Shown one piece after another: positions 1 to 64,000 of a stretch of DNA of 64,000 nucleotides. The first letter of the stretch is position 1, and each line of letters opens with the position of its first letter. The stretch lies in assembly GCA_002722135.1 (NCBI GenBank), contig PBKJ01000011.1, forward strand, positions 37,309 through 101,308, read 5' to 3'. Under the pieces are notes generated by a model that worked only from the letters and a program-made list of their open reading frames with translations, ran no database searches and had not been told where the DNA came from. The DNA is from Methanobacteriota archaeon (GTDB lineage: Archaea > Thermoplasmatota > Poseidoniia > Poseidoniales > Poseidoniaceae). The translations under genes were made by a program, and so were the position numbers.

Positions 1-3000
1 TGGTTTGGTGTGACCTTCTTCATCGGACTCGCCATCTATTCCATCTCCACGAACAAGTCGTGGGGCGGGTGGAGCAACCGCTCTGATGACGCGCCGAGTG
101 GCGCTCGAACCTTCTGGTCAGCCCACTGGTCGCAGGTCATGATCGCCGCGGCCTTCATCATGGCCTTCGCGGTCCGCACCCAGTGGTACGTCATCCCCGC
201 CATGAACGGCTACGGGACCGGCGATTGGGACCTCACCGGCGGTTCTGACCCGTGGTACATGAAGCGCGTCGTCGACTACATCATGATGCAGAACGCGCAC
301 CTCGTCTTTGACGCGGACCGCTTCTATCCGTTGGGCGGCATCAACCCACGTCCGCCCTTGTTCGTGTGGTCCATCGCCCTGCTCGCCATGGTGCTGGAGC
401 CCTTCCTCGCCACCCCCGAGGACGCCGTCTGGTGGGCGATGGTCTCCATCCCCGCCATCTTTGGCGCGCTGACGGTCTTCCCTGTCGCGGCCATTGCACG
501 CGATCACGTCAGCAAGCCTGCTGCGGTCATCGCTGCATGGCTCATCGCCATGATGCCCGGTCACATTTCCCGTTCGACCTGGGCCAACGCGGACCACGAC
601 GCCTTCGTGATGTTCTTCATGGCGCTCGGCTTCATGTGGTTCCTTCGAGCCATGGCCGCGGGCGGTGACGAACGCCTCACGCGGACCACCGACGCCCGCC
701 CGTCCACCGTGCTCCGAGCCTTCGGAGACGTGGCCACTCACCGCCGCTTCGCCGTGGTCAACGCGGCCTTGGCCGGTGTCGCCTTCGGCGTGGTCGCCCT
801 CGGTTGGAAGGGTTTCGTGGTCGCGCCTTCGATCCTCTTCGTGGGCTACGTCTACATCGTCGCGACCAACATGTTCCGCAACAAGGACAGCACCACGCTC
901 AACATGCTGATGCTGACCATGCTGGGCACGACGCTGCTCCTGGCCATGCCGTTCTATGCCTACCCGGGCATGGACTTGGTCTTCAGCGGCACGGGCCTGC
1001 AGCCCCTGCTGTTCGTGCTCGGCTTTACCATGGCCATCGCCTATGTGACGACCGGATTCCGTGACAAGCCGTGGCTGCTCGTTCTGGGTTCCCTCACCGG
1101 CGCTGCCGTGGCCTTTGTGGCCATCATTTGGCTGCTCCAATTCTTTGAGCAATCCAACGCGTTCAACGTCTTGTTCACCGGTGCAGGCTACTTCACCAAG
1201 ACCAAGATTTTCGGCACGGTTGCAGAAGCCAACGCGCCTGACCGTGGGATGCTCTTCGCTTCCTTCGGCCCGATCGTGTTCATCCTCGCGCTCAGCATGG
1301 GCATCATCGCCCTCTGGCGAGGCACCCGGCAACGCCGCCACGAGCACGTCTTCATGGCCACGTGGATCCTTTTGGCCATCTTCATGTCGTGGACCGCTGC
1401 GCGTTTCATCTTCAACGCCACACCGGCCATGGCCGTGCTCGGCGCTTGGGGTGCGGTGGGTCTGTGGAGCTGGTCCGGCACCAAGGAAATGACGCGCAAA
1501 ATGCGTCGCATGGGCGTCCGAACACCGGCCGATCGTATTGCCTCGGCGCGCAAGGCCGTGTGGCGCACGCCACAATTCAGCGCGATCATGCTCGTCATGA
1601 TCATGCTCGGCGGCCAGCACATGACCTACGGACTTGACGCCGGTATTCCCGGTACCTCGCCCGCTGAGGACGACATCGACGAGACGCTCTACAACGTCGT
1701 CCCCGACGTGCTCCGTTGGGACGTGGCTGGATTCTCCTTCCTGAACCCCACCGCGTACGCCGACGGCGGCATGCGGTACCTCGGTGCCTTTGGCAGCAGT
1801 TTCAACCAGCAAGGATGGAACGATGCATACGCCTGGCTTGCGGCTCAGGACGCCGACGAACCCTACTCTGAGAAGCCAGCGTTCGTCTCGTGGTGGGACT
1901 ACGGTTTCCAGGCCCTGACGTCGGGCGATCACCCCTCCGTCTCGGACAACTTCCAGTCGGGCATCCCGGCCACTGGGAACATGCTGCTGGCCCGCGGCGA
2001 AGCCGATTTGGCCGCCATGTGGTTCTGGCAGCTTGCTGAAGGTGACCGAACCTACGCGGCTGAGCACGGCTACGACTCAAAATTCACCCCGCCATTTGAT
2101 GCGGTCCTGCAGGACCACCTCAGCGACGCACAATACGCCGCACTGCTTGACATCAACGACGGCACGGAATTCCGTGACGAGACCCGGGTCATCGACGGTC
2201 AAGAGCGAGAGGTGAGCCTCCCCATTGAGGTCTTGGACGCCGCGTTCCGCGTGACGCAAACCAACCGGGACACCATCATGACCGAAGGTCACAAGCTCAA
2301 CGACGACGGCACCACCAGCGACGACGTGCGATGGCGCCTCTGGAAGGACGGCGAGATCCTCGCCTGTGCCGAGAGCCTCGCCAGTTCGTGTGACGGTGCG
2401 GACTTCCTGTCGCAGGAAGACGCCAACCGTACGTTCAACAACAACGTTCGATTGACCTCGGACACCACCTTCGAAGTGACCCACTACGTGTTTGGCGACT
2501 ACTGGTACACTGCCGACCTTGCCGAGGAGTTCAACTCGGTCTCGACGCACATTCACCGTTCCAACGCCCGTCTGGCCATGACCGTCCAACTCTTGGTCAA
2601 CGGACTGACAGAAGCACAGGTCATGGACCTCTACACCGACATCATCGGTTTGGAGGGCGCCTATTCGGTGCAGGACTACCACGGTGCTCCTGGGGAAACG
2701 GTTGAGCGTGACCACGAGATCCGCTACTTCGCGGTCGACAACCGCCTCTACCCACGCGCTGGCCGTTACACGGCCGACGCCCAATACAACGCGGGGCAAC
2801 CCATGGGCATCTTCGCCGCTCCAACCATCCTGTCCGGTCAGGACCCGACCACCTTCATGACGGAGGTGTACGAGACTCAGCGCGGTGCCTTCACCGACGA
2901 AATGACGCGTGAAGAGGTCGACGAAGCCATCCGGCAAGACGTGCTCAATCAGCAGGCCGGTGCGGAAATTGACCCTGTGCAGATCATCGACGTTCGGGCC

Positions 3001-6000
3001 GACCACACGGCTCAATTCTTTGACACCATGGTGGCCCGAACCTACGTCGGCTACGGTGCATCCACGCTTGGCGTGGACAGCGACGGCTCCAACCCGCAGC
3101 CTGCGCAGCACTTTGGCCAGAGCGGCTCGCCTGGCACCTTCATGGCCCAAGCTCTGCCGCTTCCTGGCGCGATGATGAACCACTTCGTCCTCGCGAACTA
3201 CAACGATGACGACAACGCGGAGAACGGCTACGGACAAGCCAACTCCATGGTCAAGATCCTGAAGTTCTACCCCGGCGCTGAAATGACCGGCCAGGTGACC
3301 TTTGCCGACGACGGACAGCCCCTCGAGAACGTGCGGCTCCTCGTCGAGCGCGACGCTTTCTCTGGCGAATCCGGCGAAGACCTCGACGCAGACACCTATT
3401 GGATCCCCATCGGCTTCGTGGACACCGACGAAGAAGGACGCTATTCCTTCCTTGCTCCAGCAGGCCACATTCGCGTGAGCGCCTTCATCGGCGAGTACGA
3501 CCCCTCTTCGGCCCGCAATGCGATTCAGGACGGCTCCTTCACCGAGAACCTCGGTGACGTCCTGACCGAATACAACGAGGACCGCACCGTCAACGAGATC
3601 ACCGCCGTCCTCGGCGAGGTCGCCAACATGACCTGGGTGGGTGAAACTCACCTCAACGTCAGCGCTGACGAAGCCAACCGTGTGAAGGCGCTCGACCGCA
3701 CGGCGGACCTTGCCGTGGCCTCGAGCGGTGTGAGCGGTATCGTGACGTGGACCGGCGACGAATCCTTCGCCGGCGAGCCGCTTGTTGATACGACCTTCAT
3801 CCTGCGCGACATTTGGTCCTACACCGACAACCACACCGTGGTGACCAACAACGGTTCCTTCACCACCGAAGAAACCCGCATCCTTCAGGGAACGGGTGAG
3901 GTGACCTTCACCGAGGACGGGACCTTCGAGTCTGACGGCGTCGCGGTGGCGCGCGAGTTCACGGGCACCTACACCCGTCAGCTGAACGGCGACCGCATCC
4001 ACACCGCCAACGGCACGTGGACCGGCCGAGGCATCATCGAGGGCTGGGTCAGCGAAGACGACCTCGCCAACGTCTCCGACTGTCTTGACAACAACGCCAT
4101 GACGCCGGAGAACACATCGGTGTGCACCATGACCGGTGCCGAAAACGCGAGCAAGTACCTGTTTGAGGGAACCGTGACGGCCAGCGGCCGTGTGGAGACC
4201 CTCTCGCCGACCGTCGTCGTTCGAGACGTGCAAGGTCAGACCTTCGAGGGCGCTGGCGTCTTCGAGGGCGTTGGGACCCTCAACGGAACGGGCCTCTTCG
4301 CCGGTCAAGGCGACTTCTCCGGACCGATGGTTCAGCCAGGTTCCTTCTACAAGACTGGCCTCCTGCCCGGTGTCTACAACATGTTTGCCGTGCTCCCGAA
4401 CGGCCGCCAGGTCCTCTTGCCGGACCCCGTGACGGTCGGTGTCGAAGCCTCGTATGATGTTGAGATGACCATGCCTGGAGCCGTGTTTGCCGATGTTCTG
4501 GAGGACATGGAAGGCAACGTTCTGCCTGACACGATCATCGAGTTGGTGGACACCGTCCTTGGACTGGACGAAGCCGTGACCATCGTCACCGACGAAAACG
4601 GCAGCTTCAGCCAAGGTCCGATTCCATCTGGTGAGTACTACTACCGTGTGGACATCGACCATGACGGCTGGTACGAAATCAACGCGACGTTCAGCGTTCA
4701 GGACGAGCCTGAGAACATCACGTTGGCTTACCCTGTGCCGCCGATGACCGACGTCACGATTCAGCTCGAGGCGCCCTTTGGCAGCGACGGCCAGCCCACG
4801 GTTGACGTCGCCGACCGCACGGTGACGCTGACCAACAACATGCCCGATTCCGGCCTCGAACCGTACGTGGCCGTGAGCGACGAGAACGGCGTCCTGTACG
4901 CCGAAGTCCCCATGGGCAGCTACACCATCTCAGACGACGCTGACGAGGAGCACCTGCTCCTTGCCCTGCTCGACGTCGAGGAAGACGACATCACGACGAC
5001 CCTGACGTACGCGGCTTCGACCTGGCTGAACGGCTCGGTGGACGCGCCGTTCGGCGCCGACAACGGGTACGATGCTTGGCTCGAGACCGAGGAGCGACCG
5101 ACCGAGGCCGCCACCCAAGTCGACGTGGTCGCAAGGGGCGCGGGTGACCTGACCTTCACCGCGAACACCGGCGACGACGGCCTGTTCTCGATGCGTGTTC
5201 CGGTCGACGAGAGTTACTCGCTGACGATGACCAAGACCACCGTCAACTACGGGTACGGGACGGTCGTGACCGTCACCGAGGGCATGGATGACCTGAGCAT
5301 CGTGCTCGAGCCGATCGAGTTCATCTCTGGCGCACTCTACCACATCGACAACAGCACCTTCTGGAACGACGCCATCCCCGGATGGATGCCCGTTGAGATG
5401 ACGGCCACCAGCACCGACGGTGTCGTGTGGGAATCCGTCTCGAACACGGACGGCGGCTTTGTCTTCAACCTCCCCGCTGGAACCTACGACATCAGCGTCG
5501 TGGAGGACGTCCTGTACAACGCGACGTCCGACGAGGACGTGGTGGTCGTTCGCAACCCAGAGTTTGTGCTGGAACCCGCAAGCCTCTACCTCAACCCCGG
5601 CGGTCACGCCATGACCTTCCATGTCTTCCAAGACGCGGCCGGGGACGGCAACGCCTCCAACGGCAGCACGGTCACCCCAGCGTTCTCCCTCGTTCCAAGC
5701 ACGGAACACGGTGCATTGCTCAACGTGACCGCAGACATGTACGCTGCAAACGGCACGCTGACGCTGGACATGCCCATCGGCACTTACACCATCGAGTTTG
5801 CCGAGCAGGATGCGGCCTCTGAGAACGCGAGTGAGTACGCCTTGGTGCCCGCCTCCCCGCTCTCTGCCATTGTGATTGGCATCCCTGAACCGATCGAGAC
5901 CATCGACGTCGGATTGGTGGACGAGTGGCGCATGAACGGCACGGTCTCCGATGCAAACGGTTCCGCCCTCCGCCCACAAGGCGACAGCGTGTTGCTCGTG

Positions 6001-8634
6001 TCCACGGACGGCGAGGATTACCGCAACGTTGCTGTGGATGAGAACGGTACCTTCGCGGACTACGTGCCAAGCGGCGATTGGATCGCCGTGATTGGCGCGT
6101 TCGAAGGTGAGGACGCCACGGAAATCCTCCGGCAGGCCCTGACCGTGAGCGAGAACAGTGCACGCACCGACGTGTCCTTGGCCACCGTTGAAGCGGCCGA
6201 TGTGAGCCTTCACCTCCGTGAAGCGCTCAGTGAGAACAACTTGTCCGGCTTCCGCATGACCTTGGTGTCCGCGGACGGTCTCGGCAACGTGTCCTTGGAC
6301 CTGACCGATGAAGACGGCCAGGTTGCTGAACCAATGATGCCCGGCACGTGGTCGGTGCATATGGAGCGAGAGGACGTTCAGGACCGTTGGACCCTCGACA
6401 CCAGCGCGACGCCGTTTACCCTTGCAGCAGGTGAGGAAGTGAACATCACGGACCTTTACGCCGACCACGACGTCGAAATCGGTGGTCGCCTCTACTGGGA
6501 CCTTGACAACGACGACACCCCCGATGCCAACGAAGGCGTCGAGGGCGTGCTCATGAACGTCACGAGCCTCGACGGGACGACGTTCATCTCGAACGTGACC
6601 TCCGATGAGAACGGTGTCTGGCAACTCTTCGTGCCCGTCCGCACGTCCTACGTGGTGGAAGGCAGCAAGCTGGGCTTTGCCGATGTCGCTTACGATCTCG
6701 ACGGCAACGGTCTGTACGTGGTGAACGACAGCGCGATGTCCGAGGACCTCGAAGTGTCCGTGGGCCTTGTTGACGTCAGCGGAGCCATCACGGACGCCGT
6801 GGATGCGACCCGCCTTGACGGCGCATCGGTCGTGCTCCAGCCCGCTTCAGGCCTGGCACGCGATGCGGTAACGGTGGACAGCACCTCCTTTGACGGCACC
6901 ACCCTGACGTGGGACGCTCAGGTTGAGCCCGGTGCATGGGTCGTCATCGTTCGAGAAGCCAACCCCGGTGAGAACAACGGCGCCGTCGCCATCGGTCTGC
7001 TTGACGCCAGCGTCGGCTCCGGCGGTCACTTGGACCAGACCATGGTGCTTGGTGGCTACGTCGACCTGCAAACCTCGTGGACGGCCATCGACTTGATCCA
7101 GCACCACCTTGGCAGCGCCTCGGCCGGTGCCTCGATGATCAGCGAAGGACCGACCGTGACCGTGGAACTTGACGACGACGTGTCATGGGACATCACGGTG
7201 AACGACGACGGTGCGCTGAGCATGTTGGTGCCCTCGGGTCGTGTCTCCTTCTCTGCAGACATGGTCACCGTGCAGCACGAACTCGAACTCAACATGAGCT
7301 ACGAAGGCAGCAACTTCACCACCGTATCAGCCGACCGGCAGCAGATGTTCCTCATCCTCGACCGTCGTGCTGACCGCGACCTCGTGGTCGAAGTGGGCAC
7401 CGTCGACGCCGATACCGTCGAGTCCTACACGGACGATGCGGGCGGTGTGGACATCCAGGCCAAGCAAGACGGTGACTACGAGCACACCGCCGTTGAGCTC
7501 ACGGTTGACGTGACCTACGACGGTACGGAGTACGAGGACGTCTACACCGCAAGCGGCAACGCGGGCAACGCTCCCGATGCTTCCGATTGGAGCGTCGAGT
7601 TCTGGAACGACACTGAAGAAGCGTGGCAATCCACGCTTGAGGTCCGTCTTGGCATCGGTGAAGACGCGTCCACGGACGACGTGCCCATGTCGGCCACGCT
7701 GAAGGTGCGCATCACGCTCCCTGACCAGAACACCTCCCTGTCGCTGCAGAACGGCCACAGCGTGAACGTCATGCTGACGGCAGAGACCGGTGAATTCACC
7801 GAGCGTTCGATGACCGTTCGCGTGCCGGTCATCCGCGGCTTCGACGTCGAAGCCGTCGACGAACGTGTGGGCATTGGCAGCGATGACGTGCAAACCCTGA
7901 CGACGACATTGACCAACAACGGAAACGGTGACGCGACGTTCACCTTCGAAGTCGTTGAGAACTACGACGCGACCCTGTGGGAGATCACGCCAGCCTCCAG
8001 CACCATCACCGTGGCGGCCGGAGACACGCGTACCCAAGCCTTCAACGTCCGCTCCGACGCGAGCTTCACCACCGGTGAACTGGAAGTGACCATCGGGGTC
8101 ACAGAAGTCGGCGGAAGCAGCACCAGCCTGCAGATGACCGTGGTCAACGCGGCCATCGTCCTCAGCGTCGACCAGGACCTGGCGGTGCAAGAATCGGACA
8201 ACACCGCTGAGCAAGAATCGACGATTGTGGTCATCCCCGTCACCAACAGCGGTGAGCGCGATGCGGAGAATTCCGTCATCGTCTACGCTCGTCAGCAAGG
8301 TGAGGGCCTTGACTACCAGCAGGTGACGTTGTCCGTGCCCGGCGGTGAAACCGTCAACGCGGAGTTCGATGTTGGGTCCATGACCAACGGCAACAAGCGG
8401 TTTGAGTTCTACCTCGAAGTGACGGGCGATGATGCTGAGTTTGCCACCATCGAGGCCGATTCCGACGGAACAGGAGACGATCCAATCGACTTCCAAATCC
8501 GTTTCAACATCGAAACCAACACGGACAACACCGGGGTGGGACAGACCGTCCTTGCGCTGATTGTGATTGCGTTCGTCGGTCTCGTCGTGTGGGGCGGTCT
8601 CAGCCTCTCTCGCTCTGGAAGCCGTCGGTTCTGA
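1..8634 (+). CDS. aglB: AglB/STT3 oligosaccharyltransferase with giant extracellular C-terminal extension (5' partial)
   Basis: Catalytic subunit of archaeal N-glycosylation: it moves a lipid-linked oligosaccharide onto Asn in N-X-S/T sequons outside the membrane. The frame is open to base 1, so the N-terminus is cut. Counting from the GTG at base 10, the first acidic motif GGSDPWY lies near residue 78, an ADHDA motif near 194, then multiple membrane segments to about 560, and the hallmark WWDYG near 628. The family normally ends around 800-1000 residues; this protein runs to at least 2874. The extra part is a string of beta-sandwich modules resembling carboxypeptidase-regulatory/Ig-like repeats (recurring 'DENGxF...VPxGxY' pattern), rich in N-X-S/T sequons, closed by a C-terminal membrane helix (VLALIVIAFVGLVVW) and a short basic tail. 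The STT3 assignment is secure; the tail function is unknown, perhaps surface display or substrate presentation. Confidence 0.93.
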   Translation, partial: WFGVTFFIGLAIYSISTNKSWGGWSNRSDDAPSGARTFWSAHWSQVMIAAAFIMAFAVRTQWYVIPAMNGYGTGDWDLTGGSDPWYMKRVVDYIMMQNAHLVFDADRFYPLGGINPRPPLFVWSIALLAMVLEPFLATPEDAVWWAMVSIPAIFGALTVFPVAAIARDHVSKPAAVIAAWLIAMMPGHISRSTWANADHDAFVMFFMALGFMWFLRAMAAGGDERLTRTTDARPSTVLRAFGDVATHRRFAVVNAALAGVAFGVVALGWKGFVVAPSILFVGYVYIVATNMFRNKDSTTLNMLMLTMLGTTLLLAMPFYAYPGMDLVFSGTGLQPLLFVLGFTMAIAYVTTGFRDKPWLLVLGSLTGAAVAFVAIIWLLQFFEQSNAFNVLFTGAGYFTKTKIFGTVAEANAPDRGMLFASFGPIVFILALSMGIIALWRGTRQRRHEHVFMATWILLAIFMSWTAARFIFNATPAMAVLGAWGAVGLWSWSGTKEMTRKMRRMGVRTPADRIASARKAVWRTPQFSAIMLVMIMLGGQHMTYGLDAGIPGTSPAEDDIDETLYNVVPDVLRWDVAGFSFLNPTAYADGGMRYLGAFGSSFNQQGWNDAYAWLAAQDADEPYSEKPAFVSWWDYGFQALTSGDHPSVSDNFQSGIPATGNMLLARGEADLAAMWFWQLAEGDRTYAAEHGYDSKFTPPFDAVLQDHLSDAQYAALLDINDGTEFRDETRVIDGQEREVSLPIEVLDAAFRVTQTNRDTIMTEGHKLNDDGTTSDDVRWRLWKDGEILACAESLASSCDGADFLSQEDANRTFNNNVRLTSDTTFEVTHYVFGDYWYTADLAEEFNSVSTHIHRSNARLAMTVQLLVNGLTEAQVMDLYTDIIGLEGAYSVQDYHGAPGETVERDHEIRYFAVDNRLYPRAGRYTADAQYNAGQPMGIFAAPTILSGQDPTTFMTEVYETQRGAFTDEMTREEVDEAIRQDVLNQQAGAEIDPVQIIDVRADHTAQFFDTMVARTYVGYGASTLGVDSDGSNPQPAQHFGQSGSPGTFMAQALPLPGAMMNHFVLANYNDDDNAENGYGQANSMVKILKFYPGAEMTGQVTFADDGQPLENVRLLVERDAFSGESGEDLDADTYWIPIGFVDTDEEGRYSFLAPAGHIRVSAFIGEYDPSSARNAIQDGSFTENLGDVLTEYNEDRTVNEITAVLGEVANMTWVGETHLNVSADEANRVKALDRTADLAVASSGVSGIVTWTGDESFAGEPLVDTTFILRDIWSYTDNHTVVTNNGSFTTEETRILQGTGEVTFTEDGTFESDGVAVAREFTGTYTRQLNGDRIHTANGTWTGRGIIEGWVSEDDLANVSDCLDNNAMTPENTSVCTMTGAENASKYLFEGTVTASGRVETLSPTVVVRDVQGQTFEGAGVFEGVGTLNGTGLFAGQGDFSGPMVQPGSFYKTGLLPGVYNMFAVLPNGRQVLLPDPVTVGVEASYDVEMTMPGAVFADVLEDMEGNVLPDTIIELVDTVLGLDEAVTIVTDENGSFSQGPIPSGEYYYRVDIDHDGWYEINATFSVQDEPENITLAYPVPPMTDVTIQLEAPFGSDGQPTVDVADRTVTLTNNMPDSGLEPYVAVSDENGVLYAEVPMGSYTISDDADEEHLLLALLDVEEDDITTTLTYAASTWLNGSVDAPFGADNGYDAWLETEERPTEAATQVDVVARGAGDLTFTANTGDDGLFSMRVPVDESYSLTMTKTTVNYGYGTVVTVTEGMDDLSIVLEPIEFISGALYHIDNSTFWNDAIPGWMPVEMTATSTDGVVWESVSNTDGGFVFNLPAGTYDISVVEDVLYNATSDEDVVVVRNPEFVLEPASLYLNPGGHAMTFHVFQDAAGDGNASNGSTVTPAFSLVPSTEHGALLNVTADMYAANGTLTLDMPIGTYTIEFAEQDAASENASEYALVPASPLSAIVIGIPEPIETIDVGLVDEWRMNGTVSDANGSALRPQGDSVLLVSTDGEDYRNVAVDENGTFADYVPSGDWIAVIGAFEGEDATEILRQALTVSENSARTDVSLATVEAADVSLHLREALSENNLSGFRMTLVSADGLGNVSLDLTDEDGQVAEPMMPGTWSVHMEREDVQDRWTLDTSATPFTLAAGEEVNITDLYADHDVEIGGRLYWDLDNDDTPDANEGVEGVLMNVTSLDGTTFISNVTSDENGVWQLFVPVRTSYVVEGSKLGFADVAYDLDGNGLYVVNDSAMSEDLEVSVGLVDVSGAITDAVDATRLDGASVVLQPASGLARDAVTVDSTSFDGTTLTWDAQVEPGAWVVIVREANPGENNGAVAIGLLDASVGSGGHLDQTMVLGGYVDLQTSWTAIDLIQHHLGSASAGASMISEGPTVTVELDDDVSWDITVNDDGALSMLVPSGRVSFSADMVTVQHELELNMSYEGSNFTTVSADRQQMFLILDRRADRDLVVEVGTVDADTVESYTDDAGGVDIQAKQDGDYEHTAVELTVDVTYDGTEYEDVYTASGNAGNAPDASDWSVEFWNDTEEAWQSTLEVRLGIGEDASTDDVPMSATLKVRITLPDQNTSLSLQNGHSVNVMLTAETGEFTERSMTVRVPVIRGFDVEAVDERVGIGSDDVQTLTTTLTNNGNGDATFTFEVVENYDATLWEITPASSTITVAAGDTRTQAFNVRSDASFTTGELEVTIGVTEVGGSSTSLQMTVVNAAIVLSVDQDLAVQESDNTAEQESTIVVIPVTNSGERDAENSVIVYARQQGEGLDYQQVTLSVPGGETVNAEFDVGSMTNGNKRFEFYLEVTGDDAEFATIEADSDGTGDDPIDFQIRFNIETNTDNTGVGQTVLALIVIAFVGLVVWGGLSLSRSGSRRF

Positions 8635-8647
8635 CCTCCAACAGGCC

Positions 8648-8653
8648 TTCAAA
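8648..8653 (+). promoter_or_regulatory. TATA-like box TTCAAA for membrane subtilase
   Basis: TTCAAA in the context GGCCTTCAAA, centred 27.5 nt before the GTG at 8678. The same ten bases stand at the same distance before the other subtilase gene at 57288. Read as a leaderless-transcript TATA variant; inference from position and recurrence. Confidence 0.45.
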
Positions 8654-8677
8654 TGCGGAGGTCGTGTCATAGCAGCC

Positions 8678-9853
8678 GTGAGGCCGTCAGCCCTGGATGG
8701 GATGGAGTTCCTCCCCGAACCTGGGGAGCCACGCATCCTGACCGCTGTGGATCCCTCAGCGGTCCAGCACGAAGCCGCATGGCGTTCGGAAGTCATGGGT
8801 TGGGCGCCGAGTGTCGTATCCGCCGTTCCTCACCGTCGGCGACGCGTGGCCCGTTCTTCACTCGGCCTTGTGGTGTTGCTTGTCATGGTCGGATTGATCG
8901 CAAGCCAGGGCTGGTTCCTCGTGGAGATTCCGCTCGGGGACTCCGAGTGGGCGTTCGACAACACCGGCTTGCGGGACCTCTCGGACGAGGGACTGGACGG
9001 CGCGGGGGTTCGTCTCTGCGTGGTGGACACCGGGATCGATGCTTCGCATTCGGCCTTTGACGGCCAAGAGGTGGTGTTTCGGGATTTCGTTGGGGGCTCA
9101 ATCGAACCTCTGGATCGCGGCGCCACCGCTCACGGTACGATGATGGTCGGGTTGCTCGTTGCAGACGGCCATCAGCAGGGTGCGGCCCAAGGAATCACCC
9201 TCGGCGTCGCAGCAGCCCTCGCTGGCGACAGCGACGGAGAAAACACCGGTGACGACGCCATCGTTGCAGAAGCCATCGACTGGTGCCGCACGGGCTTCGA
9301 TGCTGACCTCATTTCGCTTTCGTTAGGCGGTGAGCGCATGGAAGGCCAGCGCGATGTGGTGGTTTCCTCGGTTCGTCGTGCACTGGACGCAGGCGTCTTT
9401 GTCGTCGCAGCAGCGGGCAACGACGGCGGTGCAGACGACGATGGGAAGGTGGCCTCGCCCGCCTTCCTGCCGCGCGTCATCGCCGTGGGAGCCACCGATG
9501 AAACAGGGGCCGTGTGGGAGAATTCCTCTCGTGGCGACGGGACAGGCGAGCATCCGCACCGAAAGCCCGAGGTCACGGCGCCCGGCGTCAACGTCATCTC
9601 AACAGGGGCGGATGACGCATGGTTCACCTCCAGTGGCACCTCGGTGTCGACGGTGCTGGTCAGCGCCGCGCTTGCCATGATCCTCGAGGCTCACCCTGAA
9701 CTCAAGGTGGACGACGATCGATGCGTGATTCACCTCAAACATGCGCTGAGGGATTCGCTTGGAACGTCGCATTCCCCGACGGCCGGCTATGGCGAATTGG
9801 ACGCCATGGCGTGGTTCAACGCGGTCGATTCGAGCTGTCCAGAAGCCCCCTGA
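8678..9853 (+). CDS. Membrane-anchored subtilisin-like serine protease (S8)
   Basis: Subtilase of about 391 aa. The catalytic triad is visible: Asp in VVDTGID (about D117), His in AHGTMM (about H152) and Ser in SGTSVS (about S322), with the oxyanion region AAAGNDGG between. There is no classical signal peptide at the start; instead about 60 residues with a basic RRRR stretch precede a single hydrophobic segment (SSLGLVVLLVMVGLIAS), so the protease domain is probably outside the membrane, type II anchored, without an obvious propeptide. I chose GTG 8678 because a TTCAAA box lies 27.5 nt upstream; ATG 8702 is the alternative, and the ORF-track start at 8567 lies inside aglB. It follows aglB by 43 bp. 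Substrate unknown. Confidence 0.85.
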   Translation: MRPSALDGMEFLPEPGEPRILTAVDPSAVQHEAAWRSEVMGWAPSVVSAVPHRRRRVARSSLGLVVLLVMVGLIASQGWFLVEIPLGDSEWAFDNTGLRDLSDEGLDGAGVRLCVVDTGIDASHSAFDGQEVVFRDFVGGSIEPLDRGATAHGTMMVGLLVADGHQQGAAQGITLGVAAALAGDSDGENTGDDAIVAEAIDWCRTGFDADLISLSLGGERMEGQRDVVVSSVRRALDAGVFVVAAAGNDGGADDDGKVASPAFLPRVIAVGATDETGAVWENSSRGDGTGEHPHRKPEVTAPGVNVISTGADDAWFTSSGTSVSTVLVSAALAMILEAHPELKVDDDRCVIHLKHALRDSLGTSHSPTAGYGELDAMAWFNAVDSSCPEAP

Positions 9854-9881
9854 GGGCGAAATTTCGTGATACAATAAGGTA

Positions 9882-9887
9882 TTTTTT
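9882..9887 (+). terminator. T-run terminator after subtilase
   Basis: A run of six T in an AT-rich island (aaggtattttttgac) about 30 bp after the subtilase stop and before the next promoter. Archaeal RNA polymerase terminates at such runs; there is no strong hairpin. It is the clearest T-run I noticed in an intergenic space of this GC-rich window. Confidence 0.4.
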
Positions 9888-9920
9888 GACACAAAACGGG
9901 GCACAAAACGGCCCACAGCG

Positions 9921-9926
9921 TTATAT
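9921..9926 (+). promoter_or_regulatory. TATA box TTATAT before beta-helix surface protein
   Basis: TTATATG lies in an AT-rich stretch, centred 23.5 nt before ATG 9947 and 26.5 nt before the in-frame GTG 9950. The spacing fits a leaderless transcript, perhaps starting translation at GTG 9950 rather than the annotated ATG. Confidence 0.5.
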
Positions 9927-9946
9927 GTCGTCCGAATCAGCAAAGC

Positions 9947-12900
9947 ATGGTGGATACCATGTCTGGACGCCGACCCCTGAGCAGCATTTCACTCGTCACC
10001 CTCCTTCTCATGTCCCTCATGGTGGGCATGGTGACGGTCCCGACCGTTTCTGCCAACAACGAGACCAAGAACGGCGTTGTGGCTGGAACGGAAACATGGT
10101 CCGGCACGCACACCTTGACCGGTGACGTCGAGGTCGCGGAAGGTGCCAAGCTGATCATCAACGCCGGCACGACCGTGAACGTGCCTGCTGGTGTGTTCAT
10201 CAACGTCAAAGGCGCCATCTGCGCGGGTGATGCGGCGTGCGGTGCAACCCAAGGGAGCCAGAGCTCTCCGGTGCGATTCTTGTGGGGTACGCCCTCCAAC
10301 TGGTCCCAGGAAGGCCGCTGCTATTTCCCGAACTCCCAAGTGCCCTTGTACAACACGGACGCCGCCTGTGGCGGTGGCGTGATCGTCCGCGACACCATTG
10401 ACGAGGCGATCACCAGCTTCAACTTCGTCCACTTCGAGAAGGCCTATGGGTTCCCAATCTACTCTGCGAACGCACAGAAGTACCTCTTTGGAGCGCTCAT
10501 CTTTGACGGTTCGAACGTGAACGCAAACGGCCTCTCGTTCTCCGACATCAACACGAGCAACGTCATCGCCGTCAACGCGGCCTCACCCATCATCACAGAC
10601 TCCGAGTTCTCCTTGGGCATCGACGAACAATCCTACAAGGCTGCGGCCATCCAAGCGTATGGTGCAGGTCTTGGCATCCTTTCGACCATGGAAGTGCGCA
10701 GCTCTTCGTTCACCGGTGACACGGAGGCCCAGTGCGGGAACCAGGGCGGCGGCTTTTCGATGATTTACACCGAGGATTCCTACATCCGACTGGACAACCT
10801 GGACATTGCCGACAACGCCTACGGTGTCTTCATGCGGGGCACCTCGGGATGGATGACGAACTCCACCGTTGAGACCCTCTGCAACGCCATCGACACCAAC
10901 TCGTTCAAGCAGACCGGTGACATTGAGCACACCCTGTACATCGACAACAACGTCATCACGACCGGTGAGGGTGCCGGCATCACCGCCTACGACGGTGCGC
11001 GCGTCTCAGCGACGGGCAACACCATCTCAGGTGCCAGCAGCGGTTCCGGCTTTGGCATCCGTTCGTCCATCGTTGAGATCTACAACAACGACATCGGTCC
11101 AATCGAGGGATACAACGGCTTGTGGATTTACGGTTCATCCGACGTCATCGCAGAGAACAACACCATCCACGACACCACCTTCGAACCTGTGGTGCTTGGC
11201 GAGTACCACTACAAGGACCAAGGCTGGAGCGTCCCCGCCCCAAGCGCCAACCGGATGTATTTCGCAAACAACATCATCGAGAACAACTCCGGGACCTGCA
11301 ACTCCAACTACATGTACGGGGGAGACTTTGCTTGCCCCGCCATTCACGTGTTCATGGCCAGCGCCACCATCGAAAACAACCGCGTCGCCAACAACATGGG
11401 CGATGCCCTGCGCGTGAACGGTGGCATCGTCAACGTCCAAGACAACGACATGGAAACCGGGGACTTCGCGGTCCGCATCTTCCAGTTCGACGACAATTAC
11501 GGCAACAAGTACGGGTCGATTGGGTACTTCTCAGGCAACACGTGGAACAACGCGACGCAGGTCTACAACGTCACCGAGTCTCGGATCACGGTGCAGTCTG
11601 AGTACATCCCCGACGTGGCGTCGGGCTACCCCGTCATGCTGGCCTGGGAGGGTGCAGAGTGCCCCTACGTGACCGACGAGTGCCTGCAACTGCCCGTGTC
11701 GGCTGAATTGCCCCCACGCGACATGCCCTTGGCCATCGAGCTGGTGTCCAACTCCACGGTGTTCTCGTACGCCGATCTCCAGAACTTCGACACGTCGAAG
11801 ATCTTCGTTCAGAACCAAAACTCCGAGTGGGGCACGCAGGTTCGACAAGGTGAATTGGTCCGGTACCAGGTCAAGGCAGCAGGTTCGAACGTGGCCGACG
11901 CCACCGTGGTCATCCGCGATTCTGTGGGCCTGCCCCTCTACGAACTGGAAACCGATGCCTTCGGCTTCACCGACTTTGTCTCGCTGCCCAGCGATTTCCT
12001 CATCGATCGCAACTGGAACCACGTCGTCGGTGACACGGCCGTTGACGTCCCCGGGACGCCAGAAGTCGAAGCCATCGACGAAAACTCCTGTGCGGACGGC
12101 TACGACAACGACGGCGATACGAAGGTCGACACGGCAGACGAGGATTGTGCCAACGGCCGTGAACAGGCCTTCTACACGGTCGAGGCCTACAAGTTCGGCA
12201 AGGGCGAGAAGACCTTCTCGTTCACGTTGACCGGCGGGATTGACGACATCATCAACCTCGACAACTTGCGGCCGAGCGTCGTGGTGGACCAACTTGACGG
12301 TTCGTCGTTTGCCACCACGGTCACCTTGACGGGAGCCGCATGGGACGGCATCGCCGGAAGCGGCAGTCCCGGCGAATACGCACTGGATCAAATCGCCTAC
12401 GAGAAGCAATTCGGCATCGTGAAGCGCGTCGAGGTTCAGCCGCCCGGCAGCCAATCCTGGTATTCCGCAACCGACACTTCTGGGGCGAACGGCGAAATCA
12501 CCCGCGACAACCACCCGTTCAAGACCTGGTCCTTCGAATGGGACCTCTCCGGTCACCCCGAGGGTGAGAGCGACGTGACCTTCCGCGTTCGCGCCTTTGA
12601 CGGGCTGGACACTTCCCCGCAAGAGACCCGGAAGTACAAGCTCAACCTCGTGCCTCCAACCCTCATCCTCAACGAACCGCTGGACGGTTCCACCCATAGG
12701 AACGGCAAGGTGCTCTTCACCGGAACCGCCTCCGACCCTTACGTGGGCGTTCAGGGTTCGGACATCCAGCAGATCTGGTTCAACATCACCGGTCCCAACG
12801 ATTACTTCTCGCACCTCTACACCCAGGGCCAGACCGCTTGGGAATACCAGTGGAACTTCGAAGACCTGCCCAGCGGTGAGTACACCTTCGAGGTCTGGGC

Positions 12901-14287
12901 CGCGGATTCCGACTTCTGCATCGACTGGCCTGACGGCTGCAACGTGGAGCGTCGCACCCTCATCATCGAGAACGACAACACACCACCCTTCGTGACCGTC
13001 GACGCCTACACGGCCGATGGTGAGTTGGTGATCGACGGCGGCATCCTCCGCGCCAGCGAGGACTCCTACCTCCAAGGTGGTGCGTTGGACAACGACGGCC
13101 AGGTGACCCGTGTTGAAGTGCAAGTCCTGGACCTTGCGTCAAGCATCCTGATGTCCGATGAGGAACTCATCGTCACGCAATTCCTTTCCAACGGCGCATG
13201 GCAGGTGACGTGGGACACTTCGGACTACATCCACGACCAGCAGTACGAGATCATCGTGCGTGCCTACGACGGCGAGGATTACTCCGATGAAGTGCGCCGG
13301 CGCATCCGGATCGATAACCCGGTGGACCGCGAAAACAACGCACCGACCTTCAACGGGCTCGAATGGCCGCAGACGTTGACCATCTTCTGCGACAAGAACT
13401 CGAACAGCATCGACCGCTGTGGCGCCGGCGAGAGCATCGACCTTGCGGCGTTCTTCAGTGACGCGGACGTGGATTCGACCTTCCTCATCTACGACGTCTT
13501 TGACGACCCTGCCACCTTCGAGGACGACGACTACCCTGCGTACATCACCATCAACTCGCGTGGTGTGGCCACCTACAATCCGATGGACGGCATGGCTCAA
13601 ACCACGACCGAAATCAGCGAATGGTCGCTCGAACAAGTGATGTTTGAGGCCCAGGACGAATACGGCTCTGTGGCCTATTCCTTCCGCGTGAACTTCCTCG
13701 TCCGTGCCGTCGAGTTCGACGTGCAGAAGATCAGCAACGAAGAATACCTCGACACCGACGTGCCCGCGACCTTCTCAGGAACCGGTCTTCCCGGATCGAC
13801 GGTTTCGGTGCGCACTGAAGCCGGTGGTATCCGCTTGAACTCCACGCGCGTGCTCTCGGACGGCACGTGGACCATGGACGTCACGTTGACGCAGCTCAAC
13901 AGCGACCAGGCCACGCAGATTTACTTCGAAATGGACGGTCAAGACAGCAGCTCGCAGTACACCATCACGCCCGCTTCCGCGGCTCAAGGCGGTCTCTCGA
14001 TGATCTGGATCATCGTGGGTGCCCTGTTGGCCGTGGTGGTCCTCGCTGGTGTCGTCTTGACCTTCTTCGTGGAATACGAGGAGTTCGAGGAAGAAGCCGA
14101 TGCCGCAACGGCACAGGTGGAGGAAGACCCCTACGCGTGGGCCAAGAAGGCGGCGCCTGAGATTCCCGCCCAGCAGGCGGCTCAAGCAGCAGCGCCCGCA
14201 GCGAGTTCCCAACACCCAGGTTGGCTTTGGGATGCGGCAACGAATCAGTGGGTCCCGGACCCCGATTACGTGCCGTCCACCGAGTGA
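9947..14287 (+). CDS. Large cell-surface protein: beta-helix, Ig-like domains, C-terminal anchor
   Basis: A 1446-aa secreted, membrane-anchored protein. It has an N-terminal signal peptide (basic SGRRP, hydrophobic LVTLLLMSLMVGM, likely cleavage after VSA). Residues about 50-550 show short repeats such as 'NNVITTGEGAGI' and 'AENNTIHDTT', typical of right-handed parallel beta-helix proteins. A possible calcium-binding stretch (DGYDNDGDTKVDTADEDC) lies near 720. Residues about 760-1350 look like Ig/cadherin-type beta-sandwiches. A membrane helix (MIWIIVGALLAVVVLAGVVL) is followed by an acidic then Pro/Ala-rich cytoplasmic tail ending in a Trp-rich motif (GWLWDAATNQWVPD). A carbohydrate-binding or adhesin role is possible but not shown. 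No catalytic motif recognised. Confidence 0.85.
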   Translation: MVDTMSGRRPLSSISLVTLLLMSLMVGMVTVPTVSANNETKNGVVAGTETWSGTHTLTGDVEVAEGAKLIINAGTTVNVPAGVFINVKGAICAGDAACGATQGSQSSPVRFLWGTPSNWSQEGRCYFPNSQVPLYNTDAACGGGVIVRDTIDEAITSFNFVHFEKAYGFPIYSANAQKYLFGALIFDGSNVNANGLSFSDINTSNVIAVNAASPIITDSEFSLGIDEQSYKAAAIQAYGAGLGILSTMEVRSSSFTGDTEAQCGNQGGGFSMIYTEDSYIRLDNLDIADNAYGVFMRGTSGWMTNSTVETLCNAIDTNSFKQTGDIEHTLYIDNNVITTGEGAGITAYDGARVSATGNTISGASSGSGFGIRSSIVEIYNNDIGPIEGYNGLWIYGSSDVIAENNTIHDTTFEPVVLGEYHYKDQGWSVPAPSANRMYFANNIIENNSGTCNSNYMYGGDFACPAIHVFMASATIENNRVANNMGDALRVNGGIVNVQDNDMETGDFAVRIFQFDDNYGNKYGSIGYFSGNTWNNATQVYNVTESRITVQSEYIPDVASGYPVMLAWEGAECPYVTDECLQLPVSAELPPRDMPLAIELVSNSTVFSYADLQNFDTSKIFVQNQNSEWGTQVRQGELVRYQVKAAGSNVADATVVIRDSVGLPLYELETDAFGFTDFVSLPSDFLIDRNWNHVVGDTAVDVPGTPEVEAIDENSCADGYDNDGDTKVDTADEDCANGREQAFYTVEAYKFGKGEKTFSFTLTGGIDDIINLDNLRPSVVVDQLDGSSFATTVTLTGAAWDGIAGSGSPGEYALDQIAYEKQFGIVKRVEVQPPGSQSWYSATDTSGANGEITRDNHPFKTWSFEWDLSGHPEGESDVTFRVRAFDGLDTSPQETRKYKLNLVPPTLILNEPLDGSTHRNGKVLFTGTASDPYVGVQGSDIQQIWFNITGPNDYFSHLYTQGQTAWEYQWNFEDLPSGEYTFEVWAADSDFCIDWPDGCNVERRTLIIENDNTPPFVTVDAYTADGELVIDGGILRASEDSYLQGGALDNDGQVTRVEVQVLDLASSILMSDEELIVTQFLSNGAWQVTWDTSDYIHDQQYEIIVRAYDGEDYSDEVRRRIRIDNPVDRENNAPTFNGLEWPQTLTIFCDKNSNSIDRCGAGESIDLAAFFSDADVDSTFLIYDVFDDPATFEDDDYPAYITINSRGVATYNPMDGMAQTTTEISEWSLEQVMFEAQDEYGSVAYSFRVNFLVRAVEFDVQKISNEEYLDTDVPATFSGTGLPGSTVSVRTEAGGIRLNSTRVLSDGTWTMDVTLTQLNSDQATQIYFEMDGQDSSSQYTITPASAAQGGLSMIWIIVGALLAVVVLAGVVLTFFVEYEEFEEEADAATAQVEEDPYAWAKKAAPEIPAQQAAQAAAPAASSQHPGWLWDAATNQWVPDPDYVPSTE

Positions 14288-14296
14288 GGGCGAACC

Positions 14297-16825
14297 TTGA
14301 GCGGCAATCCGAAGCCGGGGGTGCAGGAGCGCATCCTGCTCCACCTGAGGGACTACGTGGACTACAAGTCGAGCGTTGAAGTGCCCTTCGCGCTGTCGCA
14401 AATGGGCATCGCCAACGCCGTGGCCATCGCTCGGTCAAACGTTCCTCGTGCCATCGCTTCGCTCAAGGATTCTGGGCTGCTGGTCGAGCGGCAGGCGCAC
14501 GTGTCCGGCGTGGCCAGAAAGCGCAAGGCGTACTTTCTGACCGATGGTGGCATCACCACCGCCGAGGAGACGTGGCAGCGTCTGCGTGAACACCCCGTGC
14601 ATTGCCTCCTCGAGGACGGCTCATCGAAGCGCAGCGACCTCGGATCTGTGCACGAAGTGCTCCCCTTCCCCATGCGTCCGGTGGACGTCATCCGCTACAT
14701 GGACGACAACGGGGTGTTGGACGTCCGCGGACTCTCGCCGGATCTGGTGGACCGCGACCTCTCCAAGCACGTGGAAAAGCAGTTGGTCACGTCGTTGGCT
14801 GACCTTCCGCGCGTCAGGAAATTCTACGGTCGCGAGCGCGAACTGGATCACATCGTCAGCCTGCTTGATGCACGGGCCACGACCCTCCTTGTTCCCGGGA
14901 TTGCCGGAATCGGCAAGACCACCGTGGCTGGGAAGTTGGTCGAGCGCTTCACACATCGTCGGAACATCCTCTACCACCGTTGTCAGGACTGGGAAAGCGC
15001 GCGTGCCTGCTTGGAATCCGTGGCCGAGTGGTTGGCGAACATGGGGGATGCCTCGTTCTCCGATTACCTTGCTGCGACCCCGGTGCCGCAGCCTTCCGAC
15101 GCTGCCCGGCTCATTGCTGATGCCCTCTCAGGTACACCGTCGTTGCTGATCATGGACGACTACCACAAGGTCTCCGACGCGGTGCTCCACCAAACCGTCC
15201 AAGCATTGGCCCTCAACCTCATCGAAGCGGAAGATTTGGTCGGTTTGGTGCTGTTCTCTCGTTCCTTCAAACCCGTCGTGGCTGCGAAGGACGCAGAAGG
15301 AAGGATTTCCAGTTTCGTGTTGCCGCTTGACGGGCTTGATCCCGATGCCACGCGACAGCTGCTCAGCAGTTTCGAGGACCTCTCTGATGAACAGTGGCTC
15401 CACATCCACGGCTTGTCACGAGGGCATCCGTTGGTGCTTGAATTGATCAACCGCGGGGCATCAGCGGGCGCATACCACGAGTCGCTTGAGGCCTATGTGT
15501 CGGTGGAGATTTTCTCCAAGCTTAGCGCGGAGGAAAAGCGCGTTCTCTCCGCCTTGTCCGTGTTTAGGGAATCCGTGTCGCTTGACGCCCTCGGTCAGCA
15601 GGACCTTGATCTCGACGTGCTTGACTCTCTGGTCGATCAGGGCCTGGCTCGGCAGGCGGACAGCAACACGTTTGACGTGCACGATCTCATCCGCGAATTC
15701 CTTCTGCGAAGCCTCGACGAGCAGCAGCGTCAGGACCTTCACCGTCGCTGCATCGCGTGGTACGCCGAGCACCACGCCACCGCCGAACAACTCGTGGAGT
15801 ACATTCACCACCTCATCGCGTGCGATGAAATCGAGGATGCGGTCAACTTGTTGACCAACGAGGGTCGTGGGTTGGTCAGCAAGGGGCACATGGAAGTCCT
15901 CACTCTGCTCGAACGCGTTCCCTTCGAGAACCTCGCAGACTCGGATGGCGCAAGGTTGCACCAACTCTCTGGCGAAGTCTTGGCGCTCCAAGGACGGCTC
16001 GAGGATGCGCATCTTGCGCTGGCCTCCGCGCTGGAGGGTGCACTCAACGCCAAGGACAGGCGCACGGCATCGGAAGTCCGCTCCACCTTGGCGGACGTCG
16101 CGCTGAAGCAAGGTCGCCCGGACGAGGCCCTCGATCTCCACAGAGAGGCGCTCGAGGGTTTCATTGCCATGGAAGACGAGCAAGGCGCCACCCGGACCTA
16201 CAACAACATGGGCTACCTCTTGCGCAGGAAAAACGACCAGAAGGCAGCACTCGAAGCGTATGCACAGGTCGAGACCATCCTCTCAACCACGTCATCTCCC
16301 GACGAATTGGTTGGCTCACGCATCAGTCTGGCTCGGGCCTTTCTCGATCTTGGTGAAGTTGACCGAGCGCGTGATCACGCCATCACTGCGTTTGAGCGCA
16401 CGGACGGTGGCGAGGAGCGCATGCTCCACGCTCGCGCCCAGGCGGTTCTCGGCCGCTACTATGCCAAGATGAAGGACACCGAACTGGCCTTGCACCATTA
16501 CTCGAGCGCCGTCGAAGCGCTTGCACAAGGCGGCGATGTTCTGGCGACCGTGGAAATCAGCATCCTCCTTGGAGAAGTGCACGAAGACGGTGGGCGCGTC
16601 GAGGAGGCCACCGAGCAGTACCGCCAAGCCCTCGTCATTGCAGAGGCGAACGACCTTCGCATGCAAATCGGCGAGTTGTTGTCCAAATTGGGAGGCGTGA
16701 CCCCGGACAAGCAGCGACGGATGGAATACCTCCAACGTGCGCTGACGGTCTTCCGCGAATTGGGTGCGAAATCACGGATGCGCGACGTGCAAGCACAAGT
16801 TCACGCCGCGGTCATGAACCGTTGA
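14297..16825 (+). CDS. STAND-type regulator: winged HTH, NB-ARC-like NTPase, TPR repeats
   Basis: An 842-aa cytoplasmic signalling ATPase. Residues about 8-100 form a winged-helix DNA-binding domain (AIARSNVPRAIASLKDSGLL, then a KRKAYFLTD wing). The NTPase domain has Walker A GIAGIGKTTVAGKL near 201 and a Walker B-like PSLLIMDDYHKV near 280. The rest (about 540-840) is helical with TPR-like repeats (TYNNMGYLLRRKNDQKAALEAY). This matches MalT/LuxR-like STAND regulators, in which the TPR part senses a ligand or partner and ATP binding switches DNA binding. It starts at TTG, 9 bp after the beta-helix surface gene, so it is probably co-transcribed; it may control surface or pilin genes (inference). 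It converges on the pilin operon with a 14-bp 3' overlap. Confidence 0.82.
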   Translation: MSGNPKPGVQERILLHLRDYVDYKSSVEVPFALSQMGIANAVAIARSNVPRAIASLKDSGLLVERQAHVSGVARKRKAYFLTDGGITTAEETWQRLREHPVHCLLEDGSSKRSDLGSVHEVLPFPMRPVDVIRYMDDNGVLDVRGLSPDLVDRDLSKHVEKQLVTSLADLPRVRKFYGRERELDHIVSLLDARATTLLVPGIAGIGKTTVAGKLVERFTHRRNILYHRCQDWESARACLESVAEWLANMGDASFSDYLAATPVPQPSDAARLIADALSGTPSLLIMDDYHKVSDAVLHQTVQALALNLIEAEDLVGLVLFSRSFKPVVAAKDAEGRISSFVLPLDGLDPDATRQLLSSFEDLSDEQWLHIHGLSRGHPLVLELINRGASAGAYHESLEAYVSVEIFSKLSAEEKRVLSALSVFRESVSLDALGQQDLDLDVLDSLVDQGLARQADSNTFDVHDLIREFLLRSLDEQQRQDLHRRCIAWYAEHHATAEQLVEYIHHLIACDEIEDAVNLLTNEGRGLVSKGHMEVLTLLERVPFENLADSDGARLHQLSGEVLALQGRLEDAHLALASALEGALNAKDRRTASEVRSTLADVALKQGRPDEALDLHREALEGFIAMEDEQGATRTYNNMGYLLRRKNDQKAALEAYAQVETILSTTSSPDELVGSRISLARAFLDLGEVDRARDHAITAFERTDGGEERMLHARAQAVLGRYYAKMKDTELALHHYSSAVEALAQGGDVLATVEISILLGEVHEDGGRVEEATEQYRQALVIAEANDLRMQIGELLSKLGGVTPDKQRRMEYLQRALTVFRELGAKSRMRDVQAQVHAAVMNR

Positions 16826-17294
16826 GCGTGTCCAGCGGTGGAATGAGCGCGATGCGCGTGACCCCTTGGTCGTAGATGACCCAGATGGCTTGAACGCCAG
16901 CAAGCACCACCTCACCTTCGTGGGTGGCGGGTCCAAGACCCGAGAGGTCCACCGCTGAATCAAGGTCGCCACCGGTGTGGTCCAAGCGAAGTTCGTCTTG
17001 GCTCAGCACGAGGGTCATCGTGGTTTCATCCGCCTCTGAGGGCCGCCATTCCACTCGTTCGACGTATCGAAGATCAGCGTCCAATCGCGCTGCATCGTCG
17101 GCCCGCTCCACCGCTTCTGCGACATCGTCGAGGTTGGCTTGGATGGCCGTGGCGTTCCAACGCTCCCGCGTGGCGGTTTCGATTCCGTAGGCCCAGACGC
17201 CGAACATCGAGAGGAGCACCACGCCGAGCAGGAAGGTGAAGACGTACCCCAACTCGGTGGCCGCAGCCCCCTCGTCATGTCGGCTCCGCCTCAC
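16812..17294 (-). CDS. Type IV pilin-like protein (small)
   Basis: A 160-aa pilin-like protein. The N-terminus carries a class III signal: a short basic lead (RRSRHDEG), then AAATELGYVFTFLLGVVLLSMFGVWAYG, a hydrophobic assembly helix with Glu at about +5 after a Gly, as expected for prepilin peptidase cleavage. The remainder is a small soluble domain (ERVEWRPSEADETTMTLVLSQDELRLDH). The ORF-track start at 17372 is wrong: GTG 17294 overlaps the upstream stop as GTGA (4 bp), giving a normal prepilin leader. It is last of the four-gene minus-strand operon and probably a minor pilin or pseudopilin. Confidence 0.75.
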   Translation of the reverse strand: MRRSRHDEGAAATELGYVFTFLLGVVLLSMFGVWAYGIETATRERWNATAIQANLDDVAEAVERADDAARLDADLRYVERVEWRPSEADETTMTLVLSQDELRLDHTGGDLDSAVDLSGLGPATHEGEVVLAGVQAIWVIYDQGVTRIALIPPLDTLNGS

Positions 17295-19465
17295 AGGTTC
17301 ACCTCGCGCATGCTGACGTCCAAATGAGCGATCTGGAGGGAGAACTGAATCGCCTCTCCCCCGGTGTGCCACACGGATTCGGTGGTGCCCATGGCGGGAT
17401 CAGGGACCCAACCGACGTAATCGGTCAGCAGATCCAGCCGTCCGGGGTACACGGTCCAATCTGCGCTGCCTTCGAGCGCATAGGAGCCGACCTCAGCGAC
17501 CGCCCCACCGTAGGGGCCCGTCCAGCCGCGGCGCACTTCAAAGGCTTGAGCTGAGGCCATGACGTCCCTTGATTGCAGGGTCATCGTCAGGTCCACGGCA
17601 CCTGCACCCTGTGGGCTGTTGACGCTTGGGTGCATGGCGGGGATCGTCGCGGCAAACCTCGGACCCGGTCCGCCGCGATCGGTCGGCGCCCGCAGCACAA
17701 GCGGGTCGAATTCCGGATGGTTGGTCATGACCGCTCCTCCAGCGTAGGCCACTTCCATGCCAAGGATGGAGGATTGGAACGCGTATTGGAGCCTGGAAAG
17801 ATGGACGGCATAGACGCTTCCGATGGGGTGGAGTTCGTCACCTTCGACGAGGCCATAGACGCGCATCTCGAGTCCTGAAGGGTGGGCGCCACTGCGCCAA
17901 GCGGCGGCTTGGTCCTGCGGTTCAAAGCCGACGGTTTGGCTCCAAGGCAGGTCAAGCCTGACCCAGCCGCTCGCTTCGATCCCGACAGCAAGGCAGCGCG
18001 CTTCACCGTCGTGCAAACCGATGGCAGCACCGTGCTCACCGACAATTTCCGTCACGCGGATGCCGTCCCCGGTGGCGTTGATCCTGCTCTCAGCGATGGA
18101 CGCGAGGGTGTGCGTGGTGTTGGCCTCGACGTCGAGCGTGGTGTTGGTGTTGTCGACCAGGACGGTGCTCTGGACGCCTGAAAGCACGATGTCATGGTGC
18201 GTGAATGCGCCATCGTTTACGTCGAAGGCGAGTCCGGACGGCCCACCGGTGTCGCTTGCAGGCAACATCCGGACACCGTCCGCGGTCCCGTTCCCCGCCA
18301 CCCATGTCGCGGCGATGCGAGCGTTTGACGAAAGCCAAGCGGGGCCTTGTGCTCCAGTTGGGGGCCAATCGACCTCCACATGGCCTCCTGGTGCGATGGT
18401 CCGTCCATCGCCTCGCCACGTCACGGTGGTCGAGCTTTGCCCGGGGTTGGTCAGGATCAGCTGTCCTTCAGCGTCTGGGGGAAGGAAACTCGTGCTCATC
18501 ATTGGCCCACGGTACGCGTTCAACACCGCTCGCCCGTGACCTTCGAGGTGGCTCATGTGCACCATCATGTCTGCTGGGGCACTGCTCGTCACGTGCAACA
18601 AGGCGGCGGAACTGAGGTTCACGTCGAAGCTTGCGCCGTGCGCCACTTGGGCTTGCGCCGTGTCGTCCATGATCACGCGACCCTGCTGGTCGGTCACGGT
18701 CCAGTCGACCATCGCTCGGTCAGCCGAAGTCATGTGCACCTGATGAACGCCGCTGGGGAGTGGCACGGTCCAAGCGCGCCCTGTGCCATCGATTGGGTCC
18801 TCATCGCTGGGTGGGACCAGCACGGCACCGCCGTCGCCACGGAGGTACACCACGGTTAACGCGGCTTCAGCGGTCAGGCCAGCGGGTGCAGGGTCGAGGC
18901 GCACCACGTCTCCCGCGCGCAAGGCAAGGTCTTCGCCGCCATCGGCAGGGCTGACCTTCACCGGTCCCAAGGTTTCCGCCACGCCAGGCGTGACGCTGAG
19001 CACCATGGATTCGGCCCACGAAGGTGTGGTGTAATGGAGGGGCCGATCCGCGCCAAGCCGCAGGTCGTCAAGGCACACTGCGGTCGTTTCTGACTCGGGA
19101 TGGCGGACGTCGAATTCCCCATCGAAGTCGAGCAAGCCTCGCGAACGCAGGGTGTGGGATTCGGCCCAAGTGGCGGCATACCACATGCCACTCGCGGTTT
19201 CGTCCCATCGCAGTTCTCCGTCAATGGGCCGGATTTCGACGTGCGCAACATCGCCGGGCATGCCCGTCTCGGACAAGGCATCGGCCCGCTGGGCCAGGAG
19301 CCCCATTTGCGAGGCCATGTCGTTGCGTTCTATCGAGCCCTGCATCTCCATGATGACCGGCATCATGGAGGCCATCATCATCCCGATGATGGTGACCACG
19401 CCACCAAAGAGGAGCACGGTCGCGACGGTCGAGGAGACCGCCTCGTCTTCGCGTTGGAGGTTCAT
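17291..19465 (-). CDS. Large pilin-like secreted protein
   Basis: A 724-aa protein with an archaeal pilin-type N-terminus: short lead NLQREDE then AVSSTVATVLLFGGVVTIIGMMMASMM, a hydrophobic helix right after an acidic pair. The mature part is far larger than a normal pilin (100-200 aa) and consists of beta-rich sequence with no family I recognise, so it may be a pilus-tip or minor adhesive subunit. The start ATG overlaps the upstream gene's stop as ATGA, and its own stop overlaps the next start as GTGA, so three pilin-like genes are translationally coupled. The Glu of the AVSEV signature is replaced by Ser/Thr, so processing may be atypical. Confidence 0.72.
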   Translation of the reverse strand: MNLQREDEAVSSTVATVLLFGGVVTIIGMMMASMMPVIMEMQGSIERNDMASQMGLLAQRADALSETGMPGDVAHVEIRPIDGELRWDETASGMWYAATWAESHTLRSRGLLDFDGEFDVRHPESETTAVCLDDLRLGADRPLHYTTPSWAESMVLSVTPGVAETLGPVKVSPADGGEDLALRAGDVVRLDPAPAGLTAEAALTVVYLRGDGGAVLVPPSDEDPIDGTGRAWTVPLPSGVHQVHMTSADRAMVDWTVTDQQGRVIMDDTAQAQVAHGASFDVNLSSAALLHVTSSAPADMMVHMSHLEGHGRAVLNAYRGPMMSTSFLPPDAEGQLILTNPGQSSTTVTWRGDGRTIAPGGHVEVDWPPTGAQGPAWLSSNARIAATWVAGNGTADGVRMLPASDTGGPSGLAFDVNDGAFTHHDIVLSGVQSTVLVDNTNTTLDVEANTTHTLASIAESRINATGDGIRVTEIVGEHGAAIGLHDGEARCLAVGIEASGWVRLDLPWSQTVGFEPQDQAAAWRSGAHPSGLEMRVYGLVEGDELHPIGSVYAVHLSRLQYAFQSSILGMEVAYAGGAVMTNHPEFDPLVLRAPTDRGGPGPRFAATIPAMHPSVNSPQGAGAVDLTMTLQSRDVMASAQAFEVRRGWTGPYGGAVAEVGSYALEGSADWTVYPGRLDLLTDYVGWVPDPAMGTTESVWHTGGEAIQFSLQIAHLDVSMREVNL

Positions 19466-20514
19466 CGCCTCACCTCGATTCGGGACACGTCGAGTTCGAA
19501 TTGGAGGGGCGCGCCTGCGGTGTCCACGGTGAATCCGTCGATGCCTGAGGCGCGCTGCCAGGGGCTGATGCCAACGTGCTGCTCAAGGGTTCCAGCGGCG
19601 CGGTTCAGCGTGTAATCGGTCAGCCATGCGTCGTGGATTTGCGGTGTGACGATTTGATCGACGGCGTTTCGCATCGTGAACCTCAGGTTCCACACCTCCT
19701 CGGAAAAGACGGTCATGCCGCCGAGGGACACGAAGTCCAACGGGACGCGGCCCCCACCAATGCTGCCGCTGGTGGTGACGTCACGCAAGGCCATGGTCAA
19801 GCGTACCTCGCCGTTCACCAGCGTGTCGAGGTGAACCAGAGGGGTTTGTTGCAAGTCCCACGTGTCGTCACCAAACCGTTCGGCTCGGCCGTGGTTGACC
19901 ATCGCGATGCGGTGATCGCCTTGGCCGAGTTCGGTGCTGACCTCAAGCCCTGAGAGGATCCACGTCACGGACCGATGAATGGGCTGTTGGTCGGCGTCGT
20001 AGACGGTGATGATCGACCAGTGCTCAGAGCCCACGCTGTGTTCGATCGGTTCCGTGGCGTTGGCCAGACCGACATCATGGGATTCGGTCCCAAGCGGGGT
20101 GGTGATTGTGGCAGAACGGGCGGTTCCGTTTTGCATCGCGACGGTGAAGGATGACTCGTCCACACGGTCGATGACGATCGAATCGGTCGGCGTCAAATCT
20201 GCTTCAATCTTCCACGTCTCGACGAAATCCAGCGGCTGAATCTCCGTCGTTTGGATGGCGAAGGTGGTACGAACGCCGACGTCCTCGGGCGATGCACCGG
20301 CCACCGCCAAACGGTCGTCCAATCGGTCAGCAATCCCGTTGGCGCTCTTCCAGTTCACGTTGTCCTCAAAATCGGTCAGGTAGGGTTGCAGGAAGGCAAT
20401 CACGCCCGCCATGATGGTCATCACCATCGCCAGAAGCATGATCACGCCGAGGACTTCGCTCACGGCGTGCTCGTCTCGGAAGGGACGGTCCGCGCGTTGC
20501 CTGCGGCCGTCCAT
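19462..20514 (-). CDS. Archaeal type IV pilin-like protein (pilin_N/DUF1628 type)
   Basis: A 350-aa protein with the textbook archaeal pilin leader: basic/acidic MDGRRQRADRPFRDEH followed by AVSEVLGVIMLLAMVMTIMAGVIAFL. The AVSEVLG signature is the pilin_N (DUF1628) hallmark, cleaved by the archaeal prepilin peptidase. The C-terminal 300 residues are a beta-rich extracellular domain without a recognised family. It lies 23 bp downstream of the beta-lactamase-fold gene and overlaps the next gene by 4 bp. All three pilin-like products share D-E-x-A at the junction (DEHA, DEAV, DEGA), suggesting the same processing enzyme, which is not encoded in the window. Confidence 0.8.
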   Translation of the reverse strand: MDGRRQRADRPFRDEHAVSEVLGVIMLLAMVMTIMAGVIAFLQPYLTDFEDNVNWKSANGIADRLDDRLAVAGASPEDVGVRTTFAIQTTEIQPLDFVETWKIEADLTPTDSIVIDRVDESSFTVAMQNGTARSATITTPLGTESHDVGLANATEPIEHSVGSEHWSIITVYDADQQPIHRSVTWILSGLEVSTELGQGDHRIAMVNHGRAERFGDDTWDLQQTPLVHLDTLVNGEVRLTMALRDVTTSGSIGGGRVPLDFVSLGGMTVFSEEVWNLRFTMRNAVDQIVTPQIHDAWLTDYTLNRAAGTLEQHVGISPWQRASGIDGFTVDTAGAPLQFELDVSRIEVRR

Positions 20515-20537
20515 GGGGCAAGGACCGCTGCATCCGT

Positions 20538-21374
20538 CTATGAGCCTTCACGTTGCACGCGGGCGGCGAGGGGCCCTTCTGTGGACGGAGGGACAGAAGC
20601 CGCTTCGCCAAGGAAGACGCTGAATTCGGGCCCATCTTGCATGGACAAACGGATGTCGCCTTGGAAGCGTTCGTCGAGGTAGTACAGCACCGTTGATTCC
20701 GCCAAGTGCGGCTTGTTGTTCATGTCCGACAAGTGGGTGAGGGTGATGGATGACGTGGCCTCGGTCACCACCTCAGCGAGGAATTCTCCCGTTTGGTCGT
20801 TGGACAGGTGACCGCCTCGGCCGCTGATGCGCTCTTTCAGGGATCGCGGATATGGCCCCTGTTGCAGCAAACGTTCGTCGTAGTTTGCTTCCACCGAAAT
20901 GTGCTCGCATCCCCGGACGTACCGCACCAACTCGTCCGTCCATGAACCGAGGTCGGTGATGAACGCGGCGCGTTGTCCTTGGTGGCTGGCGATGAAGGCC
21001 ACGTTGTCTGCGCCGCTGTGCGGCACCGGGACCGGCAGCATGGCCAAATCAGGTCCGAGTTGAATGGTTTCGAGGGAGACAAAGGGGTGCCAGAGGTCTT
21101 CGAGGAGACTCAACTCCTCAGCGGTACGGGCGTTGGCGTGCACCTGAAGCCCCCAGCGACGTTGTGCGATGAGCGCACCGCCACCGTGGTCGCCATGGTG
21201 GTGCGTCACCAGAATCGCGTCCAGGTCTTTCGGATGCAAATCAAGCAGCTTGAGTCGCCGTTCAAGCGAGGCGCCGCTGAATCCCTGATCCACCAGCACA
21301 CGCACGTGTTCGGTTTCGAGCAAGGTGGCGTTGCCCTTGCTTCCCGAACCAAGATGCGTGATGCGCAAACTCAT
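20538..21374 (-). CDS. Metallo-beta-lactamase fold hydrolase (YycJ/WalJ-like)
   Basis: A 278-aa protein of the metallo-beta-lactamase superfamily. It starts MSLRITHLGSGSKGNATLLE, as in YycJ/WalJ-type proteins, and has the metal-binding motif THHHGDHGGG near residue 58, a second histidine in VPHSGADN, an Asp in ITDLGSW and a late His in LTHLSDMNN. Family members are cytosolic metal-dependent hydrolases, probably nucleases or phosphodiesterases; the substrate here is unknown. It heads the minus-strand pilin operon. A TTCATT at 21402-21407 is centred 30.5 nt upstream, slightly off the spacing seen elsewhere, so its promoter is uncertain. Confidence 0.85.
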   Translation of the reverse strand: MSLRITHLGSGSKGNATLLETEHVRVLVDQGFSGASLERRLKLLDLHPKDLDAILVTHHHGDHGGGALIAQRRWGLQVHANARTAEELSLLEDLWHPFVSLETIQLGPDLAMLPVPVPHSGADNVAFIASHQGQRAAFITDLGSWTDELVRYVRGCEHISVEANYDERLLQQGPYPRSLKERISGRGGHLSNDQTGEFLAEVVTEATSSITLTHLSDMNNKPHLAESTVLYYLDERFQGDIRLSMQDGPEFSVFLGEAASVPPSTEGPLAARVQREGS

Positions 21375-21450
21375 GCCTTAGGTTCGCCGTCGGCGAGCGT
21401 CAATGAACCTCGCGGTCCAATCATCGTCGGAACACCGCTCCACCACCCTC

Positions 21451-21456
21451 TTAAGC
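21451..21456 (+). promoter_or_regulatory. Possible TATA-like box TTAAGC before calcium-repeat protein
   Basis: TTAAGC (within palindromic CTTAAG) is 52.5 nt before ATG 21506. A transcript starting about 26 nt further on would have a leader of about 26 nt containing the GGAGGGTG Shine-Dalgarno site. It lies in the 131-bp divergent gap with the beta-lactamase-fold gene, which holds no other feature I can support. A similar TTAAGA precedes uS15. Confidence 0.3.
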
Positions 21457-21493
21457 GTCGCAGAGGGCAAAGAACACGCCGAGGGTGCTCGAC

Positions 21494-21501
21494 GGAGGGT
21501 G
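21494..21501 (+). promoter_or_regulatory. Shine-Dalgarno site fixing the start at 21506
   Basis: GGAGGGTG ends just before ATG 21506 (7 nt from the GGAGG core). It supports ATG 21506, directly before the signal peptide, rather than the ORF-track start at 21485. Confidence 0.6.
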
Positions 21502-21505
21502 TTTC

Positions 21506-24500
21506 ATGCGTCGAAGTCAGAGCACCCTCCTCATCACGCTGGCCGTGGTGGCTGGCCTGCTCTTCATGTCGCAGTTCCCGGCCTTGTCGCCGGTGGCGTC
21601 AAACAACCCAAATGAGGCGACCGGTGAAGCGCCTCCCGTCACCGACAGCGACGGCGATTTGATTCCTGACGTGCATGAGAACCTGTTCGAAGATTGGGTG
21701 AACCGGAGCACGGCGGACGGCCGGATGATCGTCATACCAGGCCTTGACCGTGACGACGCCCGTGACGCCAAATACGATCTTGACCGGGACGGCCTTAACG
21801 CCACGGAAGAGTACTGCTGGCCGTATCCTGCGAACTGCACGGATCCTGGCTTCCCTCGTGGATTGACGGGGTTGCTCGATGAAAACGGGGAACGGAGTTA
21901 CCTCGACCCCCGCGTGTCCGACACGGACGGCGATGGGTTGCCCGACGGTTTTGAGGCATGGATGTGCCTGCAGACCGGCGGTTACAACGCGGTGGACATG
22001 GTCTTCCGGTGCCCACGCTTTGATCCGCTGAACGCCAGCGAGGGTGCCGAGGACCCCGATGAGGACGGGTTCGACGTGGATCGAAATGGCATCATCGACG
22101 ACAACGAGATGTACACGTCGGCCGAGGAATACAGGCACGGTATGCCTCCCTTCCATGTGGATGAACTCGACGGTTTGTGGTGCTCAGCGAGCCTTCCAGA
22201 TGGCGGTCCGTTCGACGATTGGCCGTACATTTCAACGGCCGCGAACATGACCTTCGCCAACCTCCTTGCCGCGTGCACCACAAACAGCACTTCGGTGTTC
22301 GACGAGGACATCTGGTTGGGCACCAATCCGTTGAACGCGGACAGCGACCACAGGTCGTGGAACGGCGTGAGCCTCGGCCGCACCTTCCCTTCCTTTGGCG
22401 ATGGACTGCCAGACGGGTGGGAAGTTCACTTTGGCCTTGACCCGCTGAACAGGTCCAACGCGCTCATCGACGTTGACAAGGACGGCTGGGACGAGGACAG
22501 GGACGGTTTCGTGACCGGGGATCCTGTGACCACCCAAACCGGAGTCTCCCTCGGCGAGGCGCTCTCCTCCTACGAGGAATACCTCGTGCACGACGACCAA
22601 GGCAACGTGGTCCGATCCGGCCTCAAGCACGTCGCCTTTGGTGCCAACGACACGTGGGTCGAGGTTCCGGTCAGGCTTGCCTCACCAACAGCGAGTGTCG
22701 CTACCCTGCACCACGACGTGCGTGATCTCCACGTCAACGATCAGGACGTCTACGTCATGACGCGTCACGGCATCACCCATTGGGCGGTGGACGACGGCAC
22801 GAGCACCGACGTGTGGTGGCCTCACGCCATCCGCTTGACGGATCTTGTGCCACTGGACGTCAACGGGGCGCTTGCCGGCTTTGCCGTGACGTCAAGCGCG
22901 GGATTGCAGATCATTCCCTTGCTGGACGACGGTGCCTTGGCACCGATGGAAACGTGGAGCCACATGGACGCGCCAGCACTCGAACGGGCCGTGGTCCTCG
23001 ATCTGGATGGAGCCAGCATGCACGTCTTGGCCCTCGGCGCCAACGGTGACGGTGGCGTGTGGACCATCGGCAGTGATTTGCAGCCAAACGGGGACGTGAT
23101 GGGCGCGTTGAGCGCTGGTGTGCGTTCCGCACTCTCGTCGACGAACGCGACCGTGACTGCCCTCGCCCACGCGCCAGGTGTTGACGGCGTCCCCACCCTT
23201 TTCGTCGGAACGGATCGCGGCCTTCTGGTCTTCGAAACCGCTTCCGCACGCGACGCGAACCTCAACGGCACATGGTTGTTCCACTTCGCCTTCGAACCCA
23301 CGGTGGTGGACCGGGACCTCGACGCGTTGCGGCCCATCGGTGCCAACGTCGGTGAAGCCCCCGCCGAAGTCCGAGACTTGGTCTTGGATGGCGCGGGTCC
23401 TGACCAGCTCGACACCCTTTGGATGGCGATGCCCTCTGGCATCCACCGTCTTGACCTCCGGACCCTGGCCATTTCTTTCGGAGGGGACCTGGTCCACCCG
23501 GGTCAAGACGGACGGTCCATCACTGGTGCCGACGACGTGCACAGCCTCCTCGTCTTGGACGACGCCTTGCTTGTGGGCAGTGCATGGGGCCTTTGGGTGG
23601 TTGACGGCGGACGTGAAGCCACCTATGGCGCGCGGGAGCAAGCCCTCCTTCCCGGAGAGTTGGCGGCCTTGGCCACCGTCGAAGTTGACGGCGTGTTGCG
23701 CATCCTTGGTGGTGCTGCTCCAGGCCGATTCGCGAACCAAGCCCTGATGTCTCCGGTCAGCAACGACTCTGACTTCGACGGCATGACCGACGGCTGGGAA
23801 CTCATCCATGGCCTCGACCCCACCGATCCTTGGGACGCAGTATTGGATCCTGACGGCGACGGTCTTGACAAGGACCTCGACGGCTTTGCTGATGACCGAT
23901 TGTGGACCAACCTTGACGAATACCGTTACATCGCCATCACGGACGACGGGTACGACAGCACCGATCCGTCCAACCCGGACACCGACATGGACGGAGCACC
24001 GGACGGTGCAGAAGTGCATGCTTTCCATCTGTCCACCACCACCTTGTGGTGCTACTACGATTTCCAGATGACCTACCGCTGCGACAGCACCGTGGGTGCG
24101 GCGGCCAACCAGACCTACGTCGACAACGCACCGACCGACGCGGCCACGGACCCCACCAATCCAGATTCCGACGGCGACGGGATGCCTGACGGTTGGGAAA
24201 TCGAGCACAGGCGCTGGGTGGGCACGGCCTTTGACGGCGGCAACAATTGGACCCTTGACCCGATGCGTGCGGACGATGCGCTGTGGGATGCAGACCGCGA
24301 TGGTCTGGCCAACATTTGCGAGTACCAATGGAGCGTCATGCGCGACTTGGCGCTACGGGGCGACATGGTGGACACCCACGGTGAATCGCCTGATGCGGCA
24401 GAGGCATGGTTCGAAACCGATCCAAACAATCCAGACTCCGATGGCGACACCATGACCGACGGCTGGGAAGCAGGCGGCCTCTGCGCCTACGATGCGGGGC

Positions 24501-27259
24501 GTGTGGGGGTGAACCCGCTCAACGGCAGCGACGGTCTCGAAAATCCGGACGGTGACGGTTTCGACGTGAACCTTGACGGCGTGCTCGAACCAGGGGAGGC
24601 CTACGTGAATTGGCTCGAGTTCCACATCAAAGACCTCGACGTCGTTGACGGGGCCATTACCTTCGGAGCCTTCACCGCCCCGGAGGGCTTGGATATGTCC
24701 CTCTTCGAAGGCATGCTGCTGGGCGACGAGCCCGCTCACGGTTTCATTGACGATGCCGATTTGGCCACCTTGGCCACCGCGGTGCCCGCTGCGATTGGAT
24801 CGACGGATCCCTTGGACACCGACAGCGACGGAGACGGCATGCCGGACGGTTGGGAAATTCACTTCGCTCGTTGGGCGGTTCTCGAGGACCGCTGGACCCT
24901 CAACCCAATCGATCGAACCGATCGCTTCCTTGACGCCGACGACGACGGCATGACCAATTGGGAGGAGTACAACGCCATCGACCCGGCCTTGAACCAACTC
25001 GAATCCATTCAGTCAAGCCCACAATTCTACGTGACCACCATCGGCACGGCGCCCGCCCTGCAGCAGTGGGCCAGCATTTCAGTTGACGCCTCCTTCGGCT
25101 CCTTTGCCTCCGCTGCGGTGCTGAACGCCAGTGGACCAACCGCTGACCCGAACAACCCAGACACGGACGGCGACGGCATCATCGACGGCATGGAAGTCTT
25201 GTTCACGGCGTGGAACGATTCGGCGCAAACGTGGACCCTCAATCCGATGGTTCCTGATGACGGGGATTTCGACGCAGACGGTGACGGTTTGTTGGATCGG
25301 CAAGAACTGGCTTTGGCCTTTGAACAGCCCGACAACGGTGAGGTTCATCCTGCCGACGCCCCCTTGTTCCACATCGACGGAGACAACCAGCAACCGACCG
25401 AGAAATCGCAGCGCATCTTCCGCATCCTCATCGACAAAGACACCCGCGGAAAGCGATACCTGGCCGATTTCAACAGTTGGCAGCAGGGTGAGGTTCCCTC
25501 GGAGTTCATCTCCTTCTTGATGGGCCTGAGCGACCCGACCAACAGCGACACCGACGACGACGGGATGCACGACGGCTTCGAGTACTGGTTCACGTCGTGG
25601 AACCTTGAGGAAAACCGATGGGGCATGAACCCGCTCATCGATTCGGACGTCAACCTCGATTCAGACGGCGACAGTTGGGACTGCAACGGTGACGGGAACA
25701 TCGACCTCAACGAGACCTTCAGCAATTTGCGGGAGTGGGAGTCCAGCACCTGGGGCAAATACCTCGCCAGATTCACGGTGCCGACCGAGGTTGGTGTGGT
25801 GTCCTTCGGCGATGACGCCATGAGCGCGTACATGAGCGAAGCAGGGTTGTCAGCCTTCTTCGCACGTGCTGCGTTGTACGATGATTTCATCGCAAAGGGC
25901 CCTGAGAGCGCGAACCGGATGACCGCCATCAACGGCCTTGATCCGAACAATTTCAACCGAACCTTGCTCGGCGTCGCCGACCCGACGCACCCCGACTCGG
26001 ACAGCGATGGACTGCCGGACGGCTGGGAATACTGCTACGCACGCTACGACATGCCCGACCCCTCGACCGCGCTTCGTTGGGCGGCTAATCCGCTCAATCC
26101 ATTCGACGTCGACCACGACGGTGACAGCGACGGTTGGTATGATCGCACGTCCTTCGACACCCCAGCGCCCCTCGGTGCGTGGAATGCTCGGAGTTTCAGC
26201 GCCTCGGGTGAGCTCATCCAGCAGGGTGTCGGTGACCTTCCGTTCACCAACTGGATGGAGTACGAAAACGGGACCCGTCCTGACTTGAACGACAGCGATG
26301 GTGACAGCGTGGCGTACCTGACCACCGTCGAAAACGGTGCCGTCGTCGCGCACGAGCGCGACTACAACCTCTCCGATGGCCGTGAAGTGTTCAAGTACGG
26401 CACCAATCCGATGGACAACGACACCGACGGCGACATGATTCCAGATTGGTACGAGCACGCCAAGGGTTGGAACGAGACCAACGACAACTACTCCTCATGG
26501 CTTCAGATCCGTGTGCAGTGGATCGACACGACCACCGGTGGTGCGTGCAACACCGATACCACCTCGTGCCGTCCATTGTCCATCGACACGGGCTCCCTCG
26601 CGCGCCCCAACCTTGCGTTCACCTGGTTTTCGATGGACCCACGCGATGCCACGGACGCCAATGAGGACCACGATCAGGACGGAAACTGGGATTGTTCGGG
26701 AGCAGGGTGTGTGTACACACCCTACACCGCGTTCCAAGAATTCTATGCCATCACCGACCCTGTGCTTTCCTCCCCGAACGCTGTGCGCCTGGCAGGATTG
26801 GTCCATGACGGCGAGGGCATCAGCGAAGGCTGGCAGCTCCGTGCTCACCTCCTGGGCCTCGGCTCGTGGGACGAAAACGTGCGCAATTACCTGAAGATGG
26901 ACCAGCTCGGCAACTCAGATCAGCGCTTTGTGTGGATCCTCGACGACAACGACCAGGACTTCCTGATCATCGATGAGTCTGATGACGAGGTCTTGGCTGC
27001 TGGTAACCGCACCGATCCGTGGGACATTTTCTACACCGGGTCTCCACAGACGAGCCCCGTTCGAAGCGTGGGTGAACACGAGCTCGGGTGGTACATGGTC
27101 GACCTCGACGACGATCACGTCGCCGAAGGAACGGACCCAATGAACTGGGACACGGACGGGGACTGGGTGGTCGATTGGTTCGAGGTCAACGACGATGAGC
27201 GTGACGGCACAAGGGGCGATTCGTCACCGTTGCGTTACGATTCGCGTTTGGTCTCGTAA
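21506..27259 (+). CDS. Giant secreted protein with thrombospondin type 3-like calcium repeats
   Basis: A 1917-aa exported protein with signal peptide MRRSQSTLLITLAVVAGLLFMSQFPA. About fourteen Asp-rich repeats of the DxDxDGxxDGWE type (for example DSDGDGMPDGWE, DTDGDGIIDGME) are spread along it and should bind calcium as thrombospondin type 3/EF-hand-like loops. Many are followed by a second conserved block ending in 'WTLNPM', giving a longer composite repeat. Residues about 370-750 lack the Asp loops and contain 'GDGGVWTIG' and 'LFVGTDRGLLVF' units suggestive of a beta-propeller. No C-terminal membrane helix is seen, so it is released or held by partners. Calcium-dependent adhesion is an inference. 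Confidence 0.82.
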   Translation: MRRSQSTLLITLAVVAGLLFMSQFPALSPVASNNPNEATGEAPPVTDSDGDLIPDVHENLFEDWVNRSTADGRMIVIPGLDRDDARDAKYDLDRDGLNATEEYCWPYPANCTDPGFPRGLTGLLDENGERSYLDPRVSDTDGDGLPDGFEAWMCLQTGGYNAVDMVFRCPRFDPLNASEGAEDPDEDGFDVDRNGIIDDNEMYTSAEEYRHGMPPFHVDELDGLWCSASLPDGGPFDDWPYISTAANMTFANLLAACTTNSTSVFDEDIWLGTNPLNADSDHRSWNGVSLGRTFPSFGDGLPDGWEVHFGLDPLNRSNALIDVDKDGWDEDRDGFVTGDPVTTQTGVSLGEALSSYEEYLVHDDQGNVVRSGLKHVAFGANDTWVEVPVRLASPTASVATLHHDVRDLHVNDQDVYVMTRHGITHWAVDDGTSTDVWWPHAIRLTDLVPLDVNGALAGFAVTSSAGLQIIPLLDDGALAPMETWSHMDAPALERAVVLDLDGASMHVLALGANGDGGVWTIGSDLQPNGDVMGALSAGVRSALSSTNATVTALAHAPGVDGVPTLFVGTDRGLLVFETASARDANLNGTWLFHFAFEPTVVDRDLDALRPIGANVGEAPAEVRDLVLDGAGPDQLDTLWMAMPSGIHRLDLRTLAISFGGDLVHPGQDGRSITGADDVHSLLVLDDALLVGSAWGLWVVDGGREATYGAREQALLPGELAALATVEVDGVLRILGGAAPGRFANQALMSPVSNDSDFDGMTDGWELIHGLDPTDPWDAVLDPDGDGLDKDLDGFADDRLWTNLDEYRYIAITDDGYDSTDPSNPDTDMDGAPDGAEVHAFHLSTTTLWCYYDFQMTYRCDSTVGAAANQTYVDNAPTDAATDPTNPDSDGDGMPDGWEIEHRRWVGTAFDGGNNWTLDPMRADDALWDADRDGLANICEYQWSVMRDLALRGDMVDTHGESPDAAEAWFETDPNNPDSDGDTMTDGWEAGGLCAYDAGRVGVNPLNGSDGLENPDGDGFDVNLDGVLEPGEAYVNWLEFHIKDLDVVDGAITFGAFTAPEGLDMSLFEGMLLGDEPAHGFIDDADLATLATAVPAAIGSTDPLDTDSDGDGMPDGWEIHFARWAVLEDRWTLNPIDRTDRFLDADDDGMTNWEEYNAIDPALNQLESIQSSPQFYVTTIGTAPALQQWASISVDASFGSFASAAVLNASGPTADPNNPDTDGDGIIDGMEVLFTAWNDSAQTWTLNPMVPDDGDFDADGDGLLDRQELALAFEQPDNGEVHPADAPLFHIDGDNQQPTEKSQRIFRILIDKDTRGKRYLADFNSWQQGEVPSEFISFLMGLSDPTNSDTDDDGMHDGFEYWFTSWNLEENRWGMNPLIDSDVNLDSDGDSWDCNGDGNIDLNETFSNLREWESSTWGKYLARFTVPTEVGVVSFGDDAMSAYMSEAGLSAFFARAALYDDFIAKGPESANRMTAINGLDPNNFNRTLLGVADPTHPDSDSDGLPDGWEYCYARYDMPDPSTALRWAANPLNPFDVDHDGDSDGWYDRTSFDTPAPLGAWNARSFSASGELIQQGVGDLPFTNWMEYENGTRPDLNDSDGDSVAYLTTVENGAVVAHERDYNLSDGREVFKYGTNPMDNDTDGDMIPDWYEHAKGWNETNDNYSSWLQIRVQWIDTTTGGACNTDTTSCRPLSIDTGSLARPNLAFTWFSMDPRDATDANEDHDQDGNWDCSGAGCVYTPYTAFQEFYAITDPVLSSPNAVRLAGLVHDGEGISEGWQLRAHLLGLGSWDENVRNYLKMDQLGNSDQRFVWILDDNDQDFLIIDESDDEVLAAGNRTDPWDIFYTGSPQTSPVRSVGEHELGWYMVDLDDDHVAEGTDPMNWDTDGDWVVDWFEVNDDERDGTRGDSSPLRYDSRLVS

Positions 27260-27278
27260 TGCACCGTTCAGGGCATCA

Positions 27279-27284
27279 TTCAAA
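27279..27284 (+). promoter_or_regulatory. TATA-like box TTCAAA before 1811-aa surface protein
   Basis: TTCAAA centred 27.5 nt before ATG 27309, in the 49-bp gap after the calcium-repeat gene. The spacing fits leaderless transcription. Confidence 0.45.
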
Positions 27285-27308
27285 TGCTCAGCCAATGGTC
27301 TTTCGAAC

Positions 27309-30300
27309 ATGGTGGACGCCCGCTTGCCGTCACGCAAATCCATCGCGCCCGCCGTGATGTTGACCTTGCTGATGATGCTGATGTCTGCCTCGCCGCTGCT
27401 GACGGCACTTGCGCCGAACGCAGAAGCCTCTGGCGTGGCGCGCCACGCCTACGGGTTCAGCGACGGCTCCACCGAATACGTCGCGTTGTACCAAGGCGCA
27501 AGTCCAGACACGGGTGCGAAGGTGCAGATTCCAGTGGGTGCCGAGGTCGTGGACGTCAGCATGACCCTGTCTGGTGCAAGCTCCACCGGCTGGTCGTCCA
27601 CCTCGAGCGCAACGACCGAGGATTGGCAAGCGGGTGAGGGTTCGGGCGTCGACGCGCGATCGCCCGTGCTGACCTTGCAGCAAGCCACCCCGACCACGGA
27701 ATTCTTCCCGCACGGGTTGGACACGGTCATCGACCCTTCATCCACGGCTTGGCACGACAACGGCTCCTACGCAGTCCGCCAACCCCACACCTCCAACTCA
27801 ACGGAAACGCGGTTTTCGCAACAGGTTCAGCGCACGAGCAGCACGCTCACCCCACAGGGCCAGGGCGCCGTCCTCAAGCACCACGACTGGATCTTTGTCT
27901 CCACGTGGAATTCAAACAACCTCAGCAACGTGGTCAAAGCGCACTACCCCAACAACCTCACCCGTGCATGGGGCGTGACCATCGATTCCACGGCGTCTGC
28001 ATGCGTGCTTCCGCAAACGCACAGTTCCACCTATTACGGCCAGTATGGGTTCCGAGATTGGGCCTTGGCCGATGACGAGCGGTTGCTTGCCATTCTCTCC
28101 GGTTACAAGTACTTCTACGGGTCCACCGCACCCACGCAGTACCATCGCGTGCTGGAACTCGACGTGTCCAGCGACGACGAGTGGGTGTGCACCGCCTCCT
28201 ACGACATCTCGCCACAATTTGGTGATTACACGGGCATCGCCTATGACCGTGAAGACGGAACCTTCTGGGTGGCCCACAACAGCCAGCGCCGTTTGGTGGA
28301 ATACAACATGGCGGACGGGACGTGGAGCAGAAACAGCGAGATGTTCTCGTACTCTTCATCGGCTTCCTCAGCGTGGGAATGCGGCACGACGGGTCAGATG
28401 GTTCGCGGGCTCGAGGTCCAAGGCAACACCTTCTACATGCGTTGCCAAAAGGACAGCTACTACAACGACCGTGACACGCTCGAAGCGTGGTCCGTCAGCG
28501 GGGCCTCGACCTCTTTGGTGCCCCAGTCTGGTATCCGAGAGATCTCCAGCCTTGGCTACGGCCTCCAGTGGGACGGAACCCGCTTTGTCACGGTGGACAG
28601 CGGCTATTCGACCTGGAGCGGCAAGACCCTTTACTACCGCGAGTTCGGCACGGGCTGGACCTACGAGACCATCGCTGCACCCGGCACCACGACGTGGTAT
28701 GGCCCCGTGACCACCTCTGCTGAAGACGTGCTCTCGGTCAACACCCGCGTCGGCTGGTCGGCCGCATCCATTGGCGATAGGGTGGACCACTGGGTCTCTG
28801 CCGACAACGGCACCCACTGGTCCTCGGTGACGGCCAACGAAACCATCCACTTCGCGCACCCGGGGAACGAGTTGGTGTGGAAGGCTCAGATGATCGGCTC
28901 TTCGGCCGTGTCTTGGTGGGTTGAACTCGAACACGATACGGAATACACCTCAGTCGGCTCATGGACCTCGCCGTCCATTCCAACCGGGACCAAGGTCGGC
29001 AAGGTCCGGCCCACGTGGGTGGCCGATGAACCGGCAGGGACGTCCATCACCGTGTATGTGTCAAACAACGACGGGACGGACTGGTACGAAGCGACCAACG
29101 GGCAAGAGATTGGCTTCCCGACCGAAGCGGCCGGGTCCGCCCTCCGCTACTCCATCCAGTTGGACACCACCGACGTGACGGTCACGCCCAGCGTGACGTC
29201 CTTCACCCTCGAATACGAGGAAGGATACCCTGACCGCCCACGCATCGACGTCGGAAACGACGGCAGTTACGATTGGGAGTCCCTCCTGTTCCTGAACGAA
29301 TCCTCCGTGGACGCCAGCGACGACAGCATCGTTGACCAAGACGTCAAGGACACGCCCACCCTCGTGTCGGCCTTCAACGACGCGATTCCAGACAACGGTG
29401 ACGGCACCGTCGACATCACGCTGGCGGTCAAGGCGGCTTCACCAGGGCGCATCAAGATCTCGAACCTCGACGTGGCTTACGTGATGCAAACGCGCGCGAT
29501 TGGCGCATCGTTGGAGGGCGGCATGCTGGCCCCAGACGGTGCGCACCGTGACCTCGTCGTCGACGTGGCTCGGGGTGATGACGTGACGCGCGTCAACCGG
29601 GTGGACGTGACCCTGCAGAATTCACATGGCGAGGACCCAACCGTGCAGTGGTCCCGTGGTGACCAGTGCAGCGTCATCAGCGACGGCGGCGGCGTGGTCC
29701 ATTTCGATGCAGGAAACTGCACCTCCACCTCGGTGAGTGACAGCATCACGCGGATTCGGATTCCGACCCTCGTGGATTGGTCATGGAACGACGAAGTTGC
29801 CATGGAAGCGAACATCACCGTGGTCGATCCGATCGGCGAGAAGGTCACCGACTGGACCACCACCGGTCTCGACGTTCGCATCGAGAACGACATTCAGCTC
29901 GACGGCTTGCGCGTCTTTGACGAGACCGGGCGAGAACTGTACCCATTGGATTGGGTTCGAGGCGGGTACAACCTCAGCTTTGCCGGGAAGATTCACTTCG
30001 AGGGCAGTCAACTCAACCCTCTCGGTGGGGAATTCGACCTCCGCGTCCTCGGTCAGAACGTGACCTACGACGGCGACCCAATCGGTGAGCCGGTGGTGCT
30101 GGCCACGACGTCGAACCCGTCGTTTGGTGAGTACAACATCACCTTCCAATCGCCGTTGGAAAGCGCTCCCGGCGGCATGGTCTTCCATGTGGAGGCCGTG
30201 GACATGGTCAACGGCTCTGTGTTCACCAACCCAGGCTACAACACCATCCGCTTGACGCTCGACGGCAACTCTCCTCTGGTGCTTTCCTCCGACCCCATGG

Positions 30301-32744
30301 ACGGCGTGGAGCTCCACGCGGCCACCGCTCAACCGATCAGCTTGGTGATTCAAGACTCGGTGGACCCACCCAGCCAAATCAGCCTTCACTACTGGCTTGG
30401 ATGCAAGGCGAGTCAGGCCATTGGATGCACCGACTACAACTTCGATGGGCTGCCACAAGCCGAAGAATACGAACTGAAGACGGTGTCCTCTCCCGAGGTT
30501 CGGGCGGGAGGCCTCAACATCTTCGAAACCAGCATCGACGATTCGATGTTGGTGCATGGGCAACGTGTGTCCTTCTTCATCAGTGGAAAAGACGCACAAG
30601 ACAACGTTGTGGCCATGGGTGGCGGCCCTGTGTGCCCTGAGGACCTTGGTTCATCGCTCTGTGGCACACGACCCGGTGAGGTGCCTCCAGACTGGTCTGC
30701 GGACTTGGTGACCTACACGGTCCGCGAAGAGTTCCAACCTGAACTCGATGCGGCCAACTCCACCATCGTCGGTCACGATGACGAGGCTCCGCTCCACCCC
30801 GGCGTGCCGTACACGGCACAAATCAGCCTCTCCGACGGAAACGGATGGGATGACATCCAGCAGGTTCAGTTCGCCCTTGGCGGTGATTTTGATGACGATG
30901 ACACGTCGATTTTCATCACCCTCGCGCCGGGGGAGGACGGTTTGCCTGTGGCGCACATGACCACCGGCGGAGAATACCTTGCCGTGAGCAACCTCTACTC
31001 CAACGTGCAGCTGGATGCAGAAGATCCGAATTCGTTGGTCATCAGTGCCCTCTTCCAGTTGACATGGAGTTTCCCAGAATCCTTTGACACGGACGGCGAA
31101 ACCTTCGTGCGTCCTAAGGTTAGGGTCACGGACCAGCCATGCGGCTTGGAGCCGGACGTGCCCTGCTTCGAGGTGGAGGCCAGCCTTAGCAACAACTGGT
31201 GGAGCCTCGACAACGACTTCCGCTTCGACACAGAACAAGGACACATTCGCGCCGTTGAATTGAGGGACGGAACGAACCACTACAGCGAAGACTTTGACGA
31301 GACCATCATCGGAGCGGGTCAAGCCCTTCGCGTCACGGGCCGCGTGCTGTTTTCTGAAGACGAAACACCTGCACCCGCTGGTGCCTTCGACGTGACCTTC
31401 GGGGACTACGATCACGTGTGGGTCACCAGCCCGCGCGCAGACGGTGAATTCTCCTTGGACCTCCTCGTTCCAAGCATCCGTTCCGGGTACCTGGACCTCA
31501 AACTGGGTCTGGATGACTTGCCCGGCCTTGCCGAAGACCAAACGGACATCGTGCCCCGCGTTCAGTTCATCGTGGACAGTTCCTCCCCGACCCTTGCAGC
31601 CGTGACGCTGTCCCGCATCGAGGCGGGTGATGCCCTGCCCATCGGACAAGCCAACGATCTTCTCGTGCAGCTCGAAACCCTCGACGACCATGGATTCGAC
31701 GCGGGGGAGTCTGCCGTGCTTCACTACCGCGTGCGCGCGGGCGAAGCCGAAATCTCGCGTGGTGCGCTTGAACTTCCGGACACGACGCCTTTCGGTGAGC
31801 AGTTCTTCTGGAGCGGTAACCTCGACCTGACGGATGCTGGGGCGACCACGCTGCTCCCCACCTACATGGTGGACGTCTGGGTCTCTGGAAGCGACGCTGC
31901 AGGCAATCCCTTTGACACGACGTCCAACACGGTCGTGACACCCTTTGCCACATGGCCTTTGGCGCTGATTGGCCCATCGATTGACCTCGAAGCAACCTCC
32001 GCCATGTGGGACGATCCCAGCCCCGCACCAAAGAGCGCGGCCGTGCTCGACATCCAAGCCAGCAACGAAGGAGGGAGCGGCGAAATCGCGTTCGTCCTTC
32101 AACGCCGCCAAGACGCGGGCTTCTGGGCAGAAATCGCCCGCGAAGACCTGACCGCGATTGCAGCCTCTGATGTGCAGGTCCAGCTCTCCGTGATGGCCGA
32201 CGGGGAGGTCGGAGACCGCCTTGAACACCGCTTGTTGCTGCTGGTGGACGGGGTCGAAGCCGATCGCGTTCCTCTTGCACCGCTCTTGCTGACCGAGGAG
32301 GTCGCACGAGACGGTGATGCGCTGCGGGAAGACATCGGGGAGCAACGCTTCAGCCTCTTCCTCTACGTCATCACCATGCTGTCCCTCTCCGCTGCCGTGT
32401 GGATGCTCGTCGTCTACCGTCGCATGGCGTACGGTGACGACAGCGTCGCCTCTGAAGACCAAACAAAGGCCGTGATGGCTGAGATGAGTGAGGCTCCGAA
32501 GGCGCTTCCCGAGTTGGCGGACCTGCCACCGCCTCCCGGCCTGAACATCGAATCCTCCACGCCCGTGCCTCCCGGCTTGCACATGCCAGCCCCAGCACCT
32601 GTGGTTGAGGCAACGCCGCCGGCGCCGACCTACACCACCGATGACCCTCGAGGTCTACCGCCAAAGCCGCCGACGGGCTTGCCTGCAGGCTGGACCGAGG
32701 AACAGTGGGCGCATTACGGATGGTCCTACCTCGACGCCCAGTGA
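27309..32744 (+). CDS. Giant membrane-anchored surface protein with GWTxEQWxHYG tail
   Basis: An 1811-aa protein. ATG 27309 starts a signal peptide (VDARLPSRKSIAPAVMLTLLMMLMSASPLL) and lies 27.5 nt after a TTCAAA box; the ORF-track start overlaps the previous gene. The long extracellular part is beta-rich, with a probable propeller-like region near 200-520 (DREDGTFWVAHNSQRRLVEYN) and Ig-like modules afterwards; no enzyme motif recognised. Near the C-terminus a membrane helix (FSLFLYVITMLSLSAAVWMLVVY) is followed by a Pro-rich cytoplasmic tail ending LPAGWTEEQWAHYGWSYL. Almost the same ending is found in the subtilase at 57288-62159. Role unknown; probably surface assembly or substrate capture. 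Confidence 0.8.
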   Translation: MVDARLPSRKSIAPAVMLTLLMMLMSASPLLTALAPNAEASGVARHAYGFSDGSTEYVALYQGASPDTGAKVQIPVGAEVVDVSMTLSGASSTGWSSTSSATTEDWQAGEGSGVDARSPVLTLQQATPTTEFFPHGLDTVIDPSSTAWHDNGSYAVRQPHTSNSTETRFSQQVQRTSSTLTPQGQGAVLKHHDWIFVSTWNSNNLSNVVKAHYPNNLTRAWGVTIDSTASACVLPQTHSSTYYGQYGFRDWALADDERLLAILSGYKYFYGSTAPTQYHRVLELDVSSDDEWVCTASYDISPQFGDYTGIAYDREDGTFWVAHNSQRRLVEYNMADGTWSRNSEMFSYSSSASSAWECGTTGQMVRGLEVQGNTFYMRCQKDSYYNDRDTLEAWSVSGASTSLVPQSGIREISSLGYGLQWDGTRFVTVDSGYSTWSGKTLYYREFGTGWTYETIAAPGTTTWYGPVTTSAEDVLSVNTRVGWSAASIGDRVDHWVSADNGTHWSSVTANETIHFAHPGNELVWKAQMIGSSAVSWWVELEHDTEYTSVGSWTSPSIPTGTKVGKVRPTWVADEPAGTSITVYVSNNDGTDWYEATNGQEIGFPTEAAGSALRYSIQLDTTDVTVTPSVTSFTLEYEEGYPDRPRIDVGNDGSYDWESLLFLNESSVDASDDSIVDQDVKDTPTLVSAFNDAIPDNGDGTVDITLAVKAASPGRIKISNLDVAYVMQTRAIGASLEGGMLAPDGAHRDLVVDVARGDDVTRVNRVDVTLQNSHGEDPTVQWSRGDQCSVISDGGGVVHFDAGNCTSTSVSDSITRIRIPTLVDWSWNDEVAMEANITVVDPIGEKVTDWTTTGLDVRIENDIQLDGLRVFDETGRELYPLDWVRGGYNLSFAGKIHFEGSQLNPLGGEFDLRVLGQNVTYDGDPIGEPVVLATTSNPSFGEYNITFQSPLESAPGGMVFHVEAVDMVNGSVFTNPGYNTIRLTLDGNSPLVLSSDPMDGVELHAATAQPISLVIQDSVDPPSQISLHYWLGCKASQAIGCTDYNFDGLPQAEEYELKTVSSPEVRAGGLNIFETSIDDSMLVHGQRVSFFISGKDAQDNVVAMGGGPVCPEDLGSSLCGTRPGEVPPDWSADLVTYTVREEFQPELDAANSTIVGHDDEAPLHPGVPYTAQISLSDGNGWDDIQQVQFALGGDFDDDDTSIFITLAPGEDGLPVAHMTTGGEYLAVSNLYSNVQLDAEDPNSLVISALFQLTWSFPESFDTDGETFVRPKVRVTDQPCGLEPDVPCFEVEASLSNNWWSLDNDFRFDTEQGHIRAVELRDGTNHYSEDFDETIIGAGQALRVTGRVLFSEDETPAPAGAFDVTFGDYDHVWVTSPRADGEFSLDLLVPSIRSGYLDLKLGLDDLPGLAEDQTDIVPRVQFIVDSSSPTLAAVTLSRIEAGDALPIGQANDLLVQLETLDDHGFDAGESAVLHYRVRAGEAEISRGALELPDTTPFGEQFFWSGNLDLTDAGATTLLPTYMVDVWVSGSDAAGNPFDTTSNTVVTPFATWPLALIGPSIDLEATSAMWDDPSPAPKSAAVLDIQASNEGGSGEIAFVLQRRQDAGFWAEIAREDLTAIAASDVQVQLSVMADGEVGDRLEHRLLLLVDGVEADRVPLAPLLLTEEVARDGDALREDIGEQRFSLFLYVITMLSLSAAVWMLVVYRRMAYGDDSVASEDQTKAVMAEMSEAPKALPELADLPPPPGLNIESSTPVPPGLHMPAPAPVVEATPPAPTYTTDDPRGLPPKPPTGLPAGWTEEQWAHYGWSYLDAQ

Positions 32745-32753
32745 GGCTCGCTC

Positions 32754-33197
32754 ATGGTGTCCAACGACGTCGAGGGCATGGTGACGCTGACTGAGCGGAT
32801 GGTCCACCTCATCGGGCAATTGGGCATGCCGATTGTTGAGGTCGCCATCGTGCTTCAGCGGCGCATCACCTCGATGGTGGAACCCCTTCAGGCATGGGCG
32901 AATCAGCAGGGCGTTGAACTGGAACCACGGGTGTGCAATCCTTGGCCGTTGGATGAGGATAGCGAGGAGGGGGCCACGTCGGCGTTTACCCTCGACCGCC
33001 TGTTGGACCACGTGGATGCCGACAGGATGGACATCCTTGACACCCTGATTCGCGTGACCCTGCACGAAGTCGATGCAGACCTCATGCACGGCATTCTGGC
33101 GCTTCGACCGTGGGAACACCTTGTCCGCACCCAACTGGCCGCGGCCGACGGCCCGGGCCGCCTGTTCTCGCCTCTGGACATACCTGACGACTTTTGA
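32754..33197 (+). CDS. Small hypothetical protein
   Basis: A 147-aa protein I do not recognise. It is acidic and mostly helical in appearance (VHLIGQLGMPIVEVAIVLQRRITSMVEPLQAW), with no signal peptide, clear membrane helix or cysteine motif. It begins 9 bp after the stop of the giant surface gene on the same strand and has no promoter-like box of its own, so it is probably co-transcribed with it. No alternative ORF fits this interval better. Confidence 0.55.
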   Translation: MVSNDVEGMVTLTERMVHLIGQLGMPIVEVAIVLQRRITSMVEPLQAWANQQGVELEPRVCNPWPLDEDSEEGATSAFTLDRLLDHVDADRMDILDTLIRVTLHEVDADLMHGILALRPWEHLVRTQLAAADGPGRLFSPLDIPDDF

Positions 33198-33204
33198 GCG
33201 CGGG

Positions 33205-33210
33205 TTCAAA
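33205..33210 (+). promoter_or_regulatory. TATA-like box TTCAAA before metalloprotease lipoprotein
   Basis: TTCAAA centred 26.5 nt before ATG 33234. Oddly, a good Shine-Dalgarno sequence (GAGGTGA, 33223-33229) lies between box and start; it would be lost from a leaderless message but useful on read-through RNA from upstream. Confidence 0.45.
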
Positions 33211-33233
33211 TCACGCGACATCGAGGTGACGAC

Positions 33234-34022
33234 ATGCAGCGGGTCGTCCTCGCCCTCATGCTGGCAAGCCTCATGCTCCTGCAAGGTTGCCTTGGTGGGT
33301 TGCGAGATGGCCTCTCAGATGCCTTGCCGGAACAACGAGGGAAGCCTGGAGGCCTGACCTTGGCCTGCCTGTCATCGAGCGAATTCACGGAAATGGTGAT
33401 CGAAATCGATCACGCACCGGGGTACGCCCCTGAAGCATCCACGGTCCAGCTTCTGACCGAACGGCTCGATGACGTGTGCGACAAGCCCGACGGGATTCGC
33501 GCGGTCATCACCGAGACGGAATTCGACCACTCCGGCGCGTGGGGTGCTGAAGACGTTCGCGATCAAGCCTTGGCGTTCCGCGAGGCGCCGCCGATGGACG
33601 GCGCCACGCTTCGATGGCACCTGCTGTTCCCTGCGGGTGGCTACGACGACGACAGCGTCCTCGGTGTCGCCGTGAATGCTGCAGACGTCGCGGTGTTCCG
33701 CGACAGCATCGATGATGCAGAAAACATCCTGCGCCGACCGAGCGCGGAGGACATCGAAAACAGCGTGACGTTGCACGAAGTTGGCCACTTACTCGGTCTC
33801 GTGAACCTGGTGTACACCTCGCCAAGGGATCATGAAGATCCGGACCATCCGGGTCATTCATCAAACGAGGATTCGGTCATGTATTGGGCGGTTGATTCCT
33901 CTTCAATCGGGGCCATTTTCAGCGGGGAATTGCCCAACGATTTCGATGACGACGATCGGGCAGACCTGGAGGATTTGGCTTCGGGTGACCTCGAAGCGAG
34001 CGATCAACTCTGGCGGCCTTAG
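33234..34022 (+). CDS. Metzincin-like zinc metallopeptidase, probable lipoprotein
   Basis: A 262-aa protein. The signal peptide VVLALMLASLMLLQGC ends in a lipobox-like LLQGC (C19), suggesting lipid attachment on the outer face. The zinc motif HEVGHLLGLVN (H181, E182, H185) is followed by a His/Asp-rich stretch (DHEDPDHPGHSS) and a Met-turn-like SVMYW. The eleventh position of the metzincin motif is Asn rather than His, as in some membrane metalloproteases with LGLVN, where a later His probably completes the site. Likely an extracellular peptidase acting beside the subtilases. The 3' end overlaps the convergent small membrane protein gene by 4 bp. Confidence 0.78.
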   Translation: MQRVVLALMLASLMLLQGCLGGLRDGLSDALPEQRGKPGGLTLACLSSSEFTEMVIEIDHAPGYAPEASTVQLLTERLDDVCDKPDGIRAVITETEFDHSGAWGAEDVRDQALAFREAPPMDGATLRWHLLFPAGGYDDDSVLGVAVNAADVAVFRDSIDDAENILRRPSAEDIENSVTLHEVGHLLGLVNLVYTSPRDHEDPDHPGHSSNEDSVMYWAVDSSSIGAIFSGELPNDFDDDDRADLEDLASGDLEASDQLWRP

Positions 34023-34351
34023 ACGCTGAGTCCGCCACGCGCAACGATGGCTGTTGCCGCCCGCCACGCATCGAAAATTGACCAGAGGTACAACCCGATC
34101 CACAGCACAACCGTCAGGGCAAGGGGAATCTGCAGCAGGCCGAAATCAATCCCCTTGCGGTGCTCGCGGTTGATGTGTTGTCCAAGGAAGAGAAACGGCA
34201 CGGCCGCAAGCAGCACCGTGAACAGCGGTCGAGCAGAGCCCCACACGCCGATGCCGAAGGTGATCTCACGCCAGATTTCCTTGATCAGGGTCAGGGGTCC
34301 GACGCGACGGGGGGCCTCGACGGGGAGGGAGACGGTCAACTCCTCGCCCAT
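34019..34351 (-). CDS. Small membrane protein, two transmembrane helices
   Basis: A 110-aa integral membrane protein of unknown function. Two hydrophobic segments are visible: PLFTVLLAAVPFLFLG and GLLQIPLALTVVLWIGLYLWSIF, separated by a polar NREHRKG loop. ATG 34351 is preferred over the TTG at 34357 used in the ORF track because a TTGAGA box is centred 26.5 nt before it. It is divergent from the peptidase-Nudix fusion gene. No family recognised. Confidence 0.62.
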   Translation of the reverse strand: MGEELTVSLPVEAPRRVGPLTLIKEIWREITFGIGVWGSARPLFTVLLAAVPFLFLGQHINREHRKGIDFGLLQIPLALTVVLWIGLYLWSIFDAWRAATAIVARGGLSV

Positions 34352-34374
34352 GGTCAATTGAACACCCTGTTCCT

Positions 34375-34380
34375 TCTCAA
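34375..34380 (-). promoter_or_regulatory. TATA-like box TTGAGA for small membrane protein
   Basis: TTGAGA on the minus strand, centred 26.5 nt before ATG 34351, in the short divergent gap shared with the gene at 34434. The same TTGAGAA box precedes the UPF0201 gene at the same distance. Confidence 0.38.
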
Positions 34381-34404
34381 CGTGTTGGCGACGTGAGCGA
34401 CGAA

Positions 34405-34410
34405 CTCAAG
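34405..34410 (+). promoter_or_regulatory. TATA-like box CTCAAG for peptidase-Nudix gene
   Basis: CTCAAG centred 26.5 nt before ATG 34434, 24 nt from the opposite-facing TTGAGA box, so the divergent pair shares a compact promoter. Confidence 0.35.
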
Positions 34411-34433
34411 TTCCCTCCACGTGAGCAGCAGCC

Positions 34434-35426
34434 ATGCGTCGGGTGCTCATCACGGGCTTTGGTGCATTTTCCACCCACGACACCAACCCAACCGAGGCTT
34501 TGGTGCGGACATGGCCCGACGTCATGGAGGTCCATGACCCGTGGAGCGACCAATCCGAGTTGGTTCACGTGGAAGCTCGCGTGCTCACGGTGGATGAAGA
34601 CGGCGCCTCAGAGACCGCGATCAGGCTCCAATCGGGTGAAGATTGGGATGCCGTCCTTCATCTCGGGCTGTGCGGGTCCTGCTCAAACGCGAGGTTGGAA
34701 TGGCTCGGCAGGGATGCACTCCAGATGCGTGAGCCGGACAACGCAGGTCGACGTGTCACTGATGCCCCAATTACGGGTGCTGGTGACCTCGCTGCAGGTG
34801 TGGACCGCACGCGCTTTGGGCTTGAGACATGCGATCCTGATGCGACGTGGTCGGACGATGCTGGCGGTTACGTGTGCAACGAAACCCTCCATCGTACCCT
34901 CGCTGCATGTGTGTCCTTGACGCGGGCCCCTCCCGTGCTGTTTCTGCACATCCCATCCACGTCACATTGGTCCTTGGACCGGAGCCGAGCACTGGCACAA
35001 GCCGTCGTCACCCGTTTGCTCTATCCTCCAGTGGTTGAGGTCGCAGCGGGCGCGCTGTTCGAGGGGGAGCGACTCCTCGTGGCACGTCGCGGCTCCAACG
35101 AAGCGGCTCCTGGCCAATGGGAGTTGCCCGGTGGCAAATTTGAGGAGAACGAATCCCTTGAGGAAGCGGTGGTGCGTGAGTGGCACGAAGAACTCGGTAT
35201 CGACGTCGTCGCCGGTCGTTACCGTGGGTCCTGGTGGGGCCTGCGGCCGTGGCTAAGGTACCGCATCAACGTCATCGAAGTGAGCACCCTCTCGCCTCTT
35301 CCAGCGGTGCTCGAGTCGTGCGCCCATGATGCGATCACGTGGTTTGGGCCAACGGATGACGTTGACGCGTTTTCTTGGCTCGGGCCCGATCGCGATGTGG
35401 TGCTGACGCTGGTGCCGCGACCATGA
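34434..35426 (+). CDS. Fusion of pyroglutamyl-peptidase I-like domain and Nudix hydrolase
   Basis: A 330-aa two-domain cytosolic protein. Residues 1-195 resemble pyrrolidone-carboxylate peptidase (C15), which removes N-terminal pyroglutamate: MRRVLITGFGAF start, probable catalytic Glu in ARLEWLGRDAL (E89), Cys in AGGYVCNETLH (C148) and His in LFLHIPST (H172). Residues about 200-330 are a Nudix hydrolase with the box GGKFEENESLEEAVVREWHEELGI (233-256), closest in style to MutT/8-oxo-dGTP or NTP pyrophosphohydrolases. Both domains appear to keep their active residues. I know of no established role for this pairing. It is convergent with the UPF0201 gene, stop codons abutting. Confidence 0.82.
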   Translation: MRRVLITGFGAFSTHDTNPTEALVRTWPDVMEVHDPWSDQSELVHVEARVLTVDEDGASETAIRLQSGEDWDAVLHLGLCGSCSNARLEWLGRDALQMREPDNAGRRVTDAPITGAGDLAAGVDRTRFGLETCDPDATWSDDAGGYVCNETLHRTLAACVSLTRAPPVLFLHIPSTSHWSLDRSRALAQAVVTRLLYPPVVEVAAGALFEGERLLVARRGSNEAAPGQWELPGGKFEENESLEEAVVREWHEELGIDVVAGRYRGSWWGLRPWLRYRINVIEVSTLSPLPAVLESCAHDAITWFGPTDDVDAFSWLGPDRDVVLTLVPRP

Positions 35427-35948
35427 TCAGCGCTCAAACCACGTGACGGCTTCCCCGTCACCGTCCATGGCCCGTTCGTCGCCAAGCTGTCGGGGGACAT
35501 GTGCGCGACCAGGGTGGTGGGTGGCGGCAAGCAGCCAATCTGTGAGCCCTTCGCCACGGATTTCGATGGTGAAGACACCCCCGAGCGGCGTATGTCCGGG
35601 AAGGCCGAAGGTGACTTTTCCCGCCATGGCGGCCACGCGTTCAACCGTGAAGGTGGTCACGTCTCCATCGAGGTTGGTGCCCATGGCGTCCAGTGCCGTG
35701 TCGAGGATGCGCTGTTCGTGAAGTTTGGTCAGGACGGTGTCCAAGGGCACCTGCTGCACTTCGATGCTGATGTCCTGCTCGCTTGGATAGGTTGGCTTGG
35801 CCGGCCAAGCCACGTCTCGCGCGTCCGGAAACAATGCGCTGAAGGCCTGCGCGATGCGTTCGCCGTCCTCAGCCCCCCGGATTCGGGTTCGGACGATGAC
35901 GTCCAATCCTTCATCGACGCCCGTGAGGCGAACCCTTGGAGCCGTCAT
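35427..35948 (-). CDS. UPF0201-like conserved archaeal protein
   Basis: A 173-aa cytosolic protein resembling the archaeal UPF0201 family: an N-terminal beta-alpha unit 'VIVRTRIRGAEDGERIAQAFSALFPDA', then a central helix with 'LHEQRILDTALDAM' and a C-terminal 'KVTFGLPGHTPLGGVFTIEI' strand region. The fold is related to archaeal RNA-binding-like proteins, but no biochemical role is established. The assignment is from recalled family patterns. It ends immediately at the convergent stop of the peptidase-Nudix gene and diverges from the glycosyltransferase gene. Confidence 0.6.
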   Translation of the reverse strand: MTAPRVRLTGVDEGLDVIVRTRIRGAEDGERIAQAFSALFPDARDVAWPAKPTYPSEQDISIEVQQVPLDTVLTKLHEQRILDTALDAMGTNLDGDVTTFTVERVAAMAGKVTFGLPGHTPLGGVFTIEIRGEGLTDWLLAATHHPGRAHVPRQLGDERAMDGDGEAVTWFER

Positions 35949-35971
35949 CGCTTCTCCGATGTGGCCTCTCT

Positions 35972-35977
35972 TCTCAA
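35972..35977 (-). promoter_or_regulatory. TATA-like box TTGAGA for UPF0201 gene
   Basis: TTGAGAA on the minus strand, centred 26.5 nt before ATG 35948, identical in sequence and spacing to the box before the small membrane protein at 34351. Confidence 0.4.
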
Positions 35978-36004
35978 TCCATTGGGCCTTCAGCAGGGGA
36001 CATC

Positions 36005-36010
36005 ATCAAG
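36005..36010 (+). promoter_or_regulatory. TATA-like box ATCAAG for glycosyltransferase
   Basis: ATCAAG centred 26.5 nt before GTG 36034. A Shine-Dalgarno-like GGGGGGTGAG lies between it and the GTG, so this start could also be read from a longer message. Confidence 0.33.
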
Positions 36011-36033
36011 TCCGAGGGGGGTGAGCAGCCGAC

Positions 36034-37056
36034 GTGAGTGCTTCGTCACGTTCGAGGATGGCGGTGGTCATCCCTGTGCTTGACGAGGTGAACCACCTTC
36101 CCCTCCTCTTGGCGGACCTCGAGGCTCAAGACTTGCCTGCATCAGACTTCGACGTCCTCGTGCTCGACGGAGGTTCGAGCGATGGGACGCGCGAGTTGCT
36201 CGACCAACATGTCCCTGCGACAGAACACGGTTTCGCCGTGTTGGAGAATCCGGGAAAAACCGTCCCGCACGCCAGGAACATTGCCATGACGCATCTGAGC
36301 GATGACGTGGGTGTCGTGGTTGAATTGATTGGCCACGTTCGGATTTCGCCCAATCACTTGTCCAACCGGAAACGGGCTTGGGAGGCTGGCCTTGCACGCC
36401 ATGGCGATCGACTCGGCGCTTTGGGTGTGCGTGTTCTTGGGCCAGATCGCCCATCGACCGTGGTCGAGGGCTGGGTCGACGGCGCGCTTCACTCATCCCT
36501 CGGGCGTGGTGGCGGACAGTTCGCTCACTTCACGGACGTTGGGCCAACCAAAGTTCCCGCCTTTGCATCGCACAACAGGGCGGCGGTCGAAGCCGTCGGC
36601 GGTTGGGATGTGGCCTTCGCGACCAGTCAGGACAGTGAGCTGGCCATGCGCCTGTTGAGCCACGGCTACGCGATGGAGCGGGACCCCTCGGTCGAGGTAC
36701 GTATGAGCCGGCGAACAAGCCTCCTGAGCCATTGGCGCATGGCCGTCAGGTACGGCTATTGGCGCGGACGGTTGTTACGGTCGTACCCAAGCCGGCTCGA
36801 TCCGAGGGAGTTCGCTCCCCTCATCGGGGCGATGTTGTGCATGGCGCTCCTCATGACGGTCCCAATGTACGTGGCGGTCCCGGTTGGAGCATATGCGCTT
36901 GTCTTGCTGGGGGCTGGCCTGTTCTCTTCCTTGAGCAGAGGACGCTTGAGTCATGCGTTTGGCGTACCGGTGTGCTTGGTGATGCTGCACACAGGTTTCA
37001 CCGTCGGGCTTCTTCGCTCGCTGGTCGCAGGCCCCCCAAGGAAGCGAGACCGGTAA
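36034..37056 (+). CDS. Family 2 glycosyltransferase, membrane-bound (ExoA-like)
   Basis: A 340-aa GT-A fold glycosyltransferase. The nucleotide-binding start MAVVIPVLDEVNHLP and DGGSSDGTRELL are typical of GT2. Downstream VPAFASHNRAAVEAVGGWD and SQDSELAMRLLSHGY correspond to the acceptor/catalytic region of ExoA-type enzymes. The usual metal-binding Asp motif (DxD or DAH/DGH) appears as VELIGHVRI, with Ile where Asp is expected, so metal use may be altered. Two or three C-terminal hydrophobic segments place it in the membrane. It could build the N-glycan or a surface polysaccharide used by AglB (inference). Start GTG 36034; ATG 36058 is an alternative. Confidence 0.83.
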   Translation: MSASSRSRMAVVIPVLDEVNHLPLLLADLEAQDLPASDFDVLVLDGGSSDGTRELLDQHVPATEHGFAVLENPGKTVPHARNIAMTHLSDDVGVVVELIGHVRISPNHLSNRKRAWEAGLARHGDRLGALGVRVLGPDRPSTVVEGWVDGALHSSLGRGGGQFAHFTDVGPTKVPAFASHNRAAVEAVGGWDVAFATSQDSELAMRLLSHGYAMERDPSVEVRMSRRTSLLSHWRMAVRYGYWRGRLLRSYPSRLDPREFAPLIGAMLCMALLMTVPMYVAVPVGAYALVLLGAGLFSSLSRGRLSHAFGVPVCLVMLHTGFTVGLLRSLVAGPPRKRDR

Positions 37057-37104
37057 TGCAGCCCGGACGAACCTCTATGCCTGAACGGTGATGGTGGCAG
37101 GTTC

Positions 37105-37866
37105 ATGGCGGCCAGAAAGGGCATCTCTCAGGGGCTGCTCGTGACCCCTGTCATCATCGGGCTCGGGCTCGATGCCACCGTGACACCGCTCAATGCGATG
37201 CTGGATGTCTCCGCTTGGCTGCGTTGGGTCTACTACGGCAGCCTGTTCCTGATTGGCTTCGTGCTCTTCCGTCGTGCACGTGTTGAGCGCGACCATGAGC
37301 ATCGGCGTTCTGCGTCCCTCAAAGGACTGAAAACGGTCTTCAAAGCGGAAGAGCAAGGATTGTGGGAGCGCAGCGATGCTGCTCCACCGGGTGGGCCCCT
37401 CAGCGTGGAATCAGGTGCGAAGGTTGGCGGTCTGACCCGAGAGGGAAGCGAGGTCAACATCGAGACTGAGGTTGACGTCGAGACGATTCACGGGATGCGC
37501 GTTCAGGCAAGTGATGACGTTCACCGAACCGTGGGTGCCACCGGGAAGGCATCGGGGATGGACACCATGCTTGACGCGCTCGGGCGCATCTTCCGCCGTG
37601 GTGATGATCTCGCTGTGAGCCGACATCAACGACGCAAGGCAACCCTTCAGCAGCGCGCCGAGGGAGACCCACTGATCGCTGCCCGTCCCGTCGCGCCCAT
37701 GGCCATGGAGGCAGGAGGCTTCTCAGAAACCACCACCTCTCTTCAGGCCGTGGCCACGCCACCGCCGCCTCCTGTCTACACGTGCGGTGCATGTGGGGCA
37801 CAGCATGAGCCAGAGGACCGCTTCTGTCCGGCCTGTGGATCCATGCTGCCACAGGTTCGGGCGTGA
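37105..37866 (+). CDS. Membrane protein with C-terminal zinc ribbon
   Basis: A 253-aa protein of unknown function. Two N-terminal hydrophobic segments (QGLLVTPVIIGLGLDATV and WLRWVYYGSLFLIGFVLF) are followed by a basic stop and a long polar, presumably cytosolic region. The C-terminus is a compact zinc ribbon: CGACGAQHEPEDRFCPACG (four Cys). Such ribbons usually mediate protein or nucleic-acid contacts. It lies 48 bp after the glycosyltransferase gene; a TCTATG 28.5 nt upstream is only a weak promoter candidate, so it may belong to that operon. dnaJ follows. Confidence 0.7.
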   Translation: MAARKGISQGLLVTPVIIGLGLDATVTPLNAMLDVSAWLRWVYYGSLFLIGFVLFRRARVERDHEHRRSASLKGLKTVFKAEEQGLWERSDAAPPGGPLSVESGAKVGGLTREGSEVNIETEVDVETIHGMRVQASDDVHRTVGATGKASGMDTMLDALGRIFRRGDDLAVSRHQRRKATLQQRAEGDPLIAARPVAPMAMEAGGFSETTTSLQAVATPPPPPVYTCGACGAQHEPEDRFCPACGSMLPQVRA

Positions 37867-37922
37867 TCCTCCACGGGCGTTGGGTTGAAGACAGCCCCCT
37901 GAGCCAACGGGACGGGGCCGAC

Positions 37923-39038
37923 ATGAGCGGGAAGCGCGATTACTACGAGGTGCTCGGCCTCGATCGCGACGCTGATGAGAAAGCGCTGAAGAACGCGTTC
38001 CGTCGTTTGGCTCGAAAGTACCACCCAGACCGCAGCGATGAGCCCGACGCTGAAGACCGCTTCAAGGAGATCCAAGAGGCCTACGCAGTGCTTTCCGACC
38101 CCTCGAAACGCAGCCAATACGACCGCTTCGGACATGACGGTCCTGGTGGGGGTTTTGGTGGCGGGTTCAACGTCGACCTCAGCGACCTCTTTGGCGGTTC
38201 GGACATTTTCTCAGCCTTCTTCGGGGGCGGTGGTGGTGGCGGTCAACGCTCAAGGCGCGGCAGCGACATCCTGTACCGTCACACCGTGTCGAGTGAGGAC
38301 GTGATGAACGGTGCGGATGAGGAGGTCGAGCTGGAGTTACCGACCTCATGCGTGCCCTGTTCGGGTACAGGTGCGGAGGGCGGCGTCTTGGACACGTGCG
38401 TGGAGTGCTCTGGTCGAGGCGTGCTGTCACGCATGGTGCAAATGGGGCCGTTCCAAACAAGGCAGGACCGCACCTGCCCGAGCTGCGACGGGCGTGGAAA
38501 GATTCCGAAGACCACCTGCAAGGCATGCAAGGGCCGCGGCAGAAAGGAGCAATCCACCACACTTCGGTTCAGCATCCCCGCGGGAGCTGAAGACGGTACG
38601 CGCCTCCGGCTTCGAGGCAAGGGCGAGCCTGGCCGTGACGGCCAAGCGTCTGGGGACCTTCTGGTGGAACTCGAGGTCTCGCCCCATCCTTACTTCGAAC
38701 GAAGCCGGAGCGACCTCATCATGTCCCTGCCTCTCGGCTACGCGGACCTTGCGCTCGGCACGACCGTCACGCTCGATCATCTGGACGGGAAACCGCTCGA
38801 AATCCGTGTCCCGAAGGGCTCCACGGCTGGCGACACCATCGACATTCCGCGCCGAGGCTTCCCACGCTTGAGGGGTGGAGGTCGAGGCGATGTGGTGGTG
38901 CTCCTCAAGCTCCACATGCCCTCCAAATTCCCGCGGCAGGTCCGGGCCGCGCTCGAGGAACTCCGTGAGGACATGGCGCCGAAGGACCTCGAAGCAAGGA
39001 TTCGAGATGAAGCCGAGGCCCGCAGGCGCGGCGGCTGA
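37923..39038 (+). CDS. dnaJ: Chaperone DnaJ (type I Hsp40)
   Basis: Co-chaperone that stimulates the Hsp70 DnaK ATPase and delivers unfolded proteins. The 371-aa protein has all type I parts: J domain with KYHPDRS (HPD at 34-36), Gly/Phe-rich linker (GGGFGGGFNVD... GGGGGGG), four CxxCxGxG zinc modules (CVPCSGTG, CVECSGRG, CPSCDGRG, CKACKGRG) and C-terminal substrate domains with LRGKGEPG. ATG 37923 puts the J domain at the N-terminus; the ORF-track start at 37863 overlaps the upstream gene. No dnaK or grpE lies in the window. A TTGAAG 35.5 nt upstream is outside the usual spacing. Its stop abuts the stop of the convergent surface-protein gene. Confidence 0.96.
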   Translation: MSGKRDYYEVLGLDRDADEKALKNAFRRLARKYHPDRSDEPDAEDRFKEIQEAYAVLSDPSKRSQYDRFGHDGPGGGFGGGFNVDLSDLFGGSDIFSAFFGGGGGGGQRSRRGSDILYRHTVSSEDVMNGADEEVELELPTSCVPCSGTGAEGGVLDTCVECSGRGVLSRMVQMGPFQTRQDRTCPSCDGRGKIPKTTCKACKGRGRKEQSTTLRFSIPAGAEDGTRLRLRGKGEPGRDGQASGDLLVELEVSPHPYFERSRSDLIMSLPLGYADLALGTTVTLDHLDGKPLEIRVPKGSTAGDTIDIPRRGFPRLRGGGRGDVVVLLKLHMPSKFPRQVRAALEELREDMAPKDLEARIRDEAEARRRGG

Positions 39039-41204
39039 TCATGCCTCTTCGTCCGAATCGAGCACCAACGAGGTCGTCGCCCGAGCGGCACGAGGCTCTG
39101 CTTCAACAAGCCCGTTCACTTCCAAATCGACCATGGATCCCAGACCGTCCAATTCAACGGTCAGGAAGACGACCGTATCCTCGCGAAGGGTGTCGAGGAA
39201 GACGTCTTCGCCATGGTGCATGAAACGTGGCTCCACGGCTTTGACTTCGCACGCCGCACCAAGCGGTGCGTCGAACCTCAGCGCCGTGGCTTCCCACGTT
39301 TGCGGGCCCGCGGCGAGGCCGACGAGGAGAACGTGTGCCCCCTCCTTGGCCAAACGCGGGTCGAGACGCCATGCTGCAAGGGCAATCTCGTCGGTACGAT
39401 GTGAGAGATCCGGCTCACCCCAACTTCGGCACGCCTCTTCGAACTCCAGCGTGGCCACGGCATCAAGTGCGAGATGAAGGTCACGTCGTTCTTGCTCGAC
39501 CGGGCGTCCTTCATCGAGACGCTTCACGATGCTCCGGAGGCGCTCACGTTGGACCCGCATGAGGTTGGCGAGGCGGGTTCGCCGCCGCTGGATGTGCGCC
39601 AAGTACGCCACAGGGATGAGGAAACAGAAACCGAGGATCCAGCGGACGCGTGCTCCCCAAATTTGGGACGCTTCGTCCGGTTCAAACCATGGTTCATCGC
39701 CTTCATCCACCACGCCGTGAGCCATCTCAAGGGTGTAATTCAGCGTCACACCGTCGCTGCCCCACGTGGTGTTCAGCACCTCGTCTGCATCGATGACGCT
39801 GATGCGAACGAGGTGTGCGCCTCGTCCAAACTGCGCGCTGAGGCTTTCGCCTTGGCCGTCGAGGGTCTCCAGCGTCCGCTCCTCTTCGTCGATGATACCG
39901 GTGATCGGGTCGATGGGAATCAGTTCAACATGCACAGGTTCCGAGGACCACACGCTGACTTTGACCAGGTGAATCGATTCCTCCCACGCGTCGATGAAGA
40001 AGGGGAGCACGTCAGCCACGTCGTGTGTGGCCCTCACAAGGTGTCCACTCCTGCTGCCGTTGAGCGGAAGGTGGCCTGTGGTATCACCATCGAGCAAGGC
40101 TCCATCGCTGACGTCAACGTACCCTTGCGCATCGTTTCCGCTCCCAAGGTCGGACGCGGAGGTACGCGACAGGCCTGAGGCACACGCTGGGCTGTGACAG
40201 GTCAGCCGGAGGGCCTCAGCTCCTGGCAGGGGCCACACCGTGGACGCTGAACTGATTGGTTCGGAGGTTGTTGCGATCCATGCGCCTTGAACGAGATGGT
40301 GGACCAAGAGTTCGGTCCCCTCAACGGGAGACAGGTGAACCGCATCCGTTTCGTTCACGTCAAGCGCCTTGATTTGGCCCCCGTGTCCGATGATGTGCTC
40401 GATGTCTTGGAGGTGATCCATCGCACCGGCCATGGGATGGGCTGCCATCGTCAGGGCGACGGCGGTGCTCGGGGCCGTACCCTCCACCATGATGAGGATC
40501 CGCTCACCCTCATCGAGCGCGAGTCGATGGGCGTACGGGAGGCTGCCGTCCTGGAGGGTGTGCATCAGGTGGTTGGTCTCGCTCGTGTCGTTTTGGACGA
40601 TGAGTCTGAGGTTGATTTCACTTGATGTGTGGTGAAGCAACAGATCGACCCATGCTGGTCCCTCCGTCTGCGCAAGCATGTACGCGCTGGTGTCCGCGGA
40701 CACGTTGAGGACCCCAGTGGATGCGCCGCTCCACACGGCGCTGAGTTGAACAGGATGAACCCCTGACCACCACACGTCCCCTGCTTGGCTCATGGCGAGC
40801 ATCGTGGTCTCAGCGACGGACCCCGGAGCCGGCCGGTCAGGCAGCGTGGCCATGGTGGAAGCGAAGGTCACGACTTCGGCACGTTCCTCGTCGACAAAGG
40901 CGAGGGTCAAGGTCAATCGCGAACTCACCTCGGCCACGTGGATGTGTTCGATGCCTCCCGTCTCCTGCACCAACGTGTTGCCCTGAGCATCGCTTACGGT
41001 GGCTTCACAGGCGAGGCATGAGACCCAGAAGAGTCCCTGAAGTGAGGCGTCCAGGTCGAGGGTGGTGGTCCATGATGCACCCGCTTCGCCATGGACGATC
41101 ACACGGGTTTCGTCCTCAACCTCAGTCGTGTTCGCCGAGGTTGACGCCAACGCAAGGCTGCACAACAGCAGCCCCAGCATCACGGCGGCCCCGCGCTTCG
41201 CCAT
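39039..41204 (-). CDS. Membrane-anchored surface protein with cytosolic C-terminal domain
   Basis: A 721-aa protein of unknown function. The signal peptide MAKRGAAVMLGLLLCSLALAS begins at ATG 41204, 432 nt inside the ORF-track frame; a TTGAAA box 26.5 nt upstream supports this start. Residues about 25-500 are extracellular and beta-rich. A membrane helix (VRWILGFCFLIPVAYLAHI) near 520 is followed by a basic helical region (RRRTRLANLMRVQRERLRSIVKRL) and a roughly 150-residue cytosolic domain. The topology suggests coupling of an outside domain to an inside one, but no sensor or enzyme motif is recognised. It is divergent from arcS. Confidence 0.72.
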   Translation of the reverse strand: MAKRGAAVMLGLLLCSLALASTSANTTEVEDETRVIVHGEAGASWTTTLDLDASLQGLFWVSCLACEATVSDAQGNTLVQETGGIEHIHVAEVSSRLTLTLAFVDEERAEVVTFASTMATLPDRPAPGSVAETTMLAMSQAGDVWWSGVHPVQLSAVWSGASTGVLNVSADTSAYMLAQTEGPAWVDLLLHHTSSEINLRLIVQNDTSETNHLMHTLQDGSLPYAHRLALDEGERILIMVEGTAPSTAVALTMAAHPMAGAMDHLQDIEHIIGHGGQIKALDVNETDAVHLSPVEGTELLVHHLVQGAWIATTSEPISSASTVWPLPGAEALRLTCHSPACASGLSRTSASDLGSGNDAQGYVDVSDGALLDGDTTGHLPLNGSRSGHLVRATHDVADVLPFFIDAWEESIHLVKVSVWSSEPVHVELIPIDPITGIIDEEERTLETLDGQGESLSAQFGRGAHLVRISVIDADEVLNTTWGSDGVTLNYTLEMAHGVVDEGDEPWFEPDEASQIWGARVRWILGFCFLIPVAYLAHIQRRRTRLANLMRVQRERLRSIVKRLDEGRPVEQERRDLHLALDAVATLEFEEACRSWGEPDLSHRTDEIALAAWRLDPRLAKEGAHVLLVGLAAGPQTWEATALRFDAPLGAACEVKAVEPRFMHHGEDVFLDTLREDTVVFLTVELDGLGSMVDLEVNGLVEAEPRAARATTSLVLDSDEEA

Positions 41205-41227
41205 GACGTGCGGGTTTTCCAACAGGG

Positions 41228-41233
41228 TTTCAA
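41228..41233 (-). promoter_or_regulatory. TATA-like box TTGAAA for surface protein
   Basis: TTGAAA on the minus strand, centred 26.5 nt before ATG 41204. It faces the arcS box 26 nt away, giving a compact divergent promoter. Confidence 0.45.
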
Positions 41234-41253
41234 GCCCTCGTCTTGGCACCGAC

Positions 41254-41259
41254 TTCAAG
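41254..41259 (+). promoter_or_regulatory. TATA-like box TTCAAG for arcS
   Basis: TTCAAG centred 26.5 nt before ATG 41283. It helps choose this start over GTG 41208, which would put the box inside the coding region. Confidence 0.45.
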
Positions 41260-41282
41260 TGCAGGTCCTGCTGCCATCTGCC

Positions 41283-43067
41283 ATGGACGGTGTGCTCGGA
41301 CGTACCGTCGCATCCCGTGACCGCTTTGCCCGCTTGTGGGGGCTCGGTGACAGGAACCAACCCACCGGTCGCACCCCCGGCCTGGTCATGTTGGACGGGG
41401 ATCCATCGATCGACGTCGCCTTGGCTCCGTTCAGGGCTGAAACGACGCGAACCTTGCCCGCAACGTTGACGCTCACGGCCCGCGGCGCGTTTGAAGTCCC
41501 CTCGTTCGACACACCCGGGCCGACATGGTCGGTCGGTTTGGGCCACGTGCTCCCCCCAGAGATGGAGGAAGCCGATGCAGGAGAGCCTGCCGGCATCGGT
41601 CCCTTGCTCCCGGTGTCGTGGCAGCGCATGATGCACGATGCCGACTTGATGGATTCAACCTTGGCGCCGCAGGTGGTGGTGTTGACCGATGCGTTGGCGC
41701 TCACCAGCAACCCACGTCGATTCATTGATGCGCTTGTGGCCATCAAGCGGCGCTTTCCGGGTGCGCTGCTTTGGGCGCCGGGAATCGGGGGTCCCGATAA
41801 CCTCGCGCTGCTCGTTTGGCTTGGCGTTGATTTGTTCGATATGACGCGTTCCCGTCAGGCAGCAGCCTCTGAGATGTTGCTCGACCGTGGCGGTCCGCGA
41901 ACGCCGTCCGTGGAGTTGGGCGAGTCCGCAAGCCTTGACGCCCAAGTCGATGCGTGGCGTGCAGCGGTGGCCGAGGTCCGTGAGCATCTTGCAGCGGGTA
42001 CGCTGCGTCAACTGGTGGATCGCCAAGCGCTGGTGGCACCGTCGACGGTGGTCCAACTGCGTCACCACGACGAGGTTTGTTCCACGATGGATGGCTTGCT
42101 TGAACGTCACGTTCCGCGCGAGCGCAAGCTGATGTGCATGGCCGAAACCAGCCTTCACGAGCCCGCTGTCCTTGATTGGGTGAACTGGATGAGCACCGAC
42201 TACCGCGCGCCGCAAGGCATGGACCGATTGTTGGTGCTCTTGCCATGCTCAGCGCGAAAACCGTACAGGTTCTCGAAATCCCATCGTCGCTTCATCGAGG
42301 CCATCGGCACCAATGCGGTCCACGAAGTCATGGTGACCTCGCCACTCGGTCTGGTGCCGAGGGACCTCGAACAAGTGTGGCCGGCTCAGCACTACGATCT
42401 GGCCGTCACCGGTCGCTGGAGTGCAGACGAGATCAACCGTATTGGGAGCATGCTCTCCGCCATGATCGAGAGGCACGATTACCAGTGCATCGTGGACCAC
42501 TCGGGGATCACGCTTCCAGAATCGTGCTATGGTGGCCTTCCTCGTATCGATACGCGCCAAGGCGAGTCAGCAGGGTCGCGGACTGCACTCGAACGCTTGA
42601 GCGAGGCTGTGCGTGAAGCGGTCCGGACCCACGGGGCCCGTCGCCGGTCTCGGGATGCCATGCACCTCGATGAGTGGCGAAGCGCTTCACGCCGATTGCT
42701 GGGCGGGCACGCATGGTTGGACGGGGCAGAGGTCAGGGGTCGCCCCCCACGCTTCCGCATCATGTGCGGTTCGGACCAGATTGGCCAGTGGTCTCCCGAC
42801 CGTGGTGGATTTTCCCTGTCCAAGGCCGCCGTCCTCCGGCTCGAGGCCGGGGCTGCATTGCCGCAAGTGCATTTGACGCCTGATGTCGTGTGGAAAGGGG
42901 ACATCCACGTGGGTATCGTTCAGGACGTGGTCGGTGACGTTCGTGTTGGCTCCGACCTCTTGGTGATGCAGAACGGGCAAGCGATTGGCCTCGCTCGTGC
43001 CCTCGCCCCCGGTTGGGAGTGGGCGGGGACGCCGGGGCGGCTCGCTAAAGCGCACCAGCGTCTTTGA
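41283..43067 (+). CDS. arcS: Archaeosine synthase ArcS (TgtA2-like)
   Basis: Acts in archaeosine (G+) formation at position 15 of archaeal tRNAs, after TgtA inserts preQ0; ArcS adds lysine to the preQ0 nitrile in tRNA. The 594-aa protein has an N-terminal degenerate TGT-like barrel (for example VVLTDALALTSNPRRF), the ArcS core motif LPCSARKPYRFSKSHRRF near residue 320, and a C-terminal PUA RNA-binding domain (WKGDIHVGIVQDVVGDVRVGSDL...). Length and order match euryarchaeal ArcS. ATG 41283 is chosen because the residues before it are unlike the family and a TTCAAG box lies 26.5 nt upstream. TgtA itself and a radical-SAM partner are not in the window. Confidence 0.88.
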   Translation: MDGVLGRTVASRDRFARLWGLGDRNQPTGRTPGLVMLDGDPSIDVALAPFRAETTRTLPATLTLTARGAFEVPSFDTPGPTWSVGLGHVLPPEMEEADAGEPAGIGPLLPVSWQRMMHDADLMDSTLAPQVVVLTDALALTSNPRRFIDALVAIKRRFPGALLWAPGIGGPDNLALLVWLGVDLFDMTRSRQAAASEMLLDRGGPRTPSVELGESASLDAQVDAWRAAVAEVREHLAAGTLRQLVDRQALVAPSTVVQLRHHDEVCSTMDGLLERHVPRERKLMCMAETSLHEPAVLDWVNWMSTDYRAPQGMDRLLVLLPCSARKPYRFSKSHRRFIEAIGTNAVHEVMVTSPLGLVPRDLEQVWPAQHYDLAVTGRWSADEINRIGSMLSAMIERHDYQCIVDHSGITLPESCYGGLPRIDTRQGESAGSRTALERLSEAVREAVRTHGARRRSRDAMHLDEWRSASRRLLGGHAWLDGAEVRGRPPRFRIMCGSDQIGQWSPDRGGFSLSKAAVLRLEAGAALPQVHLTPDVVWKGDIHVGIVQDVVGDVRVGSDLLVMQNGQAIGLARALAPGWEWAGTPGRLAKAHQRL

Positions 43068-43091
43068 GACCGAAGGCCCGCGGCGATGCGG

Positions 43092-43097
43092 TTAAGA
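43092..43097 (+). promoter_or_regulatory. Possible TATA-like box TTAAGA before uS15
   Basis: TTAAGA centred 41.5 nt before ATG 43136. Transcription starting about 26 nt on would give a roughly 15-nt leader holding the GGAGGT site. Compare TTAAGC before the other Shine-Dalgarno-led head at 21506. Confidence 0.3.
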
Positions 43098-43123
43098 GGG
43101 GAGAGCAGGTCGCCGGACCGTTC

Positions 43124-43129
43124 GGAGGT
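43124..43129 (+). promoter_or_regulatory. Shine-Dalgarno site of uS15
   Basis: GGAGGT, six nt before ATG 43136. It decides the start, which also gives the conserved MARMYSSRKG N-terminus; the ORF-track start at 43064 overlaps arcS. Confidence 0.7.
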
Positions 43130-43135
43130 CCATGC

Positions 43136-43591
43136 ATGGCAAGGATGTACTCGTCTCGCAAAGGCAGCAGCGGCTCGTCCAAGCCCTACGTGACCGAAGC
43201 CCCGGCCTGGTCCAACACGGACAAGGCAGCCGTTGAGGCCCTCGTCCTTGACTACGCCAAGGCCGGCCACTCCAGCGCTCAAATCGGCACGCTCCTGCGC
43301 GATCGGCATGCCGTCCCCAACGCTCGTCTCGTGCTCGGCCGCCGCATCAGCGCCGTGCTGAGCGAAGCCGACCTTGCGGGCAGTTACCCCGAGGACATGA
43401 TGAACCTCATGCGCCGCGCCGCGGGCTTGATCGACCACATGGGAAGCAACCACAAGGACCTGCACAACCGCAGGGCGCTCGAACTCACCGAGGCGAAGAT
43501 TCGCCGCCTCGCCAAGTACTACATCGGGGAGGGACGCCTCGACGCCGACTGGCGTTACAAGCGCGACCAGCTCCGCCTCATGGTCGAGTGA
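43136..43591 (+). CDS. rps15: 30S ribosomal protein uS15 (archaeal S15)
   Basis: Small-subunit ribosomal protein binding 16S rRNA in the central domain. The 151-aa length and the archaeal/eukaryotic-type N-terminus (MARMYSSRKGSSGSSKP, then EAPAW) match aS15. The C-terminal S15 core is clear: LIDHMGSNHKDLHNRRALELTEAKIRRLAKYY and WRYKRDQLRLMVE. It is followed by a gene in the position where many euryarchaea carry a RecJ-like nuclease. Confidence 0.97.
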   Translation: MARMYSSRKGSSGSSKPYVTEAPAWSNTDKAAVEALVLDYAKAGHSSAQIGTLLRDRHAVPNARLVLGRRISAVLSEADLAGSYPEDMMNLMRRAAGLIDHMGSNHKDLHNRRALELTEAKIRRLAKYYIGEGRLDADWRYKRDQLRLMVE

Positions 43592-43604
43592 CCGTTGGCG
43601 CAGG

Positions 43605-43610
43605 TTGATG
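43605..43610 (+). promoter_or_regulatory. Weak TATA-like box TTGATG
   Basis: TTGATG centred 27.5 nt before ATG 43635. Right distance but a poorer match; the gene may instead be read through from uS15. Confidence 0.2.
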
Positions 43611-43634
43611 TGTCCCCGCATCTGAGGCGGGACG

Positions 43635-44546
43635 ATGTCGCCCCTGACCTCCATCGACGGCCTGTCCGAGGCCGCTGCATGGGCCGAAGAGGTTGCGTCG
43701 ACTTTGTCGTCCGGCCGGACGGTGGTGCTCGACGGGGCGGCAGATGCCAACGTCATGCTCGGTCTGGTCCAACTCGAGGCGGCTTTGCTCGACCGCGGCC
43801 TGCCTTACCGGAGGGCCCTGTCACCATCGACACACGTGCTTCCTGCCTCTGAACGCGCTTCGCCCGTCGTCGGGGACTCCGAACTGCATTGTTCGGTCGT
43901 CGAAGAGGCAGATGCACACCCGTCATTCCCGGACCTCGATGGTTCCGTCCACCGTTTTGTGCCCGTTGCGGCCTCGGTCAAACTCGGACGTGATCAACGG
44001 GCACGCACCGGAACGCTCAGCCCGGCCGTTCTCTGCGCGTTGGTGGCTGAGCATCTGGCACCGGCGGGTTCCCGCGTGCGTCGCGTCCGACCTTGGGTGC
44101 TGTTGGCACAATGGGGTCGTGGCGCCTTGGATGCCACGTATGACCCGTGGTACACGGTGCTTCGAGACCACCTCTGCGAGGAAGGAAGCATACGCGTGGC
44201 AAGCCTCGCGGACGTGGAAACACTCCCAAGCACGCTTCCTGAGGGGTTTTCTCATGCCTTGCTCAAGCGGCTCCGTCGGGCGTGGCCGAAGATGGACCAT
44301 TCCGCCCGTTCACGCGGGTTCTCAGAAGCCGTGCTGCCTGCATTGAGGCACGCGTCAATGGCATCAGCAAGGCTTGAGGAGGTCGTATGGCACCGGCCTG
44401 TGCTGCCCGGACAAGCCCTGGACATGTTGGAACAAGCCGCTCTGCTTGGTCGAGCAGCGACCGCAGATGAGGCCGATGGGCAACTTTCCATGAGCCGCAA
44501 AATGGATGATTTGTTGACCACAGGCGCGCTGGTTGATTCGGCCTGA
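43635..44546 (+). CDS. Unknown protein downstream of uS15, possibly degenerate RecJ/Cdc45-like
   Basis: A 303-aa soluble protein. The N-terminal part (VVLDGAADANVMLGLVQLEAALLDRGLPYR) has the alpha/beta layout of the first DHH-family motif (usually HxDxDG) but lacks the metal-binding residues. No HxDxDG, DHH or DHHA1 motif is intact. In many euryarchaea the gene after S15 is a RecJ-like nuclease (the GINS-associated nuclease or Cdc45 homologue), so position and this faint similarity suggest an inactivated Cdc45-like protein. That is inference; it could equally be a lineage-specific protein. The rest is helical and basic (HALLKRLRRAWPKM). Confidence 0.6.
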   Translation: MSPLTSIDGLSEAAAWAEEVASTLSSGRTVVLDGAADANVMLGLVQLEAALLDRGLPYRRALSPSTHVLPASERASPVVGDSELHCSVVEEADAHPSFPDLDGSVHRFVPVAASVKLGRDQRARTGTLSPAVLCALVAEHLAPAGSRVRRVRPWVLLAQWGRGALDATYDPWYTVLRDHLCEEGSIRVASLADVETLPSTLPEGFSHALLKRLRRAWPKMDHSARSRGFSEAVLPALRHASMASARLEEVVWHRPVLPGQALDMLEQAALLGRAATADEADGQLSMSRKMDDLLTTGALVDSA

Positions 44547-44558
44547 AGCACCAATGGC

Positions 44559-44564
44559 TTCAAG
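44559..44564 (+). promoter_or_regulatory. TATA-like box TTCAAG before helical protein
   Basis: TTCAAG centred 25.5 nt before ATG 44587, in the short gap after the preceding stop; supports ATG 44587 over upstream in-frame starts. Confidence 0.42.
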
Positions 44565-44586
44565 GAACAGCCATCGATGGGCAGCC

Positions 44587-44937
44587 ATGGCCATCGAGCG
44601 ATTGTTGACGGGCGGCATTCGTGACCAAATCCAAGACCTGATGGCCACGGAGGACCTTGTCCTCGAAACCTTCCGTGATTTGGTCAAGGACGAGCTCAAG
44701 GCACACATCCGGAACGTCATTGACGACGATCCTGAGCTCAAGGCCGAAATCAAGGAGGCCGTCGGCTACTATTTCCAAGCCAAAGCACGCTCCGTGTACG
44801 CGGAACTGAAGGCAAGCAGGGCTGCAACTCGACTCGGATTGCGCATGCTCCCCGACGAACTGCAGGGCGAAATCGGAACCGCACTGGTCGGTTTGTTTGA
44901 GAAAGAACTTGGAACCCTCCTTGAGCGTGCGCTTTGA
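44587..44937 (+). CDS. Small helical hypothetical protein
   Basis: A 116-aa protein, predominantly alpha-helical and charged (ETFRDLVKDELKAHIRNVIDDDPELKAEIKEAV), without cysteine, signal peptide or membrane helix. I do not recognise a family. ATG 44587 was chosen from the TTCAAG box at -25.5; the ORF track begins 54 nt earlier. Its stop overlaps the Shine-Dalgarno site of the next gene, so the two are probably translated from one message. Confidence 0.6.
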   Translation: MAIERLLTGGIRDQIQDLMATEDLVLETFRDLVKDELKAHIRNVIDDDPELKAEIKEAVGYYFQAKARSVYAELKASRAATRLGLRMLPDELQGEIGTALVGLFEKELGTLLERAL

Positions 44938-44945
44938 GGTGATCC
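44936..44945 (+). promoter_or_regulatory. Extended Shine-Dalgarno site GAGGTGATCC
   Basis: Ten bases complementary to the canonical 16S rRNA 3' tail (GGATCACCTC), overlapping the preceding TGA and ending one nt before GTG 44947. It fixes the GTG start and shows that internal operon genes here can use very strong Shine-Dalgarno pairing. Confidence 0.65.
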
Positions 44946-44946
44946 G

Positions 44947-46986
44947 GTGCGGCAAGTCCTCGTGGCGCTGCTGATGCTGGCCCCGATGCTCATTCTTCCC
45001 TCGGCCGCGGCGGTGGAAGGGCGGTCTTCCTCCGACGTGATTTGCTGTCCGGCCTCAGAGGTCGAGTTGTTCATGCTCGGCTCTGCAGACAGCGGGACGT
45101 TGAACCCCTTTTCTGAACGGCTGGGCGACGATCCTGAGAGCGCCGTCATCGCCAACGCGGTCACGTCTGAGGAGGTCGTCGCGACGTGGAGGTTGCAAGA
45201 CCTCTACGCGGGCACGGTCCCAGAGAGCACGTGGGCGATCAGCCTCCCCGTGCTGGTTGAGAACGCCGGAGGGGCCCAGGTGAATTTCACCGTGGAGGTG
45301 GCCATCGGTTCGAACGTGTACGTCGGTGAACTCCCGGCTCCGTCGACCTTTGTCGGTCAGGGCCAGAGCACGGTCAGCTTCAACGTCCCTGTTGAGGAGA
45401 CCACGGTCAACGACGGGTGGGACCTCGAAGTCGTGCTGTTGGCGCGTTCGGTGATTTTCTCGGTTCCGCAGAGCGGCTCACAACTCTCGGTGCTGTGGGG
45501 CGCAGACGATGCCGACGCCTCCATCACGGGCGACCTCGCGGTGGTTCAGATGCATCTTCTCGACGTGGAAACCCAAGGGGCCGATGCCTATGTCGGCATC
45601 GTGGTGGCCTCTCCTTTCGGGACGGACTTGCTCGCGTTCAGCAACGAGATGACCCTCCGTCTCGACGGCAGCGTGGTCTCCGGGGACCCGGTGGAAACCC
45701 AATCCGCTGACGGCATTCGGGTCACGTGGACCTACACGGACGATGACCCAGGCGAACGAACCATGTCGCTTCAGGTCACCCTTCGTTTGCAGAGCGGCGG
45801 AGCGACCATCACAAGCGAAAGCCGTGACGTGACCTTCACCACCGAAGGTGGAGACGGCGGCGGTGGCAGTTACTACCCCTCAGAGGAGCCTCTTCGCACA
45901 ACGGGGGCAGGCTCGGCTTTGACCGTCGTGGGGAGCATGGCCTTTTCTCAGGACCGTGGCGATTTGGTCCTCGAACGCGAGACCTCCATCACGCTTGACG
46001 GCGAGATGGCGTTCTGGATGCGGTGGTCGCTCGATCACCTTGGAAGCGAAGACCTCGCGCTCTCACCGACCATACGATCGTTCCGTGCAGGTGGTGTGGG
46101 CGATGAAGAAAGGGAAAGCCGGATGATTGAATCGGTGGAACGGCAAGAATTCGAACAACAGATGGGCAAACTCCACGTCTCCTTCCTCTCCAATGGTCTC
46201 GGCTTGAAACCCGACGAGTTGATCGGTGATTCTGGTGACTTTGACACCGTGGGCATCAGCCTCGATTTGCACGGTGAGGAGCGGGTCATCAACCATCCAC
46301 TGACCATCACCATACGGTCCCGTGAGCGTGTGGACGACGGGACGCTCATCGATTTGGTGCGGGACTTCATCGTCGTTCAGCCGGTTCCGTTCTGGTCCGA
46401 TTGGTCGATCGAACTCACCCTTCGGAGTTCTGGCCTGACGGCCCTTGCTGGTCTCGATTTGGGCGATGCTGAAGGGTTGAACCTCAACCATCGTCGCCTG
46501 CCCATGGGTGAGGTGGCCGTGCTCAGCGGGAGTGAGCTCGACCAAGGGTTGACCTTCGAGTTGATCGCGGCGCCCACAAGCGCTCCCTTGTACGCTCCGT
46601 TGTTGGTCTTGGTTGGAACCCTCGCCGTGCTGGCCGGTGGACTGGCTCTTGGTTGGCGCGTGTCTCGCAACCGCCGCCGAGGCTTGCTGCTGACCGAGGT
46701 GGTGCTTCTCGGCATCATCGTCTTCGCCATGTTCCTCTTTGCTTACCCTTCGATCTTCGTGTTGGGCGCAGCTGGATCATCGGCCTTCATCTGGGGCGTG
46801 ACCGCTCTGGTGTCCCCACGAACGGCACGACCCGCCGGCAAGCCTTCCGCTCGGAACATGAAGAACGTCCCTCTCCCGACGTTCGCATGCCCGGCATGCG
46901 GGACAGTGAACGATGTCCCATCGCATGAGCGCCCCCTTCGCATCGTGTGCATGGGCTGCCAGCGTGGCATTACCATCCAGGGGTGA
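44947..46986 (+). CDS. Surface/membrane protein with cytosolic zinc ribbon
   Basis: A 679-aa protein of unknown function. Signal peptide VRQVLVALLMLAPMLILPSAAA; extracellular beta-rich region to about 550 with a Gly-rich linker (GGDGGGGSYYPS) near 300. Three hydrophobic segments follow (LYAPLLVLVGTLAVLAGGLAL, LLTEVVLLGIIVFAMFLFAYP, IFVLGAAGSSAFIWGVTALV), then a short cytosolic zinc ribbon CPACG...CMGC at the very C-terminus. The layout, an outside domain joined to an inside ribbon, recalls the zinc-ribbon membrane protein at 37105, though the sequences are not obviously related. The GTG start is fixed by the GAGGTGATCC site. Confidence 0.72.
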   Translation: MRQVLVALLMLAPMLILPSAAAVEGRSSSDVICCPASEVELFMLGSADSGTLNPFSERLGDDPESAVIANAVTSEEVVATWRLQDLYAGTVPESTWAISLPVLVENAGGAQVNFTVEVAIGSNVYVGELPAPSTFVGQGQSTVSFNVPVEETTVNDGWDLEVVLLARSVIFSVPQSGSQLSVLWGADDADASITGDLAVVQMHLLDVETQGADAYVGIVVASPFGTDLLAFSNEMTLRLDGSVVSGDPVETQSADGIRVTWTYTDDDPGERTMSLQVTLRLQSGGATITSESRDVTFTTEGGDGGGGSYYPSEEPLRTTGAGSALTVVGSMAFSQDRGDLVLERETSITLDGEMAFWMRWSLDHLGSEDLALSPTIRSFRAGGVGDEERESRMIESVERQEFEQQMGKLHVSFLSNGLGLKPDELIGDSGDFDTVGISLDLHGEERVINHPLTITIRSRERVDDGTLIDLVRDFIVVQPVPFWSDWSIELTLRSSGLTALAGLDLGDAEGLNLNHRRLPMGEVAVLSGSELDQGLTFELIAAPTSAPLYAPLLVLVGTLAVLAGGLALGWRVSRNRRRGLLLTEVVLLGIIVFAMFLFAYPSIFVLGAAGSSAFIWGVTALVSPRTARPAGKPSARNMKNVPLPTFACPACGTVNDVPSHERPLRIVCMGCQRGITIQG

Positions 46987-46990
46987 ACCG

Positions 46991-47410
46991 ATGGTGGGTC
47001 TTCTCGGTGACCTCGATTTGGAGGATGAACACGTCACCATCGGGCTTGAGGACAGCCTCGAAGAAGCCGCGCACCGCTTGATTGACGTTCCGGGTGGGGT
47101 CCTTGTGGTGCTGGACGATGAGGCGCAGCCGCGTGGTCTGATCCGGCCTGATCACCTGCTTCGTGAAGTGCTCAAAGGCACGGATTTGCGCGCGAGCGTC
47201 TGCCGCGATGTGATGCTTTCCGACGTGCTTCGGTTGCCGGTGTCTACACCGTTGGACGAGGTGGTCGCGGTGATCGATCGTCGGCAACCCGACGCCGTGG
47301 TCGGGGTGGACGATGAGGGGGTGTTTCTCGGTTGGTTTTCTCCGGCCGACCTCGCTTCCGCACGAGCCAAAGTGAAGGTGCTGCGGTCGTTGGACCGTGC
47401 GCGTTCGTGA
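46991..47410 (+). CDS. CBS-domain protein
   Basis: A 139-aa cytosolic protein built of a pair of CBS motifs, which usually bind adenine nucleotides such as AMP, ATP or SAM and act as energy sensors. First unit: ITIGLEDSLEEAAHRLI-like stretch followed by GVLVVLDDEAQPRGLIRPDHLL. Second unit: VMLSDVLRLPVSTPLDEVVAVIDRRQPDAVVGVDDEGVFLGWFSPADL. No catalytic domain is attached. ATG 46991 lies 4 bp after the previous stop with a GGGGTGA site overlapping that stop; the ORF-track start at 46913 lies inside the upstream gene. Convergent with gltX, no gap between stops. Confidence 0.78.
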   Translation: MVGLLGDLDLEDEHVTIGLEDSLEEAAHRLIDVPGGVLVVLDDEAQPRGLIRPDHLLREVLKGTDLRASVCRDVMLSDVLRLPVSTPLDEVVAVIDRRQPDAVVGVDDEGVFLGWFSPADLASARAKVKVLRSLDRARS

Positions 47411-49150
47411 TTACTCGTGGGCCATCAACAACCGCCCATCTTCGAGCAGAATGGCGTAGCCGATGCGCTCCAACTGAACAACGGTCCCTGCAGGGAAGTC
47501 ATGCGGTTCTAGCCGCCCACTGATCTCATGCAGCATGTCGTCCTCTGCGAGGACAAGCGTGGCGTCTTTTGAGGCGTCAACGGTCCAATGGACGATTGGG
47601 CGTTGGTCCTGCCGTTCGATGGCTCCAGCGATCAAAGTGTCCTCATGCCGGTCAACGTCGACCAAGTCCTTGAGCCGGAACGACGCCATGCTGGCATCCT
47701 CTTCTTCGATCCAAACGTGACCTGTGGTCAGGTCATGGCGCCTTGGGTCTTTGTCCGGCTGATCGGGATAACGCACCAGCGTCGCTTCATCCGGTGCGCC
47801 GGTGAGGGGCATGCGAACCGCATCACGAACGAACGCCAGGCGAGGTGCGGTGCTGTCGACCGCTTTGGTGTTGTGAGAAAACAGGCTGCTCAACGGCACG
47901 GAGATGTCCTTCTGCGTGATGGCCAATTCGAGCCAAAAGGCGCGGAGTGCCGAGGGCTGAATGCCGCGACGCGCGAGGGCGGACAGCGTCGGAAGGCGTG
48001 GGTCACTCCAGCCCTCATACCGTCCGCTCTCGATGTCCTTTCGCATCGCTGAGGTGGAAAACCCGCCCCATTCGTGCACCTTGACGCGACCCCAGTACAT
48101 CGTGTTCGGATAGGTCCAACCAAAGTGCTCGTAGAGCAGGGTCTGTTTCCTCGTGGAATCCATGAGGTCCTTCCCTCGAATGATGTGTGTTACGCCTTGC
48201 AGGTGATCCTCAATCGCGCTCTGAAAGTCGAGAAGCGGCCAAACCTGGTGCTTGGATCCGACCTCTGGCCGGGGGTGCGGATTGGTCACGGTGTCTTGCA
48301 GGCGCAGCGCCGGCCAGTCACGGAGTGCAGGGTTGCGTTGGTCCATGCCCGTTTTCACGCGAACGACCGCTTCTCCCGGCTTGTATGCGCCACCGAGCAT
48401 GCCTTGCCATCGGGTGGTGTGCTCATCCGTGGATTTCCCCCTGCAGGGGCATTCGGTTTGCGTGACGCGGAACTCGCGGAAAGCTTCCGCACTGCAGGTG
48501 CAAACGTAGCCAAAACCCTGCTCGATCATGGAGGTGGCGTGTTCATGGTACACGTCGATGCGATCGCTGGCGATGATCACGCGGTCGGCCGGTCGGCCGA
48601 GCAACCATTCCGTTTCCTGTTGAATGGTGTCGTAGGCCTCGGGCATGGGAGGCTTCACGACGGTGTCTGTGTCGTCAAACCTCAGGATGAGGGTTCCCTT
48701 GTACCGTTCTGCATAGGCTCCGTTGATGACCAAGCCACGAGCGTGTCCAAACGACAGGGGCCCGTTCGGGTTGGGTGCGAACCTGAGGACAACCTTCCCT
48801 TCAACCGCGTCTTCCAAGTCTGGGAGTCCGACGCGCCGTTCCGCTTTGGGGCGTGCTTCAAGCAATTCAGGGGCCATCGCCGCCAGTTCTTGTTGTGCCG
48901 CCTCCAAGCCTTGCTCGGCCACGAAAGCATTCGCTTCCGTGACTGCGGCAGCCACTGCGGCGGCGAGCTCACGGCCATGAGGCCGAAGGTCGGCGCGCAT
49001 GCCCATGATGCGGCCAACGACGGAACCAGCCACGGCTTCTCCGTTGTATTCGACGGCGTTTTGCAACGCGACGAGGCGCAGAAACGCCAGAGTGTCCTCG
49101 TCCGGCGTCCATGTCATGCTGCTCAATACGGGCTGCAGGGGGCCCTTCAT
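47411..49150 (-). CDS. gltX: Glutamyl-tRNA synthetase (archaeal, GlnRS-related class)
   Basis: Class Ib aminoacyl-tRNA synthetase charging tRNA-Glu (and tRNA-Gln in archaea that use the GatDE amidotransferase route). The 579-aa protein has about 115 N-terminal helical residues, then RFAPNPNGPLSFGHARG with the HIGH-type motif near 133, LRFDDTD, a zinc-type C-x-C pair (CTCS...CPCR), GSKHQVWPLLDFQSAIEDHLQGVTHIIRGKD, the KMSKS-equivalent STSAMRKDIESG followed by DPRLPTLSALARRGI, and a beta-barrel C-terminal anticodon domain. The start overlaps the rnhB stop as ATGA, so the two are translationally coupled. Confidence 0.96.
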   Translation of the reverse strand: MKGPLQPVLSSMTWTPDEDTLAFLRLVALQNAVEYNGEAVAGSVVGRIMGMRADLRPHGRELAAAVAAAVTEANAFVAEQGLEAAQQELAAMAPELLEARPKAERRVGLPDLEDAVEGKVVLRFAPNPNGPLSFGHARGLVINGAYAERYKGTLILRFDDTDTVVKPPMPEAYDTIQQETEWLLGRPADRVIIASDRIDVYHEHATSMIEQGFGYVCTCSAEAFREFRVTQTECPCRGKSTDEHTTRWQGMLGGAYKPGEAVVRVKTGMDQRNPALRDWPALRLQDTVTNPHPRPEVGSKHQVWPLLDFQSAIEDHLQGVTHIIRGKDLMDSTRKQTLLYEHFGWTYPNTMYWGRVKVHEWGGFSTSAMRKDIESGRYEGWSDPRLPTLSALARRGIQPSALRAFWLELAITQKDISVPLSSLFSHNTKAVDSTAPRLAFVRDAVRMPLTGAPDEATLVRYPDQPDKDPRRHDLTTGHVWIEEEDASMASFRLKDLVDVDRHEDTLIAGAIERQDQRPIVHWTVDASKDATLVLAEDDMLHEISGRLEPHDFPAGTVVQLERIGYAILLEDGRLLMAHE

Positions 49151-49884
49151 GAGGATGGTGGGTCAAACAACCGACGTTGCACCGAGGTGCCTGACGAGGT
49201 ACGGACCGGCATTGGGACGCCGTGGTGCACAGACCAGGCCCGTTTTGTGGTGGCCCACGACCATCGCAAGGCAGGGTGCGGTCGGTCCGCTGAGAGCAGC
49301 TCAGGGAGTGCCCGCTTCAATTTCGGGTCGCTCGGGTAGCCTGAACCAATGTCAATTCCTGTGCGGTCAATGAACGAGCGGACCCACGCATCCCTGGCCA
49401 CTTTGGCGACGATGCTTGCGGCTCCGACCACCCTGTCTTCCGCATCGGCTTGATGCTTGGCATCGATCTCAACGGGATCGAGGCCGTGCGTCATGAGACC
49501 AGAATGCACGTTCTGACCGAACCGTGCTGCATCAACGTCGCACGCATCGAGCACCAAGCGGTGGTCCTCTCCGTCCAGCCACAACGCGTGGATGGCTTCG
49601 ACAAAACCTTCCACCTCCAGTCGGTTGAGGCCCCGCTCCTCGACCGCTGCATCGATGCGTGTCGGTGGGAGGGGCAGCACTTCGATGCCCCAACCGTTCT
49701 GTTTGGCACGGCTTCGGAGTTCACCGTCCATGTGCTCCCGTTGTTCTGGACGGAGGCGCTTGGAATCGGTGACGCCAAGTTCCTCGAGAACGCGGATGTC
49801 GGATTCCGGGACAGAGCACGCCCCGATGAACAAGGGGCCGATGCAAGGGCCGCGTCCCGCCTCATCCACGCCAACCACGCGCAT
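49147..49884 (-). CDS. rnhB: Ribonuclease HII
   Basis: Removes ribonucleotides and RNA primers from RNA-DNA hybrids. The 245-aa protein starts MRVVGVDEAGRGPCIGP, the RNase HII signature with the first two acidic metal ligands (D7, E8); later acidic residues appear in LVLDACDVD and the conserved DAEDRVVGAASIVAKVARD block, followed by GSGYPSDP. ATG 49884 puts the signature at the N-terminus as in the family; the ORF-track frame upstream belongs to the preceding gene. It lies 4 bp after the surface-protein stop and overlaps gltX by 4 bp. Confidence 0.96.
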   Translation of the reverse strand: MRVVGVDEAGRGPCIGPLFIGACSVPESDIRVLEELGVTDSKRLRPEQREHMDGELRSRAKQNGWGIEVLPLPPTRIDAAVEERGLNRLEVEGFVEAIHALWLDGEDHRLVLDACDVDAARFGQNVHSGLMTHGLDPVEIDAKHQADAEDRVVGAASIVAKVARDAWVRSFIDRTGIDIGSGYPSDPKLKRALPELLSADRPHPALRWSWATTKRAWSVHHGVPMPVRTSSGTSVQRRLFDPPSS

Positions 49885-49888
49885 CGAA

Positions 49889-52177
49889 TCACTCCAAATC
49901 GAGATCGTCGAGCAGCGTGTCGATCTCCGTCGCTTCGTGCTTGGGTGCTGCAAGGTTGGCGGCCAATGCATCCAGGCGTTCTGATGCGGCTTGACTTGTG
50001 CGGGCATCGAGGACGATGGACGCCGCGTCCGTCAACGCCGTTGGTGGAGCGGGAGACGGTGCGGGGCTGGGGTTCGAGCGGTTCCTGAACGCTTCTTGGA
50101 ACGCGCTTGCGTCCACGCTTTGACTGACCGCGGGCGCGGGCTGCTCACGCTTTGCGTGGAACCCCGCCATCCAATCTTCAGCGGTTTCAGAGGGTTTTGC
50201 TTCCGGCTTCATCTCAGCCCGCTCGGCCCGTTGGTCTGCACGACGGACCAAGGCACGGTTGAGCACAATGGTCGCAATTCCAACCGCGAGCACGATGTGC
50301 CAAGTGACCTGGACCAAGCCCCACACCTGCCCAGCAATCCCTTGGAGGTCGAAGCCCCCCTCGGCCGCGTTGTCTTGCCACGGGATGCCGAGGTATGGTG
50401 CGACAATGGTCTCTTGGAAGGTTTGCTCCGGGACGTAACGGGACCGAACGCTGAGGTTGACATAGACGGTGCCGTTCACGCGCTCATCCGCTGGAAGGTC
50501 AAACCAAGCCCTGAGCGTGATGTTGCTCCCGATGGGCAAGCCTTCGACTTCGAAGGAACGCACGGGTTCCTCATCGTCTTCGAGCACCGCTCCCTCGGGT
50601 GGAATCAACCCCATCTCCATCCCGTGTGAAGCCTTCATGCTGACGACCAAGCCATCGACGACGTTTCCATCGTTGCGGAGGGTGGCCGTGACGGACACGC
50701 GCTGGCGCGAGTCCTCCTCTTGGACCACCGATTCAAACACCCATTCCACACGTGGTGCGATGCGAAGGTCGAGGCTCTGCACCAAGTCAAGCGCGGCTCC
50801 TTCCGGCCCAATGAAGACGTCAAGGGTCGCCGTTTGGAACGCAAGGGCGTCAGGATGAGCCCTGAGATGAGCGATCACGATGTCTTCGTTGTCGCCATGG
50901 GCGAGCGACAACCGCTCGGTCCCAACGGACATGTTCACAATGCCCTGAGCTTCCTCGCCTAGGGCGAGTTCGATGGTGGCTGCATCGTCGTACGTGCCCG
51001 AATTTCGAACATTGGCCCGTACTTCGCAAGAGCGTTCAACCTCCAGGTCGGCGCAACGCGCGGTGATGTCGGTCACTTCGAACCCACGTTGGAGGTCGAT
51101 TTCCCCAGCGAGGTCCACGGTTGCCGTTGAGGCGCCGATGTTGGCGCGCAGGCGCACGTCCAGACGACCCTCGTCGATCCATGGCGCGAGCAAGCCCACT
51201 TCGATGGTGCGTGATGCTCCGGGTTGGAGTGGGACGGTGGGAAGCGCACCAAACAAGGCCGCGGTCCAACCGTCACGCTGGAATCGGTCAATGGGTTCGA
51301 AACCGTCCACCGTTGTGCCGTCTGAGTTGAGCGCAATCAGGTTCAATCCCACCGTTGAAGGGACGTTGCCACGGTTGGTGACCACGACGTCCATCCGTTC
51401 ATCGGTGCCGGGGGCGACGGGCTGCGTGGATGCTTCGACGGACAACGCAACCCGCTTGACTTCCTCCATGGCGAGGATGAAGGTCCAAGCGTCCCCTCGC
51501 CCGTCAAAGGTCGAGGACGCTGTGAGGGTGAAAGAAGGGCCAGTGCCAAACAGAGGAAGGCCATCGTCACCGACCACGCCCACCTCAATCCATGCGCCGA
51601 TGTAGATGAGTTCACCAGGGTCCACGGAAACGTTGGGGTCCTCAACTTTCACGCCGTTGAGCGTCCAACCCCACGCCCAACCGCTGGCCGTGTCCATGTG
51701 GAAATGAACCTCATCAGGTTCAGAACCGACGTTGGTCAAGTTGACCGCGACTTGGGTCGTCACCCCCTCGTTGACCGTCAGCGTGGATTGATCCGAGGCG
51801 CCAAGCACCAACGCCGAGGCTGCACGAATCCAGACGTCGACGGTACAGGTGGACAGCGTGGTTCCGCCGTCTGAGAGGTTCACCGCGAGGTCAAGGTGAC
51901 CGCTCTGCGCATCAAGGATGGCGGTGAACGTTCCCGTCCAAGTTCGGTTGTCGCCATCTGTTGTGTTGACCACATCCGTGATCTCAACCTCTGCCAGGTC
52001 ACCGAAGCTCAACGTCGCGTCATCGACACCGTGCTGGATGAAGGAAACAGACGTCGCTTGCCCCGGTACCAGTGCCACGGTCTCGGGACAGGTGAGGCCG
52101 GGAGTGCTTTCTGCGCCAACGTGGGGAAGCGGGAGTGTGCTCAGCAAGAGGAGCAGCACCAACCATGCTGCTCGCAT
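49889..52177 (-). CDS. Surface protein with CARDB/NEW3-like domains, single membrane anchor
   Basis: A 762-aa protein. Signal peptide MRAAWLVLLLLLSTLPLPHVGA from ATG 52177, supported by a TTGAAG box 26.5 nt upstream. The extracellular part holds several beta-sandwich repeats of the APHP/CARDB/NEW3 kind (VNEGVTTQVAVNLTNVGSEPDEV; MDVVVTNRGNVPSTVGLNLI; VRNSGTYDDAATIEL; TLRNDGNVVDGLVV). A membrane helix (WHIVLAVGIATIVLNRALV) precedes a Pro/Ala-rich acidic cytosolic tail (IDTLLDDLDLE). No enzyme motif. It heads an operon with rnhB and gltX, 4 bp apart, an unexpected pairing of a surface protein with nucleic-acid enzymes. Confidence 0.78.
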   Translation of the reverse strand: MRAAWLVLLLLLSTLPLPHVGAESTPGLTCPETVALVPGQATSVSFIQHGVDDATLSFGDLAEVEITDVVNTTDGDNRTWTGTFTAILDAQSGHLDLAVNLSDGGTTLSTCTVDVWIRAASALVLGASDQSTLTVNEGVTTQVAVNLTNVGSEPDEVHFHMDTASGWAWGWTLNGVKVEDPNVSVDPGELIYIGAWIEVGVVGDDGLPLFGTGPSFTLTASSTFDGRGDAWTFILAMEEVKRVALSVEASTQPVAPGTDERMDVVVTNRGNVPSTVGLNLIALNSDGTTVDGFEPIDRFQRDGWTAALFGALPTVPLQPGASRTIEVGLLAPWIDEGRLDVRLRANIGASTATVDLAGEIDLQRGFEVTDITARCADLEVERSCEVRANVRNSGTYDDAATIELALGEEAQGIVNMSVGTERLSLAHGDNEDIVIAHLRAHPDALAFQTATLDVFIGPEGAALDLVQSLDLRIAPRVEWVFESVVQEEDSRQRVSVTATLRNDGNVVDGLVVSMKASHGMEMGLIPPEGAVLEDDEEPVRSFEVEGLPIGSNITLRAWFDLPADERVNGTVYVNLSVRSRYVPEQTFQETIVAPYLGIPWQDNAAEGGFDLQGIAGQVWGLVQVTWHIVLAVGIATIVLNRALVRRADQRAERAEMKPEAKPSETAEDWMAGFHAKREQPAPAVSQSVDASAFQEAFRNRSNPSPAPSPAPPTALTDAASIVLDARTSQAASERLDALAANLAAPKHEATEIDTLLDDLDLE

Positions 52178-52200
52178 GGTCCAGTCTCCCCCTTTTCGTC

Positions 52201-52206
52201 CTTCAA
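52201..52206 (-). promoter_or_regulatory. TATA-like box TTGAAG for surface protein-rnhB-gltX operon
   Basis: TTGAAG on the minus strand, centred 26.5 nt before ATG 52177, in the 49-bp gap after the SRAP gene. It suggests a separate transcript from the pheT operon. Confidence 0.45.
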
Positions 52207-52226
52207 GTCGTCGTTCATCTGTCCGC

Positions 52227-52838
52227 TCAAAACAAGGTCGGAATGGGTTCGCACAGGTGTGGGCCATCCTCGGTCGTGCGGTTCACCCTCATGCTCACGG
52301 CCCATGCGACCACCTCTGGGCTTGGTGGCGCCCTTCCTTCCACCAACCATGCCTCGAGGTCGTTTTTGGACAGCACCACGGGCATGCGCGGGTGCACGTG
52401 GGCGATGGACGGCACAGCATCTTGCGTCAGCAACGCGAAGCCCTCCAATCCCTCGGGATGCAGCACACCTGCCAGCCACATGATCTCCCCAGATTGGAGC
52501 GCGTGGTGGTAGGGATGGCGTCCAACCGGTGAAGCCAGCCATTCGTACCACCCTGTGGCAGGGACTGCCATCCTCGCAGTACGCATCGATTGACGGAACA
52601 CAGGCTTCTCTGCAGCCGTTTCAATGCGCGCATTGATGGGTGCCTTTCGCGGCTCTTGGCTCGACGTAAACCCCCATCGTCCAAGGCCCAGATCCATCTT
52701 TCCCTCGTCCATGGTGAGCACAGGGTGCACGTCGGTGGGGGCGATGTTCCATCGCGGTGCAGGGTCAAGATCGGTCATCACGTTCAGGTCGAGCAGCGCG
52801 TGTTCGAGGCGTGCACCGAATGCAAAACGGCCGCACAT
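52227..52838 (-). CDS. SOS response-associated peptidase (YedK/HMCES family)
   Basis: SRAP proteins crosslink through Cys2 to abasic sites in single-stranded DNA, protecting them during replication. ATG 52838 makes Cys residue 2 (MCGRFAFG), which is required for the family; the ORF-track start nine nt upstream would bury it. Other family residues are present: WNIAPT, APINARIETAAEKPVFR, GWYEW with the conserved Glu, and HVHPRMPVVL with the conserved His. 203 aa, normal length. It is last in the operon behind pheT (5-bp gap). Confidence 0.94.
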   Translation of the reverse strand: MCGRFAFGARLEHALLDLNVMTDLDPAPRWNIAPTDVHPVLTMDEGKMDLGLGRWGFTSSQEPRKAPINARIETAAEKPVFRQSMRTARMAVPATGWYEWLASPVGRHPYHHALQSGEIMWLAGVLHPEGLEGFALLTQDAVPSIAHVHPRMPVVLSKNDLEAWLVEGRAPPSPEVVAWAVSMRVNRTTEDGPHLCEPIPTLF

Positions 52839-52843
52839 GGGGC

Positions 52844-54541
52844 TCACACAGGGTCTGGAAGTGCAGCATCGAGCGCAGCCATGTCAAATTCGGCTGCGTT
52901 CATCGGGACCGCCAACTCAAACGCATCGCCCACGTGAGGGTCGATTTCACCGAAGCAGCCGACCCATGTGCCGTTCACCACCACGCGAGCCGCGCGCCCT
53001 GCGAGCCACGGTCCCTCGCCGTCCGGCAATGGCTCAATGGTCACGCCGGTGGCTTCAGTGGCCCCCAACGCGCCCATGAAGGCCTGAATGCGTCCTCGGA
53101 CCGCGGCAAATCCGCCGCTCGCTTCAGCAGCAAGGAAGGACACGCGCCCCGCGTTCTTGTGGTCACGGACCACCGTCCCGAGTTCAAACACGGCTTGGGG
53201 CAAGTCATGGTGACGGTTGGCCGCCAGCAAGCGCAACAGTCCCGGCAGGAGGTGTTGCCTCAGCACGGTGTGGTCCACCGTGATTGGATTGGTGATTTGC
53301 GTCACGGCCCCGCTTGGCGCCCACCGCATGCGTTCGAACTGGTCCTCCATGTTGGACAGGGTCAACGATTGAACCTCAGTGAATCCGAGCCCGACCAGTG
53401 CGGTACGCACACGTCGTCGCAGGTGGGCATCCGGGCGCGGTTGGCCGTGCGAAGGCGCGGTGGGGCTTGATGCGCCGAGGTCATCGTAACCGTGTCCGAT
53501 GGCCAGGTCTTCGATCAGGTCCACGTTGTGCAGCACATCCAGCCTCCAACGGGGCATGGCCACCACGAAGGCATCATCCGTTTCTTCAAGCACGTCTCCT
53601 CCCATGCGCTGGAACGCCAGACTTGCTTCCTCGCGGGTGAAGGTTCGGCCCAACAGACGTTGCACGAGGTCCTTTGGAAGGTGGTGCCGCACCGGCGCAC
53701 CGGCAGGGTGTTGGCCATGGCCTTGCCCTCCGATGACGTTCACCTGCTCGACGGTCCCCCCCATGGCCTCAAGTTGCAGGCAGACAAGGTGGAGCGAGGC
53801 TTCACAGGCGGCGAGGTCCCATCCCGTCACGTCGACGAACATCGAGGTGGTGGACGTGGTCACGGTGGTGTGGGCCCCGTTGATGATCGGTGGGAAGGAA
53901 AGCACATTGTCCTCGGCGTCGAGGAGGATTGGAACGCGGTCCATGCCGTCGAGAAGGTGAGCATAGTCCACGCCCTTCGGGTGCTCGCTGAGGATGGCTT
54001 CGATGCTCATCGGCGCCTCTGAGCCGAGGGGAACAAAGCTCGCGTCCCTGTCCATGCAGACGGTTCGAAACGGCGCTTTCAGCCGGGCGAGGTCGTGCAC
54101 GCCAATGGAGGCACGGTACCGTCCTCGACCGATGGCAAAGTGGAGTTTTTCCTGATGGTCCATCAAGCGGCGGATGGCGGCATCTTTGCTGTCCTCGTCC
54201 TCGCCAAGGTTCACGCCGTGCACGATGGCACACACGATCACTGGGCGAACCTCGCTGAGTTCATCGTCGACGGTCATGGTGGTGGTGGCAGGTGCTACGT
54301 CCAGCCCTGGACTGACGGCCTCGTCGTGGAGGAAGGCACGCATGGCTCGAGCAAGCGTTTCCGCTGACAAGAGGTCAGGTCGGTCCGGGAAAATCTCGAT
54401 GTCGAGCATCTCCTCATCGCAGCGGTCGATGTCCGTTCCAAGGAGCGGAAGGGACTCCTCGAGAGCGGCGATGCTGTGCTCATGACCCGCTTCAGCCATC
54501 AGGGCACGCAGCACGCTTTGCTCGACGCTGATGGTAGGCAT
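52844..54541 (-). CDS. pheT: Phenylalanyl-tRNA synthetase beta subunit
   Basis: Beta subunit of the alpha2-beta2 PheRS. The 565-aa length and order match the archaeal type: N-terminal MPTISVEQSVLRALM, LDIEIFPDRPDLLSAETLAR, the B3/4 editing domain region with VPILLDAEDNVLSFPPIINGAHT, a B5 domain (HHLPKDLVQRLLGRTFTREEA), DLIEDLAIGHGYDDL, and a catalytic-like core with VQSLTLSNMEDQ and ITNPITVDHTVLRQHLLPGLL. No bacterial tRNA-binding or FDX-ACB extension. The alpha subunit pheS is not in the window. ATG 54541 lies 4 bp after the upstream stop; the ORF-track start at 54598 overlaps the upstream gene. Confidence 0.95.
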   Translation of the reverse strand: MPTISVEQSVLRALMAEAGHEHSIAALEESLPLLGTDIDRCDEEMLDIEIFPDRPDLLSAETLARAMRAFLHDEAVSPGLDVAPATTTMTVDDELSEVRPVIVCAIVHGVNLGEDEDSKDAAIRRLMDHQEKLHFAIGRGRYRASIGVHDLARLKAPFRTVCMDRDASFVPLGSEAPMSIEAILSEHPKGVDYAHLLDGMDRVPILLDAEDNVLSFPPIINGAHTTVTTSTTSMFVDVTGWDLAACEASLHLVCLQLEAMGGTVEQVNVIGGQGHGQHPAGAPVRHHLPKDLVQRLLGRTFTREEASLAFQRMGGDVLEETDDAFVVAMPRWRLDVLHNVDLIEDLAIGHGYDDLGASSPTAPSHGQPRPDAHLRRRVRTALVGLGFTEVQSLTLSNMEDQFERMRWAPSGAVTQITNPITVDHTVLRQHLLPGLLRLLAANRHHDLPQAVFELGTVVRDHKNAGRVSFLAAEASGGFAAVRGRIQAFMGALGATEATGVTIEPLPDGEGPWLAGRAARVVVNGTWVGCFGEIDPHVGDAFELAVPMNAAEFDMAALDAALPDPV

Positions 54542-54545
54542 CTGT

Positions 54546-56102
54546 TCACCTCGTCCAATCGGGCAACGGGCGTTCGAACCCAGCGACCCGCAGGCCACTC
54601 ATCACGGCTGCATCCAGCGTCGTTGCGCGAAGGTGTGCGCGTCCGAGCGCGTCGATGCTTGACAGGCCAAGGTCGCGGAGGTGAGAGGTCATGCCTTCTC
54701 GTAGGCGTCGCAGCGTGGCCGCGAGGGCCGCAGGTCCGTCGTCCTCTGGCCTGAACACGGTCAGCCCGAGGCCACCTGCACCGAGGAGCACCAGGTCCCG
54801 CCCGGTTGGCGTCCAGTCGAGTTTGACGCCACTGCGCGTGATTTCAGGATCCAGCGTTGCGTTCGATGATCGCCCAGCAAGGGGCAGCATGGCGGGGAGA
54901 GGGAGGTCAGGTCGCTTCCCCACGTCCATGAAGGCCGCACACATGCCGTGCTCTGCCGCCCACCGGTGGAGGTGATTCACCCGGCCTGCGTCGCCCAAGA
55001 GGGCAAAGGAGGGAGGTTCATCGCACATCGAGGTCAGGAGCACCAGCAAGGCTTCCAGCGATGCAGGGTCCATCGGCGGGAGGTCGCCGAGGTCGATGAC
55101 CGCTCCAGCCGCAGAGGGCAGGCTCGTCCATGCCTGCACCGTCCCCTCGCCGATGCGGAGAAGGTCGATGGGTCGGGGTGCTTCGTCCACGAGGAAGGGC
55201 TGCTCCGCCAGCGCCTGTGCCACGTCCTCCTTGGACCGCTTGGCTCGGAGACGTTCGCCGTTGGTGACGTGAGGCAGCACCGGCAGCGGAAGCGCCAACG
55301 GAGCGCTCCCGAGCAGCACGGTGGTGTCCACGGAGGCCCCTTCCAGCGAAGCAGATGGTGTGGTCGGCATGAGTCCAAGGCCGCGCATCGGGTCCTCGCG
55401 TGGGCCGCGAGGCTCATCCTCGCCGCCTTCGATAAGGTTCGGGACCAAGCAGACGGCATCGGCGGGGACCTGCCATGAAGGGTCTTCGATCCTGGTGTTG
55501 ACCTCCTTCAATTCGTCGGCAGACAGCGGCCTCATGGTGACGCCAGGTCCGGGTGCCGGGCATCGTCCGTCGATGACGATCATGCCGCCTAGCATGCCGC
55601 TCCCAGGGTCGTGATCCACGTCCCCGTGGACGACAATCAAGCCTCCGCGCATGGCGTTGCCCACGCGCTTGCCAAGCTTGCCTTTGATGAGAATGAGTCC
55701 GTCGTGCATCGAAGCGCCAAGGTCGTCGTCGCAACCGTCTTCGATGACGATGGTTCCGCCCCGCATCGACCATCCGGCCATCGGTCCAACACGGCCCTCG
55801 CAAAGCAAGCGACCGTCGTGAAGCGCGGCGCCAAACATGCTTCCGGCATCGCCGCGGTGGTCGAAGGAGCCCGAACTTCCCGTCGAAATCCAGGGCCCAA
55901 GGCGGCCCAGGGAACGAACGCGGGCTCCTTCGGGGAGGAAGGGGCACAGGCCAGACTCGCCTTCCTTTGGGACCTCTGTCCCGTCTGCGGTCCATCCAAT
56001 TCGGAGGATGGCGTTGCGTTCGATGGCGGTTTCCAACGCTCCCGCCAACTGTCGGTTGATGCCGATGGAACGCTCCATGAGCGGTGTGCCCTCGCCGGCC
56101 AT
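54546..56102 (-). CDS. GXGXG-domain protein fused to a degenerate glutamate-synthase-like domain
   Basis: A 518-aa cytosolic protein. Residues about 75-200 are a run of GxxGxxMxxGxIxxxG units (GWSMRGGTIVIEDG, GASMHDGLILIKG, GNAMRGGLIVVHG, GSGMLGGMIVIDG), the right-handed beta-helix of the glutamate synthase alpha C-terminal/FwdC family. The second half resembles a shortened FMN domain of archaeal glutamate synthase, with a typical end (LSSIDALGRAHLRATTLDAAVMSGL), but I see no FMN or iron-sulfur cysteine motifs, so catalysis is doubtful. It heads the operon with pheT and SRAP. ATG 56102 is my start (a CTATGT sits 25.5 nt upstream); ATG 56078 is possible. Confidence 0.68.
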   Translation of the reverse strand: MAGEGTPLMERSIGINRQLAGALETAIERNAILRIGWTADGTEVPKEGESGLCPFLPEGARVRSLGRLGPWISTGSSGSFDHRGDAGSMFGAALHDGRLLCEGRVGPMAGWSMRGGTIVIEDGCDDDLGASMHDGLILIKGKLGKRVGNAMRGGLIVVHGDVDHDPGSGMLGGMIVIDGRCPAPGPGVTMRPLSADELKEVNTRIEDPSWQVPADAVCLVPNLIEGGEDEPRGPREDPMRGLGLMPTTPSASLEGASVDTTVLLGSAPLALPLPVLPHVTNGERLRAKRSKEDVAQALAEQPFLVDEAPRPIDLLRIGEGTVQAWTSLPSAAGAVIDLGDLPPMDPASLEALLVLLTSMCDEPPSFALLGDAGRVNHLHRWAAEHGMCAAFMDVGKRPDLPLPAMLPLAGRSSNATLDPEITRSGVKLDWTPTGRDLVLLGAGGLGLTVFRPEDDGPAALAATLRRLREGMTSHLRDLGLSSIDALGRAHLRATTLDAAVMSGLRVAGFERPLPDWTR

Positions 56103-56124
56103 GTGGCGTCGTCGTGTGAACGCC

Positions 56125-56130
56125 ACATAG
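56125..56130 (-). promoter_or_regulatory. Weak TATA-like box CTATGT
   Basis: CTATGT on the minus strand, centred 25.5 nt before ATG 56102. The spacing is right but the match is weak. It shares the divergent gap with the GAPDH promoter. Confidence 0.22.
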
Positions 56131-56164
56131 CCTCATCGCCGCGAGCAGGGGGTCCGTCGTGCAG

Positions 56165-56170
56165 TTCATA
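56165..56170 (+). promoter_or_regulatory. TATA-like box TTCATA for GAPDH
   Basis: TTCATA centred 27.5 nt before ATG 56195. It supports ATG 56195 rather than the ORF-track start at 56159, which would place the box inside the gene. Confidence 0.42.
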
Positions 56171-56194
56171 GGCCCAGTCCCGACATCGAGGAAC

Positions 56195-57235
56195 ATGACC
56201 ATCAGGGTGGCCATCAACGGCTACGGCACCATCGGAAAGCGCGTTGCAGACGCGGTCGCAGCCCAAGACGACATGACCGTCATCGGCGTCACGAAAACAC
56301 GTCCTTCGTTTGGCTGTGATTTGGCCGTGCGGAAGGGCTACCCGCTCTTCTGCACCTTCGACGATGAGGACCGCATCCGAGCGTTCGCCGATGCAGGTTA
56401 CGCGTGTGGGGGCGGCATCTCCGACTTGCTCGCACAAACCGACGTCGTCATCGATTGTTCGCCCGGAAAAGCCGGTGCAGCCAACCTTGAGCGGTACAAG
56501 GCCGCAGGCGTGAAGTGGATCTTCCAAGGCGGTGAAAAGCATGCGACGACGGGCATGTCCTACACCTCGTGTGCAAACCATGCCGAGAACCTGAACGTGG
56601 AGGGGACCCGCGTGGTGTCGTGCAACACGACGGGCCTTTCTCGAACCCTTGTGCCCTTGTTGGAAGCCTGTGGCTCCCTCAAAGTTGAATGCACCATGAT
56701 TCGACGTGCGGCTGACCCTGGCGACTCCAAGAAGGGCCCCATCAACGCCATCACTCCTGTGCTCAAGGTGCCCAGCCACCATGGTCCTGACGTCATGACG
56801 GTTCGGCCGGAAATCGACATCACGTCCATGGCCGTCGCGGTTCCCACCACCATCATGCACATGCACGCCATTGTTGCCACCTTGCCGGACGGTCATGGCA
56901 TGACCACGAGCAGCGTGTTGGACCTGTGGAGGTCTCAACCCCGGGTGCTGATCATGAACGGCGGTGAAACAGGCATCACCAGCACCGCAGAGGTCATGGA
57001 GTTCGCACGCGACATTGGACGCACGTGGGGTGATTTGCACGAAATTTTCGTGTGGGAAGACGGGGTGAAACTCGAAGGGAACAACCTGTACTATTTCCAG
57101 GCCATTCACCAAGAATCCGATGTGGTCCCAGAGAACGTCGACGCCGTTCGCGCATTGATGGGTTCCGAAGAGGACTGGCGTGCTTCCGTGGCCAAGACCG
57201 ATGCCGCCATCGCAGCGTTCAACGGACTCGCCTGA
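56195..57235 (+). CDS. gap: Type II glyceraldehyde-3-phosphate dehydrogenase (archaeal)
   Basis: Phosphorylating, NAD(P)-dependent GAPDH of the archaeal type II class, interconverting glyceraldehyde 3-phosphate and 1,3-bisphosphoglycerate in glycolysis/gluconeogenesis. The 346-aa protein has the Rossmann motif VAINGYGTIGKRVADAV at the N-terminus, the catalytic Cys in VVSCNTTGLSR (C143), IRRAADPGDSKKGPINAITPV, and the conserved VPTTIMHMHAI block. Length is normal. It stands alone, divergent from the GXGXG gene and followed after 52 bp by a subtilase with its own promoter box. Confidence 0.97.
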   Translation: MTIRVAINGYGTIGKRVADAVAAQDDMTVIGVTKTRPSFGCDLAVRKGYPLFCTFDDEDRIRAFADAGYACGGGISDLLAQTDVVIDCSPGKAGAANLERYKAAGVKWIFQGGEKHATTGMSYTSCANHAENLNVEGTRVVSCNTTGLSRTLVPLLEACGSLKVECTMIRRAADPGDSKKGPINAITPVLKVPSHHGPDVMTVRPEIDITSMAVAVPTTIMHMHAIVATLPDGHGMTTSSVLDLWRSQPRVLIMNGGETGITSTAEVMEFARDIGRTWGDLHEIFVWEDGVKLEGNNLYYFQAIHQESDVVPENVDAVRALMGSEEDWRASVAKTDAAIAAFNGLA

Positions 57236-57257
57236 GGCCGCCCACCTGTGGGAGGCC

Positions 57258-57263
57258 TTCAAA
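57258..57263 (+). promoter_or_regulatory. TATA-like box TTCAAA for giant subtilase
   Basis: TTCAAA (context GGCCTTCAAA) centred 27.5 nt before ATG 57288. Identical ten bases and identical spacing occur before the other subtilase gene (8678). Confidence 0.48.
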
Positions 57264-57287
57264 AGCCGACCATGGCCCCTAAGGGCC

Positions 57288-60200
57288 ATGTCGGGTCGCT
57301 GGCTCGCCGTTGCACTGGTTGTCCTTCTGCTCCCCTTGGGGCCTGCGTATGCAGCCAGCACAAGCGAAGCAGACCTCTCGCAGCAGGAAGATACCGGTCT
57401 TGGTCCGGTTCACGTGGTGGCTGGAAGCACCTTGACGTCCACGCTCGGCCCGGTGCCAACCGTGCTCGAGTTTGGTGGTCAATCCTTCGACCCGACCGAA
57501 AGGCCCCCAAGTGTCCCCGGCTCAGATGGTTTGGCCGTGGTGCAATTTTTCCACGGCGACGGACACGTGCAACTTGCCGCCCTTGAGGCCGTCGAGGCGA
57601 CCGTCCTAGACCACGTGGATCGCGCGACCATGGTGGTTCGGCTTGCTCCAGGCACCGCACCGGTGCTCGCCGAGGACCCATCGGTCCGCTGGGTGGGGGC
57701 TTACGACGTTGCGTGGCGCATGGATGCACGCTTCGCTGACGGAGCCTTCGATCGCTATGCGTTGGTGGTGGCGGATGATCTCCGCCCAGATCTCCTCCCG
57801 GAACTGGTGCTTGAACTGCTCGACGCAGGGGCCGATGAGGCCACATGTGGCGTCGGTCAGTGCATCGTTTCCCTCGCAGCCGTGGAGTCCTCTGCACGGC
57901 TCACCTTCCTCGAGGACCTTGCGCGTGACGGCCGTTTCCTCTGGATTGAGCCGGCCTATGCCATGGAAGTCCACAATGCTGTGGCCGCCGGTCTGGCCGG
58001 TGTGATTGACGTTCGCAACAACGCCAGCTTCACCCTCGACGGGTCTGGTGAGACCATCGCCATCACCGACACGGGACTGGACCGGGACCATCCGGACATC
58101 GTCGGGCGCATCGCGGTCATCGACACCAGTTTCGGGCTCGATCCGTCGCCCGCCGACAGCAACGCCGGTCACGGGACGCACGTTGCCTTGACCGTCCTCG
58201 GCGATGGAACCGGTGACGCCTCGACCACAGGCATGGCCCCGGCGGCTTCGTTGGTCATGTACCCCTTGGAGCACGATCCGACCGGTGTCTTCGGTCGACA
58301 AGGGTCCCTGTACGAAATGCTCAGCGACGCTGACCAAGCCACGGCGCGTGTTTCCGTCAACGCCTGGGGGTTGAATGGAGGTCACGGCGATTACACGTCC
58401 GACAGCCGATCCGTGGACCAATACGTGGACACGTTTGGCGACCTGTTGCCCGTGTTCTCCGCAAGCGATGACGGAACGACGGGCGTAACGCCTCCTGCGA
58501 CGGCAAAGAACGCGCTAGGGGTCGGTGCATCCAACGGAACCAGCCTCCTTCCATGGTCGGATTCGGGACAGGGCCCTCTCGCAGACGGTCGCATCAAACC
58601 CGACGTGATCGCACCGGGGATGGCCGTGTGCTCCGGCCGGGCTGAAGAGGCGCGCTTCCCCGCGGGGTCGAGCTGCGGTACGGGCACCCACGCCAATGGC
58701 GATCCGCTGTACATGAGCCTGAGCGGCACCTCACAGGCCACGGCCGTGGCGGGCGGGACAGCAGCCCTCGTTCGAGAGTACATCCGTGAGGAAGCTGGCT
58801 TGACGGCACCCTCGGCCGCCCTCATCAAGGCGATGCTCATCAACGGCGCAAAGGACGTCGGTGCAGCCGACATTCCAAACGGCGCCGAAGGTTGGGGCCA
58901 CATCGATCTCGACCGGACCGTTCGCCCGATGGCCGGCAGCTCGATGCTCACCACCTTCCTGGACGACGGCCCAAGCCTTCGTGCAGGCTACGGCTTGCTG
59001 TATTCGTTCGATCTTGACCCGTCCTCGGGCATCGACATCACGCTGGCATGGTCCGACACGCCAGGCAGCGCCGCCTCGGGCACGACCAGCACCCGCCTGA
59101 TCAACGACCTCGACCTTGTGTTGGTCGCCCCCGACGGGACCCGCTGGCTCGGCAACGATTTTGCCAGCGGTTTCTCCACCACCGGCGGTGCTGCTGACGA
59201 CGTCAACAACGTTGAGCGCATCCGTGTTTCGCCCGGTGTGTTGACCGGTGCAGGGGCGTGGACCGTGGAAGTCCATCACCGCGGTGGCCAAGCTCAAGAT
59301 TTTGCCCTCGTCGTGGTCGCTGACGCCTCCGCCACGCCAACCGCGGATCTCGTTGGATTGGAGCGAAGCATCCTCTTGTCCACCGATCAACCGCTCAAAG
59401 ACGACGTCATCTCCATCTCCATGTCGTGGCTGAATCAAGGAACGGCGCAAGCACCGGCGCACCGTGTGGTGCTGACGGATTTGACCGAAGGTGCCGTGTT
59501 GTACGATGACGTGCGCAGCCCCCTTGCATCAGGCAGCATCGACAGCCACATCATCCTCCACACCTTTTCGACCACCGGGACCCACACGCTCGAACTCAAA
59601 CTCGACACGGACGATGACGTGACCGAACTCAACGACGCCCAGCAAGGTGTGGACAACAACGTGTTCACCCTTGACGTTGAAGTCAGCGCCCTCGGCGTTC
59701 GCGTGATTCCATACGCCGATGACGGTTCGCTGCCCGCCACCTCACAAGAGCGAGAAGCGGCTTCAAACCACGACTTCGATGTCCGAAACAGCAGCGGGAT
59801 TGAGATCCCAATACGTGTGCAACACGAAGGGACCGGGAACCGAACGGTCGCGGTGACGGTGACGCAGGTGCAAGCCATCGACGCTGCGCTCCCCGGCGTG
59901 TTGTTGTCACCCAAAGACGCGTGGTCGAAAGGCCTCAACGAAACCGGTCCGTACGCGGTGAAAGAATTCGGCGAGACGGGTGACCATAGGGACCTGACCC
60001 TCATTTTGACCGATCTTGACGCCGTCATCGGCGGTACCGGCCCGGACCGATACGCCGCTTCGGGCACGTATGTGGTGGACGTCAAGGCAAGCTACACCGA
60101 CCAGCCCTTCGTCTCCCATACGCAACGCTTCACGGTCAATGTGGGGCGCGTGGATGACGTCCTGGTCGGCGTCTCGGGGACCCTGCTGCCCAACGGTGAC

Positions 60201-62159
60201 CCCATTGCTGCAGAGCCCGGAACTTCCGTCTCCTTTTCCATTGCTGTCATGAACACCGGAAACGCCCCTGCGCGGTACAACCTCGCGTGCACGGTGGACC
60301 TCGACGGATGGCAGGTCGGGCTGGACGGAACCGCCGCCTCCACCCTCGATTTCGAACCGCTTGACATCTTGCAGGATTTGCCCATGCCGGTCTCGGTCTC
60401 GGTGCCGCCGATCGTCGACGGGGCGCCGACGCCCGACGACAAGGCCGAGGTTGTGTGTACCGTCACATCGGCCACAGACCCAGACTTCTCGCATGTTGAA
60501 ATCCTCGAAGTCGGGGTGCTTCCTCAGGCCATGTTCTCTGTGGACGTGTCCGTCGAAGGGGAACGCCTCGGCCCGTCCGCACTGGCTGCAGACGTCAAGG
60601 TGGACAGCGCAGAACTGGTGGAACTTGATGCGTTGGTGTCGAACCTCGGCAACGTGCCTGTGGACCTGACCATGACCATGCAACTTGGCGATCCAAAATG
60701 GGCATACGACGCAGAAATCGACGGTGTCTCCGTTGACCAAAAAGCAAGCATTCCGCTCACGTTGCAACCCGGAACATCCGAGATCGTCACCTACCTTCTC
60801 TTGGTGCCCCCGACCGCGGAACAGGGCGACGCCAACACCTACCAGCTCAAGACGCGAGAAAGCGCCCAATTCTTCGTCAGCAACACGACCCGACTGGTGG
60901 TCGCTGAGGAGTTGGAGTACATCCTGACGCTGCCTGAGAACGCTTCCGTGTCGGTCAACGGTGATTTCACCTTCCTTGACGTGGACATTGAAAACACGGG
61001 CACGACGCTGATGAGCCTTGCATGGGCGACAGGCTTGGTCCCAGACGGCTGGTCCGTCGCCTTCTCCAATCCACCCGAGGTCATCGCTCCTCGAGAAGTG
61101 AAAACCGCACGCCTTGGCATCATGGCCCCGCCAGGCACGGCGGCGTCCTCCGACGCCTTGGAGGTGCTCATCGACGTCTCCGCCAACAGCGGCAGCCAGT
61201 GGCTGAACGTGAGTGAACGTCTTGACGTTGCCGTCAGCGAAACGATGCACGCAACCCTCGACGCGGGCGTGGAAGGCGCTTTGCTCGATCTCGTGCGGGG
61301 TAGCGCCGTTGAGCAGCAAATTGCTGTGGTCAACACGGGCAACCTCCCGTTGGCTGTGACCTGCGATGCACGGGTCGAGAACAGCGATCGCGACGCGCTC
61401 GAGGGCTGGGAGGTGTCCTGCACGGGCGACCTCGGCGCGCTTGCTGTCAACGCAGACGGGGCCGTGGTCGTGACCTTCACGCCGACGGAGGACGCACCCT
61501 CGGCGCGCTCCATCCTCGTGGTTGAACTGCTCGACGCCGAAGGCGCGGTGGTTGGATTCACCAGCCTTGAGGTTGCACCTGCTCCGGCAGGCAACAACGG
61601 TGGCTTGTTTGGCGTGCTCCCGGGCTGGGCTGCAGGATTGGTGCTCGCGGGTGTGCTCCTAGTGCTGATGGTGATCGGCCTTCGCGTCCGCGGATCTGCT
61701 GTGGTCCCCGATATGGGCGAGGACATCCTCGCTCCCGGTGCGCATGCTCAGGCCGACACCGACGGCCAGCGGCGTGCAGATCTGCTGGATACCGGCGCGG
61801 AACACGATCTGACCTCTGGCGCGGTGAGCGAAGCCGAAATTCAAGCCGCGTTGGCGCAATCCATCGAGCCGCTTCCAACACCTGCGCCCGGCCCCGTCAT
61901 CCCCGCTGGTCGCCCTCCAATGGGCGCCGTTCCCAAGGGGTTGCCCCCGCTTGGCGCACCGTTGCCGGCCGGTCGGCCGCCGGCAGCGAAGCCTCTGCCT
62001 CCATTGCCCGCGCCCGCTGTTGCGCCACCGCTTCCGGCTCTCCCTCCAGCCCAACCGGCCGTTCCGCCTGTGCCTGCTGAAGGTCTACCTGAAGGTTGGA
62101 CCATGGAGCAGTGGCAGCACTACGGCCAGCAATGGCTCGTTCAGAACGGCCGCGCCTGA
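57288..62159 (+). CDS. Giant membrane-anchored subtilisin-like protease with CARDB-type repeats
   Basis: A 1623-aa cell-surface protease. Signal peptide MSGRWLAVALVVLLLPLGPAYA; a pro-region to about 235; S8 catalytic domain with Asp in ITDTGLD (D261), His in GHGTHV (H295) and Ser in SGTSQAT (S482). A P-domain-like beta-sandwich (residues about 545-690: LAWSDTPGSAASGT, LINDLDLVLVAPDGT) follows, then CARDB/NEW3-like repeats (SFSIAVMNTGNAPARYNL; ALVSNLGNVPVDLT; FLDVDIENTGTTLMSL). A membrane helix (AAGLVLAGVLLVLMVIGLRV) precedes a Pro-rich cytosolic tail ending LPEGWTMEQWQHYGQQWL, nearly shared with the 27309-32744 protein. Likely degrades extracellular protein at the cell surface. Confidence 0.93.
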   Translation: MSGRWLAVALVVLLLPLGPAYAASTSEADLSQQEDTGLGPVHVVAGSTLTSTLGPVPTVLEFGGQSFDPTERPPSVPGSDGLAVVQFFHGDGHVQLAALEAVEATVLDHVDRATMVVRLAPGTAPVLAEDPSVRWVGAYDVAWRMDARFADGAFDRYALVVADDLRPDLLPELVLELLDAGADEATCGVGQCIVSLAAVESSARLTFLEDLARDGRFLWIEPAYAMEVHNAVAAGLAGVIDVRNNASFTLDGSGETIAITDTGLDRDHPDIVGRIAVIDTSFGLDPSPADSNAGHGTHVALTVLGDGTGDASTTGMAPAASLVMYPLEHDPTGVFGRQGSLYEMLSDADQATARVSVNAWGLNGGHGDYTSDSRSVDQYVDTFGDLLPVFSASDDGTTGVTPPATAKNALGVGASNGTSLLPWSDSGQGPLADGRIKPDVIAPGMAVCSGRAEEARFPAGSSCGTGTHANGDPLYMSLSGTSQATAVAGGTAALVREYIREEAGLTAPSAALIKAMLINGAKDVGAADIPNGAEGWGHIDLDRTVRPMAGSSMLTTFLDDGPSLRAGYGLLYSFDLDPSSGIDITLAWSDTPGSAASGTTSTRLINDLDLVLVAPDGTRWLGNDFASGFSTTGGAADDVNNVERIRVSPGVLTGAGAWTVEVHHRGGQAQDFALVVVADASATPTADLVGLERSILLSTDQPLKDDVISISMSWLNQGTAQAPAHRVVLTDLTEGAVLYDDVRSPLASGSIDSHIILHTFSTTGTHTLELKLDTDDDVTELNDAQQGVDNNVFTLDVEVSALGVRVIPYADDGSLPATSQEREAASNHDFDVRNSSGIEIPIRVQHEGTGNRTVAVTVTQVQAIDAALPGVLLSPKDAWSKGLNETGPYAVKEFGETGDHRDLTLILTDLDAVIGGTGPDRYAASGTYVVDVKASYTDQPFVSHTQRFTVNVGRVDDVLVGVSGTLLPNGDPIAAEPGTSVSFSIAVMNTGNAPARYNLACTVDLDGWQVGLDGTAASTLDFEPLDILQDLPMPVSVSVPPIVDGAPTPDDKAEVVCTVTSATDPDFSHVEILEVGVLPQAMFSVDVSVEGERLGPSALAADVKVDSAELVELDALVSNLGNVPVDLTMTMQLGDPKWAYDAEIDGVSVDQKASIPLTLQPGTSEIVTYLLLVPPTAEQGDANTYQLKTRESAQFFVSNTTRLVVAEELEYILTLPENASVSVNGDFTFLDVDIENTGTTLMSLAWATGLVPDGWSVAFSNPPEVIAPREVKTARLGIMAPPGTAASSDALEVLIDVSANSGSQWLNVSERLDVAVSETMHATLDAGVEGALLDLVRGSAVEQQIAVVNTGNLPLAVTCDARVENSDRDALEGWEVSCTGDLGALAVNADGAVVVTFTPTEDAPSARSILVVELLDAEGAVVGFTSLEVAPAPAGNNGGLFGVLPGWAAGLVLAGVLLVLMVIGLRVRGSAVVPDMGEDILAPGAHAQADTDGQRRADLLDTGAEHDLTSGAVSEAEIQAALAQSIEPLPTPAPGPVIPAGRPPMGAVPKGLPPLGAPLPAGRPPAAKPLPPLPAPAVAPPLPALPPAQPAVPPVPAEGLPEGWTMEQWQHYGQQWLVQNGRA

Positions 62160-62167
62160 GCGCGACG

Positions 62168-62173
62168 TTGAAA
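62168..62173 (+). promoter_or_regulatory. TATA-like box TTGAAA for adk operon
   Basis: TTGAAA centred 25.5 nt before ATG 62196, in the 36-bp gap after the subtilase stop. No Shine-Dalgarno site precedes the ATG, as expected for a leaderless message. Confidence 0.45.
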
Positions 62174-62195
62174 GCGGCCTCGCCCATCCTCGTCC

Positions 62196-62828
62196 ATGGG
62201 CAGCATCATCCTGTTCGGTCCACCGGGGGCTGGGAAAGGCACGCAGGCACAACGCATCGTCGATCGAACGGGCCAGCCGCAGGTCTCAACCGGCGACATG
62301 TTGCGAGCCGCCGTGGCCGCGGGGACCGAGGTCGGAAAGGAAGCCAAGGCGTACATGGAGTCCGGCGCTCTTGTGCCTGACGACGTCATCGTGCGCATCA
62401 TCCAGGAGCGTCTGACCGAGCCTGATGCGGCCCAAGGCGTGATGTTCGACGGCTTTCCCCGTACGATTCCTCAAGCCGAAGCCTTGGACGGGATTGAGCA
62501 CATCGATGCCGTGATTTCCATCGAGGTTCCTGACGATGAAATCGTTGGGCGGATCACCGGGCGCTTCACCTGCAAACCCTGTGGTCGAGTTTTCCATGAC
62601 GTCCATCTTCCCTTGCCGCCGTCAGGGTGCCCTTGCGGCAGTTTTGTCGAGGTTCGGAGGGCCGACGATTCGGAATCAACGGTTCGAGCACGCTTGGAGA
62701 CCTACCACGCACAAACGCGCCCAGTGGCTGAGCATTACGAGCGTGCAGGCGTGCTCCACCGCATCAACGGTGTCGGCGACGTCGAGGACATTTCACGCGC
62801 CATCCTTTCCGCCCTTGGGGTCGAATGA
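62196..62828 (+). CDS. adk: Adenylate kinase
   Basis: Interconverts ATP + AMP and 2 ADP. The 210-aa protein is of the bacterial/eukaryotic-type long family: P-loop GPPGAGKGT at residues 8-16, AMP-binding STGDMLRAAV and MFDGFPRTIPQAEAL, and a LID domain with zinc-type cysteines (CKPC...CPCG) between GRITGR and the DDSESTVRARLETYH block. Start ATG 62196. It overlaps rpr2 by 4 bp, linking adk to RNA-processing genes. Confidence 0.96.
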   Translation: MGSIILFGPPGAGKGTQAQRIVDRTGQPQVSTGDMLRAAVAAGTEVGKEAKAYMESGALVPDDVIVRIIQERLTEPDAAQGVMFDGFPRTIPQAEALDGIEHIDAVISIEVPDDEIVGRITGRFTCKPCGRVFHDVHLPLPPSGCPCGSFVEVRRADDSESTVRARLETYHAQTRPVAEHYERAGVLHRINGVGDVEDISRAILSALGVE

Positions 62829-63163
62829 ACATGGCCCGACGTCGGCGAGGCCGCACCGGTCGTCGACGGCAAGCCGCCACGGCTTCGGTGTCCATGCTCG
62901 TCCAGCGTTTGGAAGCCCGCACCCTTGGTGACCCTTTGACGCCGGTGCTGCTCGACCATCTTCGTCGCGTCTGCCGTCGTCAACGCATGCCGGTGCCTCT
63001 CCCATGGCGTCACCTGATGTGCCGCGGTTGCCACGGCGCCTTGCGACCTGGTTACGAAGCCCGCATCCGGATACGACAACGCCAACGCATCACAACCTGC
63101 TTGTCTTGCGGGCGCGTTCACCGCTTCGGACCTTGGTCCAAACCGGGTCCGCAGGAGGATTGA
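62825..63163 (+). CDS. rnp4: Ribonuclease P protein component 4 (Rpr2/Rpp21)
   Basis: Protein subunit of archaeal RNase P, which trims the 5' ends of pre-tRNAs. The 112-aa protein is very basic (ARRRRGRTGRRRQ N-terminus), has helices LDHLRRVCRRQRMPVPLPWRHLMC and a zinc ribbon made of CRGC near 68 and CLSCG near 93, followed by RVHRFGPW, as in Rpr2/Rpp21 proteins. It overlaps adk by 4 bp (ATGA) and is followed after 32 bp by the YhbY gene, an arrangement seen in other archaea. Confidence 0.88.
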   Translation: MNMARRRRGRTGRRRQAATASVSMLVQRLEARTLGDPLTPVLLDHLRRVCRRQRMPVPLPWRHLMCRGCHGALRPGYEARIRIRQRQRITTCLSCGRVHRFGPWSKPGPQED

Positions 63164-63195
63164 AGGCGCACCGTCCGCGCCGTGGAAGCATTCCC

Positions 63196-63462
63196 ATGGG
63201 CGACATACCGAACCACATCCGCCGTGAAGCGGCCTCGAAAGACGTCAAGCCCACGGTCCGTGTGGGCCGTTCAGGTCTCACTGAAGCGTTGGTGGAGGAA
63301 GTGGACGGACAGCTCCGTCAGCGCGCCATGGTCAAGATCAAGGTCAATCGAGGCGTCTTCGACCGAGAGAACCTCGCGCTTCTCTGGGAGGCTTTGGTTG
63401 AACGAACGGGTGCTGTGCTGGTGCTCTCGCGAGGGAACGTCGGTGTCTTGTGGCGTCGCTGA
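63196..63462 (+). CDS. YhbY/CRM-domain RNA-binding protein
   Basis: An 88-aa protein that is essentially one CRM domain, associated with ribosome assembly. Conserved features: an N-terminal helix (IPNHIRREAASKDVKPTVRVGRSGL), TEALVEEVDGQLRQRAMVKIKVNRG, and the C-terminal strand GAVLVLSRGNVGVLWRR. ATG 63196 gives a normal family length; the ORF-track start at 63004 overlaps rpr2 out of frame. A TTGAAG 33.5 nt upstream is off the usual spacing, so it is probably read with adk-rpr2. Confidence 0.88.
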   Translation: MGDIPNHIRREAASKDVKPTVRVGRSGLTEALVEEVDGQLRQRAMVKIKVNRGVFDRENLALLWEALVERTGAVLVLSRGNVGVLWRR

Positions 63463-63496
63463 AGCCCAATCCTCCGTGGATTTGGACGACAATGGA

Positions 63497-63502
63497 TTAT
63501 AG
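63497..63502 (+). promoter_or_regulatory. TATA box TTATAG for transporter
   Basis: TTATAG centred 25.5 nt before ATG 63525. It would lie inside the coding region if ATG 63492 were used, favouring the later start. Confidence 0.45.
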
Positions 63503-63524
63503 CGTCCCGTCCAGCCGGCAAGGC

Positions 63525-64000
63525 ATGGGCCTCCTTCCGCACCCGTCCCGCCGTGCCGGTCATCGCCTTGCCTTGCTGACTTTGTTGGGCGTCGGTCTTC
63601 TGATGTTTATCGGCCAGAGCATGGCCGCTGGAGGCGGTGGCGGCGAGAACGACATGCACCTTGAGATTCACATCAAGGCCGGCCTTGAATCTCAGGCCTT
63701 GCTCGTGGGCGGCCTCATCCTTTTGGCCGTGTATGCAATGATCATCACCGAGGTGGTGGAGCGCACGCTTGCTGCCGCACTTGGTGGCCTTGCAGCGGTT
63801 CTCGCCCTCAATTACTACTCCGAGGAGGCCGCGCTGAGCCTCAAGGCCGTCACGACAATGATCGATTGGGAAACCATTGGTCTGTTGCTCGGAATGATGG
63901 TCATGGTGGGCATCCTCTCCAATACGGGTGTGTTCGAGTGGTTCGCGGTTGAAGCTTACAAGCGCAGCGGCGGAGACGTCTGGACCCTGACGGTCATCTT
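63525..64000 (+). CDS. ArsB/NhaD-type ion transporter (3' partial)
   Basis: Start of an ion transporter gene running off the window; it is missing from the ORF track because it has no stop. The translation begins MGLLPHPSRRAGHRLALLTLLGVGLLMFIGQSMAAGGGGG, a first hydrophobic segment, then LLVGGLILLAVYAMIITEVVERTLAAALGGLAAVLAL and the diagnostic MIDWETIGLLLGMMVMVGILSNTGVFEWFAVEAYKRSGG. This block is characteristic of the ArsB/NhaD permease superfamily (arsenite, Na+/H+ or di-/tricarboxylate transport). The substrate cannot be told from this fragment. ATG 63492 in frame is the alternative start. Confidence 0.85.
   Translation, partial: MGLLPHPSRRAGHRLALLTLLGVGLLMFIGQSMAAGGGGGENDMHLEIHIKAGLESQALLVGGLILLAVYAMIITEVVERTLAAALGGLAAVLALNYYSEEAALSLKAVTTMIDWETIGLLLGMMVMVGILSNTGVFEWFAVEAYKRSGGDVWTLTVI

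Follow-up and report, generated by a model that had tools for sequence, protein, structure and literature searches.

AglB is usually regarded as a compact single-subunit enzyme, and in eukaryotes glycosylation and nascent-chain handling are carried out by separate modules. The eukaryotic STT3 and single-subunit protist oligosaccharyltransferases belong to the same catalytic family as the protein described here and are found among its PDB sequence matches, but their PDB chains comprise only ~700-930 residues and their accessory functions, where present, reside on separate subunits. The archaeal AglB-Long of Archaeoglobus fulgidus (PDB 3waj) likewise shares the STT3 membrane module and the DxD, DHD, TIxE-type and WWDYG motifs, and its soluble C-terminal domain, in which a core is joined by an insertion and a peripheral unit rich in beta structure (PMC3703281), resembles that of the giant AglB. 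The 3waj chain has 875 residues, however, and lacks the long array, the second membrane anchor and the multi-helix N-terminal extension of the protein considered here.

In one Poseidoniales MAG an oligosaccharyltransferase is among the highly transcribed genes, with neither its length nor its architecture given (PMC9723583), and no account of a long-tailed AglB was found in the open-access papers searched. We describe an AglB from a Candidatus Poseidoniales archaeon that is a real and, as far as the papers searched show, undescribed variant of the known enzyme, with a catalytic subunit that is two to three times larger in these abundant marine archaea, and in much of their phylum, and that has a conserved beta-domain architecture.

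Gene structure and catalytic module

The window analysed is a stretch of 64,000 nucleotides whose first 8,634 nucleotides form a single frame on the forward strand, open at the 5′-end. The ATG start codon is found 966 bases ahead of the window's first base in the parent contig, and the full gene encodes 3,199 amino acids, two of them X residues resulting from two ambiguous N bases; residue r starts at window base 3r-968. The initial annotation had recognized one giant frame, as is borne out here, but had given it as window positions 1-8634, whereas the gene start lies outside. The order of domains is a multi-helix extension, the STT3 module, the WWDYG-containing soluble domain, a prealbumin-like domain, a beta-domain array and a membrane helix (Table 1).

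Table 1. Coordinates of the AglB gene, its domains and motifs, and its downstream neighbour, in window positions
Feature	Position	Strand	Basis or remark
AglB-type oligosaccharyltransferase, residues 323-3199 of 3,199	1..8634	+	open frame; full gene L002:9035-18634
Final segment of ~370-residue N-terminal multi-helix extension, residues 323-372; remainder upstream	1..150	+	helices preceding DxD motif
STT3 transmembrane module, residues ~373-870, approximate boundaries	151..1644	+	PF02516 E=3.4e-14; 3waj E=7e-12
First acidic motif, GSDPWY	241..258	+	19/19 relatives
Second acidic motif, ADHD	589..600	+	DHD in 19/19 relatives
T[VI][AG]E motif, SVSE/TIxE position	1216..1227	+	19/19 relatives
Soluble catalytic domain, core and variable insertion, residues ~880-1400	1672..3234	+	3vu0 E=2e-11
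WWDYG motif	1891..1905	+	19/19 relatives
First prealbumin-like domain (K[FY]YxGAxxxGxV...)	3247..3534	+	alignment with relatives
Tail segment outside the best-aligned region common to most other families, residues ~1505-1755	3547..4299	+	
Core beta-domain array common to other families of the phylum, residues ~1760-3169	4312..8541	+	hhalign
C-terminal transmembrane helix, then basic end	8542..8607	+	hydropathy and end sequences across relatives
S8 subtilase, downstream neighbour, inferred start codon	8702..9853	+	PF00082 E=6e-33

The protein is a single-subunit AglB oligosaccharyltransferase with a predicted catalytic module. Its PF02516 match scores 53.6 bits against a curated cut-off of 24.5, and 3waj is the closest solved AglB. 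TIGR04154, the model for archaeosortase-associated STT3, matches with E=6.2e-49, yet its 167 bits fall short of the curated cut-off of 450. The WWDYG, SDP and DHD motifs read in the initial annotation are all present; the four motifs lie at residues 402 (GGSDPWY), 519 (ADHD), 728 (TVAE) and 953 (WWDYG), and all 19 aligned full-length relatives share their core letters. The soluble-domain profile aligns with solved AglB C-terminal domains, WWDYG included, but the alignment to solved AglB runs out after the WWDYG region and the DK/MI motif has no confident position. One PF02516 gene was detected in the host genome, and relatives usually have one each.

A multi-helix N-terminal part had also been noticed from the window, without being divided into the STT3 module and the extension of ~370 residues that precedes STT3 helix 1. 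This extension contains about ten helices (L002:9035-10150) and is conserved in the order. Modelled in a close relative it reached a mean pLDDT of 79; that model gave no PDB fold match at E<=0.001, and the extension has no PDB sequence match. Families 13 and 20 (L100, L101; families as numbered here) have separate N-terminal helix extensions, for which no kinship to that of the Poseidoniales was detected, and ~100 sequons after WWDYG.

Structure and composition of the tail

The beta-domain tail accounts for ~1,770 residues, over half of the protein; the initial annotation was right in seeing a long array, predicted to be extracellular, but put it at about 2000 residues. The domains are of prealbumin/CarboxypepD_reg-like and CARDB-like kinds. 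The first prealbumin-like domain directly abuts the catalytic core and is common to short- and long-tailed relatives. In the AglB protein both CarboxypepD_reg (E=2.5e-12) and PLipase_C_C pass their curated cut-offs, and CarboxypepD_reg is present in all 19 Poseidoniales tails and all ten other-family tails compared. Within its own genome the whole tail profile matches only the AglB gene, other genes matching the CARDB-like end alone.

Two further features reported at the outset, an abundance of sequons and a second, C-terminal anchor, hold up well. N-x-S/T sequons number 33 in the tail, where its composition predicts 14.9 (z=5.4), roughly a twofold excess; for the reversed motif in this region z is 1.5, and the enzyme part, with 6 sequons against 5.7 expected, has no excess. 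At tail positions 1541, 1750, 2209, 2444 and 2858 a sequon is kept in 16-18 of 19 relatives. Enrichment and conservation together favour glycosylation of the tail itself. The chain ends in a hydrophobic, predicted membrane helix near residue 3180, after which it reads LSRSGSRRF, and in most relatives too the last helix is followed by basic residues. The proposal that the enzyme carries its own surface module thus agrees with a tail that is predicted to be extracellular, C-terminally anchored and sequon-rich; the presentation of substrates, a link to an S-layer and glycosylation of the tail, suggested at the same time, are putative.

Judged from alignments of 19 relatives, the tail sequence changes faster than the enzyme part: mean identity per 100-residue block is mostly 0.19-0.44 in the tail and 0.44-0.62 in the enzyme. 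The segment at ~1505-1755 has an invariant pair, Cys1683 and Cys1697, as well as a Gly-rich strand region. A PDB search with the single tail sequence gave no match. Structure prediction, suggested earlier as a check, was done for residues 1440-2630 and yielded a model that is nearly all beta (mean pLDDT 80), in which the arrangement of domains is unreliable, as the pTM is 0.44. The best fold matches are Gram-positive adhesin and pilin arrays of the CnaB/SdrD type (E to 5.5e-11), which consist of tandem beta-sandwich domains but are wall-anchored and have no fused glycosyltransferase; alpha2-macroglobulin-type domains and S-layer proteins are matched too. A free S-layer or adhesin protein, or a lattice former, is rejected as an identity for the tail, which every intact frame joins to a catalytic membrane enzyme.

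Recurrence of the joined frame in the Poseidoniales

The host genome is a draft of 27 contigs with a few ambiguous bases, and an assembly artefact fusing two genes might be suspected; split genes in related genomes had been named beforehand as the sign of such an error. A scan of named genomes with the post-WWDYG region as query gave 80 loci, labelled in their titles Ca. Poseidoniales, Poseidoniaceae, Poseidonia, or as unresolved bins of Euryarchaeota or Thermoplasmatota. The names of order and phylum used here follow genome record titles and kinship labels. The comparison of AglB length and domain order proposed at the start turned out as expected of a genuine gene: 45 of 49 complete frames from named genomes span 3,143-3,225 amino acids (mean 3,189, SD 15), and untruncated frames in the order's two families mostly have ~3,100-3,330 residues. 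The four frames of odd length are explained by in-frame stops (two), a frameshift (one) and a 302-base N gap (one). A short frame in a one-contig genome (G018) is interrupted by a 15-N gap, another (G050) is broken by the contig end, and in isolate AG-333-I22 (L145), by its name probably a single-cell genome, the frame is joined up to the end of the contig.

No genuinely split aglB was found among the Poseidoniales frames checked. Tail-only genes were sought with the tail profile in genomes without a PF02516 match, and both cases examined had the tail and WWDYG in one frame, which in one of them was cut by the contig end. The same frame occurs in two families and in independent assemblies, each exception checked is accounted for by one of the interruptions given above, and no true split gene was seen; assembly error is accordingly rejected, and an artefactual fusion is hardly conceivable.

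Distribution and age of the tail in the phylum

Long frames are not confined to the order. Across the phylum aglB frames of 2,000-2,750 residues are common, and those of the sister family of the class have ~2,340-2,375. Families 5 and 16 have frames of only ~1,170-1,430 residues, and some second copies have ~930. Five genomes (G259, G267, G275, G285, G288) have two STT3 matches each, at least one of them in a frame of ~900-1,000 residues, which suggests a compact STT3 paralogue beside the other forms.

The colinear tails of other families are about 1,250-1,500 residues long. For families 3, 7, 8, 11, 13/20, 18, 25 and 26 the alignment to the tail of the Poseidoniales covers most of their length, mostly up to and including the C-terminal helix, at hhalign E values of 5e-27 to 4e-36; for families 30, 37 and 38 the values are 1e-12 to 3e-16. 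As controls, 17 surface arrays that are unrelated but abound in the same Pfam domain gave E values of 4e-6 to 0.1; reversed or shuffled tails and the other giant surface proteins of the window gave E >0.01. The tail of family 24, at only 8e-7, is on a par with the best of the unrelated arrays, and the alignments of families 5 and 27 were not significant. The presence of colinear homologous tails in other families implies that the tail is old within the phylum. What had been taken for an exceptional fusion is instead the form that AglB has in this lineage. Homologous tails occur in much of the phylum, and the tail may therefore be testable in a cultured relative.

In a tree of the membrane module, midpoint-rooted and sparsely sampled, the order forms one clade and the short-tailed families 5 and 16 group with the long-tailed families 13 and 20. 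This grouping favours shortening of the tail in families 5 and 16. As these two families are without most of the tail, it is not required throughout the phylum.

Comparison with NOMO

NOMO, which complexes with Nicalin and TMEM147 at the translocon, is a component of the BOS complex of the multipass translocon. Like the AglB tail, it is a long chain of prealbumin/transthyretin-like domains that ends in one membrane helix, but it is a separate, non-catalytic protein. NOMO2 is the top PDB match of a tail profile made from ten other families (2.4e-33, far above the next protein). A control profile made from the 17 unrelated same-domain arrays also has NOMO2 in first place, at 1e-29, and the match is therefore no sign of special kinship; its first rank probably reflects that no other such array among the matches is as long. 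NOMO is also absent from the 50 best fold matches of the tail model. The identification of the tail as NOMO was accordingly dropped.

The NOMO_5th domain is enriched in the tails of other families and remains a weak lead toward NOMO: it was matched by nine of ten of these tails but by at most two of the 17 unrelated arrays. Among the Poseidoniales it was matched by one tail of 19, and the window protein has a weak NOMO1-like_9th match below the cut-off. A search of 236 genomes with NOMO_5th returned 7 weak matches, none above the cut-off, of which five were placed in the AglB frame and a sixth in an AglB-sized frame. That the enzyme might be a covalent union of an oligosaccharyltransferase and a NOMO-like translocon column, combining glycosylation and nascent-chain handling on one polypeptide, is very improbable.

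Possible roles of the tail

Our leading, though tentative, reading is that the tail serves as a built-in exoplasmic scaffold of long-tailed AglB that is old within the phylum. The array would lie outside the cell, tied to the membrane at both ends, and may stand next to the active site as an arch or column. Itself glycosylated, the scaffold would most likely hold the enzyme under or within the glycoprotein coat and keep emerging exported chains near the active site, and might take over tasks that eukaryotes assign to separate non-catalytic subunits. Consistent with a scaffold, the tails are colinear in distant families, clearly above unrelated same-domain arrays, and the length and domain order of AglB are closely held across relatives; the narrow spread of frame lengths is what one would expect of a part of a machine, not of an array whose repeat number changes freely.

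It is also possible, and nearly as likely as a scaffold that handles substrates, that the role of the tail is purely structural, as a spacer or glycan shield of the envelope that anchors or protects the enzyme. The fold matches to pilin and adhesin arrays, alpha2-macroglobulin-type domains and S-layer proteins are in keeping with such a role, as are the sequon enrichment and the CARDB-like end domains, which also occur in other surface proteins encoded by this genome. In family 25 (L114) the tail terminates in a PGF-CTERM-like signal that scores 24.1 bits and narrowly misses the cut-off of 24.5; this fits a surface protein and might mean that the tail of this family is processed by an archaeosortase. 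Surface arrays often vary in repeat number, however, while the AglB tail keeps its length and order, and a passive shield needs no fusion to the enzyme in every genome.

The two roles differ in what they would mean for the enzyme. Substrate handling by the tail would show how accessory functions can be acquired by an enzyme that stays single-subunit, and a tail belonging to the coat would make the enzyme a component of the very envelope it decorates. Either role predicts large, glycosylated peptides in marine metaproteomes.

Gene neighbourhood

An S8 subtilase homologue adjoins aglB in 18 Poseidoniales loci of both families, including the present one, where the D, H and S motifs of the protease are readable in the sequence. 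This arrangement raises the question of whether the protein is a precursor from which the neighbouring subtilase cleaves off the tail, so that one gene would yield two products. No homologue of the subtilase was detected next to long-tailed aglB in other families, however, and no cleavage site is known; such processing is unlikely.

The gene order purD, giant aglB, S8 subtilase and giant beta-helix surface protein is conserved in both families (L002:7567-19692; L077-L095). Elsewhere in the window, a protein of 1,659 residues (57180-62159) combines an S8 subtilase with a CARDB domain. Two adjacent genes (21485-27259 and 27195-32744) encode giant proteins of 1,924 and 1,849 residues that are almost without Pfam matches, and the first of these is enriched in sequons (z=4.4).
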